DNA from: a virus
Direction: 5' to 3' (one strand)
Length of the DNA: 64,000 bases
Virus record (IMG/VR): IMGVR_UViG_3300024518_000876
Coordinates: 39,500-103,499 of that record
The translations under genes were made by a program, and so were the position numbers. Below are positions 1 through 64,000 of this stretch, piece by piece; positions within the stretch are counted from its first letter, which is position 1, and the number at the start of each line of letters is the position of its first letter. The notes beneath the pieces were generated by a model. The model searched no databases. It worked only from the letters and a program-made list of their open reading frames with translations, and was not told where the DNA came from.

Positions 1-37
1 ATGCAACCTTTTCTACGATTTTTGTTCTTGGTCTCAT
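1..37 (-). CDS. small hypothetical protein, 5' end only
   Basis: Only the first 12 codons (MRPRTKIVEKVA) lie in the window; the gene runs off the left edge. Its ATG overlaps the TAA stop of the next upstream leftward gene by one base (TAATG), the same coupling seen between the two genes before it. That coupling is the main reason for calling it. No function can be assigned. Confidence 0.35.
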   Translation of the reverse strand, partial: MRPRTKIVEKVA

Positions 38-210
38 TATTTTCCTTTTTCTATTGATTTTATTTCTTCTAAGTATCTAATAGCATCTTGTGACAGTTTT
101 ATAATGTACTTCCAATCATGGATATGAGTAGTATTTATATTTACTGCTTTATCTCTTATCATTAGCTCTAATTTATTCACACAAGTTTCACATTCTTCTT
201 TTCTTGTCAT
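37..210 (-). CDS. small hypothetical protein (57 aa)
   Basis: A 57-residue soluble, mostly helical protein beginning MTRKEECETCVNKLELM. A Cys-x2-Cys pair sits near the N-terminus (CETC), but no second pair is present, so a zinc site is not supported. Its ATG overlaps the stop of the preceding membrane-peptide gene by one base, indicating translational coupling in a leftward run of tiny genes. Family not recognised. Confidence 0.6.
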   Translation of the reverse strand: MTRKEECETCVNKLELMIRDKAVNINTTHIHDWKYIIKLSQDAIRYLEEIKSIEKGK

Positions 211-335
211 TACTTTAATTTTAATAAGTTACTAAATAAAGAATACATTCCATAACAGAATGTTACTACTAATATTGTTAAAGTTATATAGAATATAAAC
301 TCCCATATAACTTTATAAATTTTTGATTTTCTCAT
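210..335 (-). CDS. small membrane protein (41 aa)
   Basis: A 41-residue peptide with a basic N-terminus (MRKSKIYK) followed by a hydrophobic stretch of about 20 residues (roughly 10-30), so probably a single-pass inner-membrane peptide with the N-terminus inside. It ends in TAATG, shared with the next gene. The upstream sequence is A/T-rich without a Shine-Dalgarno sequence, as is normal for Bacteroidota. Such peptides in phage early regions often modify the host envelope, but no function is shown here. Confidence 0.55.
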   Translation of the reverse strand: MRKSKIYKVIWEFIFYITLTILVVTFCYGMYSLFSNLLKLK

Positions 336-346
336 TTTAATTAGTT

Positions 347-478
347 TTAAAATGTATTCCTTACTTCTTTAGTTATATAACCACTAATAGCTTTAGAATA
401 CATTTGATTTACATTTGATAACCTTATCCATTTCTTAAATAAGGGTTTATAATAGTAATATTTTGGTGTATTAAGCAT
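347..478 (-). CDS. small hypothetical protein (43 aa)
   Basis: A 43-residue, very basic and Tyr-rich peptide (begins MLNTPKYYYYKPLFKKW). The upstream sequence reads TATTAACATTTAATC, a degenerate version of the leader element found before other genes in this arm. The basic charge would suit nucleic-acid or membrane-surface binding, but no family is recognised. Confidence 0.45.
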   Translation of the reverse strand: MLNTPKYYYYKPLFKKWIRLSNVNQMYSKAISGYITKEVRNTF

Positions 479-505
479 AATGGCTATAATATATTAGATT
501 AAATG

Positions 506-670
506 TTAATACTTTCTTTCTGCGTGAATACTAGTCACTATGTTACTAATCATTCCTAAACCTAGTACTATAAATCCTGGCACTAAGTTACCTACTAGTA
601 ATATGATTGTCATACCACTACCCATTAGCATAAATCCTATTGCTAATATTAAAAATACTCTTACTGTCAT
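506..670 (-). CDS. small membrane protein (54 aa)
   Basis: A 54-residue, extremely hydrophobic protein with two predicted membrane segments (about residues 3-24 and 25-45) separated by GSGM/GN turns, and a short polar tail (HAERKY). The start lies 7 nt after the conserved leader element at 678-697, which overlaps the stop of the preceding gene. A holin-like or envelope-modifying role is possible, but nothing in the sequence decides it. Confidence 0.6.
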   Translation of the reverse strand: MTVRVFLILAIGFMLMGSGMTIILLVGNLVPGFIVLGLGMISNIVTSIHAERKY

Positions 671-677
671 AATAATT

Positions 678-697
678 TGTTTTAATTGTTAATAATT
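678..697 (-). promoter_or_regulatory. left-arm leader element, copy 1
   Basis: Read leftward this 20-bp site has the core TTAACAATTAAAACA and ends 7 nt before the ATG at 670. It matches the copies at 1089-1108 and 1206-1225 at all but one position. It overlaps the last codons and stop of the 689-1081 gene. It could be a promoter for the phage RNA polymerase or a translation-enhancing leader; the fixed distance to the ATG fits either. Confidence 0.5.
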
Positions 698-1081
698 CCA
701 AGCTATTGTATAAACTGTACCATCTGCTAATCTTAATGTTGCATCTATATCTCCATGCATTTGACACCCTGTTTTAGGTATATACAATCTAGAGCCAGGA
801 TATCTTTGTTTTATAAATTCTATTTGTTCTGAAGAATTTAATTGTTTAAGTGTAGGTAATTCAAACAATGCGTATTTTCTATTCATTTCAATATTATGAA
901 AATAAACATTACGCTTGTCTATTTTCTCACAAGTAAATACCTTACCTTTAGTTGTTTTAAACTGTTTACCTACCAATTCTCCACTCTTTACTTCAGAAAG
1001 ATAAGACCTTCTCCAAGCTAATACTTCAGGATGCCAAGTTGGAACACCTAATTCTTGTAATGTTTTATATACTTTTCCCAT
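689..1081 (-). CDS. hypothetical protein (130 aa)
   Basis: A 130-residue soluble, basic protein (begins MGKVYKTLQELGVPTWHPE). The middle (about residues 35-75) alternates short beta-prone stretches with charged turns. The C-terminus (residues 95-130) contains GDIDATLRLADGTVYTI, which resembles a small beta-sheet domain. No catalytic motif is visible and the family is not recognised. The ATG follows leader element copy 2 by 7 nt. Confidence 0.75.
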   Translation of the reverse strand: MGKVYKTLQELGVPTWHPEVLAWRRSYLSEVKSGELVGKQFKTTKGKVFTCEKIDKRNVYFHNIEMNRKYALFELPTLKQLNSSEQIEFIKQRYPGSRLYIPKTGCQMHGDIDATLRLADGTVYTIAWNY

Positions 1082-1088
1082 CTTAATT

Positions 1089-1108
1089 TGTTTTAATGGT
1101 TAATAATT
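1089..1108 (-). promoter_or_regulatory. left-arm leader element, copy 2
   Basis: Leftward core TTAACCATTAAAACA, 7 nt before the ATG at 1081. It lies wholly in the short gap between two genes and is identical over 20 bp to the copy at 1206-1225. Confidence 0.55.
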
Positions 1109-1118
1109 TTAATTGCAG

Positions 1119-1199
1119 TTACCACTCATCTTTTGTTAAAAATAGAATGATTAACATTATAAATACTACAAAGGGTAATATGTCTATTATCCTTACCAT
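1119..1199 (-). CDS. membrane micropeptide (26 aa)
   Basis: A 26-residue peptide (begins MVRIIDILPFVVFIM) that is almost entirely one hydrophobic helix, with an acidic tail ending DEW. It is supported mainly by context: the ATG sits 6 nt after leader element copy 3, and the next leader element begins shortly downstream. Coding status of so short a peptide is uncertain. Confidence 0.4.
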   Translation of the reverse strand: MVRIIDILPFVVFIMLIILFLTKDEW

Positions 1200-1205
1200 A
1201 CTTTG

Positions 1206-1225
1206 TGTTTTAATGGTTAATAATT
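1206..1225 (-). promoter_or_regulatory. left-arm leader element, copy 3
   Basis: Leftward core TTAACCATTAAAACA followed by CAAAGT and then the ATG at 1199. It is identical over 20 bp to copy 2. It stands at the downstream (leftward) end of a 300-bp non-coding stretch, so it would make sense as the start of a new transcription or translation unit. Confidence 0.55.
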
Positions 1226-1293
1226 TAGTATAGTCAAGTGTCTGCCCATGCTTATCACTTGTTTTCCAACTCCAATATTAATGGAAGTACCAG

Positions 1294-1309
1294 AGAGATT
1301 GCAATCTCT
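1294..1309. repeat. perfect 16-bp palindrome
   Basis: AGAGATTGCAATCTCT is identical on both strands. In an intergenic setting such a dyad could be an operator for a dimeric regulator. As RNA it could form a hairpin only with a very tight loop. Confidence 0.5.
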
Positions 1310-1331
1310 ACTATATTTAATAAATCAATCT

Positions 1332-1364
1332 AACTAGTATTTGTTTCTCAGGCAAACACTAGTT
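1332..1364. repeat. long inverted repeat (stem-loop)
   Basis: The arms AACTAGTATTTG and CAAACACTAGTT form a 12-bp stem with one A:C mismatch around a 9-nt loop. It has no T-tract on either side, so it is not a classical terminator. Confidence 0.5.
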
Positions 1365-1525
1365 ATTTTAATACTTAGAAGGTTACACACACAGTTATTC
1401 CATACATTGTTGAGGCAATGTAATCCACTTTGCTGCTGACTTTTAATCATGTGCACACGCAACAACCCTTCCTCTGATCCTTAGCCCTAATTTCATGGAC
1501 AACAAGCAGATTGATTTAATTAGTT

Positions 1526-1553
1526 CTCTCACAAGAGTTCAACCTTGTGAGAG
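1526..1553 (-). terminator. stem-loop after the 1559-2065 gene
   Basis: A perfect 10-bp stem (CTCTCACAAG / CTTGTGAGAG) with an 8-nt loop begins 6 nt after the leftward stop codon. No U-tract follows, so it may be a transcript-end or RNA-stability hairpin, not a full intrinsic terminator. Confidence 0.45.
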
Positions 1554-1558
1554 TATTG

Positions 1559-2065
1559 TTAAAGAGCTAGCCAAATGTAGTCTAACTCCTTATTTAATGT
1601 TTTAATTGTAGCTGTTTTGTTTACTTCTTCTTTAGGTGTAATAGAAGTAGCTTTAGCTTTTTCATCTGCCTCTTTTTGAAGCCAATAAATCATACTACTT
1701 GAACCTGAAATTCCATTTATCCAACCATTTTTAACTTCAGCTTTATAAAAATGATAATCTCCAGAAGCAACTTGATATACAATATAAATCTTTTTACCTA
1801 GTAAACGAGCTCTTTTTAGTTCTCTTCTACATCCAATTGGCATATTAGCCACAGTAGCTGTAAACGCGTTGTTAGGTAGTGCAAATATTACTACATCTGC
1901 TTCATCTAACCACTTAATATCGTATACATTAGGTTTTGATCTGTCCCAATATACTGGATTAATTCTATTGTTAATTAACTTTTTTACTGCATCTTGAGTA
2001 ATAACAGTGTATCTCTCTGGTCCTACCTCTAACTCAGATCCTGGTATTGATATATATGCTTTCAT
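1559..2065 (-). CDS. nucleoside 2-deoxyribosyltransferase-like / SLOG-like protein (168 aa)
   Basis: The first 115 residues look like a Rossmann-type nucleoside deoxyribosyltransferase or DUF4406-like domain. There is a start strand MKAYISIPGSE, then an ADVVIFALP strand at about residues 56-64, then IGCRRELKRARLLGKKIYIVYQ at about 77-98, where R-E-L followed by a second strand matches the family's catalytic-Glu helix and 'G-K-x-I' pattern. The last 50 residues are polar and look like a linker plus tail. Possible roles are nucleotide salvage or removal of nucleotide-based immune signals; both are inferences from fold only. No clear active-site triad could be confirmed. Confidence 0.6.
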   Translation of the reverse strand: MKAYISIPGSELEVGPERYTVITQDAVKKLINNRINPVYWDRSKPNVYDIKWLDEADVVIFALPNNAFTATVANMPIGCRRELKRARLLGKKIYIVYQVASGDYHFYKAEVKNGWINGISGSSSMIYWLQKEADEKAKATSITPKEEVNKTATIKTLNKELDYIWLAL

Positions 2066-2073
2066 ATTTACTT

Positions 2074-2391
2074 TTATTTAGTGAATAATTCATCATATGC
2101 ATCTTGTGTAGCTTTTAGTTTAAGACTTAATACAGTTTTTTTTACTTGTAAGTCAATGATTTCTGCAAATCTTTTTTCACAGTCTTCTTTAGTTAATCTC
2201 TTTAAACCTTTATTTAAATCAGTTTGTAAAGAGAAATCTTGTAGGTCAAATATTTTATCATCTATTTTCTCAATCTCTTCTTCTAAGGGAACAAGCTTGT
2301 CTACCTTTATAGATTGTGCTATTCTACTAGCATACTTTTCTGCTCTTTCTTTAACAGTTTTTGACTTTTGTAATAATGATAATGCTTTCAT
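2074..2391 (-). CDS. coiled-coil hypothetical protein (105 aa)
   Basis: A 105-residue protein rich in Lys, Glu and Leu with heptad-like spacing through most of its length (for example residues 35-60 and 75-100), so likely an alpha-helical coiled coil. It ends 8 nt before the deoxyribosyltransferase-like gene, suggesting one leftward transcript. The upstream sequence (ATTTAATCATTTAATAC) is a diverged form of the leader element. Family not recognised. Confidence 0.7.
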   Translation of the reverse strand: MKALSLLQKSKTVKERAEKYASRIAQSIKVDKLVPLEEEIEKIDDKIFDLQDFSLQTDLNKGLKRLTKEDCEKRFAEIIDLQVKKTVLSLKLKATQDAYDELFTK

Positions 2392-2428
2392 GTTATTAAG
2401 TATTAAATGATTAAATATTTTGTTGAGC

Positions 2429-2605
2429 TTAATTAAAAGTCTCGTGTTCGTATTTCTCTAATAACTCTTTTAAATGAAATAGAGGTATTATAGATTTGTG
2501 ATCATATCTTCTGATATCAATTGTAAACTGTTCATCACCATAAGCATCAATAAAACTATCTGTTTGTGAGAATGTTCTTTCATAAGTAATAACTTTATCT
2601 GTCAT
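2429..2605 (-). CDS. small acidic protein (58 aa)
   Basis: A 58-residue soluble protein starting MTDKVITYERTFSQ, with a beta-prone first half and a helical C-terminus (FHLKELLEKYEHE). It sits in line with the neighbouring leftward genes, with gaps of 27-37 bp. Upstream is the same AATCATTTAATAC element seen before the 2074-2391 gene. No function recognised. Confidence 0.6.
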   Translation of the reverse strand: MTDKVITYERTFSQTDSFIDAYGDEQFTIDIRRYDHKSIIPLFHLKELLEKYEHETFN

Positions 2606-2632
2606 AATAATGTGTGTAACTGTATTAAATGA

Positions 2633-2842
2633 TTAAAATTTATTGTATACTCTATACTCTTTCCAAGTCATATACTCTCTGTAAGGTGGAATTGACTTGT
2701 AGTAATAAATAGTGTTATTTAGTTCAGTTACTGACTTATAACAATGCTTTCCTTCTGCTTTACCAGCCATGTATCTATCTCTTTCATCTGTAGTAAATAA
2801 TACGTATAGACAGTAGCGTAATGATTGTAATATAAATCTCAT
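2633..2842 (-). CDS. small basic protein (69 aa)
   Basis: A 69-residue, Tyr- and Arg-rich protein beginning MRFILQSLRYCLYVLF. The N-terminal 16 residues are hydrophobic and could be a short membrane-associating helix; the rest is polar. It is preceded by an A/T-rich leader ending CACATTATTATG, the same end as that of the 2605 gene. Family not recognised. Confidence 0.6.
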   Translation of the reverse strand: MRFILQSLRYCLYVLFTTDERDRYMAGKAEGKHCYKSVTELNNTIYYYKSIPPYREYMTWKEYRVYNKF

Positions 2843-2954
2843 AATAATGTGTTATTGTATAAAACAGCTATATTAAACTGATTTATGGGTGAATTAGAAT
2901 TGTGTAATTGTGTGTAAAAGGTGTGTGAGTGGATTTAGTCCTACTCTATACACA

Positions 2955-3008
2955 TCAGTCACTTGATAGCACCACAATAGCTAAGATTATAATGATTGTA
3001 AGTGTCAT
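2955..3008 (-). CDS. possible 17-residue membrane micropeptide
   Basis: The ORF encodes MTLTIIIILAIVVLSSD, a single short hydrophobic helix. It is called only because its ATG lies 7 nt after a recognisable leader element (TTAACCGCTTAAACA), exactly as for larger neighbouring genes. A peptide this short cannot be supported by composition alone. Confidence 0.3.
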   Translation of the reverse strand: MTLTIIIILAIVVLSSD

Positions 3009-3014
3009 ACTTGT

Positions 3015-3078
3015 GTGTTTAAGCGGTTAATACTGGTGAGGTTAATGTGTTGAGGCGGTAGATACTGGTGCGGTTAAG
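3015..3078. repeat. two tandem 32-bp units
   Basis: Units 3015-3046 and 3047-3078 abut directly and agree at 26 of 32 positions, sharing ATACTGGTG and GCGGT blocks. The left-arm leader element lies inside the first unit; the second unit carries a degenerate version with no ORF directly after it. Confidence 0.65.
3016..3033 (-). promoter_or_regulatory. left-arm leader element, diverged copy 4
   Basis: Leftward core TTAACCGCTTAAACA, 7 nt before the ATG at 3008. It differs from copies 2 and 3 at three of 15 core positions but keeps the spacing. Confidence 0.4.
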
Positions 3079-3180
3079 TCTCACACTTTATGAGTTACTT
3101 ACCTTAGTTCTACCAAGGATATGTTAATTATGTTAGTTCTTCCAAGTAGCTAACATACTACCGTAGGTAGCTTTATTGTC

Positions 3181-3213
3181 AAAAAGAATAGACAGGTCGT
3201 TAGACCTGCCTAT
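3181..3213 (-). terminator. intrinsic terminator, leftward
   Basis: The leftward RNA forms an 11-bp stem with one mismatch (ATAGGCAGGTC / GACCTGTCTAT) and a 4-nt loop, followed by TCTTTTT. It is closely related in sequence to the terminator at 3362-3396. Confidence 0.8.
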
Positions 3214-3295
3214 ATCAATTATTAAAATATGTTTTTACTAAACGCTTCGTCCACAATTAATATGTATTGTAATCTACATAAACTATTCGTTTGCT
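3183..3295 (-). ncRNA. candidate small RNA of about 110 nt
   Basis: No ORF is present between the two terminators at 3181-3213 and 3362-3396. Read leftward, TTGACA (3324-3329) and TATACA (3301-3306) are separated by exactly 17 bp, a textbook -35/-10 pair of the kind read by sigma70-like enzymes, although Bacteroidota normally use another consensus. A transcript from about 3294 would end in the terminator at 3181-3213. It would include a short ACG-AAG-CGT hairpin at 3242-3250. Transcription is not proven. Confidence 0.3.
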
Positions 3296-3361
3296 CCACT
3301 TGTATATAAATATACGTGTTTAGTGTCAAAACCTTTTATGACACATATTTTAGTAATTAAG

Positions 3362-3396
3362 TAAAAAGAATAGGTAGGTTAATTACTCCTACCTAT
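3362..3396 (-). terminator. intrinsic terminator after the 3405-3872 gene
   Basis: The leftward RNA forms a perfect 9-bp stem (ATAGGTAGG / CCTACCTAT) with a 9-nt loop and a TCTTTTT tail, starting 9 nt after the stop codon of the 155-residue gene. The flanks (AATTGATATAGG and CTATTCTTTTT) match the terminator at 3181-3213, so the pair probably arose by duplication. Confidence 0.85.
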
Positions 3397-3404
3397 ATCA
3401 ATTA

Positions 3405-3872
3405 CTAAGCCTCTACACCAGGTGCTTCTGCTTTAACAGTCTTAAATCTGTTGTTAGCAACGGCTTTCTTAACTGTATTAACTTGCATTTTACGTGCAAC
3501 AATAATGTCAATACCGTCTAGATTAACGTGGTCAACAAATTCAACAGTAGCTGTAGCTAATGAGCCAACAAGTTCTTTAGCCTCTTCAACTGATAAGTTG
3601 ATAGTAAAGTTCTCATTAGTTGCACCTTGAGCGTCACCTGCCTCTAATAATCCCATAGCCTTGTCTGCATGGTATGAAGACATAGCTTGTAAGTTTACAA
3701 TAGCATATCTGTCTCCTGACTTTTTCCACGTATGTGGTGTAACCTTGTCTTTCTTGAAGAAAGATATGTTACCAATTCTGATTCCTGAGTATACACCTGC
3801 TTCTGTGATTTCAGGTCTACTGCTTAAGATTTGTGTAGCTCTGTCGATAGTTAATTCGCGTCTCTTTTCCAT
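3405..3872 (-). CDS. hypothetical protein, possibly abundant early protein (155 aa)
   Basis: A 155-residue soluble alpha/beta protein. N-terminal residues 1-22 are charged and helical; the middle holds beta-prone strands (GVYSGIRIGNISFF, RYAIVNLQAM); the C-terminus from about residue 125 is basic (VKKAVANNRFKTVK), which could bind nucleic acid. It is a single-gene unit: first leftward gene at the divergent control region and followed at once by an intrinsic terminator, as expected for a strongly and separately expressed product. It has fewer A/T-ending codons than its neighbours. A single-stranded-DNA-binding role is conceivable, but no such motif was identified. Confidence 0.75.
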   Translation of the reverse strand: MEKRRELTIDRATQILSSRPEITEAGVYSGIRIGNISFFKKDKVTPHTWKKSGDRYAIVNLQAMSSYHADKAMGLLEAGDAQGATNENFTINLSVEEAKELVGSLATATVEFVDHVNLDGIDIIVARKMQVNTVKKAVANNRFKTVKAEAPGVEA

Positions 3873-3985
3873 AATAGTACTGGACAGTTTAAGTATGTCA
3901 CTCTGTTAGATTGTTAAAATACAGTTACCTTGCTTTAGATACAAAGTAACCACGGGAATTTCCCAAACTCTTAGAAGCGTGGTAT

Positions 3986-4013
3986 GCCCCAACCAAGCGA
4001 AGCGCAGGGGGGC
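3986..4013. promoter_or_regulatory. GC-rich hairpin with GCG-AAG-CGC tip
   Basis: The 28-nt sequence can pair GCCCC/GGGGC, CC/GG and GCG/CGC around an AAG triloop, with small A bulges. It is by far the most GC-rich patch in the control region. It may be an origin or promoter hairpin; function is inferred from structure and position only. Confidence 0.4.
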
Positions 4014-4083
4014 TGAATCTTAGTTATATCACACACTCATCAATAAAAGTTTTTTAAAAATTACCAAAAAAAATTTAAAATAA

Positions 4084-4115
4084 TTAGGATATGTCATAAA
4101 TAAGTTGTACCTTTG
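4084..4115 (+). promoter_or_regulatory. Bacteroidota-type promoter for the rightward operon
   Basis: The -7 box TACCTTTG (4108-4115) is a full match to TAnnTTTG. The -33 box TTAG (4084-4087) matches TTTG at three of four bases, with a 20-bp spacer. It would start the transcript of the 4224-10963 genes. Confidence 0.65.
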
Positions 4116-4223
4116 TGGAGTTATTAATAACAAAGCTACTATGAATTGTGGTCCAAACGTTTCTGGGAATGGTGGTTTTATAAAGGAGGAAAACCCTCTT
4201 TAGCAGTAAATAAATATAAATAT

Positions 4224-4673
4224 ATGAAAAATAAATATTACACACCAACAATAGAAGAATTTCATGTAGGGTTTGAGTTTGAAGTAAACTACACAGATGA
4301 AGGATGGGTAAAAGAAATCTTTTGTAGTGGAAAAGGAAGAAACATTGATAGTGTATCTAAATTAAAAGCGTTTCTAGGGAGGGCTAAATTTGAAGAAGCT
4401 TATAGAGTCAAATACCTAGACAGAGAAGATATAGAAAGTTTAGGGTTTGTCGGAAGAAATCCCGAAAGGAATAATAAGTCTTCTGATTATTTTAAAATGA
4501 AAGCTCCTGGTACAATAAGTTATTGGACTGAAATAGATTTAGATTTTAGATGGGGATTTAAAGATGTAAGTATAAGAGGTGTTAGAGGTAATGAAGATGA
4601 TTATTTGTTCAGAGGAACAATCAAAAACAAATCAGAACTAAAAAAATTATTAAAAATGTTAAATATATTATAA
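4224..4673 (+). CDS. hypothetical phage protein of the 'YYTPTIEEFHVGFE' type (149 aa)
   Basis: The N-terminus (MKNKYYTPTIEEFHVGFEFE) is, as far as I recall, a widely shared opening in small proteins of Bacteroidota phages. The rest is a soluble alpha/beta protein with several Trp/Phe positions (about residues 96-120) and a Lys-rich C-terminal helix. I chose this ATG over an upstream in-frame TTG at 4146 because homologue-like sequence begins here and the extension is unusually Trp-rich. First gene after the promoter at 4084-4115. Function unknown. Confidence 0.8.
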   Translation: MKNKYYTPTIEEFHVGFEFEVNYTDEGWVKEIFCSGKGRNIDSVSKLKAFLGRAKFEEAYRVKYLDREDIESLGFVGRNPERNNKSSDYFKMKAPGTISYWTEIDLDFRWGFKDVSIRGVRGNEDDYLFRGTIKNKSELKKLLKMLNIL

Positions 4674-4678
4674 TATTA

Positions 4679-4710
4679 TTTGGTTATTAAAAATAATTGT
4701 CGTACCTTTG
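4679..4710 (+). promoter_or_regulatory. Bacteroidota-type promoter
   Basis: TTTG (4679-4682), 20 bp, TACCTTTG (4703-4710): a complete match to the host consensus. The ATG at 4715 is only 5 nt after the -7 box, so the transcript may be leaderless or nearly so. Confidence 0.8.
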
Positions 4711-4714
4711 TACT

Positions 4715-4915
4715 ATGAAAAATTATAAAGAACTACTTAAAGAGCTGAAGACAGGACAGCATGATATATTCAATCAACCTGAAACAAGTAAGTATATACT
4801 AAAGACTCCAAAAGGAATAGAGTATGCTTTAACAAGAAATACAGAAGAGATTAGTATTATATATATAGATAGGAGAAAAAGATTAAGATTAACAAATACT
4901 TTAAAATTTAATTAA
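4715..4915 (+). CDS. small hypothetical protein (66 aa)
   Basis: A 66-residue basic protein beginning MKNYKELLKELKTGQHDIFN, helical at the N-terminus with a beta-prone second half. An in-frame ATG at 4697 lies inside the promoter, so the start at 4715 is preferred. The stop overlaps the next ATG by one base. Function unknown. Confidence 0.7.
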   Translation: MKNYKELLKELKTGQHDIFNQPETSKYILKTPKGIEYALTRNTEEISIIYIDRRKRLRLTNTLKFN

Positions 4916-5076
4916 TGGTTAGTTTAGAAATAACGTCAAGTGGAGATGATATATTAGTAGGGTTTCAGCATATACATGAAGATGCTACAGAATTAGATCC
5001 TTCTTTCAGTATGTTATCTATAGGATTTTTATTTTTTACTGTATCAATAATATTTATAGACGCAAAAGATGAATAA
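4915..5076 (+). CDS. small membrane protein (53 aa)
   Basis: A 53-residue protein with an acidic N-terminal half and one hydrophobic segment (about residues 33-49, SMLSIGFLFFTVSIIFI) near the C-terminus. It is translationally coupled to the preceding gene (TAATG). A 22-codon ORF (5069-5137) overlaps its end but is not called. Function unknown. Confidence 0.55.
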   Translation: MVSLEITSSGDDILVGFQHIHEDATELDPSFSMLSIGFLFFTVSIIFIDAKDE

Positions 5077-5102
5077 TTATATATATTTTAACGAAGAGTG
5101 GA

Positions 5103-5402
5103 ATGATGGGAAAGATAGAGAAACTGATAAAGAATAAAGTATTTAGGATATACGATGAGATAACAGAGTTAATCCCATCAGTTAATGGTAGATTAGGAAA
5201 TGAAGACATGATAGACGTAGCAGCACTGGGAAGTATCCAAAGAGCTACGCGTAGTCTTACAGCCTTTGTAGATATAGATGAAGGATTACCTGAAGACAAC
5301 CATACGCCTGTTAAATTGAAAACAGATTTAATAGTGATGAGAACTAGTGCTTATGAACAATTATTAAAACAAATACAGATATTAGAGAATGGGAATAAAT
5401 AG
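5103..5402 (+). CDS. hypothetical protein (99 aa)
   Basis: A 99-residue soluble protein, beginning MMGKIEKLIKNKVFRIYDE; the second Met (5106) is an equally good start. The C-terminal half is helical and ends in a Lys/Gln-rich coil (YEQLLKQIQILEN). It overlaps the next gene by 14 nt. Family not recognised. Confidence 0.7.
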   Translation: MMGKIEKLIKNKVFRIYDEITELIPSVNGRLGNEDMIDVAALGSIQRATRSLTAFVDIDEGLPEDNHTPVKLKTDLIVMRTSAYEQLLKQIQILENGNK

Positions 5403-5631
5403 ACAAGGTAAGAGAGTAGAAAGAAGAAAGAAATTAAAAGAAGTTAAACAACATAAACAAGCTTTCTTTGAAAAATTAAAGGAATTAGAAAGAGTAGCAG
5501 AGTTATTAAAGGAGGAAGAGGTAACAGAAGACAACTTAGTAGAAAAGGTAGCTATCTACTCAGATATTACCATAGGATCATTAGAGAAGTTAGTATTAAA
5601 AGGTAAATTAAAATTAGGAGCAGATGTATAA
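5389..5631 (+). CDS. small basic helical protein (80 aa)
   Basis: An 80-residue protein whose first 20 residues are very basic (GKRVERRKKLKEVKQHKQ), followed by a long charged helix and a short C-terminal domain (about residues 55-75). It could contact nucleic acid. It overlaps both neighbours by a few bases, typical of the tightly packed operon. Function unknown. Confidence 0.7.
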   Translation: MGINRQGKRVERRKKLKEVKQHKQAFFEKLKELERVAELLKEEEVTEDNLVEKVAIYSDITIGSLEKLVLKGKLKLGADV

Positions 5632-6193
5632 AAAAATAATAGCAAGTATAGTAATAGGGTGTGTATTATTAGTAGTAGTCCCTAAAGTTAATAAAGTTAT
5701 TTATAATGAATTACCTCCTAAGTCTTATTACAAGACTAGATTATTAGAGAGGGGTGTATTAGTATTACGTAAACCTATAGGTAAAGATACTACAGCAGTT
5801 ATGGTAGATATAGCACTTGTACCAATAGTGGATAAGTTCTTAACAGAAGCAGACAGCCAAGGTGCAGATCTTAGTAACCTAACTAAGTTAGATTTTATAG
5901 GTTATGATTACCTACCAATAAATAAAGGATTGCTAGGGTTTCAACAAACTATGTTAGGAAGTAAAGATTATATAGTTATTAACTCTCATGCAGTAATGGA
6001 TAAAAGAAAACTAGAAGTAGTAGTATACCATGAGATAATGCATCAATTAAGAGAAGATAGCTTTCACTGTGTAAGTGACACCTGTTCTTTAATTATGTCG
6101 CCTTTTCTTACAGATAGAATTATAGACAGTATAAGTAAAGATAGAGACAATCAAGTTAAATTACTATTTAAAGCAATAAAGAAATGCGATTAG
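5624..6193 (+). CDS. membrane-anchored metzincin-like metallopeptidase (189 aa)
   Basis: An N-terminal hydrophobic segment (residues 5-20) contains VIGC at 10-13, which could be a lipobox, though hydrophobicity continues past the Cys, so a plain membrane anchor is also possible. The catalytic-type motif is HEIMH at 136-140, followed by H148-C149, C155 and Met159 within SLIMSP. This resembles the HExxH-His-Met-turn pattern of metzincins, with the 'HC...C.M' flavour of archaemetzincins, but with two extra residues before the third His. The predicted site lies outside the inner membrane or in the periplasm. Substrate unknown; cell-envelope or host-surface proteins are plausible. It overlaps both neighbours. 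Confidence 0.65.
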   Translation: MYKKIIASIVIGCVLLVVVPKVNKVIYNELPPKSYYKTRLLERGVLVLRKPIGKDTTAVMVDIALVPIVDKFLTEADSQGADLSNLTKLDFIGYDYLPINKGLLGFQQTMLGSKDYIVINSHAVMDKRKLEVVVYHEIMHQLREDSFHCVSDTCSLIMSPFLTDRIIDSISKDRDNQVKLLFKAIKKCD

Positions 6194-6492
6194 ACCAGAT
6201 AACAATAAAGAATATAAAATCATTTCTAGAAGGTAATTTTAAGTTTTATTTATTTAAACTTATTAAATCTCCTGCTTACATTACGGAACAATACTTATAT
6301 AGACTAAGTTTATGTAAAAAAGATTGCATACCTAATAAAAAATGTGTATATTGCGGATGTCCACCAATTAAGAAAGCTTTTGTTAAGCAATCTTGTAATA
6401 AAGGTAAAAGGTTTCCAGACTTATTAACTGAGAACCAGTGGAAAGTATATAAAGAAAAAAACAATATAAGCGTAGAAGAAGATGGAGAATAA
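6184..6492 (+). CDS. cysteine-rich zinc-binding-type protein (102 aa)
   Basis: The centre of this 102-residue protein carries six Cys: CKKDC (residues 44-48), CVYCGC (54-59) and one further Cys at about 71, within a basic stretch. This is consistent with a small zinc-binding fold. The C-terminus is helical (ENQWKVYKEK). It overlaps the metallopeptidase gene by 10 nt and the following gene by 11 nt, suggesting coordinated translation. The family is not recognised with certainty. Confidence 0.7.
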   Translation: MRLDQITIKNIKSFLEGNFKFYLFKLIKSPAYITEQYLYRLSLCKKDCIPNKKCVYCGCPPIKKAFVKQSCNKGKRFPDLLTENQWKVYKEKNNISVEEDGE

Positions 6493-6721
6493 TTATATTA
6501 TAAAGAAAGATACAATACAAGAAGCAATAGATGATACAGTATTATGGGAACAAAGAATAGCGAAGTTTCAAGAACTTAAGCCTGATTATAACTGTGAAAT
6601 AAAAATAAAGAAAAACAGTGACACGGAACAGAAATGGGAACTGCACGCTAAAATATGGAAAGATGAACAAGTTAACTATAAGAGAACTACAGAAATTATT
6701 AACACATTTGCAGCATTATAA
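6482..6721 (+). CDS. small hypothetical protein (79 aa)
   Basis: A 79-residue protein beginning MENNYIIKKDTIQEAIDDTV: a helical N-terminus followed by Lys/Glu-rich strands and an aromatic-poor tail. No motif recognised. It is a member of the overlapping early operon. Confidence 0.65.
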   Translation: MENNYIIKKDTIQEAIDDTVLWEQRIAKFQELKPDYNCEIKIKKNSDTEQKWELHAKIWKDEQVNYKRTTEIINTFAAL

Positions 6722-6725
6722 TAAT

Positions 6726-6974
6726 ATGGCACCATTTCCTCCATATGACACTGATTATGTAAAGGAAGTAGAAAAAACAATAGAAAAGATGAAAGATAGT
6801 AAAAATAATTATGATGAACTACCAGTAGTATGTTGCAAACACTGCAAAAGCCTACATGTAAGCGTAGATGATGAGATGAATGACATATGTAATAGATGTG
6901 GATCAGTAAACGAATTAGAGACTTTAGAAGATATTAAAGCGTACCAGAAAAAGTACGGAGATATCTGGAAGTAG
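6726..6974 (+). CDS. zinc-ribbon protein (82 aa)
   Basis: After a short helical N-terminus, the second half has two Cys-x2-Cys knuckles: CKHC at about residues 38-41 (preceded by a further Cys) and CNRC at about 58-61, a typical zinc ribbon. The ATG at 6726, 4 nt after the previous stop, is preferred over an in-frame ATG at 6618 that lies inside the preceding gene. Zinc ribbons of this size often contact nucleic acid or another protein; the partner is unknown. Confidence 0.7.
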   Translation: MAPFPPYDTDYVKEVEKTIEKMKDSKNNYDELPVVCCKHCKSLHVSVDDEMNDICNRCGSVNELETLEDIKAYQKKYGDIWK

Positions 6975-6975
6975 T

Positions 6976-7278
6976 ATGATGTTCATAGCGTATGTAGATT
7001 TATATGAGACTATTATGGATGAAGAGACTAATGAAATGTTTCAACAGTTATCTCAATCTAATTGTACAATGCCACTAGAATTAAACGCAAATGAGATACT
7101 TACAGTATCACCAATGATTACAGCTAAAGGTAAGTTCTTCAAAAACGTTACTAAATTAACAGATAGATATGGTAATTCATATAAAGTATTAGGAAATTAT
7201 AAAGATATTATTAATAAGAAAGATGATAAATCAAAAAACAAGATAGGATATACAAATTATGGGAAAACAACCAATTAA
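6976..7278 (+). CDS. hypothetical protein (100 aa)
   Basis: A 100-residue protein starting MMFIAYVDLYETIMDEE; the second Met at 6979 is an equally good start. The middle is beta-prone and the end is a highly polar Lys/Asn-rich tail. It overlaps the PhoH-like gene by 20 nt. No family recognised. Confidence 0.65.
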   Translation: MMFIAYVDLYETIMDEETNEMFQQLSQSNCTMPLELNANEILTVSPMITAKGKFFKNVTKLTDRYGNSYKVLGNYKDIINKKDDKSKNKIGYTNYGKTTN

Positions 7279-7960
7279 ATTCAATATACCTCTGTCCACA
7301 GAACAGAAAGAAGCTAAAGCAGCTATTTTAACTACAGATGTTAACTTTTTATTAGGGGGAGAAGGTTCAGGTAAAACAATGTTATCAGTAAACACAGCAT
7401 TAGACTTATTCTTCAGAAAAGACACACATTATGATAAAATTATAATTACAAGACCAGCTGTAGCAACTGAAGACTTTGGTTATCTTCCCGGAGATATGAA
7501 TGATAAGCTAGGACCTTACTTAGCGCCTATATATGAAACAATTACAGACATATACGGTAATACAGATGTAAAAAAGAATAAGATTGCTAGACACTTTGAA
7601 AATAACGAAATTAGGATACTTCCTATAGCATTTACAAGAGGAGTTACTTATAGTAATGCTATTGTAATTGTAGATGAGTTTCAAAACTGTACGCAACACC
7701 AAATGGAGATGATTATAGGTAGACTAGGTAAATCTTCTAAGTTAATCTTTGCAGGTTCTAAGGTTCAAATTGATTTACCTAGAAAAAGCAGCAGTGCAGT
7801 ACATAGTGTATCAAAATTAGAGACTAATGAGTATACTTATATAAAAGAGTTACAAAGTAATCACCGACATGCTGCAGTAGTATCTATTTTAGATACATTA
7901 AGAAAAAAAGAAGAACAATATGAAGAACGGAAAGATAGCGAACATAAATACGTCAATTAA
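7259..7960 (+). CDS. phoH: PhoH-like ATPase
   Basis: A 233-residue P-loop protein of the PhoH family (related to the N-terminal half of superfamily 1 helicases). Walker A is GGEGSGKT at residues 33-40, the RPAV motif is at 65-68, GDMNDKLGPYL is at about 78-88, and Walker B is VDE at 138-140. A Gln-rich sensor region follows. PhoH-like genes are very common in marine and gut phages; the exact role is unsettled, with RNA- or nucleotide-linked ATP hydrolysis suggested for cellular forms. All ATP-binding residues are present, so it is likely active. Its 3' end overlaps the next gene by 41 nt. Confidence 0.92.
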   Translation: MGKQPIKFNIPLSTEQKEAKAAILTTDVNFLLGGEGSGKTMLSVNTALDLFFRKDTHYDKIIITRPAVATEDFGYLPGDMNDKLGPYLAPIYETITDIYGNTDVKKNKIARHFENNEIRILPIAFTRGVTYSNAIVIVDEFQNCTQHQMEMIIGRLGKSSKLIFAGSKVQIDLPRKSSSAVHSVSKLETNEYTYIKELQSNHRHAAVVSILDTLRKKEEQYEERKDSEHKYVN

Positions 7961-8303
7961 GAACTTATTTTTTAAATGGTTAGATATAACTAAACCTTTT
8001 CATAAACTAACTCCACAACAACAAAAAGTATTAGCGTTAATTCTCTATTACAATCATATTTATAAAAAAGAAGTTAGTAATGATGCACTTAGATGGAAAC
8101 TGGTGTTTAGTTATGATACAAGAATGGTTATAAAAGAAGAATTAGAGTTAAAAGAAGGTGGGTTTTTAAATATATTAACTAAGTTAAGAAAAAAGAATAT
8201 TATAAAGAATAATAAAGTAGTTAGTACTTACATACCTGAAATTGAACTAGGTTCTAAGATATTTAAGGTTATATTCAACTTTAAAATAACAGACGATGCA
8301 TAA
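7920..8303 (+). CDS. possible winged-helix protein (127 aa)
   Basis: Residues 28-100 read like a winged helix-turn-helix (LTPQQQKVLALILYY helix, a KEVSNDALRWKL helix, then FLNILTKLRKKNIIKNN as a recognition helix and wing). The protein is strongly basic. The start lies 41 nt inside the PhoH-like gene; no other ATG is available early in the frame. It might be a phage transcriptional regulator or DNA-end binding factor. Assignment is from pattern only. Confidence 0.6.
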   Translation: MKNGKIANINTSIKNLFFKWLDITKPFHKLTPQQQKVLALILYYNHIYKKEVSNDALRWKLVFSYDTRMVIKEELELKEGGFLNILTKLRKKNIIKNNKVVSTYIPEIELGSKIFKVIFNFKITDDA

Positions 8304-8586
8304 TGATATAAAAATAAAAGCATTAATGCACAGAGTAGGGCTTCTAACTGGATTACCTGATGCAGAAGTAGAAAATATTATAAATTCACAGTATGCCTTT
8401 ATAAAAAGCACAATTGAAGATATAAATTTTAAAGAAGTAAAAACAAAAGAGGAATTAGACGCAGTAAAAACTAATTTTGTATTAAAATACTTAGGTAAGC
8501 TTTATACAAACTTTAATACCTTACAAAATATTAATAATAAACGCAAAATTGCAAAAAAAAGAAATAAAACAAATGGGAGCAAATAA
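8296..8586 (+). CDS. hypothetical helical protein (96 aa)
   Basis: A 96-residue, mainly helical protein beginning MHNDIKIKALMHRVGLL, with a very basic C-terminus (KRKIAKKRNKTNGSK). It overlaps the previous gene by 8 nt and the GroES-like gene by 14 nt. No motif recognised. Confidence 0.65.
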   Translation: MHNDIKIKALMHRVGLLTGLPDAEVENIINSQYAFIKSTIEDINFKEVKTKEELDAVKTNFVLKYLGKLYTNFNTLQNINNKRKIAKKRNKTNGSK

Positions 8587-8932
8587 AAATTACACAGTAG
8601 ATACAATTAAAGAATTAGTTAAGGATTTTCCTTTAGAACCAATGTTTACACGAGTTATTGTAACTTTAAACCAAGTAACAGAGGAAGGAGACTTAATTTT
8701 ATCTTCAAATGCACTAGATGAAGAACAATTTGTAGTAGCTGTAGGTGATACAGCGCAAGTTAAACCAGGACAGAAAATTTTGTTAGATTTACCTAAATTA
8801 ACTAAGAAAGTACCAGATCCTAATAATAGTCATACTCCAATTGAGCAAATATTCATAGAAACTTTAACTGTGGATGAGGTAGTATATGGAATTATATATG
8901 ATAACCAGATTAAATGTAAATTTACTAACTAA
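8573..8932 (+). CDS. groES: GroES-like co-chaperonin
   Basis: A 119-residue protein with the layout of a GroES beta-barrel: EPMFTRVIVTLNQV at residues 22-35 corresponds to the family's 'RV-V' strand, EEGDLILSS at about 37-45 sits at the mobile-loop position, and VVAVGDTAQVKPGQKILLDL at about 54-73 corresponds to the GroES 'V-AVG-G-VK-GD-VL' block. It is somewhat longer than cellular GroES (about 97 residues). The ATG at 8573 is preferred over one at 8549 inside the previous gene. One gene separates it from the GroEL-like gene, supporting a working pair. Confidence 0.75.
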   Translation: MGANKNYTVDTIKELVKDFPLEPMFTRVIVTLNQVTEEGDLILSSNALDEEQFVVAVGDTAQVKPGQKILLDLPKLTKKVPDPNNSHTPIEQIFIETLTVDEVVYGIIYDNQIKCKFTN

Positions 8933-9489
8933 TGAAGTTATTTGAAGTAAAACAATGGCAGCTCCAAGTTAAAGAAGAAGCTTGGGGCTACAAGCCGTTT
9001 AAAAAACTATTAACTCGTGATAAATCTAAAGATAAAGATAAAGCTTTAAATGAAATGTTTTTTATATGGAATTATTGTGATATTAAGTCAGATTATATGC
9101 ATATGACTGACCTAAAGATAAGAGAAGAGCAGATAAAAAAAGATATAGGACTTCCTGCTAAATGGAAGATAGATAGTGACGTACAAGCAGCAATTGAGTT
9201 ATATGAGAGAAGTAGTATAACTGTTGTGGAACAATTATACAGAAGAACGTTAGAAGCAGCTTCGGCTATAGGAGATTACTTAGGGAACACTAAAGAATTA
9301 CTAGCAGAAAGAGATGTACAAGGTAAAGTAGTAACTGATATAGCTAAAATAACTGCATCTGTACAAAAAGTTCCTAAATTAATGTCAGACTTAAAGGCTG
9401 CGTATACAGAAGTAGTTAAAGAACAAGAAGATAAGGATAATAGACAAAAAGGAAGTAAAACATTTAATACATTTGAAGATGGACTATAA
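8932..9489 (+). CDS. hypothetical protein, possible small terminase or packaging factor (185 aa)
   Basis: A 185-residue, mainly helical and charged protein lying two genes before the large terminase, a usual place for the small terminase subunit. The N-terminal half carries aromatic residues (WGYKPF, FFIWNYCD); the second half is a long coiled-coil-like region ending in a polar tail (about residues 145-185). No DNA-binding motif was confirmed, so the packaging role is inferred from position only. Its ATG overlaps the GroES-like stop (TAATG). Confidence 0.5.
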   Translation: MKLFEVKQWQLQVKEEAWGYKPFKKLLTRDKSKDKDKALNEMFFIWNYCDIKSDYMHMTDLKIREEQIKKDIGLPAKWKIDSDVQAAIELYERSSITVVEQLYRRTLEAASAIGDYLGNTKELLAERDVQGKVVTDIAKITASVQKVPKLMSDLKAAYTEVVKEQEDKDNRQKGSKTFNTFEDGL

Positions 9490-10963
9490 ACATAAAGATA
9501 TAACCTTAAAAGAAGAAGCTACTAATAAGATTGTAGCAGGTATTAATAAACTTTGTGACGCAGTTAAGATTACTATGGGTCCTGCAGGTAAAACAGTAAT
9601 ATTGTTAGATGAGATTACTAGAAAACCATATGCAACTAAAGATGGAGTGTCAGTAGCTAAATACATAGAGTTACAAGACCCTATAGAAGAATTTGGGAGT
9701 AAACTAGCCAAGGAAGCAGCTATTAAGACCGCAGAACTTGCTGGAGATGGTACTACTACTGCTACTGTACTTATACAAGCATTTATTAAGGAAGGGTTAG
9801 CGTATTTGAAAAATGGAGGTACATATAATGAATTAAAAAGATCTTATGGAAACTTGATACCTTTAATTACTAAAAAGATTAAACAAAATGCGTCCCCATT
9901 AACTAAAAAGAATGTTAAAGCTATTGCTACTACTTCATCTAATAATGATATACCTACTGCAGAGTTAATAACTAAAGCTTATAAGTATTCTAAAATAGTT
10001 ATGGTAGAAGAAGGGTATTCAGACGAAGATGAGATAGAAAAAGTAGAAGGAGTAGTGTACCCTGTTACCTATATGAATAAATTATTTATAAATAACGAAA
10101 GTACACAAAGTAGCAAGTTAGATAATCCATTAGTACTATTAATAGATGGTAAAATAACATCATGTGATAATATTAAAGACATATTAATACATGCCAACAA
10201 GAATCAACAAGGTTTAGTCATAATCGCAGAGCATATTGACACTGCACCACTAGAAATATTAGCAGAAAACGTAGAAGTACGTGCCTTAGAGATATTACCT
10301 ATAAAAACACCTGGGGTAGGTAAATATAGAGCAGAATACATAAAGGATATAGCTAAATTTACATCAGCTACCCCTGTTAAGAAATTAAATACACAAGTAG
10401 ATATAAAAGTATTAGGTAGGTTAAAGTTTATAGAAGCAACAATATCTGATACTACATTACTACCGGCAACTGATGTTTATTACACAGAGCACATTAAGAA
10501 TTTAAGTACGTTGTATGCAGAAGGAGATTTAGATGCATATTCTAAAAATATATTAGGAGAACGTATTAAAAACTTAAATGCTAAGACATCTATTATAAAA
10601 GTAGGCGGTAAATCAGATATAGAGAGAAAAGAGAAATATGATAGAATAGAAGATGCGGTTTTAGCTATTAACGCTGCGAAAGAAGAAGGAATTGTTACAG
10701 GTGGAGGAGTAATGCTATATAGTATAGCAAATGAGTTAATAGATGAGTACACTAGAATGATGTCAGATTACGCAGTACTAACAGCTATAAAAGCACCTTT
10801 TACAGTAATACAAGAAAATGGAGTAGACTACGCAGATGTAATAAGTACTGAAGCAGTAGACCCTGCTAAGGTGACGCGATGTGCTGTTGAAAATGCTGCA
10901 TCTATCGCATTAACAGTACTAGGAACACAAGGGGTAGTATTACCTAGAGAATTATGGAGTTAA
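9479..10963 (+). CDS. groEL: GroEL-like group I chaperonin
   Basis: A 494-residue chaperonin subunit, slightly shorter than cellular GroEL (about 548). The equatorial ATPase motifs are intact: TMGPAGKTV at 32-40, KDGVSVAK at 54-61, GDGTTT at 89-94, the IEDA block with Asp392, and GIVTGGG at 404-410. The C-terminal block VTRCAVENAASIAL matches the GroEL 'VTR-A-NAAS' motif, but the Gly-Gly-Met tail is missing and the apical domain is diverged. The ATG at 9479 is preferred over a TTG at 9473. It overlaps the terminase gene by 10 nt. It likely folds phage virion proteins in the cytoplasm. Confidence 0.93.
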   Translation: MDYKHKDITLKEEATNKIVAGINKLCDAVKITMGPAGKTVILLDEITRKPYATKDGVSVAKYIELQDPIEEFGSKLAKEAAIKTAELAGDGTTTATVLIQAFIKEGLAYLKNGGTYNELKRSYGNLIPLITKKIKQNASPLTKKNVKAIATTSSNNDIPTAELITKAYKYSKIVMVEEGYSDEDEIEKVEGVVYPVTYMNKLFINNESTQSSKLDNPLVLLIDGKITSCDNIKDILIHANKNQQGLVIIAEHIDTAPLEILAENVEVRALEILPIKTPGVGKYRAEYIKDIAKFTSATPVKKLNTQVDIKVLGRLKFIEATISDTTLLPATDVYYTEHIKNLSTLYAEGDLDAYSKNILGERIKNLNAKTSIIKVGGKSDIERKEKYDRIEDAVLAINAAKEEGIVTGGGVMLYSIANELIDEYTRMMSDYAVLTAIKAPFTVIQENGVDYADVISTEAVDPAKVTRCAVENAASIALTVLGTQGVVLPRELWS

Positions 10964-13254
10964 AAATGAACAAGTTCCAATCACCTCTGTCAGATGAGTT
11001 AAAAGAAAACTTACCTAAAGAGGTGTGGGAAGATATAGTAGAATATATCGCGACTGTTCCAATGATTAAGAACTTAATTGCAGACGAATCTGTAAGAGGG
11101 TTTGCAAAAGATCGTCCTAGAAATGAAAGTGGTAAAATTGTAGTAGATGTTACAAAGCCACATATATTAGAGGATATGGACTTCTTTAGGCAACGTGCTT
11201 TATTTTATGAAAGTACTTGTCCAGATAAAGAGCGCCTAGAAGGCGGTAGGTACACTAATCTTCCTGTTAACTCTAACCCTAAGTCAGAATACGCTGATTT
11301 TTGGAGAGAGGAGTTACGTAGGTGGAAAGAAGGACTTGTAAGAGAGTCAGATGGAGAATGGATACCTGGTCAGCTATATTTTTATTGGAACTTCTCACCT
11401 ATTTGGTTGGTAGAGAAAGTTAAGGGAGATAAGTCTACAAGTAAGAAGTCTAAAGGTAAAAGGATGAGAAAATTCCCTAAACCTTGGTTAGGTGACTATT
11501 TGTTTTATCATTATATGGAACAAGGTCGGACTAATGGGCAACACGGTAAGTTATTAAAGACAAGAGGGGTTGGGTTCTCATTTAAAATGGGATCTATATC
11601 TCCTTGTAACATGTATACATATACAGGGTCAGGAAATCCTAATTTTCACTTAGCATCTGATAAAACATTCCTTACAGGTGATAAAGGGGTATTTGGAAAG
11701 GTATTAGATGTACTGGATTGGATTGCAGATACTACTCCATTACCTAAGTTACGTATTCTTGATAGTAAAAGAGCTATGGAGATTCAACTTGGGTATATGG
11801 ATGAATATGGTGTCAGAAAGGGAATATTATCTTCTGTATTTGGTATATCTTTAAAAGATAATCCAGATAAAGCTAGGGGTATTCGTGGACCACTTATTCA
11901 CTATGAAGAGGATGGATTATTTCCTAATCTTGAAAAAGCATGGGGTGTAAATAGAAAAGCCGTGGAGGATGGAGATGTAGCCTTTGGATATATGTTAGCA
12001 GGTGGAACTGGAGGAACAGAAGGAGCTTCTTTTGAAGGATCTGAAAAGTTATTCTATAGACCAGGTGCGTACAACATTTATGGTGTACCTAACGTATATG
12101 ATAGAAATGTAAACGGAGATACACTTTGTGGATTCTTCTGGGGAGGATATTTAAATAGAAATGGGTGTTATGACGAAGATTTGGGAGAACCTGATGTTAT
12201 TAAAGCTTTGACAGAGATATTGTTAGATAGACATGAAGTTAAGTATAACTCGTCTGATCCATCTGCATTAACTCAAAAGAAAGCAGAGGAACCTATTACT
12301 CCACAAGAGGCAGTAATGCGTACAGAAGGGACAGTATTTCCTGTAGCAGATTTAAAAGAGTATTTAGAAACTATTGCACCAAGAAAAGAGATATTTTTAT
12401 CTGAACATTACGTAGGTGATTTAGTGTATGATGCGCAAGGAAAAGTAGTATGGAAACCTAATTTAGATAAGTATCCATTAAGAAGTTATGATAATACTTC
12501 AGGTGACAGAACTGGTGCATTAGAGATATTTGAGATGCCTAGGAAAAATAATGCAGGTGAAATACCACCAGGTAGATATATTGCAGGTATTGACCCTATT
12601 GACGCAGATGCAGGGCAATCTTTATTTTCTATATTAGTTATGGATACATTTACAGATAGGATTGTAGCAGAGTACTCGGGACGACCTAGGACAGCAAATG
12701 AGGCGTATGAGATAGCACTTCGTACGTTAATGTTTTATAATGCTCAAGCGAATTACGAAAGTAACTTAAAAGGGCTCTTTTCTTATTTTAGTAATAAGAA
12801 CAAGTTACACTACTTATGTGATACTCCACAAGTACTTAGGGATATGGAAATGATTAAAGCCACTAACCAGTATGGTAACAGAGCTAAAGGTACACATGCA
12901 AATCCTAAGCTAAATTCATGGGGTAGAATACTACAAGCAGATTGGCAAATTAGTAAAGCCTATTCTACTGACCCGGATGATCAGAGGTTAAATTTACACA
13001 GGTTGAGGTCATTAGCTTATATAGAAGAATGTATTTACTGGAACGCAGATGGAAACTTTGATAGAGTATCTGCAGGTATACTTTTATTTATATTAAGAGA
13101 AGATAGAGTAAGATTAACGGAGACTGTTAAAGCTAACTTAGATAAACGAACAAGTAAAGTAGCAAATGATGCTTATTTTGCAAGAAATTACAAGAAAAAA
13201 GATGGATATAGCCAGTTGGCAAGGAATTTAAATAAAGGTTTTAAGTTTGAATAG
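10954..13254 (+). CDS. terL: terminase large subunit (DNA-packaging motor)
   Basis: A 766-residue terminase of the long crAss-like type. The ATPase domain has a deviant Walker A, K-T-R-G-V-G-F-S-F-K at residues 202-211, and a Walker B-type HYEED at 316-320. The nuclease domain starts near Asp547 (AGIDPIDADAGQ), with further acidic/aromatic residues downstream. It powers DNA entry through the portal and cuts the concatemer. It starts inside the end of the GroEL-like gene; a second ATG at 10966 is possible. It ends with TAG, showing that TAG is a stop in this phage. Confidence 0.93.
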   Translation: MELKMNKFQSPLSDELKENLPKEVWEDIVEYIATVPMIKNLIADESVRGFAKDRPRNESGKIVVDVTKPHILEDMDFFRQRALFYESTCPDKERLEGGRYTNLPVNSNPKSEYADFWREELRRWKEGLVRESDGEWIPGQLYFYWNFSPIWLVEKVKGDKSTSKKSKGKRMRKFPKPWLGDYLFYHYMEQGRTNGQHGKLLKTRGVGFSFKMGSISPCNMYTYTGSGNPNFHLASDKTFLTGDKGVFGKVLDVLDWIADTTPLPKLRILDSKRAMEIQLGYMDEYGVRKGILSSVFGISLKDNPDKARGIRGPLIHYEEDGLFPNLEKAWGVNRKAVEDGDVAFGYMLAGGTGGTEGASFEGSEKLFYRPGAYNIYGVPNVYDRNVNGDTLCGFFWGGYLNRNGCYDEDLGEPDVIKALTEILLDRHEVKYNSSDPSALTQKKAEEPITPQEAVMRTEGTVFPVADLKEYLETIAPRKEIFLSEHYVGDLVYDAQGKVVWKPNLDKYPLRSYDNTSGDRTGALEIFEMPRKNNAGEIPPGRYIAGIDPIDADAGQSLFSILVMDTFTDRIVAEYSGRPRTANEAYEIALRTLMFYNAQANYESNLKGLFSYFSNKNKLHYLCDTPQVLRDMEMIKATNQYGNRAKGTHANPKLNSWGRILQADWQISKAYSTDPDDQRLNLHRLRSLAYIEECIYWNADGNFDRVSAGILLFILREDRVRLTETVKANLDKRTSKVANDAYFARNYKKKDGYSQLARNLNKGFKFE

Positions 13255-13284
13255 CTATATGTAAGCAATACTAATTTAGCATAT

Positions 13285-13315
13285 AATCTCATATGATTAG
13301 GTTTTATATGAGATT
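13285..13315. repeat. perfect stem-loop between terminase and portal genes
   Basis: A 10-bp perfect stem (AATCTCATAT / ATATGAGATT) with an 11-nt loop lies in the 95-bp gap after terL. No T-tract follows. It could be a weak terminator or RNA-processing/stability element that lowers or separates portal expression. Confidence 0.5.
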
Positions 13316-13349
13316 TGTGTTATATTACATAGTTAATAAAAAATATAAA

Positions 13350-15752
13350 ATGGGAAGAATTAATAATTCAGGACAACCTCCACAAAGGTTGGCATATAAA
13401 AGTAAGACTAAAAAGTGGCGTAAAGATAACGTAGAATTTGCAGATAAACATAGTTTTTATCATAGTGAAAGTGTACGCCAAACTTTAAAAAATAAAATAG
13501 TTAACCTCAATTTATACAATGGAATTGTGGATGTGCAAGATATGACACATGTAGTTAACCCACATAGTATAGAAGCTGACTTTGTACCAGATAATATACC
13601 TCATCATCCAATAGCTGTACCTAAAATAGATTTACTAGTAGGAGAACAAGCTAAAAGAAGGTTTGATTGGTCTGTTATAGTAACTAATTCAGATGCTATT
13701 AGTAAAAAAGAAGAAGATAAAAAGAAAATGCTTCAAGGTAAAATTACTGAATTTTTACAAAGTAATTATGAAAATGAAGAACTAGAAGCCAAAATGAAAG
13801 GTTTGCAAAAATACATGAAGTATGAATGGCAAGACTTACGTGAAAGAATGGCTAACCAAATTTTAAAGCATTATTGGGCAGAGCAGAACTTTTCTAAGAT
13901 GTTTACTAATGGGTTTAAGAATGCTTTGATAATGGCAGAAGAAACTTACCAAGTAGGTGTAGAACACGGCGAACCTTTTGCTAAAATGCTAAACCCATTA
14001 AAAGTACATGCGGTAAGAAGCGGAAATTCAGATAAAATAGAAGATTCTAATATTATAATAGTAGAAGACCACTGGAGTACAGGAAAAATCATAGATGTGT
14101 ACCACGATGAGTTAAAACCATCAGATGTAGATAAAATAATGGAATATACTACTACTTCCGGTAGTGGAAGTTACGACGATGATGATAGTAACCATACTTT
14201 GTTAAGAGATGGAGCAGATGAGTTAATAGGTTCTTATTTAAATATAGCAGAGCTAAATGGACATTACTTTTCATCTGATTACACAGATACAGATGGTAAT
14301 ATGAGAGTATTACAAGTATTTTGGAAAAGTCTTAAAAAAATTAAAAAAGTAAAGTATTATGATGAAAGTGGAGAAGTACAATATAAAATACGTTCTGAAG
14401 AATATATAGAAGATAAAGATTTAGGAGAAGAGTCTACTTCTTTATGGGTTAATGAATGGTGGGAAGGTACTATGATTGGAAAAGATATTTTCTTAAATAT
14501 GAAACCTCGTAGTATTCAATACAATAAAATAAATAATCCTTCTTATTGTCATCCGGGCATAATTGGACAAATATATAACACTAATCAAGGTAGAGCTATA
14601 TCCTTAATGGATAGAATGAAAAACTATCAGTATTTATATGATGCAGTTTGGGACAGATTAAATAAAGCTATTGCTAGTAATCATGGTAAAATTCTTGAAT
14701 TAGATATAGCTAAAATACCAGAAAACTGGGAAATTGATAAATGGTTACACTTTGCAGTAGTAAATAAAATTGCAGTAATGGATTCTTTTAAAGAAGGTAA
14801 TCATGGGGCAGCTACTGGTAAACTTGCAGGATCTATGAATACTGTAGGGGGGAGAGCTATTGATTTAGATACTGGTAATTACATACAACAGCACCAACAG
14901 CTTTTGGAGTTTATTAAAAATGAAATGGGTGAAATAGCTGGAGTATCTGCACAAAGACAAGGACAAATCTCAAATAGAGAAACTGTAGGAGGTGTAGAAA
15001 GATCAGTTAATCAGTCATCTCATATTACAGAGTATTGGTTTTTACAACATGAGTCTGTTAAGGTAAGAGTACTATCTGCTTTTTTAGAAACAGCTAAGTT
15101 TGCTTTAAAAGGAAAAAACAAAAAAGCACAGTACATATTAGATGACCAATCTATCGCTATGTTAGAGATGGATGGAAATCAATTTGCTGAGTGTGATTAT
15201 GGTTTAGTTGTGACTAATAGTACTAAGACAATGGAGTTAGAACAGATGTTAAAACAATCTGCACAAGCATTTATGCAAAATGGAGGTTCTATGTCTGTAC
15301 TAATGGATATTATGTTTGCACCATCATTAATGGATATGCGTCGCAAGTTAGAAACTGCAGAAGAAGAAGCACATCAAAGATCTCAAGAAGCTCAACAAGC
15401 ACAAGCTAAACAAGCTGAAGCTCAGATGCAAGCTCAAATGCAAGCAGAACAAGCTAAGATGCAGTTGGAACAAGCTAAGTTACAATTAGATGAAGCTAAT
15501 AACATTAGAGACAATGAGACTAGGATTAGAATGAAAGAAATGGATGTTATGAATAGTGGAGAAGAAGTAGAAGCAACTGAAGCACCATTAGATAGAGAGA
15601 AGTTTGAGAATGATAAAAACAATTTTAATCAAGAGTTAGAGCTAAAGAAAGAAAAACAAAGAGACGATAGAAAAAAACAACAAGATGATGTAAAGTTAAA
15701 AGAAAAAGCATTAACTGTGCAAAAACAAAGTAAACAAAATAGCAATAGCTAA
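13350..15752 (+). CDS. portal protein
   Basis: An 800-residue protein immediately after terL, with the size and position of crAss-like portals. It forms the dodecameric ring at the capsid vertex through which DNA passes. Early parts are basic and aromatic (residues 1-60), the centre is the mixed alpha/beta portal core, and the region at about 670-720 is a Gln/Ala-rich coiled coil likely to be the barrel or crown helix. The last 60 residues are highly charged. The ATG at 13350 (MGRINNSGQPPQR) is chosen because the in-frame ATG at 13293 would start within the stem-loop. Family assignment rests on position and architecture. Confidence 0.85.
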   Translation: MGRINNSGQPPQRLAYKSKTKKWRKDNVEFADKHSFYHSESVRQTLKNKIVNLNLYNGIVDVQDMTHVVNPHSIEADFVPDNIPHHPIAVPKIDLLVGEQAKRRFDWSVIVTNSDAISKKEEDKKKMLQGKITEFLQSNYENEELEAKMKGLQKYMKYEWQDLRERMANQILKHYWAEQNFSKMFTNGFKNALIMAEETYQVGVEHGEPFAKMLNPLKVHAVRSGNSDKIEDSNIIIVEDHWSTGKIIDVYHDELKPSDVDKIMEYTTTSGSGSYDDDDSNHTLLRDGADELIGSYLNIAELNGHYFSSDYTDTDGNMRVLQVFWKSLKKIKKVKYYDESGEVQYKIRSEEYIEDKDLGEESTSLWVNEWWEGTMIGKDIFLNMKPRSIQYNKINNPSYCHPGIIGQIYNTNQGRAISLMDRMKNYQYLYDAVWDRLNKAIASNHGKILELDIAKIPENWEIDKWLHFAVVNKIAVMDSFKEGNHGAATGKLAGSMNTVGGRAIDLDTGNYIQQHQQLLEFIKNEMGEIAGVSAQRQGQISNRETVGGVERSVNQSSHITEYWFLQHESVKVRVLSAFLETAKFALKGKNKKAQYILDDQSIAMLEMDGNQFAECDYGLVVTNSTKTMELEQMLKQSAQAFMQNGGSMSVLMDIMFAPSLMDMRRKLETAEEEAHQRSQEAQQAQAKQAEAQMQAQMQAEQAKMQLEQAKLQLDEANNIRDNETRIRMKEMDVMNSGEEVEATEAPLDREKFENDKNNFNQELELKKEKQRDDRKKQQDDVKLKEKALTVQKQSKQNSNS

Positions 15753-15785
15753 TAGAAGTATAACTGCAGTTAATATAAAATATCA

Positions 15786-15816
15786 TTGACTTTAAGGATA
15801 AAAAAGTATATATTTG
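15786..15816 (+). promoter_or_regulatory. Bacteroidota-type promoter for scaffold and capsid genes
   Basis: TTG (15786-15788), 20 bp, TATATTTG (15809-15816), 20 nt before the ATG at 15837. It gives the two capsid-building genes their own transcript, ended by the terminator at 18492-18522. Confidence 0.75.
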
Positions 15817-15836
15817 CTAATATTAAATAAAAAATA

Positions 15837-16943
15837 ATGGGAGAAGAAGAAAATTTAGGCATGGACCTCTTTGGTTCAGGCGAAAATCTAGAATTAAATC
15901 TAGGGAGTACACCTGAAGACTTCACAGGAAGTTTTGAGATAGGTGACGAAAATGAAAATGATAATTCTGGTGAGGATGCAGCTAATGCTGCTCCAGAGAA
16001 CGTAGCTGGAGAAGAAGACTCAAATGGAGATAATGGTCCTGACGCAGATAATGACGCAGACAATACTACTTCTCCCAGCATGTATTCTTCCTTTGCTAAC
16101 TTACTGCATGAGGAAGGACTGTTATCTGATTTGGAGTCTAATACAGAAATAAAAAGTGTAGATGATTTAAAAGCTTTAGTTGAAGCAGAAATTTCTAAAA
16201 AAGTAGAAGAAAGATATAGTCCAGAAGAATTGGAAGATATAAAAGCCTTAAGAAATGGAGTAACTAGAGAACAATTAGCAGAGCACCACAAAGTGCAAAA
16301 TCAATTAGATTCTATAGGACAAGAGCATATAGAGAACAATGGTGAATTAAGAAAACAACTAATTTATCAAAACTATATTAATCAAGGTCTTTCTGAAGAT
16401 AAAGCAGCTAGTCTAGTAAACAGAAGTGTAGATTCTAAGTATGACACAGAAGATGCAATTGATGCGTTAAATAGTTTAAAACAACATCAATCTTATAAAT
16501 TACAAGCACAACAAGAACAATTAAAAATTGATGCAGCTAATGCGCAAGCCGCGTATGAGGCAGAGCAAACAAAGTTAAAAGATTCTATCTATGCAAAAGA
16601 GGAAGTAATAAAGGGACAACCTTTTACTAAAGTACTTAAAGATAGAGTTTATAACAGCATGACAAATGTTATAGGAAATTCTCCAGAAGGAAATCCTGAA
16701 AATGCCCTGATGAAAGATCGCAGGGAAAACCCTATAGAGTTTGATTCCAAACTTTACTACCTATATGAATTAACAAAAGGATTTAAAGACTTTAGTGTCT
16801 TAAATAAAAAAGCAACAAGTTCTGCAGCAAATGAACTGGAACAAGCTTTAAGGTCTAGTAATTTTATAGAAGAAAGTGGAATGCCTAACTATCTACAAGA
16901 TAATGATAGTTATGACGGTATAGGAGATGAATTTGTATTTTAA
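15837..16943 (+). CDS. capsid scaffolding protein (probable)
   Basis: A 368-residue protein directly before the major capsid gene. The first 85 residues are very acidic and Asn/Gly/Asp-rich, probably disordered; the middle and end (about 90-300) are charged helical and coiled-coil sequence. This composition and the portal-scaffold-capsid order fit a scaffold that guides procapsid assembly and is then removed. No protease domain is visible in it. Shares the promoter at 15786-15816. Confidence 0.75.
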   Translation: MGEEENLGMDLFGSGENLELNLGSTPEDFTGSFEIGDENENDNSGEDAANAAPENVAGEEDSNGDNGPDADNDADNTTSPSMYSSFANLLHEEGLLSDLESNTEIKSVDDLKALVEAEISKKVEERYSPEELEDIKALRNGVTREQLAEHHKVQNQLDSIGQEHIENNGELRKQLIYQNYINQGLSEDKAASLVNRSVDSKYDTEDAIDALNSLKQHQSYKLQAQQEQLKIDAANAQAAYEAEQTKLKDSIYAKEEVIKGQPFTKVLKDRVYNSMTNVIGNSPEGNPENALMKDRRENPIEFDSKLYYLYELTKGFKDFSVLNKKATSSAANELEQALRSSNFIEESGMPNYLQDNDSYDGIGDEFVF

Positions 16944-16973
16944 TAAGTATATAATAAATAAGTAAAATAAATT

Positions 16974-18476
16974 ATGAGTGTAGGAAAATTTGTAATGACT
17001 AAGGGAAAAGCCTGGTCAGGATTAACATTAAAGAACCATATTGGTGCTATTTTTGGAAGTAGACCACAATTGGTTTCTAAACTGACAACTGTTCTATTGC
17101 AACAGTCAGGTATGAAGAACTTAGATACAATGTTATCTATGTTCCCAGAAAAAACATTAGAAACATCTGATGATTTTGTATGGAAGTTGGTAGGAAGTGA
17201 CGAAAGAAACATTCCATTAGTAGAAGCACGTTATAACGGTGCAGTAGTTGTAGAGGCTGATTCTAATATTGGACAAGGTCGTAGTAACTTTGAATTAGTA
17301 TTTGGTGAAAAATGGTTTACTGATGTGCATATTATTGCAGGTAACAGACCAGATGTGTACCAAGTACGTATATTAGATGAACCACGTGAAGAGGGTGGTA
17401 ACTACGTTTACACTTGTGAAGTGTGGGGTGGTCAAGAGTCATTAGCAGGTATCCCTGGAGATGAACTTGTAAGAGGCGTAAGATTCTCTATTGAATCTGC
17501 TTACGTTGAAGATGAACTTTCTACAAGAGGTGCAGGAATACAATTTACTTCTCCTTACTTAATGAGAAATAGTATGTCTACATTAAGAGTAGAGCATAAA
17601 GTATCTGGAGCTATGATTGACTGTAAAATTGAACCAGTTTATCATACAGGAATTGAAACTAGAGACCCTAACTCAGGTAAGGTGCATAGATCAATGACAT
17701 GGATGCAAGAAGTTTACTGGCAGTTTGAAAAGTCATTATCTAGATTAAAGTCTCGTACTTGTATGTTTGGTAAGACTAACCGTGATGAAAATGGTAGATT
17801 CTTAAACAAAGGTAAATCAAATATTGAAATCAAAGCAGGTTCTGGAATTAGAGAGCAAATGGAAGTGTCTAACACTGTACATTATAATACATTCTCTATT
17901 AGATTACTAGAAGATATGCTTTATGAGCTATCTGAAGGAAAATTAGATTTCTCTGAACGTAAGTTTGTATTATACACAGGTGAAAGAGGAGCTGCTCAGT
18001 TCCATAGAGCTGTTACAGCTGAAGCATCTGGATGGTCTAACTTAACTAATACTAACCCATCTACTTATCAGAAAACTACTTCTAAATTGCATACAAATGC
18101 ATTTAAAGCTGGATTCCAGTTTACTGAATGGTTAGCACCTAACAACGTACATATTGTACTTAATGTTGACCCAGCATACGATGATAAAGTAAGAAATAAA
18201 ATTATTCATCCAGATGGAGGTGTAGCAGAGTCATACAGATATGACATTTTCTACATGGGATCTATGGAAGAGCCAAACATTCAAAAAGTTAAGGTTCGTG
18301 GAAATGATGAACTAAGAGGATACCAAGCAGGTATTAGAGATCCTTTTACAGGACGTAAAGGTGGTAGAATGGAAAGAATGGAAGATTCTGCAACTATTAC
18401 TGCAATGATAGAAATCGGAGCATTAGTTAAAGATCCTTCTAGAACTGCGACATTAAAACCGTCTATCTTAGGATAA
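16974..18476 (+). CDS. major capsid protein
   Basis: A 500-residue protein in the expected place for the HK97-fold major capsid protein of crAss-like phages and of the typical length (about 490-500). It has few Cys, many Gly/Asn turns, and regularly spaced beta-prone segments. The N-terminus (about residues 1-60) is basic/hydrophobic and the E-loop-like region follows. Codon use is more even and regular than in neighbouring genes, as expected for a highly expressed protein, and an efficient terminator follows 15 bp after the stop. Identification rests on order, length and expression signals. Confidence 0.9.
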   Translation: MSVGKFVMTKGKAWSGLTLKNHIGAIFGSRPQLVSKLTTVLLQQSGMKNLDTMLSMFPEKTLETSDDFVWKLVGSDERNIPLVEARYNGAVVVEADSNIGQGRSNFELVFGEKWFTDVHIIAGNRPDVYQVRILDEPREEGGNYVYTCEVWGGQESLAGIPGDELVRGVRFSIESAYVEDELSTRGAGIQFTSPYLMRNSMSTLRVEHKVSGAMIDCKIEPVYHTGIETRDPNSGKVHRSMTWMQEVYWQFEKSLSRLKSRTCMFGKTNRDENGRFLNKGKSNIEIKAGSGIREQMEVSNTVHYNTFSIRLLEDMLYELSEGKLDFSERKFVLYTGERGAAQFHRAVTAEASGWSNLTNTNPSTYQKTTSKLHTNAFKAGFQFTEWLAPNNVHIVLNVDPAYDDKVRNKIIHPDGGVAESYRYDIFYMGSMEEPNIQKVKVRGNDELRGYQAGIRDPFTGRKGGRMERMEDSATITAMIEIGALVKDPSRTATLKPSILG

Positions 18477-18491
18477 TATTTAAAGGGCTTT

Positions 18492-18522
18492 AAGAGGTGA
18501 GCCGCAATCACCTCTTATTTTT
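18492..18522 (+). terminator. intrinsic terminator after the capsid gene
   Basis: A perfect 9-bp stem (AAGAGGTGA / TCACCTCTT) with a 7-nt loop is followed by ATTTTTATT. It ends the scaffold-capsid transcript and would reduce expression of the genes beyond. Confidence 0.88.
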
Positions 18523-18545
18523 ATTAAGGAAGAAAAAAAATTAAA

Positions 18546-19406
18546 ATGGGAGAAACAAAAGAAGTAGGTACATTTAAGTTACCTAAAAGAAGAGTAGTAG
18601 TAAAATACATTAAGAGAAAAAGAGGAATGGCAGCAGGTGAACACATCACTGAAGACCACGTAATATCCGGAGGGATGCTTACTAACTCTACTAGAAAGTT
18701 TCAAGCGCCTTTGCTTAGAAACGGATCAATTGCCAATGTTTTAACAGATGAAGAAAAGAAATTTTTAGAACAAGTAACAAGTTTAAACTTATCTACGTAT
18801 GGTTCATTCTGGAAAGAGCAATTTGTAACTCTTAGAAAAGAAGACAATTCATTTGACTTATCAAATCCAATAGATTACATTTCTGTAAAAATTTTAGAAA
18901 GCTGTAAAGCATTAATAGCTCCTAATTGGGACGCTAGAAATAAAAAATTAACTTATCAATTTGTCATCACTGAACCAGGTGCTGAAATGAGAGAAGTTAA
19001 GAAAAAATATGATGCTAAAAAAGAAGCATTTAAAATGTACGGTAAGATTGAAGAAGACAAAGCGCAATTACTAGGTATTTTAAAAATACTTGAAAAGAAA
19101 CCTATCTCAGCTAATTCTGACTTAGAGTGGGTACAAGGTAAAGTAGAAGGTATTATTGATGATACCCCTAAAAGATTTGTAGAGTTAATTAAGAACCCTG
19201 CGTATCATACTATGTTATTATTAAACAAAGGATTAGATGCAGGTGTAATACAAAGACAAGGAAATAAATACGCAACTACTGATGGATTAGATTTAGCAGA
19301 TGTAGGAGAAATTGCAACTTTTGATGTAGCAATTAGGTATTTAGATGACCCTAAAAATCAAGAAGTCAGAACATTAATAGAAGCAAAGATTAATAACGCA
19401 GACTAA
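18546..19406 (+). CDS. conserved structural protein next to the capsid gene (286 aa)
   Basis: A 286-residue protein with a very basic N-terminus (residues 9-27) and a mixed helical body; a Lys/Glu-rich helix spans about 140-175. In crAss-like phages the gene after the capsid gene usually encodes a virion or head-completion protein, which is the basis for the call. No catalytic motif was found. It is 3 nt from the next gene. Confidence 0.6.
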   Translation: MGETKEVGTFKLPKRRVVVKYIKRKRGMAAGEHITEDHVISGGMLTNSTRKFQAPLLRNGSIANVLTDEEKKFLEQVTSLNLSTYGSFWKEQFVTLRKEDNSFDLSNPIDYISVKILESCKALIAPNWDARNKKLTYQFVITEPGAEMREVKKKYDAKKEAFKMYGKIEEDKAQLLGILKILEKKPISANSDLEWVQGKVEGIIDDTPKRFVELIKNPAYHTMLLLNKGLDAGVIQRQGNKYATTDGLDLADVGEIATFDVAIRYLDDPKNQEVRTLIEAKINNAD

Positions 19407-19408
19407 TT

Positions 19409-20155
19409 ATGAATATAGTAGAATTTAGTAACGAATTTGATATTCTCTATGATAATATAGCCACAAAAGGTGCTCCTGGTATAGACCAATATGAAAAATC
19501 TGTATATCTTACAACTGCTCAATTAGAGATAGTTAAAAACTATTACGACCCAAGAAGTAATAGGAAACAAGTAGGATTTGAAAGATCAGAAAAAAGAAGA
19601 GTAGACCTTAAGGAATTAATTAGAAATTACAAATCAACTGTAACTATAGATTCTACAGACAATATATCACCAGATTCACAATTCTTCAGAATCCCAAGTG
19701 ATACGTTCTTAATCATTCAAGAACAAGCAAGCCTCATCTCTGAGGATGAATGCCTAAATGGTAAGGTCGTAAGAGTAGACCCCCAAACCTACGATGAATA
19801 TAATATACAAAAAGATAATCCTTTCAGACAGCCAGATGCTAATTTTATCTGGCGGTTGGATTATTATAGTCAATTAGGAGGCACTAAAAATGTAGAACTT
19901 ATATCTCCATACAATATTCAAACATACCAAATTAGATATATTAGATTTCCAGAACCTATTATCCTCACTGACTTAAATGACGGAGAGTTTATAGGAATGG
20001 ATTTATCTATAGACGGTAAGGTTACATCCCAAACTTGCAAATTAAACGTAGAAATACATAGAGAAGTATTAAATAGAGCTGTAGAGCTAGCAGTTAGGGA
20101 TTATAGAGAGAATAGTTTACAAAGTAAAATTCAAACCAATAATAGAAACGAGTAA
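19409..20155 (+). CDS. head-completion or connector-type protein (248 aa)
   Basis: A 248-residue protein. The N-terminal 45 residues are helical, with an ATKGAPGIDQYEKS loop; then come a basic linker and a beta-rich domain (about 75-215), followed by a C-terminal helix. The layout (helical start, beta-sandwich, helical end) resembles head-tail connector or ring proteins of Bacteroidota phages, and the place after the capsid gene agrees. The function remains inferred. Confidence 0.55.
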   Translation: MNIVEFSNEFDILYDNIATKGAPGIDQYEKSVYLTTAQLEIVKNYYDPRSNRKQVGFERSEKRRVDLKELIRNYKSTVTIDSTDNISPDSQFFRIPSDTFLIIQEQASLISEDECLNGKVVRVDPQTYDEYNIQKDNPFRQPDANFIWRLDYYSQLGGTKNVELISPYNIQTYQIRYIRFPEPIILTDLNDGEFIGMDLSIDGKVTSQTCKLNVEIHREVLNRAVELAVRDYRENSLQSKIQTNNRNE

Positions 20156-20181
20156 TAATAAATAAATTAAAATAAATAAAC

Positions 20182-21201
20182 ATGAGTGTATTTGGACCGA
20201 ATCAGGTAGAAGAACTAATAATTGTAAATGGTAATGCAGCTGCAGAAGCAGATGTACCAAGTTTTATTGCTAACGCAGTTAGTGGTGATGCTCAATTACT
20301 AGGTAAAGATGGTGGAGCATTAGGATTAAACAAGCCTTTTTATGCTTTACAAAAGACAGCAGGTAATGCTGCAAGAGGATTAGATTATGAATTTTCAGAT
20401 GGAGTTAGCCCTAGGTTAATAGAAAGTGTACGAGCAGTTGCTTATTCTGAAGAAATAGGAAAAAAAGTATTAGTAAGAGGATTTGGAGGAAACGTAATTC
20501 AAAACGCAACTTATGAAGTATTCATTCGTATTTATAATGACGGTGGAGCACTATCTACAGAAAACTTTAGATTTATCTATGGTAATTTTGTTACTGATGT
20601 AAACTTTGTTGGAACAGCAGAAGATATAGTAGATGGAATTATTGATAGTATGAATAAGTCGTTACGATTAAGTTACACTGATTCAGGAGCTTTTTCAGTA
20701 ACTAAATCAGCTATTCCGTTAGGTATAGAAATTGAAGGATTAATTCAACCTACGGATCGTTCTAAAATTACAGGAAGACCAATTGAATTTGATGTACAAG
20801 TAACTGTAAAAGATAACTGTAACACTTTAAATTGTTCAACACCTGCAGTTTACAACTTCTTAGAAAAAGATATTCTTTCAGAAGTATTTCCAGGAACAGG
20901 AACAGGTAAAATTGTAGGAAACTTAGAATGGTTTACTAAAGGTTACAAATATGAGCCTTACAGAGAATCAGCTTATCCTGCAAACTTTAATACTCCGTAT
21001 TACGCAGATCTAAATGGTGAGTATAATATGATTCATATTACTTACTTTGATGAGCGTAAATATACAAATGTTGAAAGACAGTATAGAGTATTAACTATAG
21101 CAGTAGGAGACGATGCTGCATTTGCAAAAGTAAATGCTATTTTAGCAGATATTAGAATTGCATCTGGACTTACCACTGCAGAGTTACCAGATTTAGCATA
21201 A
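20182..21201 (+). CDS. probable abundant virion protein (339 aa)
   Basis: A 339-residue beta-rich protein with many Gly/Asn turns and a Cys pair at about residues 213-218 (CNTLNCS). It is followed by one of the strongest terminators in the window, as is the major capsid gene, which suggests high and separately tuned expression. An auxiliary capsid or head-decoration role is likely; a tube-forming role cannot be excluded. No known domain recognised. Confidence 0.6.
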   Translation: MSVFGPNQVEELIIVNGNAAAEADVPSFIANAVSGDAQLLGKDGGALGLNKPFYALQKTAGNAARGLDYEFSDGVSPRLIESVRAVAYSEEIGKKVLVRGFGGNVIQNATYEVFIRIYNDGGALSTENFRFIYGNFVTDVNFVGTAEDIVDGIIDSMNKSLRLSYTDSGAFSVTKSAIPLGIEIEGLIQPTDRSKITGRPIEFDVQVTVKDNCNTLNCSTPAVYNFLEKDILSEVFPGTGTGKIVGNLEWFTKGYKYEPYRESAYPANFNTPYYADLNGEYNMIHITYFDERKYTNVERQYRVLTIAVGDDAAFAKVNAILADIRIASGLTTAELPDLA

Positions 21202-21223
21202 TTATTAATTAACTTATAACACC

Positions 21224-21261
21224 AAAAAGGGTTGAGTCATTCTTGATTCTACCCTTTTTTT
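21224..21261 (+). terminator. intrinsic terminator
   Basis: Stem AAAAAGGGT / ACCCTTTTT, extended by an inner GAGTCA/TGATTC stem with one G:T pair, followed by a run of seven T. The A-run on the other side could also give partial leftward termination. Confidence 0.9.
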
Positions 21262-21273
21262 ATATACAATAAT

Positions 21274-21912
21274 ATGATATACGTAAATATATTTAATATT
21301 ACGCCAGATCAAAAAACCATTCAAGTATCAGTAGAAACTAAAGTTGGATTTAATATTACTTCTTTAAAGTTTTGGAACCAAGATACTTATAAAGATGAAA
21401 CTTTAGCAGTAGACTTAGAGTATAAACTTCAGCAAATAAATAATAAAGAAGTTTTTCTAATTGAAGCAGAGGAATTAGGAGGAATAGATATTTTTTCAGG
21501 TATTTACTTTTTAGAAATAGAAAGTGACACCCCTGCAGAAGAATGTGCAACATGTACAAATCCTACTATAGCTGTAACAGCTAATTTTACAAATATTCAA
21601 AATTGTATTTTAAATGATGTATTAAACTTATCAGTTTGTGACGGAGATATATTTACAGATACAAATTGTAATGGAAATAAAGGAGTAAGTATTATAAACA
21701 AAAGCCTATTGTTAGATGCACTATGCGCAGCATTAACAGCAGGATATTACGAAGAAGCTATAGATATATATGGCTCTTTACTTAAAATGTGCAAAATAGA
21801 TACTAATTGTCCAGAATGTAATACATGTGATACATGTGGAAACATAGGTGAAAATTCACCTTTAGCAGGATTAGGTTATGGAACATTAGGAAACACTTTA
21901 ATACTAGCATAA
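21274..21912 (+). CDS. cysteine-rich virion-associated protein (212 aa)
   Basis: A 212-residue protein: a beta-rich N-terminal half (residues 1-85), then a Cys-rich second half with clusters ECATC (about 91-95) and CPECNTCDTC (about 182-191). The middle contains a short helical segment (NKSLLLDALCAALTAGYYEEA). The repeated Cys pairs suggest metal binding or disulphide cross-linking of an extracellular particle. It opens the fibre/decoration gene series and overlaps the next gene by one base. Confidence 0.6.
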   Translation: MIYVNIFNITPDQKTIQVSVETKVGFNITSLKFWNQDTYKDETLAVDLEYKLQQINNKEVFLIEAEELGGIDIFSGIYFLEIESDTPAEECATCTNPTIAVTANFTNIQNCILNDVLNLSVCDGDIFTDTNCNGNKGVSIINKSLLLDALCAALTAGYYEEAIDIYGSLLKMCKIDTNCPECNTCDTCGNIGENSPLAGLGYGTLGNTLILA

Positions 21913-22571
21913 TGAGTTATAAAAATTCTATAAAAGTACTATTGGGTACTACATTAAAGCAATTAAAAACGGCTAGGCTAACTGGGAATCTCTGTATGAC
22001 AGAATTGTACTTATTAAATATAATTAATAAATTTATTTATGATTGTACGTCTTGTCCTATAGACTCTGAAATATTAAAGAAATTAAAAAAGTTAGCAAGA
22101 GATTTACAAAACAAAACTTCTTATATATGTAATATACGAAGTGCACCTGAAAATAATATTTTCAAATATAAAAATAAAAACATTAATAATTTTTTTGGAG
22201 AAATGGCTACATTTAATATAAACACAGACGCAGAACAAAATTTACCTCCTAGTGAAGTAGGAGATGGACAGCGAACTACCCCATACAATACAGCAATAGT
22301 ATTTACTAGAGCTGATTTTACTACTAACACTACTCCACCTTACGCAGATCCAGAAGGGGATGCAGCAGGTTTGTTAAAGATACTTGCGTTACCTTCTACA
22401 GGGGAACTTAGGTTAAATGGTGTATTAGTAGGCTTAAATCAAATTATAGGATTTGGAGACATTGACAATGGATTATTTACATTTGTACCTGCACCAAACT
22501 TGACTACTGCTCAAACCGGGCAATTCTCATTTGCTATTGCAGATACAGGGTCTAATATATTTACATCATAA
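21912..22571 (+). CDS. two-domain fibre or decoration protein with Ig-like C-terminus (219 aa)
   Basis: Residues 1-95 are basic and helical, with three Cys spaced through it. Residues 98-219 begin at a Met (MATFNINTD) and form a beta domain with the D-P-E-G-D and GELRLNGV blocks and FTFVPAPNLT typical of cadherin-like/Ig-like repeats used on phage fibres. The internal Met at 22204 could allow independent translation of the second domain. It is coupled by single-base overlaps to both neighbours. Confidence 0.6.
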   Translation: MSYKNSIKVLLGTTLKQLKTARLTGNLCMTELYLLNIINKFIYDCTSCPIDSEILKKLKKLARDLQNKTSYICNIRSAPENNIFKYKNKNINNFFGEMATFNINTDAEQNLPPSEVGDGQRTTPYNTAIVFTRADFTTNTTPPYADPEGDAAGLLKILALPSTGELRLNGVLVGLNQIIGFGDIDNGLFTFVPAPNLTTAQTGQFSFAIADTGSNIFTS

Positions 22572-22873
22572 TGGCAAATTTTGACTTAACTATAGACGGT
22601 CCTACTTTACCTTCTGCACAAGAAGATTTTTATAGCATTCCTCCTAATACTACAATCATATTTAATGTTTTAACAAATGATTTTTTAGGGCAGCAACCTA
22701 CTTCTTTAAGTTTAGATGTACTACCTGCAGAAGGAACAGCTACTGTAATAAACGGAGACTCTATAGAATATGTGTGTAATCCAGGTTATACGGGTGGAGA
22801 TAGTCTTTATTATAAAATAACTGATACGAACTTAGACTTTTCTGTAGCAAAAGTCAATATAACAATAGGATAA
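22571..22873 (+). CDS. single Ig/cadherin-like domain protein (100 aa)
   Basis: A 100-residue protein that is essentially one Big_9/cadherin-like domain: AQEDFYSIPPNTTIIFNVL, then N-D-F-L (the 'LaND' motif position), EYVCNPGYTGGDSLYYKITD ('Y-P-pGftG-DsftY-vtD'), and a final strand AKVNITIG. Such domains bind carbohydrate or stiffen surface fibres. It is likely displayed on the virion. Confidence 0.75.
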   Translation: MANFDLTIDGPTLPSAQEDFYSIPPNTTIIFNVLTNDFLGQQPTSLSLDVLPAEGTATVINGDSIEYVCNPGYTGGDSLYYKITDTNLDFSVAKVNITIG

Positions 22874-22874
22874 T

Positions 22875-24989
22875 ATGGCAGCACCAATAGATTGCAATAC
22901 ACTTGCACAAGTAGCATTAGAGCTACAAATGAAATTTGAAAACTGTACTGCTCTGAATGCAGATGATTTAGATCTTTTAGTAGATTTAATTATGTCTGTA
23001 GGTGAATGTATAACTGCAGGACAATTTAATCAAAATAATATTTTAGAACAAGTTAATTTAACTCCATACATAAATACAAATATTAAAACTGTTTCTGATA
23101 GAGTTAATGAATTACCTTTATTTACTATTAATGAAGATAGAATTTACTTTTTTAATAATCAAGAAATAGATGATAGCTCTGTAGAAAGTGAAGTATTATA
23201 CGCTTTTAAATTAGGTAAGGGTGTTTATGGAGTAGGTAGTCCTACAACTTTAACTGACTTAGATTTTATAAAACTATCTAGTGATGTACAAGGAGCATTA
23301 GCAACATTAATTACTAATATAGGATTTTCTGGGTTAGAAGTTTACAAAGGCTATAATACTGTTACAGCTAAACACGAAATTAAAAGAATAACTAATCCAC
23401 CTACAGGTGCATCTTTTTTATATAATAACCCGTTAGCACCTGATAACATCTCTCAAAGAGGATTAACTTCTACTGACTTAGATATAAATGAGTTAGATGG
23501 AATTGTACAGGTAGATACTTCTACAATAAATGAAAATGTAGGAGGTAAAGTTGAAGTTTACAAAGGGTACAGTAATAGTAATAAACATGAGTTTAGAACT
23601 TTAGAATCTACTGACAATAGTGTTGAAATAGTTAATGATTCTGACAAAATAGACTTTAAAGTTTACAACCCAGTAATTAACGTAGGGGCATTTAAAGTTT
23701 TAGACATAGGGGCAGGAAACGTAGGAGATACCTTTCAAGTAGCAGGTGATATAACAGCAGCAGAAATCACTCTTGTTGAAAATAGTAATCAAACAGAAGT
23801 ACTTGTTACTCTTAATAATCCAATGCTTAACTCTAATTATTTTGTAAGAGTACATTTTCAATCACTAGATACAAGTACTACATCTGATAGTGAAAGATTT
23901 AGTTATAAACCTATAACAAGAGATCATACAACAAATGCTTTTAAAATAGGATTAGCAAAAGAAAACAGTGTAGTAGGTACACAAGAATATTTAGTAGTTG
24001 TAGAAGTAGTACAAGGCTTTTTTGTATTTGGTACTCCACCTGCACGATTTCAAATAGCAGAAGGAGAATGTGATAATTTTGATCCAAACACAGTAGTATG
24101 GACAGATATATACACAGATGATGCACCTAACTTACAAAATGGAGATATAATATACACAGATGAGCTTGAAACAGTTCCTTTTGATGGACAAAACTTAAGT
24201 TATAGAATTAGACAAAATCCTAACGTAGGAAACCCTTTTATAATAGATGTAGAGTTTAGTGTAAGTAATTTAGGAGTAGTGACTTTACTAAGTAACTGTG
24301 GAGCACCTGCTGTACAATACCAAATTGCATCAGGTGACTGTAGTGATAACATTTTTTTACTTAATTGGTCAGACACTTATATCACAAGAAATGGGGTTCA
24401 ATTAACTAACGAACTACCTGAAGTAGGAGATATTGCATATACAGACGCAAGTCTTACTACACCTGTACCTAGTTATAGATTTTGTAGAATAAGAGTAGCT
24501 ACAACTATTGTAGGAAACCCAATTCCTGTATTTTTAACATTTGCCTATCAATTTAATACAGCTTTAGCAGGGGCAGGTGAAATAGCTCTTTCTACTGATT
24601 GTGGAACTATTACTCCACCAACAGGAACACTTGTTATAAACTCTAGTGTACCTGATGGCAGTGGTAACGGTACTATAGATGTAGACTTTGGAGAACCTAA
24701 TGAATTTTTAAATTTAAACTTTGGTCTTATATTTGATAATGTATTTAATTTTAACGCTTTGTCAATAACTGGAGCAGGATTAATTCTTAGTGGAGCTTTA
24801 ACAGAACAAAATAATACAGAGTCAGGAACAATACAGTTAGATTCAAATGGAGAAGCAACTTTAATTTACAATGGGCAACCTACTAATTTAAGTGGAGTAG
24901 GATGTAGTGTGCTTATAACTTCTAGAACTTCTACTCAACCTGTTCCTACAAATGGAGATCAACAGACAATAATAAACTTTAATAACTAA
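22875..24989 (+). CDS. large fibre/decoration protein A (704 aa)
   Basis: The first 150 residues (from PIDCNTLAQ) are homologous to residues 38-180 of the next protein: both have the DLDLLVD motif, a Cys after it, and a KxGKGVYG/KPGKGIYG block. This is probably the particle-anchoring module. A duplicated module of about 88 residues lies at about 390-478 and 478-575, each starting with FQIA-G-C or YQIA-G-C and ending in an S-x-C-G turn. The C-terminus is another beta domain. Likely exposed on the particle and involved in attachment. Confidence 0.7.
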   Translation: MAAPIDCNTLAQVALELQMKFENCTALNADDLDLLVDLIMSVGECITAGQFNQNNILEQVNLTPYINTNIKTVSDRVNELPLFTINEDRIYFFNNQEIDDSSVESEVLYAFKLGKGVYGVGSPTTLTDLDFIKLSSDVQGALATLITNIGFSGLEVYKGYNTVTAKHEIKRITNPPTGASFLYNNPLAPDNISQRGLTSTDLDINELDGIVQVDTSTINENVGGKVEVYKGYSNSNKHEFRTLESTDNSVEIVNDSDKIDFKVYNPVINVGAFKVLDIGAGNVGDTFQVAGDITAAEITLVENSNQTEVLVTLNNPMLNSNYFVRVHFQSLDTSTTSDSERFSYKPITRDHTTNAFKIGLAKENSVVGTQEYLVVVEVVQGFFVFGTPPARFQIAEGECDNFDPNTVVWTDIYTDDAPNLQNGDIIYTDELETVPFDGQNLSYRIRQNPNVGNPFIIDVEFSVSNLGVVTLLSNCGAPAVQYQIASGDCSDNIFLLNWSDTYITRNGVQLTNELPEVGDIAYTDASLTTPVPSYRFCRIRVATTIVGNPIPVFLTFAYQFNTALAGAGEIALSTDCGTITPPTGTLVINSSVPDGSGNGTIDVDFGEPNEFLNLNFGLIFDNVFNFNALSITGAGLILSGALTEQNNTESGTIQLDSNGEATLIYNGQPTNLSGVGCSVLITSRTSTQPVPTNGDQQTIINFNN

Positions 24990-24990
24990 T

Positions 24991-27297
24991 ATGTGTAATA
25001 ATAATTGTAATGGAAATTGTAACTGTAATAATAGTTACAATTTTTCAAGTGCGTGTAACCCTTGTGCAAACGGGGGTACTACACCGCCAGATACTCCAAA
25101 TCTTTTAGACTGTAATACATTAGAAGATACTATGGAAACTTTGAAACGTAAATTTAAATCTTGTGCAGTGCTAGAAGCTGCAGATTTAGACTTATTAGTA
25201 GATGTTATTTATTCTGTAAAAGAATGTCCAAATCAATCTGAAGAATTGTTAAATAATATAGTTATTAACTTCTCATTACCAGATGTTACGGATGAGTTAG
25301 AAATAACTTCACAAATTAATATTTTACCTACTTTTGAAGTAGATGAAACTAATATTGCTTTTTTTAATGTAAAAGTAGGAGATGTAGAGTCTGTGTATGT
25401 ATTAAAACCTGGAAAAGGTATTTATGGCTTATCTGGAGATGTTTTATTATCTCCCGGAGATGTTTACAAAATATCGGGACAAGCTCAAGCAACTAACACT
25501 GTAGAAGGCACTTGGCAAGAATTAGAAGCCCTTAGAAGTAACAATGAACTTATCATTGGTAATACGTACATTTTAACAGACTATCAAACTCAATATATTA
25601 TTGAAGGTACTGATAGTGCGGATAAAGAAGATATACTAGAAGTAACAGGTACTGCGTCAGGGTATGCTAGGTTTGACTGTGTAGATGAAAGTATAATAAA
25701 TAGTAATGGTGACACTGCTTTTGTTGAAGAACTTCCTGTAGGTTACACAGGACCATTAGTTGTTGGAGATTTACTTACTGTAAACGCATATTTTAACTGT
25801 GCTTTTATTAGGTTTACCCCTAGTTTAACTACTACCGGTGTAAAAATAAAAGTTGTACAGGCTAGATACCCAAATGTACCTACTGATACTTTATTATTAG
25901 ATGATTTTGGGAAACCAATATTAAAACCCGGAGGAGTACTAAATACAGATGTACATGATGGTACGCCTTATTTAAAAATGAGTGCGGTAGATAACCCTAT
26001 TGTTCCTACAGAAAGAATAGCTTTAAAGGCTATAAACTCAAATACTTTTTCTATAGATGCAGAGAGCCTTACTTATGTAGGGGACACTTTAAAATATGAT
26101 TTTGAAGATATAAATTTAGAAGATGGTAATGGTAATTCAACAGGTCTTTTTAGGAGAGGGTTTATTAATAAAAGAACTAATTTAGAAGATACGGTTTCTG
26201 TAGATAAAGATTGGAGAGTACAAAGATACAGAAGATATAAAATAGATCAAGCTAATTTTAATTTAATATCTCATCAGCAAAGTCAAAGTGGAGGTTCTGT
26301 TGCTTTATATAACTATAATAGCAATAATAGTTTTGCACCTGCGAACACAATAAATGAAGAACATAAATATATAGCTAGATTTCCTTTTGAGTTAGGTTAT
26401 TACATAGATTTTACAAAAATAAATGACAATCCATTTTTAAGTGGAGGTCCAGGTTTAAATCCTTCAACAGGACTTAATTTTCCTTCAGGAGCAAATGTTA
26501 AAGTAGATTTAGAAATACCTTTTGCAGACTTACAAGAATGTAAAGACTTTTTTATATTTCCAATAGAGAATAATGATAAGACATTACTTACTACTAAATT
26601 TAAAGTAGGTAACTTAGAGAATACAATTTTTAGATTAAACTCTCAAACTTTTGGTAATACTGAACCTATTTTTGTTGAAGTAGTTAAAAGACTTTCTAAC
26701 TCTTCTATGATGTCAGGAACTAATGTAGTAGCAAGTATAAGTAATTTAGATAAAATAATTACTTTAGATAGGTATTATGTTATCCATAATAGCTCTACAG
26801 ATATGGTAGGGTTTACATCTTTTGCTTATGGGAGTATACAAAACAATGGTGTTATTCAAGATGTTTTTATAGGGTCGGATGCAAACTCCAGTACGCCTTT
26901 AAATGTTTTTAACGAAACAAAAATTACTCAAGGAGCAGAATTATTTTATACGATGATAGGGGGTAAAAGACCACAAAACTTTGAAATAAAAGCTAAGATG
27001 TCTCATTGTCTTATACGTATGGAAAATTCTTTATCAACTGTTATAGATGGTTTAATGTTCTTGACTACTTTTGTTTCTAATAACGCAACTAATACGGTAA
27101 ACTCAGGATATACGGTAACTTTAAATACTTACGCACAGCAAATACCTGGAAAAGGAGATAATGGATTTCAATATGTATTTAACTTACTTCCTAGCAATGC
27201 TTTTTTAAATAATGATAATTTTAATAAAGAAATTGTTTATAATAATGTAGATGCAAATCAAAACATAAGTTTAATAACAGAAGTAATACCAACATAA
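24991..27297 (+). CDS. large fibre/receptor-binding protein B (768 aa)
   Basis: The N-terminal 28 residues are an unusual Asn/Cys-rich tract (seven Cys, mostly Asn otherwise). Residues about 38-180 are homologous to the start of protein A (DCNTLE, DLDLLVDVIYSV, KPGKGIYG). The rest is unrelated to A and beta-rich, with a TYILTDYQTQYII-type strand at about 185-200 reminiscent of phage fibre heads. Shared base and different tip suggest alternative receptor-binding or decoration fibres on the same attachment site. Confidence 0.7.
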   Translation: MCNNNCNGNCNCNNSYNFSSACNPCANGGTTPPDTPNLLDCNTLEDTMETLKRKFKSCAVLEAADLDLLVDVIYSVKECPNQSEELLNNIVINFSLPDVTDELEITSQINILPTFEVDETNIAFFNVKVGDVESVYVLKPGKGIYGLSGDVLLSPGDVYKISGQAQATNTVEGTWQELEALRSNNELIIGNTYILTDYQTQYIIEGTDSADKEDILEVTGTASGYARFDCVDESIINSNGDTAFVEELPVGYTGPLVVGDLLTVNAYFNCAFIRFTPSLTTTGVKIKVVQARYPNVPTDTLLLDDFGKPILKPGGVLNTDVHDGTPYLKMSAVDNPIVPTERIALKAINSNTFSIDAESLTYVGDTLKYDFEDINLEDGNGNSTGLFRRGFINKRTNLEDTVSVDKDWRVQRYRRYKIDQANFNLISHQQSQSGGSVALYNYNSNNSFAPANTINEEHKYIARFPFELGYYIDFTKINDNPFLSGGPGLNPSTGLNFPSGANVKVDLEIPFADLQECKDFFIFPIENNDKTLLTTKFKVGNLENTIFRLNSQTFGNTEPIFVEVVKRLSNSSMMSGTNVVASISNLDKIITLDRYYVIHNSSTDMVGFTSFAYGSIQNNGVIQDVFIGSDANSSTPLNVFNETKITQGAELFYTMIGGKRPQNFEIKAKMSHCLIRMENSLSTVIDGLMFLTTFVSNNATNTVNSGYTVTLNTYAQQIPGKGDNGFQYVFNLLPSNAFLNNDNFNKEIVYNNVDANQNISLITEVIPT

Positions 27298-27298
27298 T

Positions 27299-27967
27299 AT
27301 GGCACTAGAAAAATTATACAATGTAACGTATCAAGGCAATCTAGCAGACTTACCAGCTACTCTTCCAGGAGGGAGTCTTTTTATAGCTAAAGATACTAAA
27401 GATGCGTATGGATATGATGAAAATAACTTACCTTTTTTAATAAATGATGAAGAATGTAATTGTCAAAATGAAATAGATGATTTATCTGCACAAATTTCTG
27501 AAGGGTTTAACGCTACGAATCAATCAATAGCAATCTTACAACAAGATTATTCACAGACTAAGAATAGAGCTGCAGGAATAAGAGAAGCTAATGGGAACTT
27601 TAGACAACCTATGTTTACTAGGGGGGACCAGTCTTATGGGGTTGAGTATGCTTTTGGTGGAGATGTTTTTACTAGGAGGTATGAAATTACACTTACAGGT
27701 ACACAAGTTCAAACTATTACAGAACCTTTTAACTTTACTTTTACTAATATACTAGAAGTAAAGGTACCTAAAATTTTAGATGCTGGAGGAGTTTCAGTTT
27801 ACGACTCTATATTAAGTTTTGAAAGAGCACTTGGAATTGCTGCAAAAGTTAAAATTACTTTGTCAGTGTTAACTCAAAAAGCACCAGGAATAGTAATTAA
27901 TAGTGATGGAGTTAGTAACTATAGTGGAGAAAAGTTATATGTAGATGTCTTCTATACTAAACCATAA
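27299..27967 (+). CDS. fibre-associated protein (222 aa)
   Basis: The first 50 residues (LPGGSLFIAKDTKDAYGYDE) resemble the short N-terminal tethers seen in fibres of Bacteroidota phages. A small Cys pair (ECNC) and a coiled-coil stretch (about residues 55-85) follow, then a beta-rich tip. It overlaps the methyltransferase-like gene by 23 nt. Likely a small trimeric fibre or a fibre adaptor. Confidence 0.6.
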   Translation: MALEKLYNVTYQGNLADLPATLPGGSLFIAKDTKDAYGYDENNLPFLINDEECNCQNEIDDLSAQISEGFNATNQSIAILQQDYSQTKNRAAGIREANGNFRQPMFTRGDQSYGVEYAFGGDVFTRRYEITLTGTQVQTITEPFNFTFTNILEVKVPKILDAGGVSVYDSILSFERALGIAAKVKITLSVLTQKAPGIVINSDGVSNYSGEKLYVDVFYTKP

Positions 27968-28331
27968 AGATAAGTTTGTTAAATTTTACTTATCTTACCA
28001 TAATGTAGATATTAATAAACTTAAAGGAGATGTCTTGTATTTAGGTATGGGAACTGCATATTGTGCAAGACATCAACCTAATTTAGTTACTAGTACTACA
28101 TTTGTAGAATTAGATAAAGAAGTTATAAAAGCTTCACATAAAAATAAAGATTGGGTAGTACATAATGAAGATATATATAGATTTAAAACAGATAAAAAGT
28201 TTGATTATATATTTATAAATATATTTTATCAGTGGACCCCTAAAGAAGAGTTACAAGAGTTAATAAACAAGTACAGTAGTAATCTAAAAACTAAAGGAGA
28301 GTTTCTGTACCTCAATAAATTATTTAATTAA
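27945..28331 (+). CDS. SAM-dependent methyltransferase/spermidine-synthase-like protein (128 aa)
   Basis: A short Rossmann-like protein: DVLYLGMGTAYCA at about residues 28-40 fits the glycine-rich SAM-binding loop, TTFVELDKEVI at about 49-59 supplies the acidic residue after strand 2, NEDIYRF at about 73-79 resembles the third motif, and DYIFINIFYQW at about 85-95 the fourth. At 128 residues it lacks the C-terminal part of full methyltransferases. It lies among fibre genes, so fibre or surface modification is possible, but catalysis is unproven. Confidence 0.6.
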   Translation: MSSILNHKDKFVKFYLSYHNVDINKLKGDVLYLGMGTAYCARHQPNLVTSTTFVELDKEVIKASHKNKDWVVHNEDIYRFKTDKKFDYIFINIFYQWTPKEELQELINKYSSNLKTKGEFLYLNKLFN

Positions 28332-28333
28332 TT

Positions 28334-28771
28334 ATGGCAAAAATAATAAGTACAAAAAAATTAAAGTATGATGCTAGAGACACTAGTAAAGAAGGAATTA
28401 TTGAATTAGAAGTAGTAGGCTTTAAATATCTATTAAATAATCAATACTTAGTAACTATTAGAGACACAGTAATTACAGAAGAGATTATAACTATTCCTGC
28501 GCAACCTTCTTTAAGTGGGATACCAGGTGAACCGGATATACCTAGTTATACTGAGACTAAAGAAGTACGTACTGCAATAAAATTAAGAGATAAGCTTTAT
28601 AACAAATTAGAAATAGATCAGTTATTTAGTTCACTCAATAAAAGTATAGAACAAAATGATTCTTTTACTGAAAAGTTTGAACTGTTAATAAAAGAGTCTA
28701 TATTAGTAATCACACAACTAGATCCAATATACGGAAGTACTTCTTCTGATTGGGAAATTAAAAATATATAA
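28334..28771 (+). CDS. hypothetical protein of the fibre cluster (145 aa)
   Basis: A 145-residue protein with a beta-rich N-terminal half, a Pro/Gly-rich linker (PSLSGIPGEPDIPSYTE, about residues 58-74), and a helical coiled-coil C-terminal half. The linker suggests a flexible hinge between two domains. Probably a small virion or fibre-base component. Confidence 0.55.
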   Translation: MAKIISTKKLKYDARDTSKEGIIELEVVGFKYLLNNQYLVTIRDTVITEEIITIPAQPSLSGIPGEPDIPSYTETKEVRTAIKLRDKLYNKLEIDQLFSSLNKSIEQNDSFTEKFELLIKESILVITQLDPIYGSTSSDWEIKNI

Positions 28772-28773
28772 AT

Positions 28774-29628
28774 ATGTATACAATAGTAGCATCTTCTTCT
28801 GGTAAAGGTTTTGTATTAAATAATGCAGCTCCACGAAGTAAAAGTGACCAATATGAGATAATAAAACAAGGTAATAAATTAGGAATAAGAGAATTAGTGT
28901 CTAATGAGTTCTTAGCATCTCCTTTACTGTTTTCAGAATGGAATAATGGAGCTTTTGCAGATATACAAGCGGCTTTAGATGCACTAGAATCTTTAATATT
29001 TCCAGATCCTTCAGGTGGCGGTGGAAGTGGAGGAGATGCTTCGGCTGCTAATCAGTTAACTCAAATTGCAGAATTACAAGAATTAGTCACATTAATGACT
29101 GATTTATATGCAGAGCAGAGAGTTGATTTTGAATTAAAAGCAGTAGAGGATAGTAATGGAGACGTATTTTTATTAAGAATTACATTTAATGAGTTAACTG
29201 GTACTTATGGCATTGACTACATAGATGCACAAGGTAATCCTGCTACACCTGTAGGAACTACTAGTTTTTTAAATCCTAATGCTATTTTAGTAACTTTAAA
29301 TGATAATATTTTACAACTAACAGATGTAGTGGATTTATTAACTGGAAGTTTGTACACTAGTGGTTCAGTACTTAGTACTAATGATACTTTTACTAGAGTA
29401 CAAGATAAAATAGTAGATTTAACATCTCTAAATGAGTTTAAAGAAATTACTTTAATATTTCATGGGGCAGGTGGAGTCTATAATGGTATTAATGTATATG
29501 ATGGTAGAGTTTACACTTTTAAAGTAGAAAATGGTTTTATATTAAATAATGATATAGTTACTATTCCTACAACTACAAGTCCAGTAACAGGTTTACTTGG
29601 AATAGAAATAATGTATTTAGGAAAATAA
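28774..29628 (+). CDS. fibre protein with glycine-rich hinge (284 aa)
   Basis: A 284-residue protein with a helical start, a Gly/Ser hinge (GGGGSGGDASAAN, about residues 83-95), a coiled-coil segment (about 96-125) and a beta-rich C-terminus. The hinge/coiled-coil/beta order is typical of trimeric phage fibres. Its exact place on the virion is unknown. Confidence 0.6.
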   Translation: MYTIVASSSGKGFVLNNAAPRSKSDQYEIIKQGNKLGIRELVSNEFLASPLLFSEWNNGAFADIQAALDALESLIFPDPSGGGGSGGDASAANQLTQIAELQELVTLMTDLYAEQRVDFELKAVEDSNGDVFLLRITFNELTGTYGIDYIDAQGNPATPVGTTSFLNPNAILVTLNDNILQLTDVVDLLTGSLYTSGSVLSTNDTFTRVQDKIVDLTSLNEFKEITLIFHGAGGVYNGINVYDGRVYTFKVENGFILNNDIVTIPTTTSPVTGLLGIEIMYLGK

Positions 29629-29632
29629 TATT

Positions 29633-31387
29633 ATGAATAGATTTTTAAGAATATTTACTGACGCTCTTTCTGTATTTTTTAACAATACAGGAAGTAGCTT
29701 TAGTACTAATAATATACAAGACGTTATAACTGAAATAGATACTATATTACAAAGTAAGGCAGATGTAGGTAGTAATGTTAGTGATTTTAATAATGATGCA
29801 GGTTATATAACACTAGCAGATGTCCCTTCAAGTAATGACGTACAATCAATTACTGGGGACGGAGTAGATAACACAGATCCACAAAATCCTATATTATCTT
29901 TTCCTAATGCGGATCAAGTAGATGACAGTTCAACAGTTAAAAAGTTTATAACACAAGCTGAATTAAATTTAATTGTTACTAATACTAATAACATAGTACA
30001 AAATACTACTGATATTCAAGATGCAGAAGTTATTATAACTCAAAATACTAATGATATATTAAATAATTCTTCTGATATTCAAGATTTGCAATCTAATAAA
30101 GGAGACATGTTTAAAGCCATATATGATACTAATGATGAAGGTATTGTAGATAAAGCACAAAGTATAGTTTATAAGGCTCAACTTAATCAAGCAGTAGTAA
30201 AAGGTAATCTTGTTTACGCAATAGATAGGAATCTTGCGACTGGTAATCCAATAGTAGGGTTAGCAGATAATACCGTAAGTTTTGCAGATAAAACTGTAGG
30301 AATGGCTGTAACAAATGGAGTACCAGGGCAAGTAATTGAAATACTTAAAAATGGAGTTATTGAAAGTATAGATACTTCTTTATTCGCGGTAGGTGAAACT
30401 GTATTTTTATCAACTTTTGGAACATTTGATCAAATAAGTAATATAACTAGTGGCTCATTTACACCTATAGGGTTTGTAATAAAGAGTAATTTTACTAACG
30501 GAAGTTTAATTGTAGACACTAGTGCAACAGAAAGTATAAATACAAACAACACTCTTAACGAGTCTACTGTTACAGGTAGGACAGTTACAGATGCATTAGA
30601 TAATTTAAACTCTAGTCCAAATGGAGTACAGTCTGTTACAGGAGATGGTGTAAATAATGTTGACCCATTAAATCCGGTATTAACTTTTCCAGATGCAGAT
30701 GAAGTAGATGATACTACTACTGTTAATAAATTTGTTAGTTTAGCTGAAAGACAGTTAATACAGACTAACGCAACCACTATTAACTCAAATACTTCTAGGA
30801 TTAGTACGTTAGAACAGGAGGTATTAGATTTAGACGCAAATAAGGTAGAAAGTGTAACAGGTACTAGAGTAGATAATTCAGACCCTTTAAATCCTATTAT
30901 TAATTTACCAAAATATGTATCTTTACAGGCAGGTTTAACTAGACCTGGGCAAAGTACAATACCTTTAGCAAATCAACAAGCTAATACGTACGAAGAGTAT
31001 TTAAAATTAGATTATCCTTGTACTATTACAGATAATTATTTTATATCTATAGCTTTTCAATGGTCTTCAAATGTAAGTAATACCAATACCTTATTTAGAT
31101 TAGCATTAACAGATGGCACAGTGACTCAGTTTCAAGAAGTTAGAATTGAATCAAAAGATACTGGAGGTACAGGTGAAGTAGTGAATGTTATTGAGAATGG
31201 ATTAATAGTAGGAAATGTTAACACAGGTACAGATATACGAGAACAAGAATATTTCCCTGTAGATGTGATATTAGACGCAGGAAAAATATACTCAGTATCA
31301 CTAGAGTTTGCTCACGAAAGTACAGGGTCAGAGGTTACAGTGTACAGTGCCACAATACGATTAGAACAAAAAACACAAAACCCATAA
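29633..31387 (+). CDS. repeat-containing tail/head fibre protein (584 aa)
   Basis: Three copies of a fibre repeat are visible: VQSITGDGVDNTDPQNP at about residues 70-86, VQSVTGDGVNNVDPLNP at about 331-347, and a shorter VTGTRVDNSDPLNP at about 407. The first two are followed by D-D-S/T-S/T-T-V-x-K-F and a coiled-coil Asn/Thr/Ile segment. The last 130 residues are a beta-rich tip. This is typical of elongated trimeric fibres, and the tip would contact the host surface. Confidence 0.7.
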   Translation: MNRFLRIFTDALSVFFNNTGSSFSTNNIQDVITEIDTILQSKADVGSNVSDFNNDAGYITLADVPSSNDVQSITGDGVDNTDPQNPILSFPNADQVDDSSTVKKFITQAELNLIVTNTNNIVQNTTDIQDAEVIITQNTNDILNNSSDIQDLQSNKGDMFKAIYDTNDEGIVDKAQSIVYKAQLNQAVVKGNLVYAIDRNLATGNPIVGLADNTVSFADKTVGMAVTNGVPGQVIEILKNGVIESIDTSLFAVGETVFLSTFGTFDQISNITSGSFTPIGFVIKSNFTNGSLIVDTSATESINTNNTLNESTVTGRTVTDALDNLNSSPNGVQSVTGDGVNNVDPLNPVLTFPDADEVDDTTTVNKFVSLAERQLIQTNATTINSNTSRISTLEQEVLDLDANKVESVTGTRVDNSDPLNPIINLPKYVSLQAGLTRPGQSTIPLANQQANTYEEYLKLDYPCTITDNYFISIAFQWSSNVSNTNTLFRLALTDGTVTQFQEVRIESKDTGGTGEVVNVIENGLIVGNVNTGTDIREQEYFPVDVILDAGKIYSVSLEFAHESTGSEVTVYSATIRLEQKTQNP

Positions 31388-31389
31388 AT

Positions 31390-31842
31390 ATGAAAATTTT
31401 TAGATATAAAAAGTATGACTTTGAAAGAGGTTTACTACCATTAGGGTACGAAAATAAACCAAAAGAAGTATACGCATTAGAAGCACCAGATGATGATTAT
31501 GAATTAGTAACTGATCAAACTTATTTAGATAATTTTGTAGCAGAAAAGTATGAAATAAATGAATCAGAGGGCAGGAAATATAAAAATTTACTTAGTGCAA
31601 AAATTAGTAACTTAACGTCTATGGGAATTATAAGTGTAACAGAAGCAGAAACTTACGGAAAACTTACTGCAAAAGTTAGAGCTTTTTTAACAGAAGGGTA
31701 TTGGCATAGCGCGTACTATGAACACATTAAAATAATACCAGACTTTACTTTAGAGGCATTACATTTAGAAATAAAGACTTATATAAAAGAATATGTAAAC
31801 GCTAAATACCCTTCACAATTTAATATAAGTGATGGAAGCTAG
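31390..31842 (+). CDS. hypothetical protein, possible fibre-tip or fibre chaperone (150 aa)
   Basis: A 150-residue soluble protein with an acidic aromatic N-terminal part and a helical C-terminal half (about residues 65-140). It directly follows the repeat-containing fibre gene, a usual site for fibre-assembly chaperones or tail-fibre accessory proteins. No specific family recognised. Confidence 0.55.
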   Translation: MKIFRYKKYDFERGLLPLGYENKPKEVYALEAPDDDYELVTDQTYLDNFVAEKYEINESEGRKYKNLLSAKISNLTSMGIISVTEAETYGKLTAKVRAFLTEGYWHSAYYEHIKIIPDFTLEALHLEIKTYIKEYVNAKYPSQFNISDGS

Positions 31843-32059
31843 TGATTTAAAAGTTGAATTTGCTAAATTAATTATGAAACATGGTGCAGCACTAACTTTA
31901 GCCGTAGCCATAATTATACTATTACAAGTAAAAGAAGCAAACCAAGATAAGATATATTTAGATACAATCCATTTACTTCGTGAAGATAAAGAAAGGCTTC
32001 ACAATGAGAATAAAGAATTACAAGAAAAATTAATAGATAGTTATAAACATAAAAATTAA
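31832..32059 (+). CDS. membrane-anchored coiled-coil protein (75 aa), spanin/holin-like
   Basis: One membrane segment at about residues 17-37 (HGAALTLAVAIIILL), then a charged coiled coil to the C-terminus. It precedes the lysis-type genes. The architecture fits an inner-membrane spanin or an Rz-like accessory, but no outer-membrane partner was identified. The ATG at 31832 is preferred over the GTG at 31829; it overlaps the previous gene by 11 nt. Confidence 0.55.
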   Translation: MEASDLKVEFAKLIMKHGAALTLAVAIIILLQVKEANQDKIYLDTIHLLREDKERLHNENKELQEKLIDSYKHKN

Positions 32060-32067
32060 TTATAAGA

Positions 32068-32364
32068 ATGAATACATTAAATGATTTTATTTCATTGGGG
32101 TCTTTAGCCACCATAATTGGAGTTTTAATAAAAGGGTATAATTTTACACAAAAACAAGCTAGAGAGGATGAGTCTATAAAAAACAGATTAGCAAATTTAG
32201 AACTTATGAAGACAGAGTTAAAAGAGGATTTGAAAGATTTTAAATTAAAGTATGATTCAGAAAATAGGTTAATATTTGATAAAATGGATAAAAACTCAGA
32301 AGCTATAAATAATAAAATTGATGAGTTAAAAGATTTATTATTTAACCTAGTAAAAGATAAGTAA
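32068..32364 (+). CDS. second membrane-anchored coiled-coil protein (98 aa)
   Basis: A short N-terminal hydrophobic stretch (about residues 8-24) is followed by a charged coiled coil to the end. Similar architecture to the preceding protein, although the sequences do not look closely related. It could be a lysis accessory or membrane scaffold. Its stop overlaps the DUF1353 gene start by one base. Confidence 0.55.
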   Translation: MNTLNDFISLGSLATIIGVLIKGYNFTQKQAREDESIKNRLANLELMKTELKEDLKDFKLKYDSENRLIFDKMDKNSEAINNKIDELKDLLFNLVKDK

Positions 32365-32792
32365 TGATATACACTTTAAATAATATAAGAAGGGAATGTA
32401 AAAAACAGTACCCTCTATTAGATAGGCAGATTTTTGAACCTGAAAATAAATGGGATACATATATAATAGAAAAAGCTTTAACTTTTAAATTATCTAATGG
32501 GGATTTACTAGCAATAGAAAAAGGATTTATATGGGATAAAAGCTCTGTACCAAAATTATTGCATTGGTTATTTGCCCCTACTGGTAAATTTGAAATAGCT
32601 GCACTTATACACGATAAAATATATAAAGATTTAAAAGAAAAGTATTCTAGAGAGTTTGCAGATAAAGAAATGTACAAATGGTCAAAAGCCTTACAAGGAA
32701 CTAGAAAAGCTAGTTTTAGAAACTTTGATAACAAATTTAGATATAAGGGTGTTAGAGTTGTTGGATGGTTAGCTTGGCAAGATATAATATAA
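32364..32792 (+). CDS. DUF1353 family protein (142 aa)
   Basis: The centre shows the family's hallmark block: GFIWDKSSVPKLLHWLF at about residues 56-72, then AALIHDKIYKDL at about 79-90. DUF1353 proteins occur in phage lysis or tail regions across many groups; their role is not established. The conserved W-D-x-S-S-V-P and I-H-D motifs suggest an enzyme or metal site, but this is unproven. It lies in the lysis cassette. Confidence 0.85.
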   Translation: MIYTLNNIRRECKKQYPLLDRQIFEPENKWDTYIIEKALTFKLSNGDLLAIEKGFIWDKSSVPKLLHWLFAPTGKFEIAALIHDKIYKDLKEKYSREFADKEMYKWSKALQGTRKASFRNFDNKFRYKGVRVVGWLAWQDII

Positions 32793-32793
32793 T

Positions 32794-33237
32794 ATGGAAT
32801 TAAAAGTAATAAGATATAATAAGGAAGCAGACTACACAGATGGTCTGCTTTTTATAGATAATAAATTTGAATGCTTTACACTAGAAGATGAAGCTAGAGA
32901 AATAAAAGTTAAAGGAGAAACTTGTATTCCAGATGGAACGTACAAAGTTACTTTAAGAACTGAAGGAGGATTTAATAATAGATATACTTCTAAATTTGGA
33001 GCAGACTTTCACAAAGGAATGCTATGGGTTAGAGATGTACCAAATTTTGAATACATACTAATACACATAGGTAACACAGATAAAGATACTGCAGGGTGTT
33101 TATTAGTAGGTTCAACTGCAGACAAAGACAAAGGATTCATAGGAGCATCTACAGGTGCATATAAAACTATGTATAAAAAAGTATTGAAAGCTTTAGAAAA
33201 CAAAGAAGAAGTTAAAATAACTTATACAACATTATAA
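32794..33237 (+). CDS. DUF5675 family protein, putative lysis enzyme (147 aa)
   Basis: A 147-residue protein with the DUF5675 pattern: an early TLEDEAREIKVKGETCIPDG block (about residues 30-50), HKGMLWVRDVPNFEYILIH at about 71-90 and GNTDKDTAGCLLVG at about 91-104, with the His-x-Gly...Gly-Cys arrangement reminiscent of L,D-transpeptidase-type active sites. It is often found with holins in Bacteroidota phages, so a peptidoglycan-acting endolysin role is likely but not demonstrated. One-base overlap with the holin-like gene. Confidence 0.8.
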   Translation: MELKVIRYNKEADYTDGLLFIDNKFECFTLEDEAREIKVKGETCIPDGTYKVTLRTEGGFNNRYTSKFGADFHKGMLWVRDVPNFEYILIHIGNTDKDTAGCLLVGSTADKDKGFIGASTGAYKTMYKKVLKALENKEEVKITYTTL

Positions 33238-33710
33238 TGGGAGATAAAAAGAAAACTTATAAAGAATTAAATGGTACTACACGTGTAGGTGATTTTTTAC
33301 GTTCAATAAATAAGTCGGATGTATTAGGAAAAATAGTAGGAGTAGCAGGTGAATTAGCTACAGGCGATTTAATGGGAGCTATTGGAGCTTTAACTAAATC
33401 TAAAGAACTAACACCTGAAGATAAAGAACACGCTTTAAAACTGCTAGAAATGGATATACAAGAGTCTAAAGACATTACTAAACGGTGGGAAAGTGACATG
33501 CACTCTGACAGTTGGTTAAGTAAAAATGTAAGACCTTTAGCTATTTGTTTCTTAACAGTTGTAACTATGATATTTGTAGCATTAGATAGTTCTACTAATT
33601 TTGAAGTTGATGAAGTATGGGTAGACTTACTTAAAACTCTTTTAGTTACTACATATTTAGCTTACTTTGGAAGTAGAGGAGTAGAAAAGTATAAAAAAAT
33701 ATCTAAGTAA
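33237..33710 (+). CDS. 3TM-type holin-like protein (157 aa)
   Basis: A soluble N-terminal half is followed by a SDSWLSKNVRPL motif (about residues 90-101), which marks the entry to the membrane domain in GTA/3TM holins. Two clear hydrophobic segments follow, at about 102-118 (AICFLTVVTMIFVALD) and 130-145 (LLKTLLVTTYLAYFG), and a short basic tail. It likely forms or supports the membrane lesion that releases the lysis enzyme. Confidence 0.8.
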   Translation: MGDKKKTYKELNGTTRVGDFLRSINKSDVLGKIVGVAGELATGDLMGAIGALTKSKELTPEDKEHALKLLEMDIQESKDITKRWESDMHSDSWLSKNVRPLAICFLTVVTMIFVALDSSTNFEVDEVWVDLLKTLLVTTYLAYFGSRGVEKYKKISK

Positions 33711-33742
33711 TTTGGAATTTAAGTAAAAATGTTGTATCTTTG
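33711..33742 (+). promoter_or_regulatory. Bacteroidota-type promoter for the exonuclease gene
   Basis: TTTG (33711-33714), 20 bp, TATCTTTG (33735-33742): exact consensus. It starts one base after the holin stop codon, and the ATG at 33762 is 19 nt downstream. Confidence 0.85.
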
Positions 33743-33761
33743 TATAAATTTAAAAAAACAT

Positions 33762-34691
33762 ATGAATAAAACAGAGATAAAAAGATTTTTACATACAAAG
33801 AAAGGATATTTAAAAGAAGGACATAAAAGACTTCATAAGGTATTATCTAAAAAAGGATACGCAGTTGGTTTAGCTGATTGTAAACAAGCGTTAAAAGAGG
33901 CTAGAAAAGAAGATAAGATAGGTGTAGTTGAAACAGGTAAACCTGCTAGAGTACTAATATATGATATAGAGACATCTTACAACATTGGAAAGTTTTGGAG
34001 AGCTGGTTATAATATGACTATACAACCAGGGGATATTATACATGAAAGAGCTATTATATGTATATCATATAAATGGACTGATGAAACTCAAGTTTATAAT
34101 TTAGTATGGGATGAAAATCAATGTGATAAGTTTCTCTTAGAACAATTTATTCCTGTATTAAATGAAGCTGACATGATAGTAGCACACAATGGAGATAGAT
34201 ATGATTTAAAATTCATTAAGACTAGAGCTTTAAAACATAGATTACAAATGCTAGTTAACTATAAACAGTTTGACACTCTTAAAGTAGCTAAAGCTAAGTT
34301 CATGTTTAATTCTAATAAATTAGATTATATTAGTAAGTTTTTAGGAGCTGAAGGAAAGATTAGGACTGAAATGAAACTATGGGATGATATTATCCTTAGA
34401 AAATGTCCTAAAGCTTTAGATAAAATGTTAGAGTACTGTGATGAAGATGTAAGACAACTAGAAGTTGTGTATGACGCATTAGTTTCATGGGATAATCCAA
34501 GATTCCATTTAGGAGTAATGAATGGAGGACCTAAAGACACTTCTCCAATAACAGGAGGTAAGAACCTTGAATTAGTTAAAACAATAACTACTAATAGAGG
34601 AGGACTTAAAAGAATTATGCGAGATCTAACATGTGACAGATTATTTGAAATGTCAGAAAGTAATTACAAAAAATACTTAATAAAAAAATAA
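33762..34691 (+). CDS. DEDDy 3'-5' exonuclease (RNase H-like)
   Basis: A 309-residue protein. Residues 1-55 form a helical, basic domain of a type seen at the front of phage nucleases. The exonuclease core has D68-I-E70-T (ExoI), H142-N143-G-D-R-Y-D148 (ExoII) and Y225-C-D-E-D229 (ExoIII, Y-x3-D), so all four acidic ligands and the Tyr are present. No polymerase domain is attached. An in-frame ATG at 33729 overlaps the promoter and is rejected. The gene forms its own transcription unit between the lysis and ring-protein genes. Function may be proofreading, DNA repair or recombination. Confidence 0.85.
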   Translation: MNKTEIKRFLHTKKGYLKEGHKRLHKVLSKKGYAVGLADCKQALKEARKEDKIGVVETGKPARVLIYDIETSYNIGKFWRAGYNMTIQPGDIIHERAIICISYKWTDETQVYNLVWDENQCDKFLLEQFIPVLNEADMIVAHNGDRYDLKFIKTRALKHRLQMLVNYKQFDTLKVAKAKFMFNSNKLDYISKFLGAEGKIRTEMKLWDDIILRKCPKALDKMLEYCDEDVRQLEVVYDALVSWDNPRFHLGVMNGGPKDTSPITGGKNLELVKTITTNRGGLKRIMRDLTCDRLFEMSESNYKKYLIKK

Positions 34692-34704
34692 TAACTATGA
34701 ATAT

Positions 34705-34746
34705 ACCCTGCTTGCCTCTACATTATGCACACTAGCAGGGTTTTTT
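34705..34746 (+). terminator. intrinsic terminator after the exonuclease gene
   Basis: Stem ACCCTGCT / AGCAGGGT with a 21-nt loop, followed by six T. It starts 13 nt after the stop codon and closes the single-gene unit. Confidence 0.85.
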
Positions 34747-34765
34747 CTGTTTACACAATAAATAA

Positions 34766-35449
34766 ATGAAACTTAACAAATTAATTTACGACGTAAGAGA
34801 AGCTACTAAAGAATATATGGATGATACAGAAGTATCTAATAGATATATAGCCTACCTCTTAAATATTAAAAGATCTAAGTATCTTAGACAAGAGCTTAAT
34901 AACATGCAACGTACTACAGATAGTACAACTATACAGACACTTACAGTTAAGTTAGAAGAAGTAGACAGTTCAGATTGTGGGTTACAAGGAGTATGTGAAA
35001 AGATTATGAGAAGTTGTAAAAAACTACCAGACCCTTTAGCTTTACATACTAAAAATGGTATTACTAGAGTAGCTTCTTTAAATAAGATGTCTAAACCATT
35101 TAATTTTGTAACTAGAGAAAAAGTAATCTATGCCCAAGACGCTCCATTTCCTAACTCTATTTATACATTTCTACATGATGATGGTTACTTATACGTAACA
35201 AGTCAAAACAACGCTATAAACCTCTTAGAATGTATTTCTGTTACAGGTGTATGGGAAGACCCTACGGATTTAAGTAGATTCTCTGTATGTTGTTCTTGTG
35301 AAGAAAACAATTCTGCTTGTTATAATGAAGACTCTGAATACCCAATACAACCTCATTTAATAGATGGTATTCGTAGAGAAGTTATAGCAGAAATATTACA
35401 AATGAAACAAATACCAGAAGATAAAGAAAATAATGGAGAAGATCAGTAG
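34766..35449 (+). CDS. tail-ring/stabilisation-type protein (227 aa)
   Basis: A 227-residue protein with a helical N-terminus (residues 1-50), a middle Cys/Lys stretch (SSDCGLQGVCEKIM, about 72-85), a beta-rich centre, and a CCSCEEN cluster (about 182-188). It begins the run of connector and ring genes that in crAss-like phages precedes the muzzle protein. It overlaps the next gene by 17 nt. Confidence 0.6.
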   Translation: MKLNKLIYDVREATKEYMDDTEVSNRYIAYLLNIKRSKYLRQELNNMQRTTDSTTIQTLTVKLEEVDSSDCGLQGVCEKIMRSCKKLPDPLALHTKNGITRVASLNKMSKPFNFVTREKVIYAQDAPFPNSIYTFLHDDGYLYVTSQNNAINLLECISVTGVWEDPTDLSRFSVCCSCEENNSACYNEDSEYPIQPHLIDGIRREVIAEILQMKQIPEDKENNGEDQ

Positions 35450-35954
35450 AGGGGCTAAAAAAATACAAGGACATTATGGTATGAAAGATTACTATAAACA
35501 TTATAAAAAAACAACAGAGAAACCTGTTAATGCAATTAAATACAATAAAGTAATAAGTCTTTTTAATAAAGAACTAGTAGAGTTGATGTTAAATGAAAAT
35601 GTAGAGTATAACCTGCCTTCACTAGGACTAAACTTAAGTATTAGGAAAGATAAAAGAGTACCTAAAATAGTTAATGGTAAATTGGTTAATAACTCCCCAG
35701 TTGATTGGGTAACTACTAAACAGCTTTGGGATAGAAATGAAGAAGCTAAAAATAATAAAGTCTTAGTAAGATATTTAAATAATCATACTTCCGGGTACGT
35801 ATTTAGAATATATCTTAAAAAATTTGGGGCTAAACTTAAAAATAGAACAGTTTATAAATATAAACCTGCTAGAAGTTTTCAAAGAGCATTAGGAGCAAGA
35901 ATAAAGGATTTAACAAAAGATAAGTTTGAAAGCTTTCTTTTATATAATAAATAA
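35433..35954 (+). CDS. basic connector-region protein (173 aa)
   Basis: A 173-residue, strongly basic protein (begins MEKISRGAKKIQGHYG) with a helical centre, Trp at the start of a WVTTKQLWDRNEE segment (about 92-104), and a basic beta/helical end (YKYKPARSFQRALGARIK, about 142-160). The equivalent position in crAss-like genomes holds a conserved virion protein. It could bind DNA or seal the portal channel; neither is shown. Confidence 0.6.
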   Translation: MEKISRGAKKIQGHYGMKDYYKHYKKTTEKPVNAIKYNKVISLFNKELVELMLNENVEYNLPSLGLNLSIRKDKRVPKIVNGKLVNNSPVDWVTTKQLWDRNEEAKNNKVLVRYLNNHTSGYVFRIYLKKFGAKLKNRTVYKYKPARSFQRALGARIKDLTKDKFESFLLYNK

Positions 35955-35960
35955 TATAAT

Positions 35961-36710
35961 ATGTATAACGGTAAAACCATAAGTCTAGGTGCAATCATCT
36001 GGAAAGTATTTAAAAATAAATTAATAACTGACTTATCATATGATGATGCAGCAGAATACGCATTAGAGTTTATAAGATTAGTAGGTGCCCCATTAGCTTT
36101 TGTTAATGAAGTAGAGACAATTAAAGTAGCAAATTATAAAGCAGCTTTACCTACTAATTTAATAACTATTAGAGGTATTAAAATGTTAGAAGACAGTAAT
36201 AGAGAAAGTGAGTATATAGATGGAAATTTTAATGGGCAAGTTGCATTAAGATACGCAACAGATATATATCATCAAGGACTAGCATGTGAAAATAAGGAAA
36301 ATGAAAATTATGCATCAGAGTATACTTATGAGGTACAAAAAGGAATAATCTTTACTTCATTTGAAAATGGAACAGTACAAATTTCTTATAAAGGTATAGG
36401 GGTAGACTCAGAAGGATATCCTTTAATTCCTGACAACGAAAAGTTTACTATGGGACTAGAATACTACATTTCTCATAGGTATTTAGAAGGGTTATGGGCT
36501 ATGGGTAAAATAAGTGATAAAGTATTTAATTACTACGAGCAAAAAAGACATTGGTACTTAGGAGCAGCTAATTCTTCTATGCAAATGCAAAATATAGATC
36601 AATTAGAGTCCACTATGAATGGGTTAAATAGAATAGTCCGTAGAGACAATGCACATGAAACCTTTTTTAGAGATTGGGGTAGAAAAGAAAAAATTAAAAA
36701 ATATCACTAA
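35961..36710 (+). CDS. ring/adaptor protein of the crAss-like type (249 aa)
   Basis: A 249-residue protein. The N-terminal helical segment (SLGAIIWKVFKNKLI...DDAAEYALEF, about residues 6-40), the mixed centre and the C-terminal helices (YYISHRYLEGLWAMGKI) are typical of the ring proteins below the portal in crAss-like podoviruses. It overlaps the 1327-residue protein gene by one base. Assignment is from order and general layout. Confidence 0.65.
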   Translation: MYNGKTISLGAIIWKVFKNKLITDLSYDDAAEYALEFIRLVGAPLAFVNEVETIKVANYKAALPTNLITIRGIKMLEDSNRESEYIDGNFNGQVALRYATDIYHQGLACENKENENYASEYTYEVQKGIIFTSFENGTVQISYKGIGVDSEGYPLIPDNEKFTMGLEYYISHRYLEGLWAMGKISDKVFNYYEQKRHWYLGAANSSMQMQNIDQLESTMNGLNRIVRRDNAHETFFRDWGRKEKIKKYH

Positions 36711-39700
36711 TGGTAAAAAAAGTACAATATACATATAAAGGATTGAATCAGGATGTTACTAAAAGTAAGCATCCTTTTCAGTTTTATTATAATGCTAAAA
36801 ATATTAGAATTGTAACTACTGATACACAGTCTACAGGATCTGTTTCTAATGAAAAAGGACAAGAACAAATAATAGATTTACCTACTCTTTGTATTGACGT
36901 AGTTAACAAAGTAATCAATTATGGAGGTAAGTCTCTTCCTTTTGATAATCAAGAAATTATAGATCAAATTAATGATGTACCTAGTCCAGGATGTGAAGAT
37001 TCTTCTGTTCTACCAGTTTGTTCTGAAGATCAACTTATTTTAGGATACGCATTAACTAGAAATAGTATTGTGTTATTTTCTACAGATACAAAAGGATTTG
37101 ATTGTATCTGGGAAGTTAAAGAAATATTAAATGATAACTACGACTTAGAATTGTTGTATTGTAGGAATTTAGGGTTTTCTATTAATAACCCAATTCAAGC
37201 GTTATTTAATTATGAAAATGAGGTAATACAAAAAGTTTATTGGGTAGATGGAAAGAATCAGTTGAGGTTTTTAAATATTCGTCAAAGTATTGAAAATGGA
37301 GATTTAGAGAACTTAATTGACTTACGTTCTTCTACTATTAATATTACAGGTGATTATGCATTAAGCCAACCTACAATCTTTCAAATTACTCAAGGTGGCG
37401 GACATACAGCAGGTATGATTCAATATGCTTATAACTTATATAAACTAAATGGCTCACAAACCACCATTTCCCCTGTAAGTGAAATAGTTCCATTAGATTT
37501 TGGTACTCCTGGAGGTGGAGAAGTTAATGAAATAGTAGGTGCAGCTCCTACCGTTAAAATAACTAATATAGATGAAAACTATACTAATATTAGAATTTAT
37601 GCAATTAAATATACTGCTTTAAATGAAGTACCTTCAATAGGTTTAATCTACGATCAAGAAATAGATAATTATGAAGAAGTTTTATATTTTGACAACGCAT
37701 CAGTTATAAATACTATTTCTCTTGAAGAGTTTTTATTTCTAGGAAGCAATGTGTTTATTCCTCAACATATACAAACTAAAGATAGTAGATTATTTGCAGC
37801 TAATTTAACTGATAAAGCATTTGATTTAGAAATAGATTGCAGGTCGTATTCTTTTAACAGTTCAGGACAATCTACAGTAAGAGATGCAGATGGTGCGCTT
37901 TTTCCAATTGAACCATTAAATAATTATAACTTACCCCCAAAAAATGCAGCTATAAATGACAACTACAATGTGTTTATCTACCAATCTGATGGTAGTACAT
38001 TAGGAGGAGAAGGTAGATATATAAAATATGAAATATTACAGAAAGCGGTAGCTCAATGTAAAGATGGAGAAAAAAATACAAGAGTATTTAAAGATAGAGA
38101 GATTTACAGGATAGGGATAGAATTTTATAATGGACTAGGGCAAAAAACAGCTGTAAAATGGATGGCAGATTTAAAAGCTCCTACAGGTAATTTAGAAGAT
38201 AGATTAAATACTTTAAATGTAACTTTAAAACCTGAGTTTTTTACCTATATAAATTCATTATGTTTAAATGATGAAAGTAAACCTGTAGGTTATAAAGTAG
38301 TTAGAGCAGACAGAGAAGCAAATGATAGAACGATTCTTTGTCAAGGGGCTATGACTTCTATGATATGTCAAACTGTAGATGATCCTTCAAATTTTAATAA
38401 ATGGAAAAATATTGAAAATAGAAGAGAAGAGTCCAAAAAAGTTGTAAAGAAGCCAATTATTACATCTAGAGATCTAAATAATAGTGGTATTCTTTCAGAG
38501 ATGAATCACTTACTGCATATGAATGAAAATCCTAATGTGTCAGATGACAGTCAAGAGATATTTAGAGAAAGTGCTACAGATTTTAAAAGACAGCAAACTT
38601 GGCAATTTAATCAAATGTTTCAACTATATAGTCCTGAAGTTTTATTCTCTACTGGACTTACTTTTACACCTGGATTAAAATTTAGAGTAAATGGAATTGC
38701 TAATAAGTCTCAGATTAATCTATGGACTAAAGGAATTTTAACTAGAGATGAGTCAGTTTATAGGGAAGAAAAGTTTCCAAATAGAATTCAGTTTAGTAGA
38801 GGGGATGGATTAGGACAGTATGGTTGGATTGGTCCAGGTAGGGATGAAGATGGTCCTACAAGAATGAATTTTAAACAACTGTATCACCAATGTGAAACTT
38901 TTACACCTGCATCTAGCTCTATAGGATACTCTATATATGGAAGCCCTGAAATCACTGAAAGAGGACAAGGAATAACTAATTATTTTAATGACACAGAGTA
39001 TCAATATAGTAATAGTTTAGAATCTTTTCTTACAGATGCTAAAAAATGGACAGGAGATAGTGATAAAAATGAACCCCCTATAGAGACAATTAATAGTTGG
39101 GGAGCCAAATGTTTAACTATAGTAGAAGGATCTGATACAGATGCTTTTGAAGATAGACAAACTTTAGAAAAAATATGGAATGATTCCCAAACAGGTGTAC
39201 TAAGAGGACTTGTAATTGCAGAAGTAACTTACCCAGATGATTATGTTTACAATAGTAATATATATGGTGGAAATAGTTTTGAAGCTAAAAGTAGAACTAA
39301 TTACATACAAATTGGAGAGTACCAAACTTTAGACAACCCTACTGTACAAATAGACTCTCCTGGAGATACTTACGTTCAAATATTTAGAGTAGCTAGATTA
39401 GCTAAAACTGATACTAAAGTTATTTCTGATAGGGCATACCAATTGACTGATACACTATCATTTAAAGTAGAAACAACTGTTAATTTATTAAACAGACAAG
39501 ATTTATCTTTAAAATCATGGGAAACTAAAAATCAATATAGATATGATGAATATCATAAATATAATAATATATACTCTCAACAGTCTACTTTAATTCAGAA
39601 TCAAGCATTAGATTTTAAATTTAAAAAAGTAGATGCGTTTGATACAAGAGTAATAGCTTCTAAAAGTAAGATACCAGGTGAAGTTATAGATAGTTTCACT

Positions 39701-40693
39701 GATTTTCTAGATAATGAAATAATAGATCTAGATGGTAAATATGGAGCTATTAATAATATAGTAAACTTTAAAGATGAGTTGTTTGCTATGCAAGATACTG
39801 GAATATCTAAATTAATAATTAATCCTAGAGTTCAAGTTCAAGGAAATGATGGATTATCTCTAGAACTAGGTAGAGGAGCAGTACTGTATGATTATCAATA
39901 CTTAACTACAACTTCAGGTACTTTAAATAAATGGGCAGTAGTAGTTTCACCAACAGGTTTTTATTACTTAGATTTAATAAATAAAACTTGGAATAAATCA
40001 AATGGTGGAAGTATATTAGAATTAAGTGATACAGCAGGTTTACATGCTTTTTTTAATAATAATTTAAATTTTAATGAATTAAGTATTAATAACCCATTGT
40101 TAAAAACTGGCGCATCTGCTGGATATGATTTACTTAATAATACAGCATACTTAACTTTGTTACAAAAAGATAATAATCAAACTATAAACTTTAATGAGAT
40201 GTCAAACTCTTTTGAAAGTTTCCATGATTATCATCCTAGTATATATATGAATAAAGGACATAAGTTATATTCTACTGCACCTAACTTAAATGAGGTATGG
40301 GAGCATGACAAAGGTCCGTATCAAACATTTTATGGGGAATACTTCCCTAGTTTTATTACTTTACAAGTTAATCCAGAATCTAACTTAGATTGTGTGTTTA
40401 ATAATATAGAGTATAAATCTGAAATGTACTTAGATGATGTAGATCAACCTGAAGCTACTTTAAGTCATATTACAGCTTGGAATGAGTACCAGAGGACAAA
40501 TAGACTTCCATTAGTATTGGGTCGTAATAAGAACCTTAGAAGAAAGTTTAGAAACTGGCAAGCTCAAATTCCTAGACAAGCAGGTTCAAGAGATAGAATT
40601 AGGAATCCTTGGATATTTTTGAAACTGGAATTAGATAGGAAAGATAATTTAAAAATGATATTACATGATATAATTATACATTATAGTATATAG
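36710..40693 (+). CDS. large tail/muzzle-type protein (1327 aa)
   Basis: A 1327-residue, beta-rich protein with few long helices, many D/N/G turns, and several Cys in the first 130 residues (CIDVV, CEDS, CSED, CIWEV). The long beta-rich form and position after the ring proteins match the 'muzzle' or nozzle protein of crAss-like podoviruses, which closes the tail tip and opens at infection. The C-terminal 60 residues are basic and Arg-rich (KNLRRKFRNWQAQIPRQ). It ends a transcript; the next gene has its own promoter. Confidence 0.75.
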   Translation: MVKKVQYTYKGLNQDVTKSKHPFQFYYNAKNIRIVTTDTQSTGSVSNEKGQEQIIDLPTLCIDVVNKVINYGGKSLPFDNQEIIDQINDVPSPGCEDSSVLPVCSEDQLILGYALTRNSIVLFSTDTKGFDCIWEVKEILNDNYDLELLYCRNLGFSINNPIQALFNYENEVIQKVYWVDGKNQLRFLNIRQSIENGDLENLIDLRSSTINITGDYALSQPTIFQITQGGGHTAGMIQYAYNLYKLNGSQTTISPVSEIVPLDFGTPGGGEVNEIVGAAPTVKITNIDENYTNIRIYAIKYTALNEVPSIGLIYDQEIDNYEEVLYFDNASVINTISLEEFLFLGSNVFIPQHIQTKDSRLFAANLTDKAFDLEIDCRSYSFNSSGQSTVRDADGALFPIEPLNNYNLPPKNAAINDNYNVFIYQSDGSTLGGEGRYIKYEILQKAVAQCKDGEKNTRVFKDREIYRIGIEFYNGLGQKTAVKWMADLKAPTGNLEDRLNTLNVTLKPEFFTYINSLCLNDESKPVGYKVVRADREANDRTILCQGAMTSMICQTVDDPSNFNKWKNIENRREESKKVVKKPIITSRDLNNSGILSEMNHLLHMNENPNVSDDSQEIFRESATDFKRQQTWQFNQMFQLYSPEVLFSTGLTFTPGLKFRVNGIANKSQINLWTKGILTRDESVYREEKFPNRIQFSRGDGLGQYGWIGPGRDEDGPTRMNFKQLYHQCETFTPASSSIGYSIYGSPEITERGQGITNYFNDTEYQYSNSLESFLTDAKKWTGDSDKNEPPIETINSWGAKCLTIVEGSDTDAFEDRQTLEKIWNDSQTGVLRGLVIAEVTYPDDYVYNSNIYGGNSFEAKSRTNYIQIGEYQTLDNPTVQIDSPGDTYVQIFRVARLAKTDTKVISDRAYQLTDTLSFKVETTVNLLNRQDLSLKSWETKNQYRYDEYHKYNNIYSQQSTLIQNQALDFKFKKVDAFDTRVIASKSKIPGEVIDSFTDFLDNEIIDLDGKYGAINNIVNFKDELFAMQDTGISKLIINPRVQVQGNDGLSLELGRGAVLYDYQYLTTTSGTLNKWAVVVSPTGFYYLDLINKTWNKSNGGSILELSDTAGLHAFFNNNLNFNELSINNPLLKTGASAGYDLLNNTAYLTLLQKDNNQTINFNEMSNSFESFHDYHPSIYMNKGHKLYSTAPNLNEVWEHDKGPYQTFYGEYFPSFITLQVNPESNLDCVFNNIEYKSEMYLDDVDQPEATLSHITAWNEYQRTNRLPLVLGRNKNLRRKFRNWQAQIPRQAGSRDRIRNPWIFLKLELDRKDNLKMILHDIIIHYSI

Positions 40694-40740
40694 TAATTAT
40701 AAACTATAACTTTATTAATTATAAAATATGTAAGCTTATA

Positions 40741-40772
40741 TTTGGTATATTAAGCAAAATACCTTATATTTG
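40741..40772 (+). promoter_or_regulatory. Bacteroidota-type promoter for the ejected-protein operon
   Basis: TTTG (40741-40744), 20 bp, TATATTTG (40765-40772), with the first ATG at 40794. It is an exact match and the only promoter seen for the 21.6-kb run of five cargo genes and the polymerase. Confidence 0.85.
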
Positions 40773-40793
40773 TAAAATTATAATAAATTTTAA

Positions 40794-41747
40794 ATGGAAT
40801 TAGACAAATTAATAAATATGCTTATTAAGGAAAAAGGTGGTACTAGAAGACAGTATCACCTTTTAATGGATAAGATAAGTAACCATGAATCTAAAGGTAA
40901 AATAGATGTAGCACAAATAGGGGGAGGACCAGGTAGAGGACTCTTTCAATTTGAAATAGGTAATAATAAAGGAGCTAAAACAGCTGCAAATAGACTAACA
41001 ACATATCTTAAAGCTAAAAGTAAACCTATACCTACATGGTTATCTGACATAAATAAAAATAAATCTGTAGATGCTTCAAAATTAAATGCAGCTCAACAAA
41101 AAATGTTATTTTTAGGAAATATGAGAGAGCACCCTAAAGCTAACTTTAGCAAAGTATGGGATGGAAAAGAATCTGTTACAGACTTTTGGCAAAAGTATCA
41201 TTGGGCAGGAGATAAAAAAGATAAAATTAAGAGAAGAAATAGTTTTGAGAATAGCTTGAAAGAGTTTAAAGAACCTACTTATGATTTTGAAAACGTAGCT
41301 CCTCCAGTACCATATTGGAAAAAATTTCTTCCTGAACAAAGCCCATTACCTCAACCTGTTGCAGAAGTACCTAGTACTGCTCCAAACAATCAAGGGTACG
41401 GTTTAAACTTAGATCAATTTGATTTAGGAGCTAATAGAATGGTAAATCAAACACCAGAGCAAAGTGAAGACCCTAATCAGTTAACTAACAAAAGGTTATC
41501 TGCAGAAGAAATGGGTTTTATGCAAAATAGTAATGTAGCTGCAATGGGTGGTTACACAGAAGGAGGAGAGTCTGAAGATGGTAAGTTTAATAGCTTTAAC
41601 AACGGAGGAACACACGAAGCAAATCCTCATGGAGGTATACCTTTAGGAACAGGTAGTAATGGTAAAATGAATACAGTAGAAGAAGGTGAAACATCCTTTG
41701 AATTTAAAGAAGGTAAGTTTATCTTTTCAAACAGAATAAAAATATAA
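40794..41747 (+). CDS. virion lysozyme/transglycosylase-like protein (317 aa)
   Basis: Residues 20-120 look like a lysozyme/lytic-transglycosylase fold: HESKG at about residues 31-35 with the putative catalytic Glu32, GRGLFQFE at 47-54 and a helical remainder. The C-terminal 70 residues contain GGTHEANPHGGIPLG and a V-E-E-G-E motif, a recurring tail in Bacteroidota phage virion proteins. Likely packaged in the particle and used to open peptidoglycan at infection. First gene of the ejected-protein operon. Confidence 0.7.
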   Translation: MELDKLINMLIKEKGGTRRQYHLLMDKISNHESKGKIDVAQIGGGPGRGLFQFEIGNNKGAKTAANRLTTYLKAKSKPIPTWLSDINKNKSVDASKLNAAQQKMLFLGNMREHPKANFSKVWDGKESVTDFWQKYHWAGDKKDKIKRRNSFENSLKEFKEPTYDFENVAPPVPYWKKFLPEQSPLPQPVAEVPSTAPNNQGYGLNLDQFDLGANRMVNQTPEQSEDPNQLTNKRLSAEEMGFMQNSNVAAMGGYTEGGESEDGKFNSFNNGGTHEANPHGGIPLGTGSNGKMNTVEEGETSFEFKEGKFIFSNRIKI

Positions 41748-41749
41748 CA

Positions 41750-43939
41750 ATGGACATAGTAAATCAATTTAAATTACCTAAGTATATAAAAGGTAAATCA
41801 TTCTCAGAAGCATCTCAAATGTTACAAGATAAAATAAGAGATAAAGAAACTTTAGAAGAAATGATGGGTAGACTTAGGGATGCACAAGAATACAGTAAAC
41901 AAATGCAGGAAGCACAGGAAGCTCAGGCAAACCCTGAGATGGCTCAACAGCAGATGGGTGAACAAATGCCTCCAGAAATGATGCAAGGTCAAGGAGGACA
42001 ACCTCAAATGGATCCTGCAATGATGGAACAGATGATGGCGCAACAACAAGGTGGACAACAACAAATGGCTATGGGCGGAATGTTAAATATGGGACCTGGT
42101 GAACCTATAGAAAATGAAATAATGACAGCTACTGGTAAAGGTGATCAAACTGCTTTAAAGAAGGCTTCTGCTAAATTAAACATGAAACCTATAGACAACA
42201 CTCCAACGAGGCAAGCCTTATACAATAAAGTACAAGCTAATAATGGATCTTTTGACCCTAAGTTATCTTATATTAATAGAGATATTGGACACACGTTTAA
42301 GCCATTAGAAAAACATACCTTAATGCAGGCTAAGATTGATAGAATGAATGATCCTACTAAAAGTAAACCAATGCAACTTAAATTAGATAGAGACGCTGCT
42401 ATTTATAAACAACAAATGGGTAGAAAAGCCTATGTTGCAGATAATATGATGAACAACGTTTCAACAGAAGAAGCAGAGCGTAGAGCTGCTATGGGAAATG
42501 AATTTAAAATGGGTGGTTACTCTAAATCTAATGACTACTTTTTAGGTGGTTTATTTGGAGGAGACAAAGCTCAAGATGCTGCAGGTATGGCAGGCAATGC
42601 TTCTGAAGGAGCAGCGGCTGGAGGAGCTGGTGGACCTGGTCCAGGAGGGTATATGAAAGCTGCAAATACTGCAATGGATTTTGGTATGGAAGCTTTTGGT
42701 AAAACTAAAGAAGAGGATATGAATAATATATCTGCTATGGAAAGTCAAGGTGGGGCAACTGTTGGCGGAGCTATGAAAGGAGCGCAAGCTGGAATGGCGT
42801 TTGGACCTTGGGGAGCCGCTGTAGGTGGAGTATTAGGTGGTGCAGCAGGATTGATAGGTTCTGGTAAAAGAAATAGTGAAAGAGTACAAGCAGAAGGTAG
42901 AAAAACTGGTTCTAATTTTAGAAAAGCAAATGAGATGTATGCTAAAGGAGGATATATGAAACCTTCTACTAATAAGTATGCAGATGGAGATTATTTAGAT
43001 TTAAGTTTTTTAAATACTCCTGCACAAAACATAGCAAATGCTGCAACAGGTGTTACACCTATAATGGCAGATAATAACCAAGCTGCAATTGCACCAAATA
43101 GTATGTATGGTAAAGATCCTTCCGGTGACTTTATGAAACAATCTACTATGTATAAAGGTAACTTGTATGATAATGGAACCTTAAACTCTGATTATACAGT
43201 AGGAGATGCAGATTTAAATGGGTTTAATGATGCTGAAGAAGCTAAGTTTGGAGACAAAAAACCAAATACTTCTAAAAGTAAACAATCTAAAAGTGACAGA
43301 AATGAAAAAATAAGTAATGCTGCTATTGCAGCAGGAAGATTAGCACCTGCAGCTATGAACCTTTTTCAGTTAAATAAGATGAAGAGTCCAGAAGTTGAAA
43401 AATATGACAGACTAGATCAAGTTTACAAACCTCAATTTCAAGATGAGAGAAGAATGCTTAATGCAATAGATGAAGGGTTTAATCCTGATTTGTTAACTGA
43501 AGGGGCAGGAGGTTCGTTAGGTAGATTTGCAAGTGGAGCTACTGCAATGAATTTAGCTAAAATGAAAGCTAAGTCAGCCGGAGCAAGTGCAGCTTCTAAA
43601 CAAAAAGCAGATGAACTAACTAAAAAACAAGCATTTGATAAAGATACAGCAATGAGAAATGCTGCTACACAAAGAGCTGAGACTGTAGCTAATGCTCAAA
43701 ATAGAGGCGCAGCTGCTACTAATAAATCTAAATTCTTATCGCAAATAGGTACAGATGTAGGAAATATAAGTAAAGAAGCATTATTTAAAAAGCAAGCTAA
43801 AGAAATGTACGGTTATAGTTTTGATGGAAAATACTTTGTAAATTCTGATGGAGATAAAAAAACAGTAGAAGAGATGGCAAAGATGAATAAAAGCAATGGT
43901 AGTATGTTTGGTGGTTACTTAAATAAGAAAAAGAAATAA
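41750..43939 (+). CDS. Met/Gln-rich glycine-zipper virion protein (729 aa)
   Basis: Residues 45-110 are extremely Met/Gln/Pro-rich (EMAQQQMGEQMPPEMMQG and similar). A Gly/Ala-rich hydrophobic segment at about 333-375 (GGAMKGAQAGMAFGPWGAAV and onward) is a likely membrane-inserting glycine zipper. GGY motifs recur (KMGGYSK, AKGGYMK, FGGYLNK). The layout resembles pore-forming or ejection proteins of podoviruses; it could form part of the channel for cargo delivery. Family not recognised otherwise. Confidence 0.6.
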   Translation: MDIVNQFKLPKYIKGKSFSEASQMLQDKIRDKETLEEMMGRLRDAQEYSKQMQEAQEAQANPEMAQQQMGEQMPPEMMQGQGGQPQMDPAMMEQMMAQQQGGQQQMAMGGMLNMGPGEPIENEIMTATGKGDQTALKKASAKLNMKPIDNTPTRQALYNKVQANNGSFDPKLSYINRDIGHTFKPLEKHTLMQAKIDRMNDPTKSKPMQLKLDRDAAIYKQQMGRKAYVADNMMNNVSTEEAERRAAMGNEFKMGGYSKSNDYFLGGLFGGDKAQDAAGMAGNASEGAAAGGAGGPGPGGYMKAANTAMDFGMEAFGKTKEEDMNNISAMESQGGATVGGAMKGAQAGMAFGPWGAAVGGVLGGAAGLIGSGKRNSERVQAEGRKTGSNFRKANEMYAKGGYMKPSTNKYADGDYLDLSFLNTPAQNIANAATGVTPIMADNNQAAIAPNSMYGKDPSGDFMKQSTMYKGNLYDNGTLNSDYTVGDADLNGFNDAEEAKFGDKKPNTSKSKQSKSDRNEKISNAAIAAGRLAPAAMNLFQLNKMKSPEVEKYDRLDQVYKPQFQDERRMLNAIDEGFNPDLLTEGAGGSLGRFASGATAMNLAKMKAKSAGASAASKQKADELTKKQAFDKDTAMRNAATQRAETVANAQNRGAAATNKSKFLSQIGTDVGNISKEALFKKQAKEMYGYSFDGKYFVNSDGDKKTVEEMAKMNKSNGSMFGGYLNKKKK

Positions 43940-43941
43940 TT

Positions 43942-46482
43942 ATGAATAGATTTACAAATTTAACTCCTTCTCAGTTTGATCCATTAAGTTGGGAAGAAGT
44001 TGCTAGAGTACCTTTACATAAAAGAACTCAACATACTGCAGCAGAAACAGCTAAAGCTGAATTAGAGACAGCTGCTGCACAATTAGATTCATTACCTGTA
44101 CATGACAAAAGGGCTAGAGAAATTCAAGATTATTATAGAGATAGATTAGGAGATATGTCCAGTAAACTAGCAAGTGAAGGAATTAATCAAAATACTACTC
44201 AAGAAGTATTAAAATTAAACTCACAGTTTAAACAAGACTTTTCTCCCCTAGGAGATGCAGGTAAAATTATGGCAGCAAAAACTGCTTTTAACGCAAATAA
44301 GCAAGATTTTTATGGACAAGGCTATAAAGCAGGACATAGTGGGGAATATTTAGATAATAAATGGAGTAGATTTGCTGAAGATTACGCTAATAAGTACGGA
44401 GATAATCAAGTTATAGAAGATATAGGTTCATTAGGTGTTGGGAAATACTATGATGTAGATAAAACTATAACAGATGAAATGCAGCAAGTAGGTAAAATTA
44501 TGGAAGATAATGATATACAAGGAGACTACAAAATAGCTTTCCCTGGTGGAGTACCAGTCTTACAAAGTGTAACTAATTCAGGAAAAACTATAAGTAATTT
44601 ACCTCAGCTTCAACAAAAATTAAAAGATTTATATGATAGATTTACCAATGAAGAATATGAAAGTGGTAGATTTGCATCAGATTCAGGTTTTACATCAGAA
44701 GCAATTCAAAGAAAACTAAATAATGCATTAGGTGCTTATTTAAATAGTGCAGAAACTACAGGTAGAAGAGTAAGTATTCAAAATATTCCTACTGATAAAT
44801 CAGGTAAAGGAAGAAGTGGTTCAGGAAAAACTTCTAATGATGACGTATACACAAGTACTGGAGCTGACAATCTTCCAAATGCAACTACTCCTGCAGATGT
44901 TAGAAAAGGAGCAGACGAGTTAATGGATTCTACTGACCCTATTAAACAAGCACATGGTAGAAATATTAAGGCTAATTTAGAGGCAATTGAAAATGATCAT
45001 TATGCGCAAGATCCTTACGCTATAAAAGCAAATGAATTACTAGTAGGAAATGATAATAACCCAGGATTGCAAAGTACATATTTAAATGTAGAAAAGCAAA
45101 TTTTAGGTAAAAAATATCCAATTACTTATAGAGATGGAGTAGTTTCTGATTCTAAATCAGCAGAGTTAGCACCTTCAAAAATGTTAATGACTCCTGAAGA
45201 AATAAATACAGCTGTATCTGATTCTAATAGATTTAATACTTTAAATGATGCAGTAGCTCCATTTATGGATGTATTTAGTAAGGACGATCCGGCTACAGGA
45301 GAAGTTGTTATATACAAAAAAGACCCTACAGATACATCATGGACAGGTTCAGTTAAAAAAGCATTTAACCAAGTTGCTAAATTTGAAGTAGCAAGAGTGT
45401 CTAAAGAAGAAGTAGAAAAGATTAGATTACATCAAGAGCAAGTTAAATTATCAGAAGAAGCTTTAAATAAAAAAGTAGAGTATGATAAACAAATACAATT
45501 AAATTACCATCTTAATCCAGAAAAAACTGCAGATTTAGGAGCAATACAAAAGAAATCATTTAATTACCTTAAAAATGGATTTACTAATAACTTACCTTTA
45601 AAAGAAGTGAGTATAAAAGAAATAGATGAAAATGGTAAAACAGATGACTCAGAAATCTTTACAGGAGACAGTACAAGTAAAATTAAAGAAGAAATACTTA
45701 ACCTTATGACTCCTGAAAACACAATACTTAAAGGAATGAGTTTAAATGGTTCTTATTCTAAGAATGACCCTGTTGCTTCTTATGAAATTACTATTCCAGG
45801 AGAGGACGGTAAGAAAAAAGTGTATAATATAGAACTTAGTTTAAATGATTATAAGACTCAAACACCGGGAGGTACATTAGATGTATCCAGTTCTGCAGGA
45901 GAAATAATAAGTCTTTACAAAGAATATGGAGGTGTTAAAGGTGCAGGTGTAGCTAAAAGAGCACAGCAGCAAATTGACTACAGTAATATATCTATGCCTA
46001 CTTTTAGTAAAAATTATGATAACTCTCAACAATTAGTTAATAGTGGATTAGTAACTCCAAACTTAAAAAATGCAACTGGGTCACAAAAATTTGATTTTGA
46101 TTTAATAGATGGAAAAGTTGGACTAGTTTATCAAAGTGAACAAATAGCAAATGTTGCTGAAGGAGAAGCTAGATTTAAAAATAAACCATTAACTTGGAAT
46201 ACTATATTACTTGGAGATTCTAATACAAAAGATGAAAATGTAAATTTAGTACAAATGCCGAAGACTAAAGAAAAGATACAAAGTCTTCCTCCACAATTAA
46301 CTAGTAAACTAGTAGACCAAATATGTAAAAATGCTAATGTGCCTAAAGCAAACTTTAATAGTATACCAGAAGAAAAGGTAGATAGTATATTAAATGAAAT
46401 ACTTAGCTCAGAACAAGGTGGTAACTACCCTATAACAGCTGATTCTCATTATGATTTACTAGATTTAATAAAACAAATATAA
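43942..46482 (+). CDS. large cargo protein (846 aa)
   Basis: An 846-residue, charged, helix-rich protein with no membrane segment. A Gly/Ser-rich disordered stretch lies at about 286-300 (SGKGRSGSGKTSNDD). It lies between the glycine-zipper protein and the 1411-residue cargo protein in the operon that ends with the virion polymerase. This placement fits a capsid-packed, ejected protein. No enzymatic motif recognised. Confidence 0.6.
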   Translation: MNRFTNLTPSQFDPLSWEEVARVPLHKRTQHTAAETAKAELETAAAQLDSLPVHDKRAREIQDYYRDRLGDMSSKLASEGINQNTTQEVLKLNSQFKQDFSPLGDAGKIMAAKTAFNANKQDFYGQGYKAGHSGEYLDNKWSRFAEDYANKYGDNQVIEDIGSLGVGKYYDVDKTITDEMQQVGKIMEDNDIQGDYKIAFPGGVPVLQSVTNSGKTISNLPQLQQKLKDLYDRFTNEEYESGRFASDSGFTSEAIQRKLNNALGAYLNSAETTGRRVSIQNIPTDKSGKGRSGSGKTSNDDVYTSTGADNLPNATTPADVRKGADELMDSTDPIKQAHGRNIKANLEAIENDHYAQDPYAIKANELLVGNDNNPGLQSTYLNVEKQILGKKYPITYRDGVVSDSKSAELAPSKMLMTPEEINTAVSDSNRFNTLNDAVAPFMDVFSKDDPATGEVVIYKKDPTDTSWTGSVKKAFNQVAKFEVARVSKEEVEKIRLHQEQVKLSEEALNKKVEYDKQIQLNYHLNPEKTADLGAIQKKSFNYLKNGFTNNLPLKEVSIKEIDENGKTDDSEIFTGDSTSKIKEEILNLMTPENTILKGMSLNGSYSKNDPVASYEITIPGEDGKKKVYNIELSLNDYKTQTPGGTLDVSSSAGEIISLYKEYGGVKGAGVAKRAQQQIDYSNISMPTFSKNYDNSQQLVNSGLVTPNLKNATGSQKFDFDLIDGKVGLVYQSEQIANVAEGEARFKNKPLTWNTILLGDSNTKDENVNLVQMPKTKEKIQSLPPQLTSKLVDQICKNANVPKANFNSIPEEKVDSILNEILSSEQGGNYPITADSHYDLLDLIKQI

Positions 46483-46483
46483 T

Positions 46484-49400
46484 ATGAGTTTAAAACAAAC
46501 TTTAATTGATAACAGTAACTACCCTCCATTAGAAGATAATGGGGGGATTAAGGGTTATTTAGCTAATTTTGCAAATGACACTGGTTACGATGATATGGTA
46601 ACTCAATATGCTAATGATGTAACAGCAGATCAAAGCGATTTAAAATTTACTGGATATACTAAAGATAGAGACTACTTACTTGAAGATGCTTCAGATTTTG
46701 GTTATGATGATTTAATTGAGTTTAAAGCACAGAATCAATCTAACTGGGCTAAGAGAGGTAGAGGATTAGCACGATTAGGATTTAAAACTGCTATGAATAT
46801 ATTAGAGATGCCAGGAATAGCTTTTGGAGCAGCTGAGGCAGCTATGACAGGGGATCCTTATGCATTAATTAATAATGGATGGTCTAATGCTATTAAATCT
46901 GCAAATGAGTGGTTTGATGAAGAAGTAGCACCTGTGTATGTAAAAAAAGCAGTAAGAGATGGTAACTTGTGGGACAACATTAAATCAGTAGATTTCTGGG
47001 CTACAGAAGGTGCTGATGGTCTTGCATTTGCTTTATCTGCATTAGTACCTGGAGCAGCCGTAAAAGGTCTTAAATTAGGTTCTAAAGTGGCAAATGGGTT
47101 AGCTAAGAGTAAAGGTGCTAAGTATTTACAGAAAGTAGATGATAAAATATCTAAAATGATGAATACAGGTGGAGTAGCAGATACAACAGATATTGCTGCA
47201 GCTACCGCATTTAATACTATTTATGAAGCAGGTATGGAGGCTCAAATGGGTATGGATTCTTATAAGACTAAATTAGCAGATATGTTTGCTAATAATGAGA
47301 TTACTCAAGATGATTATGCAGCTTTAAGTGATAAGACTGGTAGTGTGGGGGCGAATATATTTGCAGCTAATGCTGCTTTATTATTAGGACCAAATGCTAT
47401 GATGTCTAAATCTTTATTTGGAAAAGCTATGCCTAAAAAGCAACTAGGTAAATTTAAAAGAGTAGATGGTAAATACGTACCAGAAGCAAATCAATTATCT
47501 AAAAAACAAAAAGCTTTAAAAGGTATAAAAGATGGTGCAGCTCTTATTGGAAAGTCTACTGTATCTGAAGGATTTGTAGAAGAAGCAGGTCAAATGGTAG
47601 CTGAAAAATTTAATGTAGAGGGAACTATCCAAGATTATTTAGGAGAAGAGTCTAAAAGTTTAACTGAATTGTACGCAGATGTGGTAAATTCTACAGAGGG
47701 ACAAAAAGCTATTATGCTAGGTGGAGTTTTTGGTACAGGAATGACTGCAGTTGGGGATATTAAAAATAGAAAACCTACTAAAGAAAGAAATCAAAACTTA
47801 GCTGATATGATGTCTAGAGGTGCTAATTTAATGGATGTATCTATTAATGGAGTATATAAGACAGATGAACAAGGTAACATAGAGTTTGATAAAGGTAAAC
47901 CTGTTGTAGACCAAGCAAAGCTTGCTAATTTTGGTAGTGAAATGGAGTTTGTTGAATCTATAAACAATGCAAAAGAGGATATAGTTGAGCAAGTAAGTAA
48001 AGGAGAGATGACTATTTCTGAAGCAGCTGCTAATACAGAGATGTTAGACGAAACTTTAAGAAAGCAAGCATTATTATCTTTTGTACATGCACAAGATGAG
48101 GGATTAGAAGTATTAGAAAACTACCTAGAAAATGGGTCTGGTATAGAATCACTATACGCTGCTGAACTTGAAACTAATCCTGAATTTGATATTAAAGGAG
48201 CTAAACAAAAACTTAAAGGTGAATTAATTGCGGAAGCTACATCTTTACAAAAAGATTTAAAGTATGCACAAGATTACATGCACTTTGATAATCAATTAGA
48301 TGTAAAACAAAGTGACCCTCACTATGGACAGTATATGTCTAAATTACATCAAGATTACACTATTGCAAATTCTAACGTAAGACTAGCTCAATCTAAAATA
48401 AATGAGTTAAATTCAGCTAAAGATAAGTACCAAGTAGTAGATTATGAGACTTTAGATAATAAAGGACTGTTTATGGACAACATAGATAGGGAAATAGCTA
48501 CTTATGAGCGTACTAAAGAAGCACTAGAAACTAAAATAAAATCTTATGTAGACCCTGCAGTACAGAAAAAAGCCTATGAAGCTTACAGTAAGCAACAAAC
48601 AGAATTAGAGAATGTAAATGAAGAAGCTAAAGATTTAGATAAAACATTAACTGATATAGATAATGCTACTAGTAGAACAGAAGTAGAAGAAGTTATAGCT
48701 ACATCTGGATTAACTACGCCAGTTAAAAAAGAAGCAATAGAAAAGAAAAGAGTTGAGAAAGAAAAAATGTTTGATACTCAAAGAGCAAAAGTAGCAAAAA
48801 AAATTAATGAAGATGCTGAAAAAGAAGAAGTCATTAATGTAGCAGCACAAATAGCACATAATGATGCTTTAGATTATATTAGAGATAACTTTAATGAGGG
48901 AGAGATTATTCCTTTACCAGAAGATATAGATACAGATATGCCACTAGAAAGTTATTTACAAATAACTAAGTTTAATCAAGATGGTTCAATTGCTTTTTTA
49001 GATGTTGATACTAATTTAATTGAAATATTTATTCCAAAAGTAATTAAATCTACTATTGTAGAAGCAATTCCTACTGAAACTGAAGGAGTAGAGTTAGTTA
49101 ATAGTGATATTATTAATGAAGAAACTGTTAAGAAAACTGATACTTCAGTTGAAACTGACCCTAAAATAGCTAGTGCAGGTGTAGGAACATCCGAAGGATA
49201 TCTTGAATATTTTCAACTAAATGGGCAAGATAAAAAAGGTACTCCGGTACAATTTGCTATATTAGATCCAGGAGGAATTACAAAAGATACTCCTGCATTT
49301 GTTAGGGATATGATTACTAAGTCCAAAAAGGCTATTGATATATATAACCAACTTTTAGCAGGTAAAGCTCTTACAGAAGCACAAGAAGATTTATTCACAG

Positions 49401-50719
49401 GTTATTTTCCTTTACAAGTAAATGTAACTGGTACAAACCATAGTTCTTTTATTCATGCAGAGTTTAGAAATAATAAAAGTAAACCTGAGCAAAAAATAAG
49501 AAGACAAATTTTAAATGTATTAAAAGCAGAAGTAGCTAAAGGCAACCCTGTTAAAATTACAGATTTAAGTACTACTATATTAAATCAAGGTAAAGGTAAA
49601 TTAAGTTTAGAAGAAAAGAAAGGAGTTTACAATAGTCTTAATGATTTAAAAAATATTCAAGACCAAGGTGGACTAGAAAATCTTGAATTTGGTATTCTTA
49701 ATGATGTAGGTATTTTAGTAAATCCGTATGATAAAGAAAGTATTAAAGGAAGTACTGTATTTAACCCTGATTGGAGAGGAGCAGTATTTGTTATGATAAA
49801 TAGAGATAGTACAGGTGAAAAGTTTCCTCTACATGTTAATATTAGTAGAATATCAGAACAACATGCCAGTTCTTTATATGACTTAGGGTTAGATGTTATT
49901 AACAATTCAACTGTCACTAATAACACTAGACTTAGTGATATGGATAATTTTGATAGGTACTCTACTGAATTTGCAGAGGAATTAGAATTAATGGTTAACT
50001 TAGGTAAAAGAACAGTAGATGAAATTACTGTAAATGACTTGACAAGATTTATGTATTTTACAGGGTCTGCGTCTCCAAAATCTAAGTTACAAATAAACAA
50101 CGACTCACTAGTATTTGGGTCTACTGAAATAAAAGCAGGAGAAGAAGTAACTTCTTTAGATAAAGATGAATTTGTAGATTGGGTAACTAATAATAAAAAT
50201 AGAAATATTAATGGTAAATCTTTAAGTAATTCAAAATATAGAAAATATATTATAGATAATAAAGTATTATTTTCTAATGCTAAAGCCAATGTACCATTGT
50301 TTTCTCAAGACACTGATTTATTCTTAGATGTTAATGTTAAGTATAACAAACCAACACAACAGCCAACACAACAAAGTGGAGCTGTTACTAAAAATAATGA
50401 AGATTCTACTAGGAATTCTCAAGAAAAAGTCGTAACTTTGCAGAAACAAACTAAAAAAGAAGTGACTACAAAGAGAAAGAAAAAGACTAAAAAGTTTAAG
50501 AGTGGATTAAGTGGTATCACTGTACCAGGAGTTAAAAATACTACAGCAGAAACAACTACTAACAGTAGTACACCAGTTCCAGGAGAACAAACTACTTCTA
50601 CTGAGAAACCAGAAGAAATATGTAATGGTGATGGAGAAGTAATGGGTAGTATGAGTACAAGTTTAAAGGGTGCAAAACCTGCTAAACCAAGTAATAGATT
50701 TAATAAATTTAAAAAATAA
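46484..50719 (+). CDS. giant cargo protein (1411 aa)
   Basis: A 1411-residue protein with hydrophobic patches in the first third: DGLAFALSALVPGAAVKGL at about residues 178-196, ANIFAANAALLLGPNAMM at about 289-306 and a GGVFGTGMTAV patch near 412-422. Long charged coiled-coil stretches follow (about 500-800), then a mixed domain, and a Lys/Thr-rich disordered tail (about 1290-1411). It probably inserts into or crosses the host membrane at infection. No catalytic motif seen. Confidence 0.6.
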   Translation: MSLKQTLIDNSNYPPLEDNGGIKGYLANFANDTGYDDMVTQYANDVTADQSDLKFTGYTKDRDYLLEDASDFGYDDLIEFKAQNQSNWAKRGRGLARLGFKTAMNILEMPGIAFGAAEAAMTGDPYALINNGWSNAIKSANEWFDEEVAPVYVKKAVRDGNLWDNIKSVDFWATEGADGLAFALSALVPGAAVKGLKLGSKVANGLAKSKGAKYLQKVDDKISKMMNTGGVADTTDIAAATAFNTIYEAGMEAQMGMDSYKTKLADMFANNEITQDDYAALSDKTGSVGANIFAANAALLLGPNAMMSKSLFGKAMPKKQLGKFKRVDGKYVPEANQLSKKQKALKGIKDGAALIGKSTVSEGFVEEAGQMVAEKFNVEGTIQDYLGEESKSLTELYADVVNSTEGQKAIMLGGVFGTGMTAVGDIKNRKPTKERNQNLADMMSRGANLMDVSINGVYKTDEQGNIEFDKGKPVVDQAKLANFGSEMEFVESINNAKEDIVEQVSKGEMTISEAAANTEMLDETLRKQALLSFVHAQDEGLEVLENYLENGSGIESLYAAELETNPEFDIKGAKQKLKGELIAEATSLQKDLKYAQDYMHFDNQLDVKQSDPHYGQYMSKLHQDYTIANSNVRLAQSKINELNSAKDKYQVVDYETLDNKGLFMDNIDREIATYERTKEALETKIKSYVDPAVQKKAYEAYSKQQTELENVNEEAKDLDKTLTDIDNATSRTEVEEVIATSGLTTPVKKEAIEKKRVEKEKMFDTQRAKVAKKINEDAEKEEVINVAAQIAHNDALDYIRDNFNEGEIIPLPEDIDTDMPLESYLQITKFNQDGSIAFLDVDTNLIEIFIPKVIKSTIVEAIPTETEGVELVNSDIINEETVKKTDTSVETDPKIASAGVGTSEGYLEYFQLNGQDKKGTPVQFAILDPGGITKDTPAFVRDMITKSKKAIDIYNQLLAGKALTEAQEDLFTGYFPLQVNVTGTNHSSFIHAEFRNNKSKPEQKIRRQILNVLKAEVAKGNPVKITDLSTTILNQGKGKLSLEEKKGVYNSLNDLKNIQDQGGLENLEFGILNDVGILVNPYDKESIKGSTVFNPDWRGAVFVMINRDSTGEKFPLHVNISRISEQHASSLYDLGLDVINNSTVTNNTRLSDMDNFDRYSTEFAEELELMVNLGKRTVDEITVNDLTRFMYFTGSASPKSKLQINNDSLVFGSTEIKAGEEVTSLDKDEFVDWVTNNKNRNINGKSLSNSKYRKYIIDNKVLFSNAKANVPLFSQDTDLFLDVNVKYNKPTQQPTQQSGAVTKNNEDSTRNSQEKVVTLQKQTKKEVTTKRKKKTKKFKSGLSGITVPGVKNTTAETTTNSSTPVPGEQTTSTEKPEEICNGDGEVMGSMSTSLKGAKPAKPSNRFNKFKK

Positions 50720-50721
50720 AT

Positions 50722-53700
50722 ATGGCGTGTAAAGTAATATTTAAGCCAAATGGGAAAAAAATAGCTAGCAGTATCTTGGTTGACCAGGTTACTGCTATTG
50801 CTAATAAATATCCCCATTTAGTTTTAAAACAATTTAATGAGGCTAATCCAGAATTAGAAATAGAGAGCATATCAGAAATAACTGAAGACATTCAAGATGT
50901 AGTTATAGAAGATATGTTATCTTATTTTAGGAGTCCTTACTTCATTAGAAATTTTGGAGAATGGGAAGTAGAAGGTAGTAATATACCAGAAGACTTTGTT
51001 AATGAAAAAGGCGAGCCTAATTTATTAATAGATCCTAACAATGGTAAATCTTACCATAAAAGTAAATTTGGAGAAAAGATTTATTTTCCAATGGAGCAGA
51101 ATGGGTTAAACTCTATTCCTGGATTTAATAACTCTCGTATAGGTAAAGCTGTACAAGTATTAGGTAAGAAATTTTTTATGCGTAATTTTAACTTAGATTA
51201 TAGCGATTTAAGTTTTGTTACTGAAAAAGATTTTGAATCTGAAGTAAGAGATATTATTGTAGAAAAAATTAATGAAGAACTAGCAGAAGATCCAGAAAGT
51301 GTAACTGCATATGATTTAGAGCAATCTTTAAATTATATGAACGAATGGACTGAATTGTTACAGACTTATTTTAAATCAATCGGGTTTAAAGTAGAAGATA
51401 AAGTAGATGAAGATACTGATGAAGAAGTAGGAGGTAGTGAAGAATTAATTAAACAAGCTTCTTACTCTACAGACAGTAAAGATAAAATATCTACTAATGT
51501 AAAGTTATTGCTGTCTGTAATTGAAGATAATAATGAAGATAATATTGACTACATATTTGAAGAAAATGGATTTGTAGACTTTAATGATATTTACAACACA
51601 ATCTTAAATGCAGTTAATGGTACTACAGTCATTGAGGAGGCTAAAGGCGACATTAAAGATGCTTATAATACAATGTTATCAAACATAAAAGAATTAGCCG
51701 TTAGAAAGCCTTATCTAAATACTTTAATTTCTGTATTAGAAGACACTAATTATCCAGAAAGTAAGAAAACAGAGTTTTTTCAAGCTTTTTATCTAAGTAA
51801 GAATAACTTTTTTGTTACTGAAATAGATGTGCAAGCTAAAGGAATAACTCACGTAGTTAAAAATGTTAGTGAATCAAATAAAAAGTTCAATGTAATTAAA
51901 GAAAGTTGGTACACTAATTTTAAAGATGTGTTAAATATAGGTACAGAAAATGTATCTTATCAACCTATTAAAGATGCTATTGCAAATTTATCAAGTTCAA
52001 CACAAACATTTAGAAAAAGTAAAAAAACTATTACAGATATAGAAGTAGTTATTAATGACTTACTTACTAATCTAAATAATATAGGAGTAGAAATTGACGC
52101 TAAAACTATAGAGGGGGAATATACTAAAGCATTATCTACTGATACATTTGGAGTAGTCTTACAAGATGTAGTACGAATCCAAAAAGTATTAGAAGAATTA
52201 ATGACTGGTGAAATTCCTTTGACTGAAAATGTATTTAATACGCAAAATGTATTTAGTAGATTAGCACAACAAAAAGCTTTTTATGAACCAGATAGTTCAG
52301 ATAATAGTATAAACTCAGCAGGTAAGTCCTATTGGGCTTATAGTTATCCTTCTCATATACAAAATGAGGTTAATAAATGGAAAGCTCCTAATGGTAGGTA
52401 TGAATTAGATAAAGCTACTACTTTATTAGGAAATGAAAGTTCAGTTTTATTAAAACATTTAACTGCAGATGATCAACAATTAGATTTAGGTAAAGAAACT
52501 ATGTCTACTAAAAGGTTAGAAACGTTTAAAGTAGGTATTTTTAATGTATTACAAAATAAAAAAACAGAACGTAGGAAAAGTGACCCTAAAGATAACACTT
52601 CTTTATCTAAAAATGATGCAATAGCTAACTCGCTCAACCAAGCTTTACGTATTGTAAAAGAAGGAGAGTCTACTAGTTTATATTACACTCCTACACCTGC
52701 AGATAAAGCAACAGCGTATGTAATGGAGCATGACTTTTTTGTAAAGTCAGAGTTAAAAGCTGAAGGAGGTAAATATAAATTCTCTAATGAAGTTTTAGAT
52801 ATTTACTATGATTACTTTAAATCTGAGTATAAGAGAATGATTCAAGCATATGCGGAACTTTCAGATGATAGTGTACAAAAAATAGTACATTACCATACTG
52901 TTAAAGGTTATCAATATGCAGAAAAAGATGGAGATACTTGGGTTAATTTTAATAATGAAGGAAAAGGTTACTTATTAGGGAATGCTTTTAAATCACAATT
53001 ATTTCCAAGTCTAAGTCCTGAAAATGTTAAAAAAGGATCACCTTTATACACATCACAAGGAGCACCTGACTTAACATTAGAAGCATTAGATCAGCATAAA
53101 GACGCTATAAAAAATAAAATTAACTCTATTTTACAGCAAAAACTAAAAGAAACTAAAGATAATTTAGTAACTGCAGGAATATTAAAAGAATTCACATCAA
53201 ATGATGGAGTTAGTTATTTAGAAAACAAAGGAATAGATTCAACTATATTTTATACTTACGCTAAAACTGAGCCAAAAATAGACACAAAAGGGTACACTGT
53301 AGAGTTATACAACTTAATTGCTGATTACTTTGTAAACACTTCTATAAACTTAATAGAGTATTCTAAAATGTTCTCTGGAGATCCTGCATACTATAAAAAC
53401 ATGGTAGATTATGCAAAAAGAATACCTGCTACATATACAGATGGATTAGGATTAAGAATTAAAAATGCTAAAGATCAGTATTTTACTGCTTCTGTTATTG
53501 CCGGAGTAGAAGTTCCTTCTCCTTATTTAAAAGAGTTAGAAGCTACGGTAGGACCTACTATTGCTAAAATGTATAAGAAAAATAACACTACAGATGCACA
53601 AGCTTGGATTACTCCTAAAAGATGGGAATTCCTAGTACGTAATTTAGGATTATGGACACCTATACATGATACAGCATTAAGTAAAATAATGGGTACAAAT

Positions 53701-56700
53701 AAAGAACCTTTTACTGAAAAAGAAAAGAAAGCTGTAGCACAACCATTAAAAGGAGTATACTTTAGTAGAGATACTACAAATCTTGAAAATGCAGGTAGAC
53801 CTACTTACTTAAAATATTCTCAAGCAGTATTGCTACCTGGATTAATAAAAGGTAGTCCTTTAGAACGTGTTTATAATAAAATGCAAGAAAAGGGAATTGA
53901 TGAATTAATTACTATTGATGGAGTAAAGGCAGGTGCAATAGCTCCAGAGACTATCCATAATGCAGATGGTACGTTAGCAGATGAATTTGACTTAAATACA
54001 TATAAATTAGATAATAGAGGTTGGAAATTACAACAAAACTTACCTACTAAAACTACTAAAGATACTAATGTTGGGTCGCAGATTCAAAAGAATGCTCTAA
54101 TGGGGCTAGCTAATTTCTTAGATGAGTCTGTAGATGGAGGCTCTTTTAATGTAAATGGGGAAATGACTTCTGGACAAGAGGTTTATGATGGATTAAACGA
54201 AGTTATTGGTGCATTATCTGATAAAGGTGTAGAAGATATTAAAAAAGAATTAGATATTAGCGATGATTTTAAAATCAATAATATGGACGGTCTTTATGAT
54301 ATGCTATTAAAAGATGCTAAAAGCAAAGGTATAGGTGATCAAAATTTAATCAGAGCCATAGAAAAAAACATTTCTATATATGGAATACCAGGTTCTAAAG
54401 AAAAGCTCTTAAACATGTTCTTTTCTATTGTAAAAGATAGAGCAGTTAAAGTTAAGACTAATGGTGGATCTATGATACAAATGGCTAATTTTGGATTAGA
54501 TAGTAAAGTAGCTACACAGAATACAGGTATTAAATGGTTAATAGATCCAGGTAAAGGACTTAAACCACCATTAATTGCAGATGTAGAAGTTACTGATAAA
54601 GATGGCAATGTTACTACAGTTAAAAAGATAAAACCAGGTCAAATATTACTACCTGGGACTGTTATTTCTAAGCAAATTCCTAATTGGGCTGAAATTCCTA
54701 CAGAGGAGTTGAAAGAAATGATTGATCCAGAAATATTAAATGGATTAATTGGTTACAGGATTCCTAACCAGGGGTTATCTTCTAATGATTCTTTAGAGAT
54801 AGTTGGGTTTTTACCTGAAGGAATGGGAGATGCTGTTGTAGCTTACTCTGAAATTCCTACTAAAACAGGTTCAGATTTTGATATTGATAAGATGTTTATG
54901 ATGATACCTTCTTTTAGGACTAAACTTAAAGGAAAGGCTATTAAGACGCTTAAACAAAGTGGACTAACTAATAAAATAGCAATGTCCATATTAGAAAATT
55001 TAGGAGTTAAATATGTTAATAATGATAGAGCAGTAAACACTGTGTATGAATTATATCAGAACGACCCTAAATCTATTCCAGAAGGAATTAGAGAGGCTTT
55101 AGACGCAGTTAAAGAGGTTAGTATGCAAGTTGAAAGGTTAGAATATATTAAACTTAGGACAGATGAAAATGGAATAGAATTACCTGCTGCAGAACAATCT
55201 AAAGATGCGTTAAAAAATAAGCTTATACAGTATTATAAATCTATCTTTACACACCCAGAGGTAGTTAAAGATGTAATGACACCTATTGACTTTGACTTTG
55301 TTAAAGATCATATTACTGCAATGTTTCCTGAACAAGAAGGTAAAGATTTAGATAACTTTGACATGGTTAAACAGATGGATACTAAGTACTTATTTATATC
55401 TGGTAAAGCAGGAGTAGGATTAACTGCAAATGCATTAGTAGATTTTGTAAGAGGATTGTTTTACACTTCTAAGATAAATAACTTTAATGTAAATGGAAAA
55501 CTAGGAAAACAAGGTGAAACTTTATTTGATACTGAATACTCTGAAGAACTAACTAACAAGGAAGCAAAAGAGTTTGTAGATATGTTAGACGGTGCAGGAA
55601 AAGAAGGATATACCGTAGAGAATATTAAGAAATTAAAAACTTCTCACTCTATATCTGCATTTTTGAATGCCTATGTAGATATTGCAAAAGATCCTTATGT
55701 TACTAGAGGTAACTGGACTACGCAGACTTCTAATGTTGGTTTCTTATTACTAAGAGCAGGTATACATCCATTTAAAGTAAATGCTTTTATGGGACAACCT
55801 ATTATTAAAGGTTACATAGATTTCATAACTAACACTGAGGCTAAGATTGGAGATGATGTAGGAGATGCTAAAACTGCTTTTTTAGAAAAGTATTTAGAAG
55901 ACTCTGCTAGAGATATGAAAGTAGAGATAATTAAAAATGACTCTCCTCTTTCTTTTAATTATAGTGATTTTTATAAAGAATTAAATGTAGAAAATAGAAA
56001 AGTAAGTTTACAGAATAAAAAAGTAGATAACTTAATTAGAAAAGGAAAGAAAGCACCTGCAAAAGTTAAATTTGATGCAGAAGCTACTTTAGTTAAAGTA
56101 GGAGTACCTGCTGAAGTAATTAAAGATGTAATTAAAAACTGGAAGTCTAATAAAGATATTATAGGAATTATTAGAGATCCTAAAGCATTAGCTAAGTTAT
56201 TAGAGAATCGTACTAAAAGTTTTAATGAAGTAAGTAAACTTAATGAATACAGTAAAAATACAAAAGATTATTCTAACACTGAATTTCAATTATCAGTAAT
56301 ACAGGATTTTTATGATTTATTAGATAAAGCTAAAAAAATGAATGAATTAGCCAAGTCTGCTAAACCGGATGTAACTGGTCCTGGAAAGAATTTAACTAGT
56401 TTGATGATAATTGACAATTTAACTAAAAACTTAAAAGAAAAAGCAGGAGAAGAGTATGAATTTACAAATATAGAGGATAGGTACGAAGTAGATGGTAAGA
56501 AAACTATTTTAGGACATTACTTTAATAACTCTATTGAGTTTCCAAAAAAAGTAGTAGAATCTAATCCTAATTTATTTTTTACAGGTTCTGAGAAAGTAAA
56601 TGCAGTGTACAATGATATATCTAATATGATATATGGCGAGACATTAACTAATAACACTTTAGGAGATGTACTGAATGCTGAATTTTATACTTATATGATG

Positions 56701-58221
56701 TCAGGATTTGAAAAAATCAATGATCCTAACTTTTTTAGCGAAACTAAAGGTAACTTAATAGCTACTATAGAGCAATATAAAGATAATATTAAACAAGCAG
56801 CGGAAGCTGGAGAGATGGTTGATTCTAATTTTTTACTAGATAACTTAGAAGTTAAAAGTGAAATAACTGTAAAAGGAGTTAATGGTAAAAAAGTAGAAAC
56901 AGTTGAAAAGTACTTAGTACTAAACAGGTCTTTAAAAGGTGAAGATGTGCAAAATAAATTGTACTACGCATGGAAAGATATGTTAGAAGCAACTGGAGAG
57001 GAAGGTCCAATATTTAACTATATTGCAGATAATCTAATTAAGTATTCTTTTTATCAATCAGGGTTTAATATGAATAGGAATCAATTTTTTACTTCTATTC
57101 CACATGAATTTTTTGTAAAGAATGAGTTTAACCAACATGTAAGAAATATTTCTAACTCTAGTAATAGATTTAGTAATTTCTCTGATCAATTCTTTAAACA
57201 TAATTGGAAAAATGATGCACTTGTTCCAGCTTATACTTTTGAAAACTCTGTACTATCTACAGAAGGAATTAAAGGAGGTGTACTTATAACTAATAAAAGT
57301 AAAACTAAAAAACTTAAACCTTTTATTAAAGTAGGACCACTAGCATTATTAGCTAAGTTTAAAGGAGTTAACAATAGGGGGCAAGGAATATATATGTTTA
57401 CTAATAAACTAGGACAATCTAATGAATTTGGAAACTTTTCTGAATATAATTTTGATATGATGCCAAAAAATAGTATCTTTGCAGAGAATAAACCTAGTTC
57501 AGAGTTAATTAAAAAAGGTAGAGAATGGTTTAAAAGTAATCCACCATCTAAAACAGAGTTTGATTATTATGCTTTAGAAGATAAAGTTGATTACTCTAAA
57601 GTAGAAGTAACTGAAGAAGTACCACCTGGAGTTGAAGTAGATAGTGAAGTAACTATAACTGATAAAAAATGGACTAAAGATTCTCCTAAAGAAAACCCTA
57701 ATACAGCGTATGTGTTTACTGAGAATATAAACTCAATAGGTAGCACTAGAGTTGGAGGTGGATCAGCTGTTATCAGAAATAATCCTAATGCAGTTGGCGT
57801 AGTAACTAAAAAGTATTATACTTATAAGGAAAATAGAACCTCTGATAATGAAGAACAATGGAATGCAGATTTTCAAGATACAGACGCTGATTTTGAATTA
57901 TTTAAAAAAGTTAATTTAGAACAATTTAAAAAAATAGATAAATTTACTAATAAAATATTTCCAGATTCTTTTGCTAATTCCTTAGCTAATATACCTAATA
58001 GGTTTGCATTGTGGTTACAAAACGAACTAAAAAATAAGTACGGATTGATAACGGAATTAAATTCTAAAGGAACAGGGTTAATCTCTAAATCTGTTCAAAC
58101 AACTGTAGAATTAGGTACTCCATTAGAAAAAAGAGTACAACCAGGTACTCAACTAGATATGTTTACTCCAGAACAATTGGGAGATTCAATTGAAGATAAC
58201 GATATAGATTGTAATAACTAA
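50722..58221 (+). CDS. virion-packaged DNA-dependent RNA polymerase (2499 aa)
   Basis: A single-chain, two-barrel type RNA polymerase of the crAss-like kind. The active-site signature SDFDIDKMF places three metal-binding Asp at residues 1385, 1387 and 1389, corresponding to the D-x-D-x-D loop of cellular and RNAi-type polymerases. YRIPNQG at about 1345-1351, just before it, recalls the Arg-Pro block upstream of the active loop in cellular beta' subunits. The long N- and C-terminal parts are unfamiliar. It is expected to be injected with the DNA and to transcribe early genes before host polymerase is engaged. It is the largest protein of the window. Confidence 0.88.
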   Translation: MACKVIFKPNGKKIASSILVDQVTAIANKYPHLVLKQFNEANPELEIESISEITEDIQDVVIEDMLSYFRSPYFIRNFGEWEVEGSNIPEDFVNEKGEPNLLIDPNNGKSYHKSKFGEKIYFPMEQNGLNSIPGFNNSRIGKAVQVLGKKFFMRNFNLDYSDLSFVTEKDFESEVRDIIVEKINEELAEDPESVTAYDLEQSLNYMNEWTELLQTYFKSIGFKVEDKVDEDTDEEVGGSEELIKQASYSTDSKDKISTNVKLLLSVIEDNNEDNIDYIFEENGFVDFNDIYNTILNAVNGTTVIEEAKGDIKDAYNTMLSNIKELAVRKPYLNTLISVLEDTNYPESKKTEFFQAFYLSKNNFFVTEIDVQAKGITHVVKNVSESNKKFNVIKESWYTNFKDVLNIGTENVSYQPIKDAIANLSSSTQTFRKSKKTITDIEVVINDLLTNLNNIGVEIDAKTIEGEYTKALSTDTFGVVLQDVVRIQKVLEELMTGEIPLTENVFNTQNVFSRLAQQKAFYEPDSSDNSINSAGKSYWAYSYPSHIQNEVNKWKAPNGRYELDKATTLLGNESSVLLKHLTADDQQLDLGKETMSTKRLETFKVGIFNVLQNKKTERRKSDPKDNTSLSKNDAIANSLNQALRIVKEGESTSLYYTPTPADKATAYVMEHDFFVKSELKAEGGKYKFSNEVLDIYYDYFKSEYKRMIQAYAELSDDSVQKIVHYHTVKGYQYAEKDGDTWVNFNNEGKGYLLGNAFKSQLFPSLSPENVKKGSPLYTSQGAPDLTLEALDQHKDAIKNKINSILQQKLKETKDNLVTAGILKEFTSNDGVSYLENKGIDSTIFYTYAKTEPKIDTKGYTVELYNLIADYFVNTSINLIEYSKMFSGDPAYYKNMVDYAKRIPATYTDGLGLRIKNAKDQYFTASVIAGVEVPSPYLKELEATVGPTIAKMYKKNNTTDAQAWITPKRWEFLVRNLGLWTPIHDTALSKIMGTNKEPFTEKEKKAVAQPLKGVYFSRDTTNLENAGRPTYLKYSQAVLLPGLIKGSPLERVYNKMQEKGIDELITIDGVKAGAIAPETIHNADGTLADEFDLNTYKLDNRGWKLQQNLPTKTTKDTNVGSQIQKNALMGLANFLDESVDGGSFNVNGEMTSGQEVYDGLNEVIGALSDKGVEDIKKELDISDDFKINNMDGLYDMLLKDAKSKGIGDQNLIRAIEKNISIYGIPGSKEKLLNMFFSIVKDRAVKVKTNGGSMIQMANFGLDSKVATQNTGIKWLIDPGKGLKPPLIADVEVTDKDGNVTTVKKIKPGQILLPGTVISKQIPNWAEIPTEELKEMIDPEILNGLIGYRIPNQGLSSNDSLEIVGFLPEGMGDAVVAYSEIPTKTGSDFDIDKMFMMIPSFRTKLKGKAIKTLKQSGLTNKIAMSILENLGVKYVNNDRAVNTVYELYQNDPKSIPEGIREALDAVKEVSMQVERLEYIKLRTDENGIELPAAEQSKDALKNKLIQYYKSIFTHPEVVKDVMTPIDFDFVKDHITAMFPEQEGKDLDNFDMVKQMDTKYLFISGKAGVGLTANALVDFVRGLFYTSKINNFNVNGKLGKQGETLFDTEYSEELTNKEAKEFVDMLDGAGKEGYTVENIKKLKTSHSISAFLNAYVDIAKDPYVTRGNWTTQTSNVGFLLLRAGIHPFKVNAFMGQPIIKGYIDFITNTEAKIGDDVGDAKTAFLEKYLEDSARDMKVEIIKNDSPLSFNYSDFYKELNVENRKVSLQNKKVDNLIRKGKKAPAKVKFDAEATLVKVGVPAEVIKDVIKNWKSNKDIIGIIRDPKALAKLLENRTKSFNEVSKLNEYSKNTKDYSNTEFQLSVIQDFYDLLDKAKKMNELAKSAKPDVTGPGKNLTSLMIIDNLTKNLKEKAGEEYEFTNIEDRYEVDGKKTILGHYFNNSIEFPKKVVESNPNLFFTGSEKVNAVYNDISNMIYGETLTNNTLGDVLNAEFYTYMMSGFEKINDPNFFSETKGNLIATIEQYKDNIKQAAEAGEMVDSNFLLDNLEVKSEITVKGVNGKKVETVEKYLVLNRSLKGEDVQNKLYYAWKDMLEATGEEGPIFNYIADNLIKYSFYQSGFNMNRNQFFTSIPHEFFVKNEFNQHVRNISNSSNRFSNFSDQFFKHNWKNDALVPAYTFENSVLSTEGIKGGVLITNKSKTKKLKPFIKVGPLALLAKFKGVNNRGQGIYMFTNKLGQSNEFGNFSEYNFDMMPKNSIFAENKPSSELIKKGREWFKSNPPSKTEFDYYALEDKVDYSKVEVTEEVPPGVEVDSEVTITDKKWTKDSPKENPNTAYVFTENINSIGSTRVGGGSAVIRNNPNAVGVVTKKYYTYKENRTSDNEEQWNADFQDTDADFELFKKVNLEQFKKIDKFTNKIFPDSFANSLANIPNRFALWLQNELKNKYGLITELNSKGTGLISKSVQTTVELGTPLEKRVQPGTQLDMFTPEQLGDSIEDNDIDCNN

Positions 58222-58226
58222 AAAAT

Positions 58227-61200
58227 ATGTGTAGAATAAAAGTAAAAAAAGCATTAACTGATTTAGTGCATAAAAGTTTAAAGCCTAATGTATCCTCTGT
58301 AGATTTGTCTACAGGGGTTGCTATGCTTACTAAAGATGCAGATATTTCTGCTGTTACTAAGCTTATAAAAGGAGGTAATGAAAAGTATGATGCAAAGATT
58401 ATTACTTATACAAAATCTAGTGATAATGATTTACCTGGTTACGTAACTATTAATCCTTCTGAAGGAATGATAGATGTTTATTACCCAATGTTTGAAGCAT
58501 GGGAAGCCAAACAGTCTGAAGGGTCTAAAAAAAATTTAGGAGAAACTTTAGAGACATTGGTTAGTAAATCTAAAGAAGAAATATTTAACACTACTAATCC
58601 AGTAACTTTAAATAACACGTATGAAGCAGTAGATTATGACTCTGCAGGTATTTTATTTAATGATAAAACCTCTGGTGTTAAAGTAGACAATGTTTTAAAA
58701 AATATATATGACTACTATCAAAGTACTCATCCTGATTTAAAAGATGTTTTAGCAAGAATAGAGTTGTTAGGTAATTATGCAAAACCAACTGTAAAGTTTG
58801 TAAGTAGCTCACAATTAAAATCTAATGACACTTTAATGCAGTATGATGCTAACAATAATGAAATACAGCTTGCTAGAGACCGTATGGATAGTGAAAGTGT
58901 ACATTACGTAGCAGAATCATTTTTACATGAAGTAGTACACTCTGTAACCGTTAATACGTTACGAGGAGATAGTTTAGAATCTAAATTATTAAACGCAAGA
59001 ATTAGTGGGTTATATAGCGACTATAAATCTAAAGGAGAAGATAAATATGGTTTGACTTCCAAAGAAGAATTTGTAGCAGAAGCATTTACATCTTCAGATT
59101 TCCAAGACTACATTAAAACATTAGACTCTTCTAGTAGTCCGGAATCTTTATGGGATAAGTTTGTTAGTTTTATTAAAAATATATTAGGTATTAATAGTAA
59201 TAATTTTGATAATGTTATAAGTTCAATAGTTGATGTAATTAAATCTGAAAAAGGAATTAGTAATGAAGTACCTAATGCTGTATTTGAAACTAAAACTAAA
59301 GATGGAAAAGAATTTAAAAGAGTTGATTTAAGTACGTATGAGGCTAAAGTAGAGAACCTGTATAGTAAGTTACAAAACAGTATTAAAGCACAGGCTGCAC
59401 AGTTAAAAGGAGTAAGATATAATACTAAAGGCGTATTAGGAGACTTAAAGCGAGATAATATTAAGATAGCTGAGTTATTAGAAAGGAATGAAGAAGTAAA
59501 TAAGATTAAAGGTATCTTACACTACATTAATTCTATAGATTATAGTTTAAATATGCTAAAAGGAGCTATGTCTAAACCTAATATTACAAAGGACGACATG
59601 CAGAATATACTGTCTAATTATAAAAAGTATCACTCTTATTATAGTGCAATTGATGATATTAAAGGATTGTATGACTCAGTTATTAAAGATCCTACACAAG
59701 AAAATGCATTAGGTTCTAAAAAAGTACTACAAAAATTAGAAAACTTAACTAGCTCATATAAACAAATAGACAAGTCATTTGATGTTATTTCTAAATTGTT
59801 TTTTAAAGAACATTTAAATAATATAAAATATTTTCCTAAAGTAGAAGCAAATTGGAAAGAAAAGCTAACTAAAGAGTATGAGACATTATATAAAGGAAAT
59901 ACTATAAAGTTAAAAGACAACTTAAATAAAAAAAATTGGGTTAATAAAAAACTAATTGAAGCTAAAGAAGAAATAGATAATGATGTAAATACGGCTATAA
60001 ATGATTTAGTAGATAGTCCTAGTTTTGATATTAATTATTTTACACAGAATTTCTTATCTGCACTGGAAACTAATTCTGATATTGTACAAATGACACAAGT
60101 TATACTCAGTGAGATTAGAAATAGTATCATAGAAGAAGTAAACCCTATTCATTTAGAATTATCTAATTTGCATAAAAAGTTAACTAAAGCAATGGGTACT
60201 TCTAATCCAAAGGATTTATATAAAAATATGATAGATGTAGATCCTAATGGTAACACTTATTTTAAAGGAGAGTATAAAGCAGAGTTACATACTAAAATAA
60301 TTGAGTTAGAAAATGCTATTTCTACACTAAGTTATTATGGAGCAAAGGCGGAAGATTTACGGGATGCTGAAATGGATGAAAAAGCTGCTAAGTTACAAAA
60401 TAGAATTGTAGAACTACAAGAAGAGATCTTTACAAAAGAAGGTAAAAATCGCAAGATTAAAGAAAAGTATAAAACTAATATCAACTCTTTAAGTAAGGTA
60501 GAAAAAGAATCTTTAGAGTATATACATGAATTATTAAAGCAGTCAACAAAAAATACACATGGATTTAACTCACTTACTCCTAGTTATGCTGGAGCACAGT
60601 TTTATAAACTACCAAGTGTAACTAAAAGTGATCTAGAGCGCGCATTAGGTGGAGATGCTAAGGGTATATTTAAAGATAAAATAAAAGACATGACTACTTT
60701 AAGAGTAGATGATGTAGGGTATGAAAAAGCGGATGCTGCAGGAAATATAATTAAAGAAATTCCAGTACATTTTAGAGGAGAGATAGACCCAAAGAATCAA
60801 TCATTAGATTTATTTGGTATGATGGCACTTGAAAGTCAAAACTCCATAGCATTTAAACATAAGAAAGATAAAGAGATTGTTTTAAATGCAATACTAGATA
60901 CTGCTAAAGGTAAAAAATACTATAAAACAAAAGGATTATCAAATACCCCTTTACTTAATAAATTTTTAAAGAAAAATAATCAACTATTAACTTCTGAAGA
61001 AGACAGTGCTAATTCTAAAACAGTTCAAAGAATAGAAGGATTGTTGGAAAGTAGTTTGTATGATATAACTAAAAAAGCACAAGGTACTATTGCAGGTATG
61101 GATAAACAAAAACTTGTAGGACTTATTAATGGTTATACCGGTATGATTGGTATGTCTTTAAACTACCACTCTGGAGTTGCCAATTTAGCAGGTGGGTATG

Positions 61201-62441
61201 CTCAATTTTTAATGTCAGCTATTACTAAAGATACTATTACTTTAAAAAGTTTAAGAAAAGCAGGTTCTATATATCGTAAACATAGTATGGATAACTTAAA
61301 AGACACTTCTAAAACATTTGATGATTCTTTTACTAATCAAATTAATAAAATGTTTGATGTATTTGGAGGATTTCAAATAGGTAAAACTGACTTTATCAAA
61401 GATAATACTTGGAGAAGTTTTGCAAATATACACAGTTTACAAATGTTTAATGCAATGGGAGAACACCAAATGCAGTCTGTAATAACTATGTCTATACTAG
61501 AAGAAATAAAAGCTTTAGACAAAGATGGTAACTTTATGACTAAGGCTGGAACAGTTACTAATAATGAACAAGATGCGGCAAGTTTATTGGATATGTTAGA
61601 AAAAGATAAAAAAGGACTCTTAAAAATGAACGATAATGTAGTCTTTAGTGAACATTCTAATCTAACTAAATGGAATGATGGTGGAAAGGTACAGGTTCAA
61701 CAATTGATTAAGCATAAAGTGTTTAAATTACTTGGTAACTACGATGATAATATGCAACCTGAAGTTATGAAAACTGCTCAAGGTAGGTTATTGATGATGT
61801 ATAGACGTTACTTTGTACCTATGTATATGAATAGATTTAGAGGGATAGGAACTGCAGGTAAAGAATCTAAAGATTTAGAAGATTATGATAAGTATTTTTC
61901 ATACGGATCTAAGAGGTTTGAAGAAGGAATCTATGTTACTACTATAAGATATATAAAAAATGGCTTAATACCTGCTTTAAAAGCTGGTAGGTTACGTATG
62001 GTAACTCAGGAATGGGAAAACCTAACAGAATATGAAAGAGCTAATATTTACAAAACTATAGTAGAAGGAGGATTAGCACTATTAGTAGGTATTTTATCTG
62101 GAATTGTTGCCAGTATAGATGACGATGATGAAGCACTTATGTTTTTTGCATATATATTGAGAAGAACTGAATCAGAATTAAATCAGTATAGAAAACCTTC
62201 TGAATTTCAAAGAATTATTAAATCGCCTTTTGCAGGTATGCGTAGTATTAATAATGTAATAAATACATTAGAAAGATCTATATACTTTACAGAGTGGGGA
62301 GAAACTTACCAGTCTGGTAATAATAAAGGAGATTTAAAAGTATTAAGGGCTTGGGAGAAACTAGTGCCTATTTTTGGTAGGAATACTTCTAACAAAGATA
62401 AATTAGAATTTTTAAACTCATCAATGTTTTCAGGAAGTTAA
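58227..62441 (+). CDS. giant cargo protein with zincin protease motif (1404 aa)
   Basis: Residues 228-242 hold LHEVVHS, an HExxH zinc-binding motif (His234, Glu235, His238), and a gluzincin-like KEEFVAEAF lies at 279-287, where Glu285 or Glu281 could be the third ligand. The remainder is mostly charged coiled coil (about 370-860) with a hydrophobic segment near the C-terminus (IVEGGLALLVGILSGIVAS, about 1275-1293). As last gene of the operon beside the polymerase it is probably packaged and ejected; it may process other cargo or cleave a host protein. Confidence 0.7.
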   Translation: MCRIKVKKALTDLVHKSLKPNVSSVDLSTGVAMLTKDADISAVTKLIKGGNEKYDAKIITYTKSSDNDLPGYVTINPSEGMIDVYYPMFEAWEAKQSEGSKKNLGETLETLVSKSKEEIFNTTNPVTLNNTYEAVDYDSAGILFNDKTSGVKVDNVLKNIYDYYQSTHPDLKDVLARIELLGNYAKPTVKFVSSSQLKSNDTLMQYDANNNEIQLARDRMDSESVHYVAESFLHEVVHSVTVNTLRGDSLESKLLNARISGLYSDYKSKGEDKYGLTSKEEFVAEAFTSSDFQDYIKTLDSSSSPESLWDKFVSFIKNILGINSNNFDNVISSIVDVIKSEKGISNEVPNAVFETKTKDGKEFKRVDLSTYEAKVENLYSKLQNSIKAQAAQLKGVRYNTKGVLGDLKRDNIKIAELLERNEEVNKIKGILHYINSIDYSLNMLKGAMSKPNITKDDMQNILSNYKKYHSYYSAIDDIKGLYDSVIKDPTQENALGSKKVLQKLENLTSSYKQIDKSFDVISKLFFKEHLNNIKYFPKVEANWKEKLTKEYETLYKGNTIKLKDNLNKKNWVNKKLIEAKEEIDNDVNTAINDLVDSPSFDINYFTQNFLSALETNSDIVQMTQVILSEIRNSIIEEVNPIHLELSNLHKKLTKAMGTSNPKDLYKNMIDVDPNGNTYFKGEYKAELHTKIIELENAISTLSYYGAKAEDLRDAEMDEKAAKLQNRIVELQEEIFTKEGKNRKIKEKYKTNINSLSKVEKESLEYIHELLKQSTKNTHGFNSLTPSYAGAQFYKLPSVTKSDLERALGGDAKGIFKDKIKDMTTLRVDDVGYEKADAAGNIIKEIPVHFRGEIDPKNQSLDLFGMMALESQNSIAFKHKKDKEIVLNAILDTAKGKKYYKTKGLSNTPLLNKFLKKNNQLLTSEEDSANSKTVQRIEGLLESSLYDITKKAQGTIAGMDKQKLVGLINGYTGMIGMSLNYHSGVANLAGGYAQFLMSAITKDTITLKSLRKAGSIYRKHSMDNLKDTSKTFDDSFTNQINKMFDVFGGFQIGKTDFIKDNTWRSFANIHSLQMFNAMGEHQMQSVITMSILEEIKALDKDGNFMTKAGTVTNNEQDAASLLDMLEKDKKGLLKMNDNVVFSEHSNLTKWNDGGKVQVQQLIKHKVFKLLGNYDDNMQPEVMKTAQGRLLMMYRRYFVPMYMNRFRGIGTAGKESKDLEDYDKYFSYGSKRFEEGIYVTTIRYIKNGLIPALKAGRLRMVTQEWENLTEYERANIYKTIVEGGLALLVGILSGIVASIDDDDEALMFFAYILRRTESELNQYRKPSEFQRIIKSPFAGMRSINNVINTLERSIYFTEWGETYQSGNNKGDLKVLRAWEKLVPIFGRNTSNKDKLEFLNSSMFSGS

Positions 62442-62462
62442 TTGAAGGGTCTAAAAAAAATT

Positions 62463-62496
62463 AAGGGGTTGTACACTATGTACAGCCCCTTTTTTG
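62463..62496. terminator. bidirectional intrinsic terminator
   Basis: A 12-bp stem (AAGGGGTTGTAC / GTACAGCCCCTT, one G:T pair) with a 5-nt loop has a T-run on the right and an A-run on the left. It sits between the convergent 62441 and 62497 gene ends and should stop transcripts from both sides. Confidence 0.9.
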
Positions 62497-62715
62497 TTAC
62501 TTATTATTTTTAATTCTTTTTATAATATCTGTTATTGCAGTTCTACATTCTACTTTTTGTAAATGTATACTATATATGAAAATAACTATGGCTAATGTTG
62601 TTTGAGCCACGTACCCCCCTATATTCGGCTCATTAGGTATAAACATCCAACCTAAACTAGTTATTAATACTACTAAATAAATCAAAAATACTATATTACT
62701 GTTTATTCTTTTCAT
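62497..62715 (-). CDS. small membrane protein with two TM segments (72 aa)
   Basis: A 72-residue protein with two hydrophobic segments (about residues 7-25 and 33-50) separated by a PNEPNIGG loop, and a basic C-terminal tail. It is the last gene of the leftward run and overlaps the previous gene by 20 nt. Function unknown. Confidence 0.65.
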   Translation of the reverse strand: MKRINSNIVFLIYLVVLITSLGWMFIPNEPNIGGYVAQTTLAIVIFIYSIHLQKVECRTAITDIIKRIKNNK

Positions 62716-62968
62716 TTTCTTTTAATTTTTTTAATTCTAATAAATAATTAATTAATTGTTTCATGTCAAATTCTACCATAGAAGTAGCTTTTACACTGAT
62801 TCCTTCTATAGAATGCGTATAGATTGTTTCTCCGTTATTATTTGTAATAGTCATCATATAACTATCAGCGTCTCCATCAAATATTGTAGTTATTTTTAAC
62901 TTGGTATTTTGATGAAGATACATTCCTAACGCATGTATTTGACTCCATAAAGATGTTAACTTATCCAT
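62696..62968 (-). CDS. hypothetical protein (90 aa)
   Basis: A 90-residue soluble protein with a helical start (MDKLTSLWSQIHALGMYLHQ), a beta-rich middle (KLKITTIFDGDADSYMMTI), and a Lys-rich C-terminal helix. It overlaps the neighbouring genes by 13 and 20 nt, so they are likely translated together. No family recognised. Confidence 0.65.
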   Translation of the reverse strand: MDKLTSLWSQIHALGMYLHQNTKLKITTIFDGDADSYMMTITNNNGETIYTHSIEGISVKATSMVEFDMKQLINYLLELKKLKENEKNKQ

Positions 62969-63261
62969 ATGCTTATTAATTTTGCTATTTCGTAGCCTAT
63001 TGAGCCACCTATGGCAAACATACCTGGGAATATAATATGTCTCCCAAACCTTGTTTTATATTTATCCCTGTTAAGTACAACACTTAAATAACTTGCATAT
63101 ACTACTAAAGATATGAAAATTGCAAGTCTGTCCCCTGTTGAGATGAATGTTGGAACTATTCCCCATAAAACACCGTAAATAAAGTTTTGTTTTATTGCTT
63201 TATTTAATTCTTTTCTGTGTTTTTTTCTAATAATTAAGTACTCTAAGTACATTTTTTTCAT
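62956..63261 (-). CDS. multi-pass membrane protein (101 aa)
   Basis: A basic N-terminus (residues 1-25, RKKHRKELNK) followed by hydrophobic segments at about 28-42, 46-62 and 74-98, so probably three membrane helices. A Gly-rich third segment (FPGMFAIGGSIGYEIA) could pack against another helix. Preceded by A-rich sequence ending AAGAATTATG. Function unknown. Confidence 0.65.
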   Translation of the reverse strand: MKKMYLEYLIIRKKHRKELNKAIKQNFIYGVLWGIVPTFISTGDRLAIFISLVVYASYLSVVLNRDKYKTRFGRHIIFPGMFAIGGSIGYEIAKLISIWIS

Positions 63262-63271
63262 AATTCTTTTT

Positions 63272-63508
63272 TTAAAAAAATCCTTCTTTATCTGATATAT
63301 AAAAATAAGTTAAACCTGCATTAGTTAATGTGTAAAAAAACCAGCAAAAAAATACATTTGTCCTGTATGTGCCTGTTTTAGTGGGAATGTCAATTACCCA
63401 TTGAAATGGATGGAATATTTCCCATTTTATAAAACAAGTCACTAAATATACTATACTATATAAAATTAATGTGTTTAAAAACATTCTTATTAAAACTCTC
63501 TTTTTCAT
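63272..63508 (-). CDS. two-TM membrane protein (78 aa)
   Basis: Starting at MKKRVLIRM, the protein has hydrophobic segments at about residues 9-28 and 50-70 separated by a periplasmic-type loop (HPFQWVIDIPTKTGTYR). An upstream in-frame ATG at 63550 is possible (92 residues), but the A-rich leader directly before 63508 is typical of starts in this phage. Function unknown. Confidence 0.6.
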   Translation of the reverse strand: MKKRVLIRMFLNTLILYSIVYLVTCFIKWEIFHPFQWVIDIPTKTGTYRTNVFFCWFFYTLTNAGLTYFYISDKEGFF

Positions 63509-63560
63509 AATTTTATTTTTTTTAAATTTTACGCCATTAAAACGGCTCATAACTAATATT

Positions 63561-63582
63561 AAACAACATTAAAACGTTGTTT
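63561..63582 (-). repeat. short stem-loop between leftward genes
   Basis: AAACAAC / GTTGTTT form a 7-bp stem with an 8-nt loop, just after the stop of the 63592-63834 gene. The leftward T-content after it is low, so it may be a weak or partial terminator. Confidence 0.35.
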
Positions 63583-63591
63583 ACTCTTTAG

Positions 63592-63834
63592 TTAGCGGTA
63601 ATTAAATTCCGCTTTATGCATATCTTCAATATCAACTTCGGTTGTACCTATGTCGTGTCCATAGTAGCCATATTTCTTTTCAATCTCAATCCACTCTTCT
63701 TTTGTCATTTCATCATACCATTTCATAACATCTTCTTTGGTATAACTACCGCTAACAATAGGTATATTTAATTGCTCTTGTTCATATTGAGCAACTCTAG
63801 TTAGTGCTTGTAAGTATTGTTCTTTTGTTATCAT
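63592..63834 (-). CDS. small acidic protein (80 aa)
   Basis: An 80-residue protein with helical segments (MITKEQYLQALTRVAQYEQE at the start; EEWIEIEKKYGYYG near residue 50). Acidic and aromatic; no known domain. Member of the leftward right-edge cluster. Confidence 0.7.
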   Translation of the reverse strand: MITKEQYLQALTRVAQYEQEQLNIPIVSGSYTKEDVMKWYDEMTKEEWIEIEKKYGYYGHDIGTTEVDIEDMHKAEFNYR

Positions 63835-63887
63835 TTTCAGTTATTTTAATTCGCAACTAATCATACCTACGCACGTTGTAAGTAATA

Positions 63888-64000
63888 CTATCCTTCGTCT
63901 TCAAATTGATATATTGGGTGTAAAATAGATTTAGGGTTCTTCCTTTTTAATCCATTTTCGGTTATCTTTTTAATAGCATTGTTTATCACTTTTGCACCAC
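63888..64000 (-). CDS. hypothetical protein, 3' end only
   Basis: The last 36 codons of a leftward gene whose start lies beyond the right edge. The visible part ends PIYQFEDEG and is preceded by a basic helical stretch (NNAIKKITENGLKRKNP). It is supported by the open frame, codon use and the neighbouring leftward genes. Family not recognised. Confidence 0.5.
   Translation of the reverse strand, partial: GAKVINNAIKKITENGLKRKNPKSILHPIYQFEDEG

Follow-up and report, generated by a model that had tools for sequence, protein, structure and literature searches.

Three adjacent genes of a crAss-like virus, those of a virion RNA polymerase (R) and of its upstream (U) and downstream (D) neighbours, encode proteins that are nearly free of cysteine, and all four cysteines of the three proteins lie at or near the ends that face each other in the order U-R-D. 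Judging by the sequences, we think it fairly probable that disulfides would join U, R and D head-to-tail in the virion, and that the proteins would leave it as a train whose bonds are reduced inside the host. The earlier note on this DNA missed the pattern that links the three proteins through their terminal cysteines. The window, i.e. the whole stretch analysed, comprises 64,000 nucleotides (positions 39500-103499 of a 103,499-bp virus record), and the block concerned contains the following genes:

36710..40693, plus strand, crAss muzzle protein, the tail gatekeeper (PF25731, PF25729), 13 Cys
41750..43939, plus strand, C1-like cargo, 729 aa, without Cys
43942..46482, plus strand, C2-like cargo, 846 aa, one Cys (795)
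46484..50719, plus strand, U, upstream cargo/RNAP-associated protein, 1411 aa, counterpart of phi14:2 g067 and crAss001 gp47
50722..58221, plus strand, R, crAss-like single-chain virion RNA polymerase, 2499 aa, ATG start
58227..62441, plus strand, D, downstream RNAP-associated cargo protein, 1404 aa, counterpart of phi14:2 g065 and crAss001 gp49

The open reading frame of R agrees exactly with the earlier note in position and length, and both catalytic landmarks named there were found again: the DFDID loop lies at residues 1385-1389, within GSDFDIDKM (1383-1391), and the upstream RIP-type block reads IGYRIPNQGLSSND (which contains YRIPNQG) at residues 1343-1356. The corresponding features are:

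53299..56031, plus strand, catalytic core of R modelled by AlphaFold (residues 860-1770), predicted to fold as 6vr4
54748..54792, plus strand, RIP-type block of R, part IPNQGLSSNDSLEIV (residues ~1343-1357), an invariant block
54874..54888, plus strand, DFDID catalytic loop of R (residues 1385-1389)

In the alignment with 46 relatives the three Asp residues, T1382, G1383, S1384, K1390, Y1345, R1346 and N1349 are invariant. A phmmer search of PDB with R gave one match, 6vr4 (phi14:2 gp66), with an E value of 1.4e-240 over residues 66-1724 and 1856-2263. By tblastn, R is 33% identical over 75% to the phi14:2 'Catalytic RNA polymerase subunit', and many further crassviruses match more weakly. The model of the core (pLDDT 83, pTM 0.82) had 6vr4 as its sole significant PDB structure match (E 8e-61, TM 0.80, 886 columns), and the T7-like single-subunit fold of N4-like vRNAPs was not found in R, the only significant fold match being 6vr4. 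Two double-psi barrels are known in 6vr4 (PMC7886860), and their presence in R, whose absence would have refuted the earlier note, is deduced from the match of the predicted core to that structure, so that the proposed class withstands this check. The class assignment of the earlier note is thus upheld by the sequence match to 6vr4, the tblastn matches, the invariant catalytic residues and the predicted fold, and we regard the identity of R as a crAss-like virion RNA polymerase as virtually certain. Within this known class of polymerases, R is a new but ordinary member. PHROGs gave no match to R and Pfam gave only DUF7831, so the polymerase is missing from the family libraries. The remark that R is long even for its class did not hold: unfused relatives have ~2107-3046 aa and fused ones 3516-4946 aa, and length was dropped as a special feature of R, since relatives equal or exceed 2499 aa. 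For comparison, 56 related loci were taken from IMG/VR, and in the R tree the window is placed next to L003, within a clade of unfused forms that lies close to phi14:2. Virion packaging and early-gene transcription are known for the phi14:2 and crAss001 homologues, while the R of the window is known from its sequence.

The single operon of 21.6 kb claimed earlier is seen as a co-directional run of genes from 40794 to 62441 with intergenic gaps of 1-5 bases. R sits in a transcription/cargo block that adjoins the genes of the muzzle (at 36710, upstream of R; PF25731, E 4.6e-210), U and D, in synteny with phi14:2. The order U-R-D equals phi14:2 g067-g066-g065, which are annotated as virion structural protein, catalytic RNA polymerase subunit and RNA polymerase associated protein, respectively; all three were detected in virions by mass spectrometry (MS). 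In crAss001 the counterparts of U, R and D (gp47, gp50 and gp49) are virion cargo, found by MS, and this cargo must partly unfold to traverse the tail (PMC10172136). The synteny with both phages supports the proposal that the large proteins flanking R are probably cargo too. We note that D has a weak SprT-like/zincin match at residues ~183-241, with HExxH as HEVVH, likewise present in the fused L005, and that p-crAss gp45 is annotated as a fusion with a zincin protease. Thioredoxin-like genes are annotated near the cargo block in L066, L072, L079, L080, L081 and L084.

R has only two cysteines in its 2499 residues, at positions 3 and 2497, and U and D have one each:

50621..50623, plus strand, codon of Cys1380, the sole Cys of U, on the C-terminal side, junction Cys facing R
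50728..50730, plus strand, codon of Cys3 of R, N-terminal junction Cys facing U
58210..58212, plus strand, codon of Cys2497 of R, C-terminal junction Cys facing D
58230..58232, plus strand, codon of Cys2, the sole Cys of D, N-terminal junction Cys facing R

Together the three proteins contain 4 Cys in 5314 aa, as opposed to ~54 expected from the 1.0% Cys found in the remaining plus-strand ORFs (5-40 kb of the window; Poisson P ~1.5e-18). Ordinary numbers of Cys were counted in the muzzle and in the window's other structural proteins. It is conspicuous that Cys1380 of U is 32 residues from the C terminus, against at most 7 in the U proteins of all other genomes; the sequence beyond Cys1380 in the window reads NGDGEVMGS...FNKFKK.

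The distribution of cysteines was then compared across non-redundant loci, and an end was scored as having a Cys if one was found within 10 residues of the terminus. A Cys was present at the C terminus of U in 43/43 relatives, at the N terminus of R in 45/45 and at its C terminus in 40/40 unfused relatives, and at the N terminus of D in 33/33 relatives, i.e. at 161/161 of the ends that meet in the order U-R-D. None was seen at the free ends, namely the N terminus of U (0/41), the C terminus of D (0/33) and the outer ends of fusions (0/3), which makes 0/77 in all. The bodies of the proteins are almost devoid of Cys (0.004-0.009% in U, R and D relatives); exactly one Cys is found in 42/43 U and 30/33 D proteins, and exactly two in 32/36 R proteins. 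The purging of the body is less strict in several gut phages, e.g. cr8 and cr106. Note that the relatives share ancestry and that the counts are therefore not independent trials; what gives the rule its strength is that it is broad and that ends which are joined contrast with those which are free. The rule is kept in Steigviridae (phi14:2, crAss001, cr106, cr85, DAC15, cr111 and cr128), Suoliviridae, Intestiviridae, Crevaviridae and the Flavobacterium phage Fpv1, and across several of these virus families the end sequences of U, R and D cannot otherwise be aligned. In crAss001, cr85, cr106, DAC15 and cr128 the gene of U is on the opposite strand and the rule still applies, so that it follows the proteins and not the gene order or the operon. 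A nucleotide-level cause is unlikely, given that both TGT and TGC are used, that the distance from the start or stop varies, and that U may lie on the opposite strand. Single-protein queries with crAss001, p-crAss and cr1_1 sequences against viral_contigs gave few or no matches. In the literature we found neither cargo disulfides nor the terminal-Cys pattern, and an earlier mention in the phi14:2 structure paper is possible.

The gene fusions follow the same logic. U is fused to R in L005, Suoliviridae, Fpv1 and cr108, and R is fused to D in L033/L043, Intestiviridae and cr127; in both cases the Cys pair of the fused junction is gone and the remaining one is kept. In other words, the U+R fusions have no Cys at the N terminus and one at the C terminus, followed by a D that begins with Cys, and the R+D fusions start with Cys and end without it, with a separate U that ends in Cys. 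In crAss002 the annotated start of the R+D protein lies upstream of an internal MSC, and this internal MSC fits the rule. An HMM profile of D places D as the C-terminal part of the R+D fusions. With hhalign, homology to U was shown for crAss001 gp47, cr111, L005, cr1_1 and cr108, and was not shown for the N-terminal parts of Fpv1 and cr118. The tree of R requires at least two origins (or losses) for each fusion state, and L033/L043/L054 are nested among unfused lineages. The occurrence of fusion in several lineages suggests that the linkage itself is what is selected.

Threaded cargo seems commonly to avoid cysteine, which makes the terminal cysteines of U, R and D conspicuous. The C2-like cargo upstream of U has Cys in 0/41 relatives, the copy in the window having its single residue, and the C1-like cargo lacks Cys in nearly all genomes. 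The ejected proteins of T7 (gp15 and gp16; L074) and P22 (gp7, gp16 and gp20; L075) and the N4 vRNAP of 3500 aa (L076) also lack Cys, and Cys2 is the only one in T7 gp14. This near-absence of Cys in the ejected proteins of unrelated phages (T7, P22 and N4) suggests that threaded cargo is generally constrained in this way, and scarcity of Cys may help to find further ejected proteins. The C1-like cargo of Intestiviridae has a single Cys near its C terminus, for which no partner end is evident (L066 p-crAss gp47, C856/857; L069 crAss002, C550/557; L079 jaberico, C747/757).

Multi-hundred-kDa enzymes have to be loaded into a virion and ejected through a tail channel of a few nm, in the right set and in the right order. 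We propose that, once the virion has been released and oxidised, a disulfide would form between the C-terminal Cys of U and the N-terminal one of R, and likewise at the junction of R and D between the C-terminal Cys of the former and the N-terminal one of the latter, giving a single covalent chain, U-S-S-R-S-S-D, of ~0.6 MDa. This pairing is deduced only from the fusions and from the end-specificity of the cysteines. The chain might then be threaded through the tail as a train, partly unfolded, and the purging of Cys from the bodies would mean that no wrong disulfide could knot it. The reducing cytoplasm of the host would open the bonds, the parts would fold and R would transcribe the early genes. 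A gene fusion would put a peptide bond in place of a disulfide. We lean towards a redox-releasable covalent train with one disulfide per junction, for each of which gene fusion may be an evolutionary substitute. If this is true, a code of one thiol per joined end and none elsewhere would explain how the crAss transcription proteins are packaged together, ordered and released, and also how the genes of U, R and D can be fused, split or inverted from one family to another and still function. The tail of crAss001 does contain disulfides (PMC10172136).

Several points speak against the train. The disulfides, with the timing of their formation, their reduction and their importance for ordered ejection, are deductions from the sequences. 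Assembly takes place in a reducing cytoplasm, and many of the hosts are strict anaerobes, so that the bonds would have to form after release or with the help of a catalyst; no thioredoxin match was found in the genome of the window. The position of the U Cys of the window at -32, the body cysteines of the gut phages and the shared ancestry of the relatives are to be counted here as well. Neither the reducing cytoplasm nor an anaerobic host would pose a difficulty if neighbouring terminal cysteines jointly bound a metal (e.g. Zn or an Fe-S cluster) and clamped the chains together in place of a disulfide, and such a clamp also accounts for the end-specificity and for the loss of the pair upon fusion. 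We nevertheless consider it unlikely: there are just two Cys per junction, the terminal stretches contain no conserved CxxC or nearby His, and the distance of the Cys from the end ranges from 1 to 8. It is quite unlikely, too, that the thiols tether each protein individually to another part of the virion (portal, tail ring or C1) or mark it for packaging, U, R and D being unlinked. The tail proteins of crAss001 are indeed disulfide-linked to one another (PMC10172136) and the C1-like cargo of Intestiviridae has its near-terminal Cys, but neither the restriction of Cys to the facing ends, with 0/77 at the outer ones, nor the exact loss of the joined pair on fusion is predicted by tethering or marking.

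A further reading is self-pairing, i.e. a disulfide between the two ends of R, or between like ends in copies of one protein. Most R relatives do have exactly one Cys per end, yet U and D have a single Cys each, and R keeps its C-terminal Cys when fused to U and its N-terminal Cys when fused to D, in each case without the partner. The intramolecular version is contradicted by these two kinds of fusion, and self-pairing as a whole appears most improbable. There remains the view that nothing is coupled, that ejected proteins simply avoid Cys and that the terminal residues are remnants without effect in a vRNAP operon of the ordinary kind. The almost Cys-free ejected proteins of T7, P22 and N4 and the C1- and C2-like cargo agree with it, but 161/161 junction ends against 0/77 free ends would be unexpected over families whose end sequences do not align, and we hold it to be very unlikely. 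The metal clamp, the tethering to other virion parts and the self-pairing of R are all less likely than the disulfide train.

The nearest described system is phi14:2 gp66 (6vr4), which is homologous to R over nearly the whole chain (~33-35% identity) and shares its catalytic loop, fold and the U-R-D order. It differs in that R has a longer, DUF7831-containing C-terminal tail and a longer insertion at ~1725-1855. Its cysteines are terminal as well: gp66 has only Cys3 and Cys2179/2180, U (gp67) has Cys1797/1797 and D (gp65) has Cys3. The end cysteines of crAss001 are placed as in the window (gp47, C2339/2341; gp50, C5 and C2404/2412; gp49, C5), whereas U (gp47) is encoded on the opposite strand and gp50 has one extra Cys in its body. 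The N4 vRNAP (gp50) has a T7-like fold that is unrelated to the crAss-like polymerase. It is similarly giant, packaged in the virion and ejected, its body is free of Cys (0 in 3500 aa), and it is thought to unfold for passing the narrow tail (PMC12633501). Unlike the U-R-D set, it is one chain, and it has no end Cys and so no coupling signal. Inter-protein disulfides in virions have been described in the tail barrel of crAss001 (PMC10172136) and in the tail of the Agrobacterium phage Milano (PMC10811340). There they hold the shell or tail locked, whereas the bonds proposed for U, R and D would be in ejected cargo and reversible in the host.

R is variable at the C terminus, where an accessory domain occupies a slot in front of the terminal Cys:

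57454..58218, plus strand, variable C-terminal tail of R, an accessory-domain slot with DUF7831 (~2313-2377) and the terminal Cys at its end

From the end of the conserved body (~residue 2244) to the terminal Cys, the tails of the relatives measure 68-976 aa and consist of swappable modules. DUF7831 occurs in the window and in two others, an SF1-type helicase module in L028, L032 and L044, a cpYpsA/SLOG-type domain in one relative, and an unnamed module is common to L004 and L055. The terminal Cys is retained whatever module fills the slot. The tail of L035 is also listed among the variable examples, and cr55_1 has a DUF7831-like stretch in the same place, as read from the sequence. DUF7831 was considered as the key novelty of R and dropped, being one of several such modules; its AlphaFold model has a pLDDT of 35.

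An insert with an ORF of ~214 aa splits the vRNAP gene exactly inside the DFDID loop, between TKTGSD and FDVDKM, in L014 (11652-12596), L015, L030, L038 and L058. Introns have reportedly been seen in crAss-like phages, and the insert resembles them; a search of the L014 insert against Rfam matched no intron family. In the R genes with a split catalytic loop the terminal Cys is still at the end.
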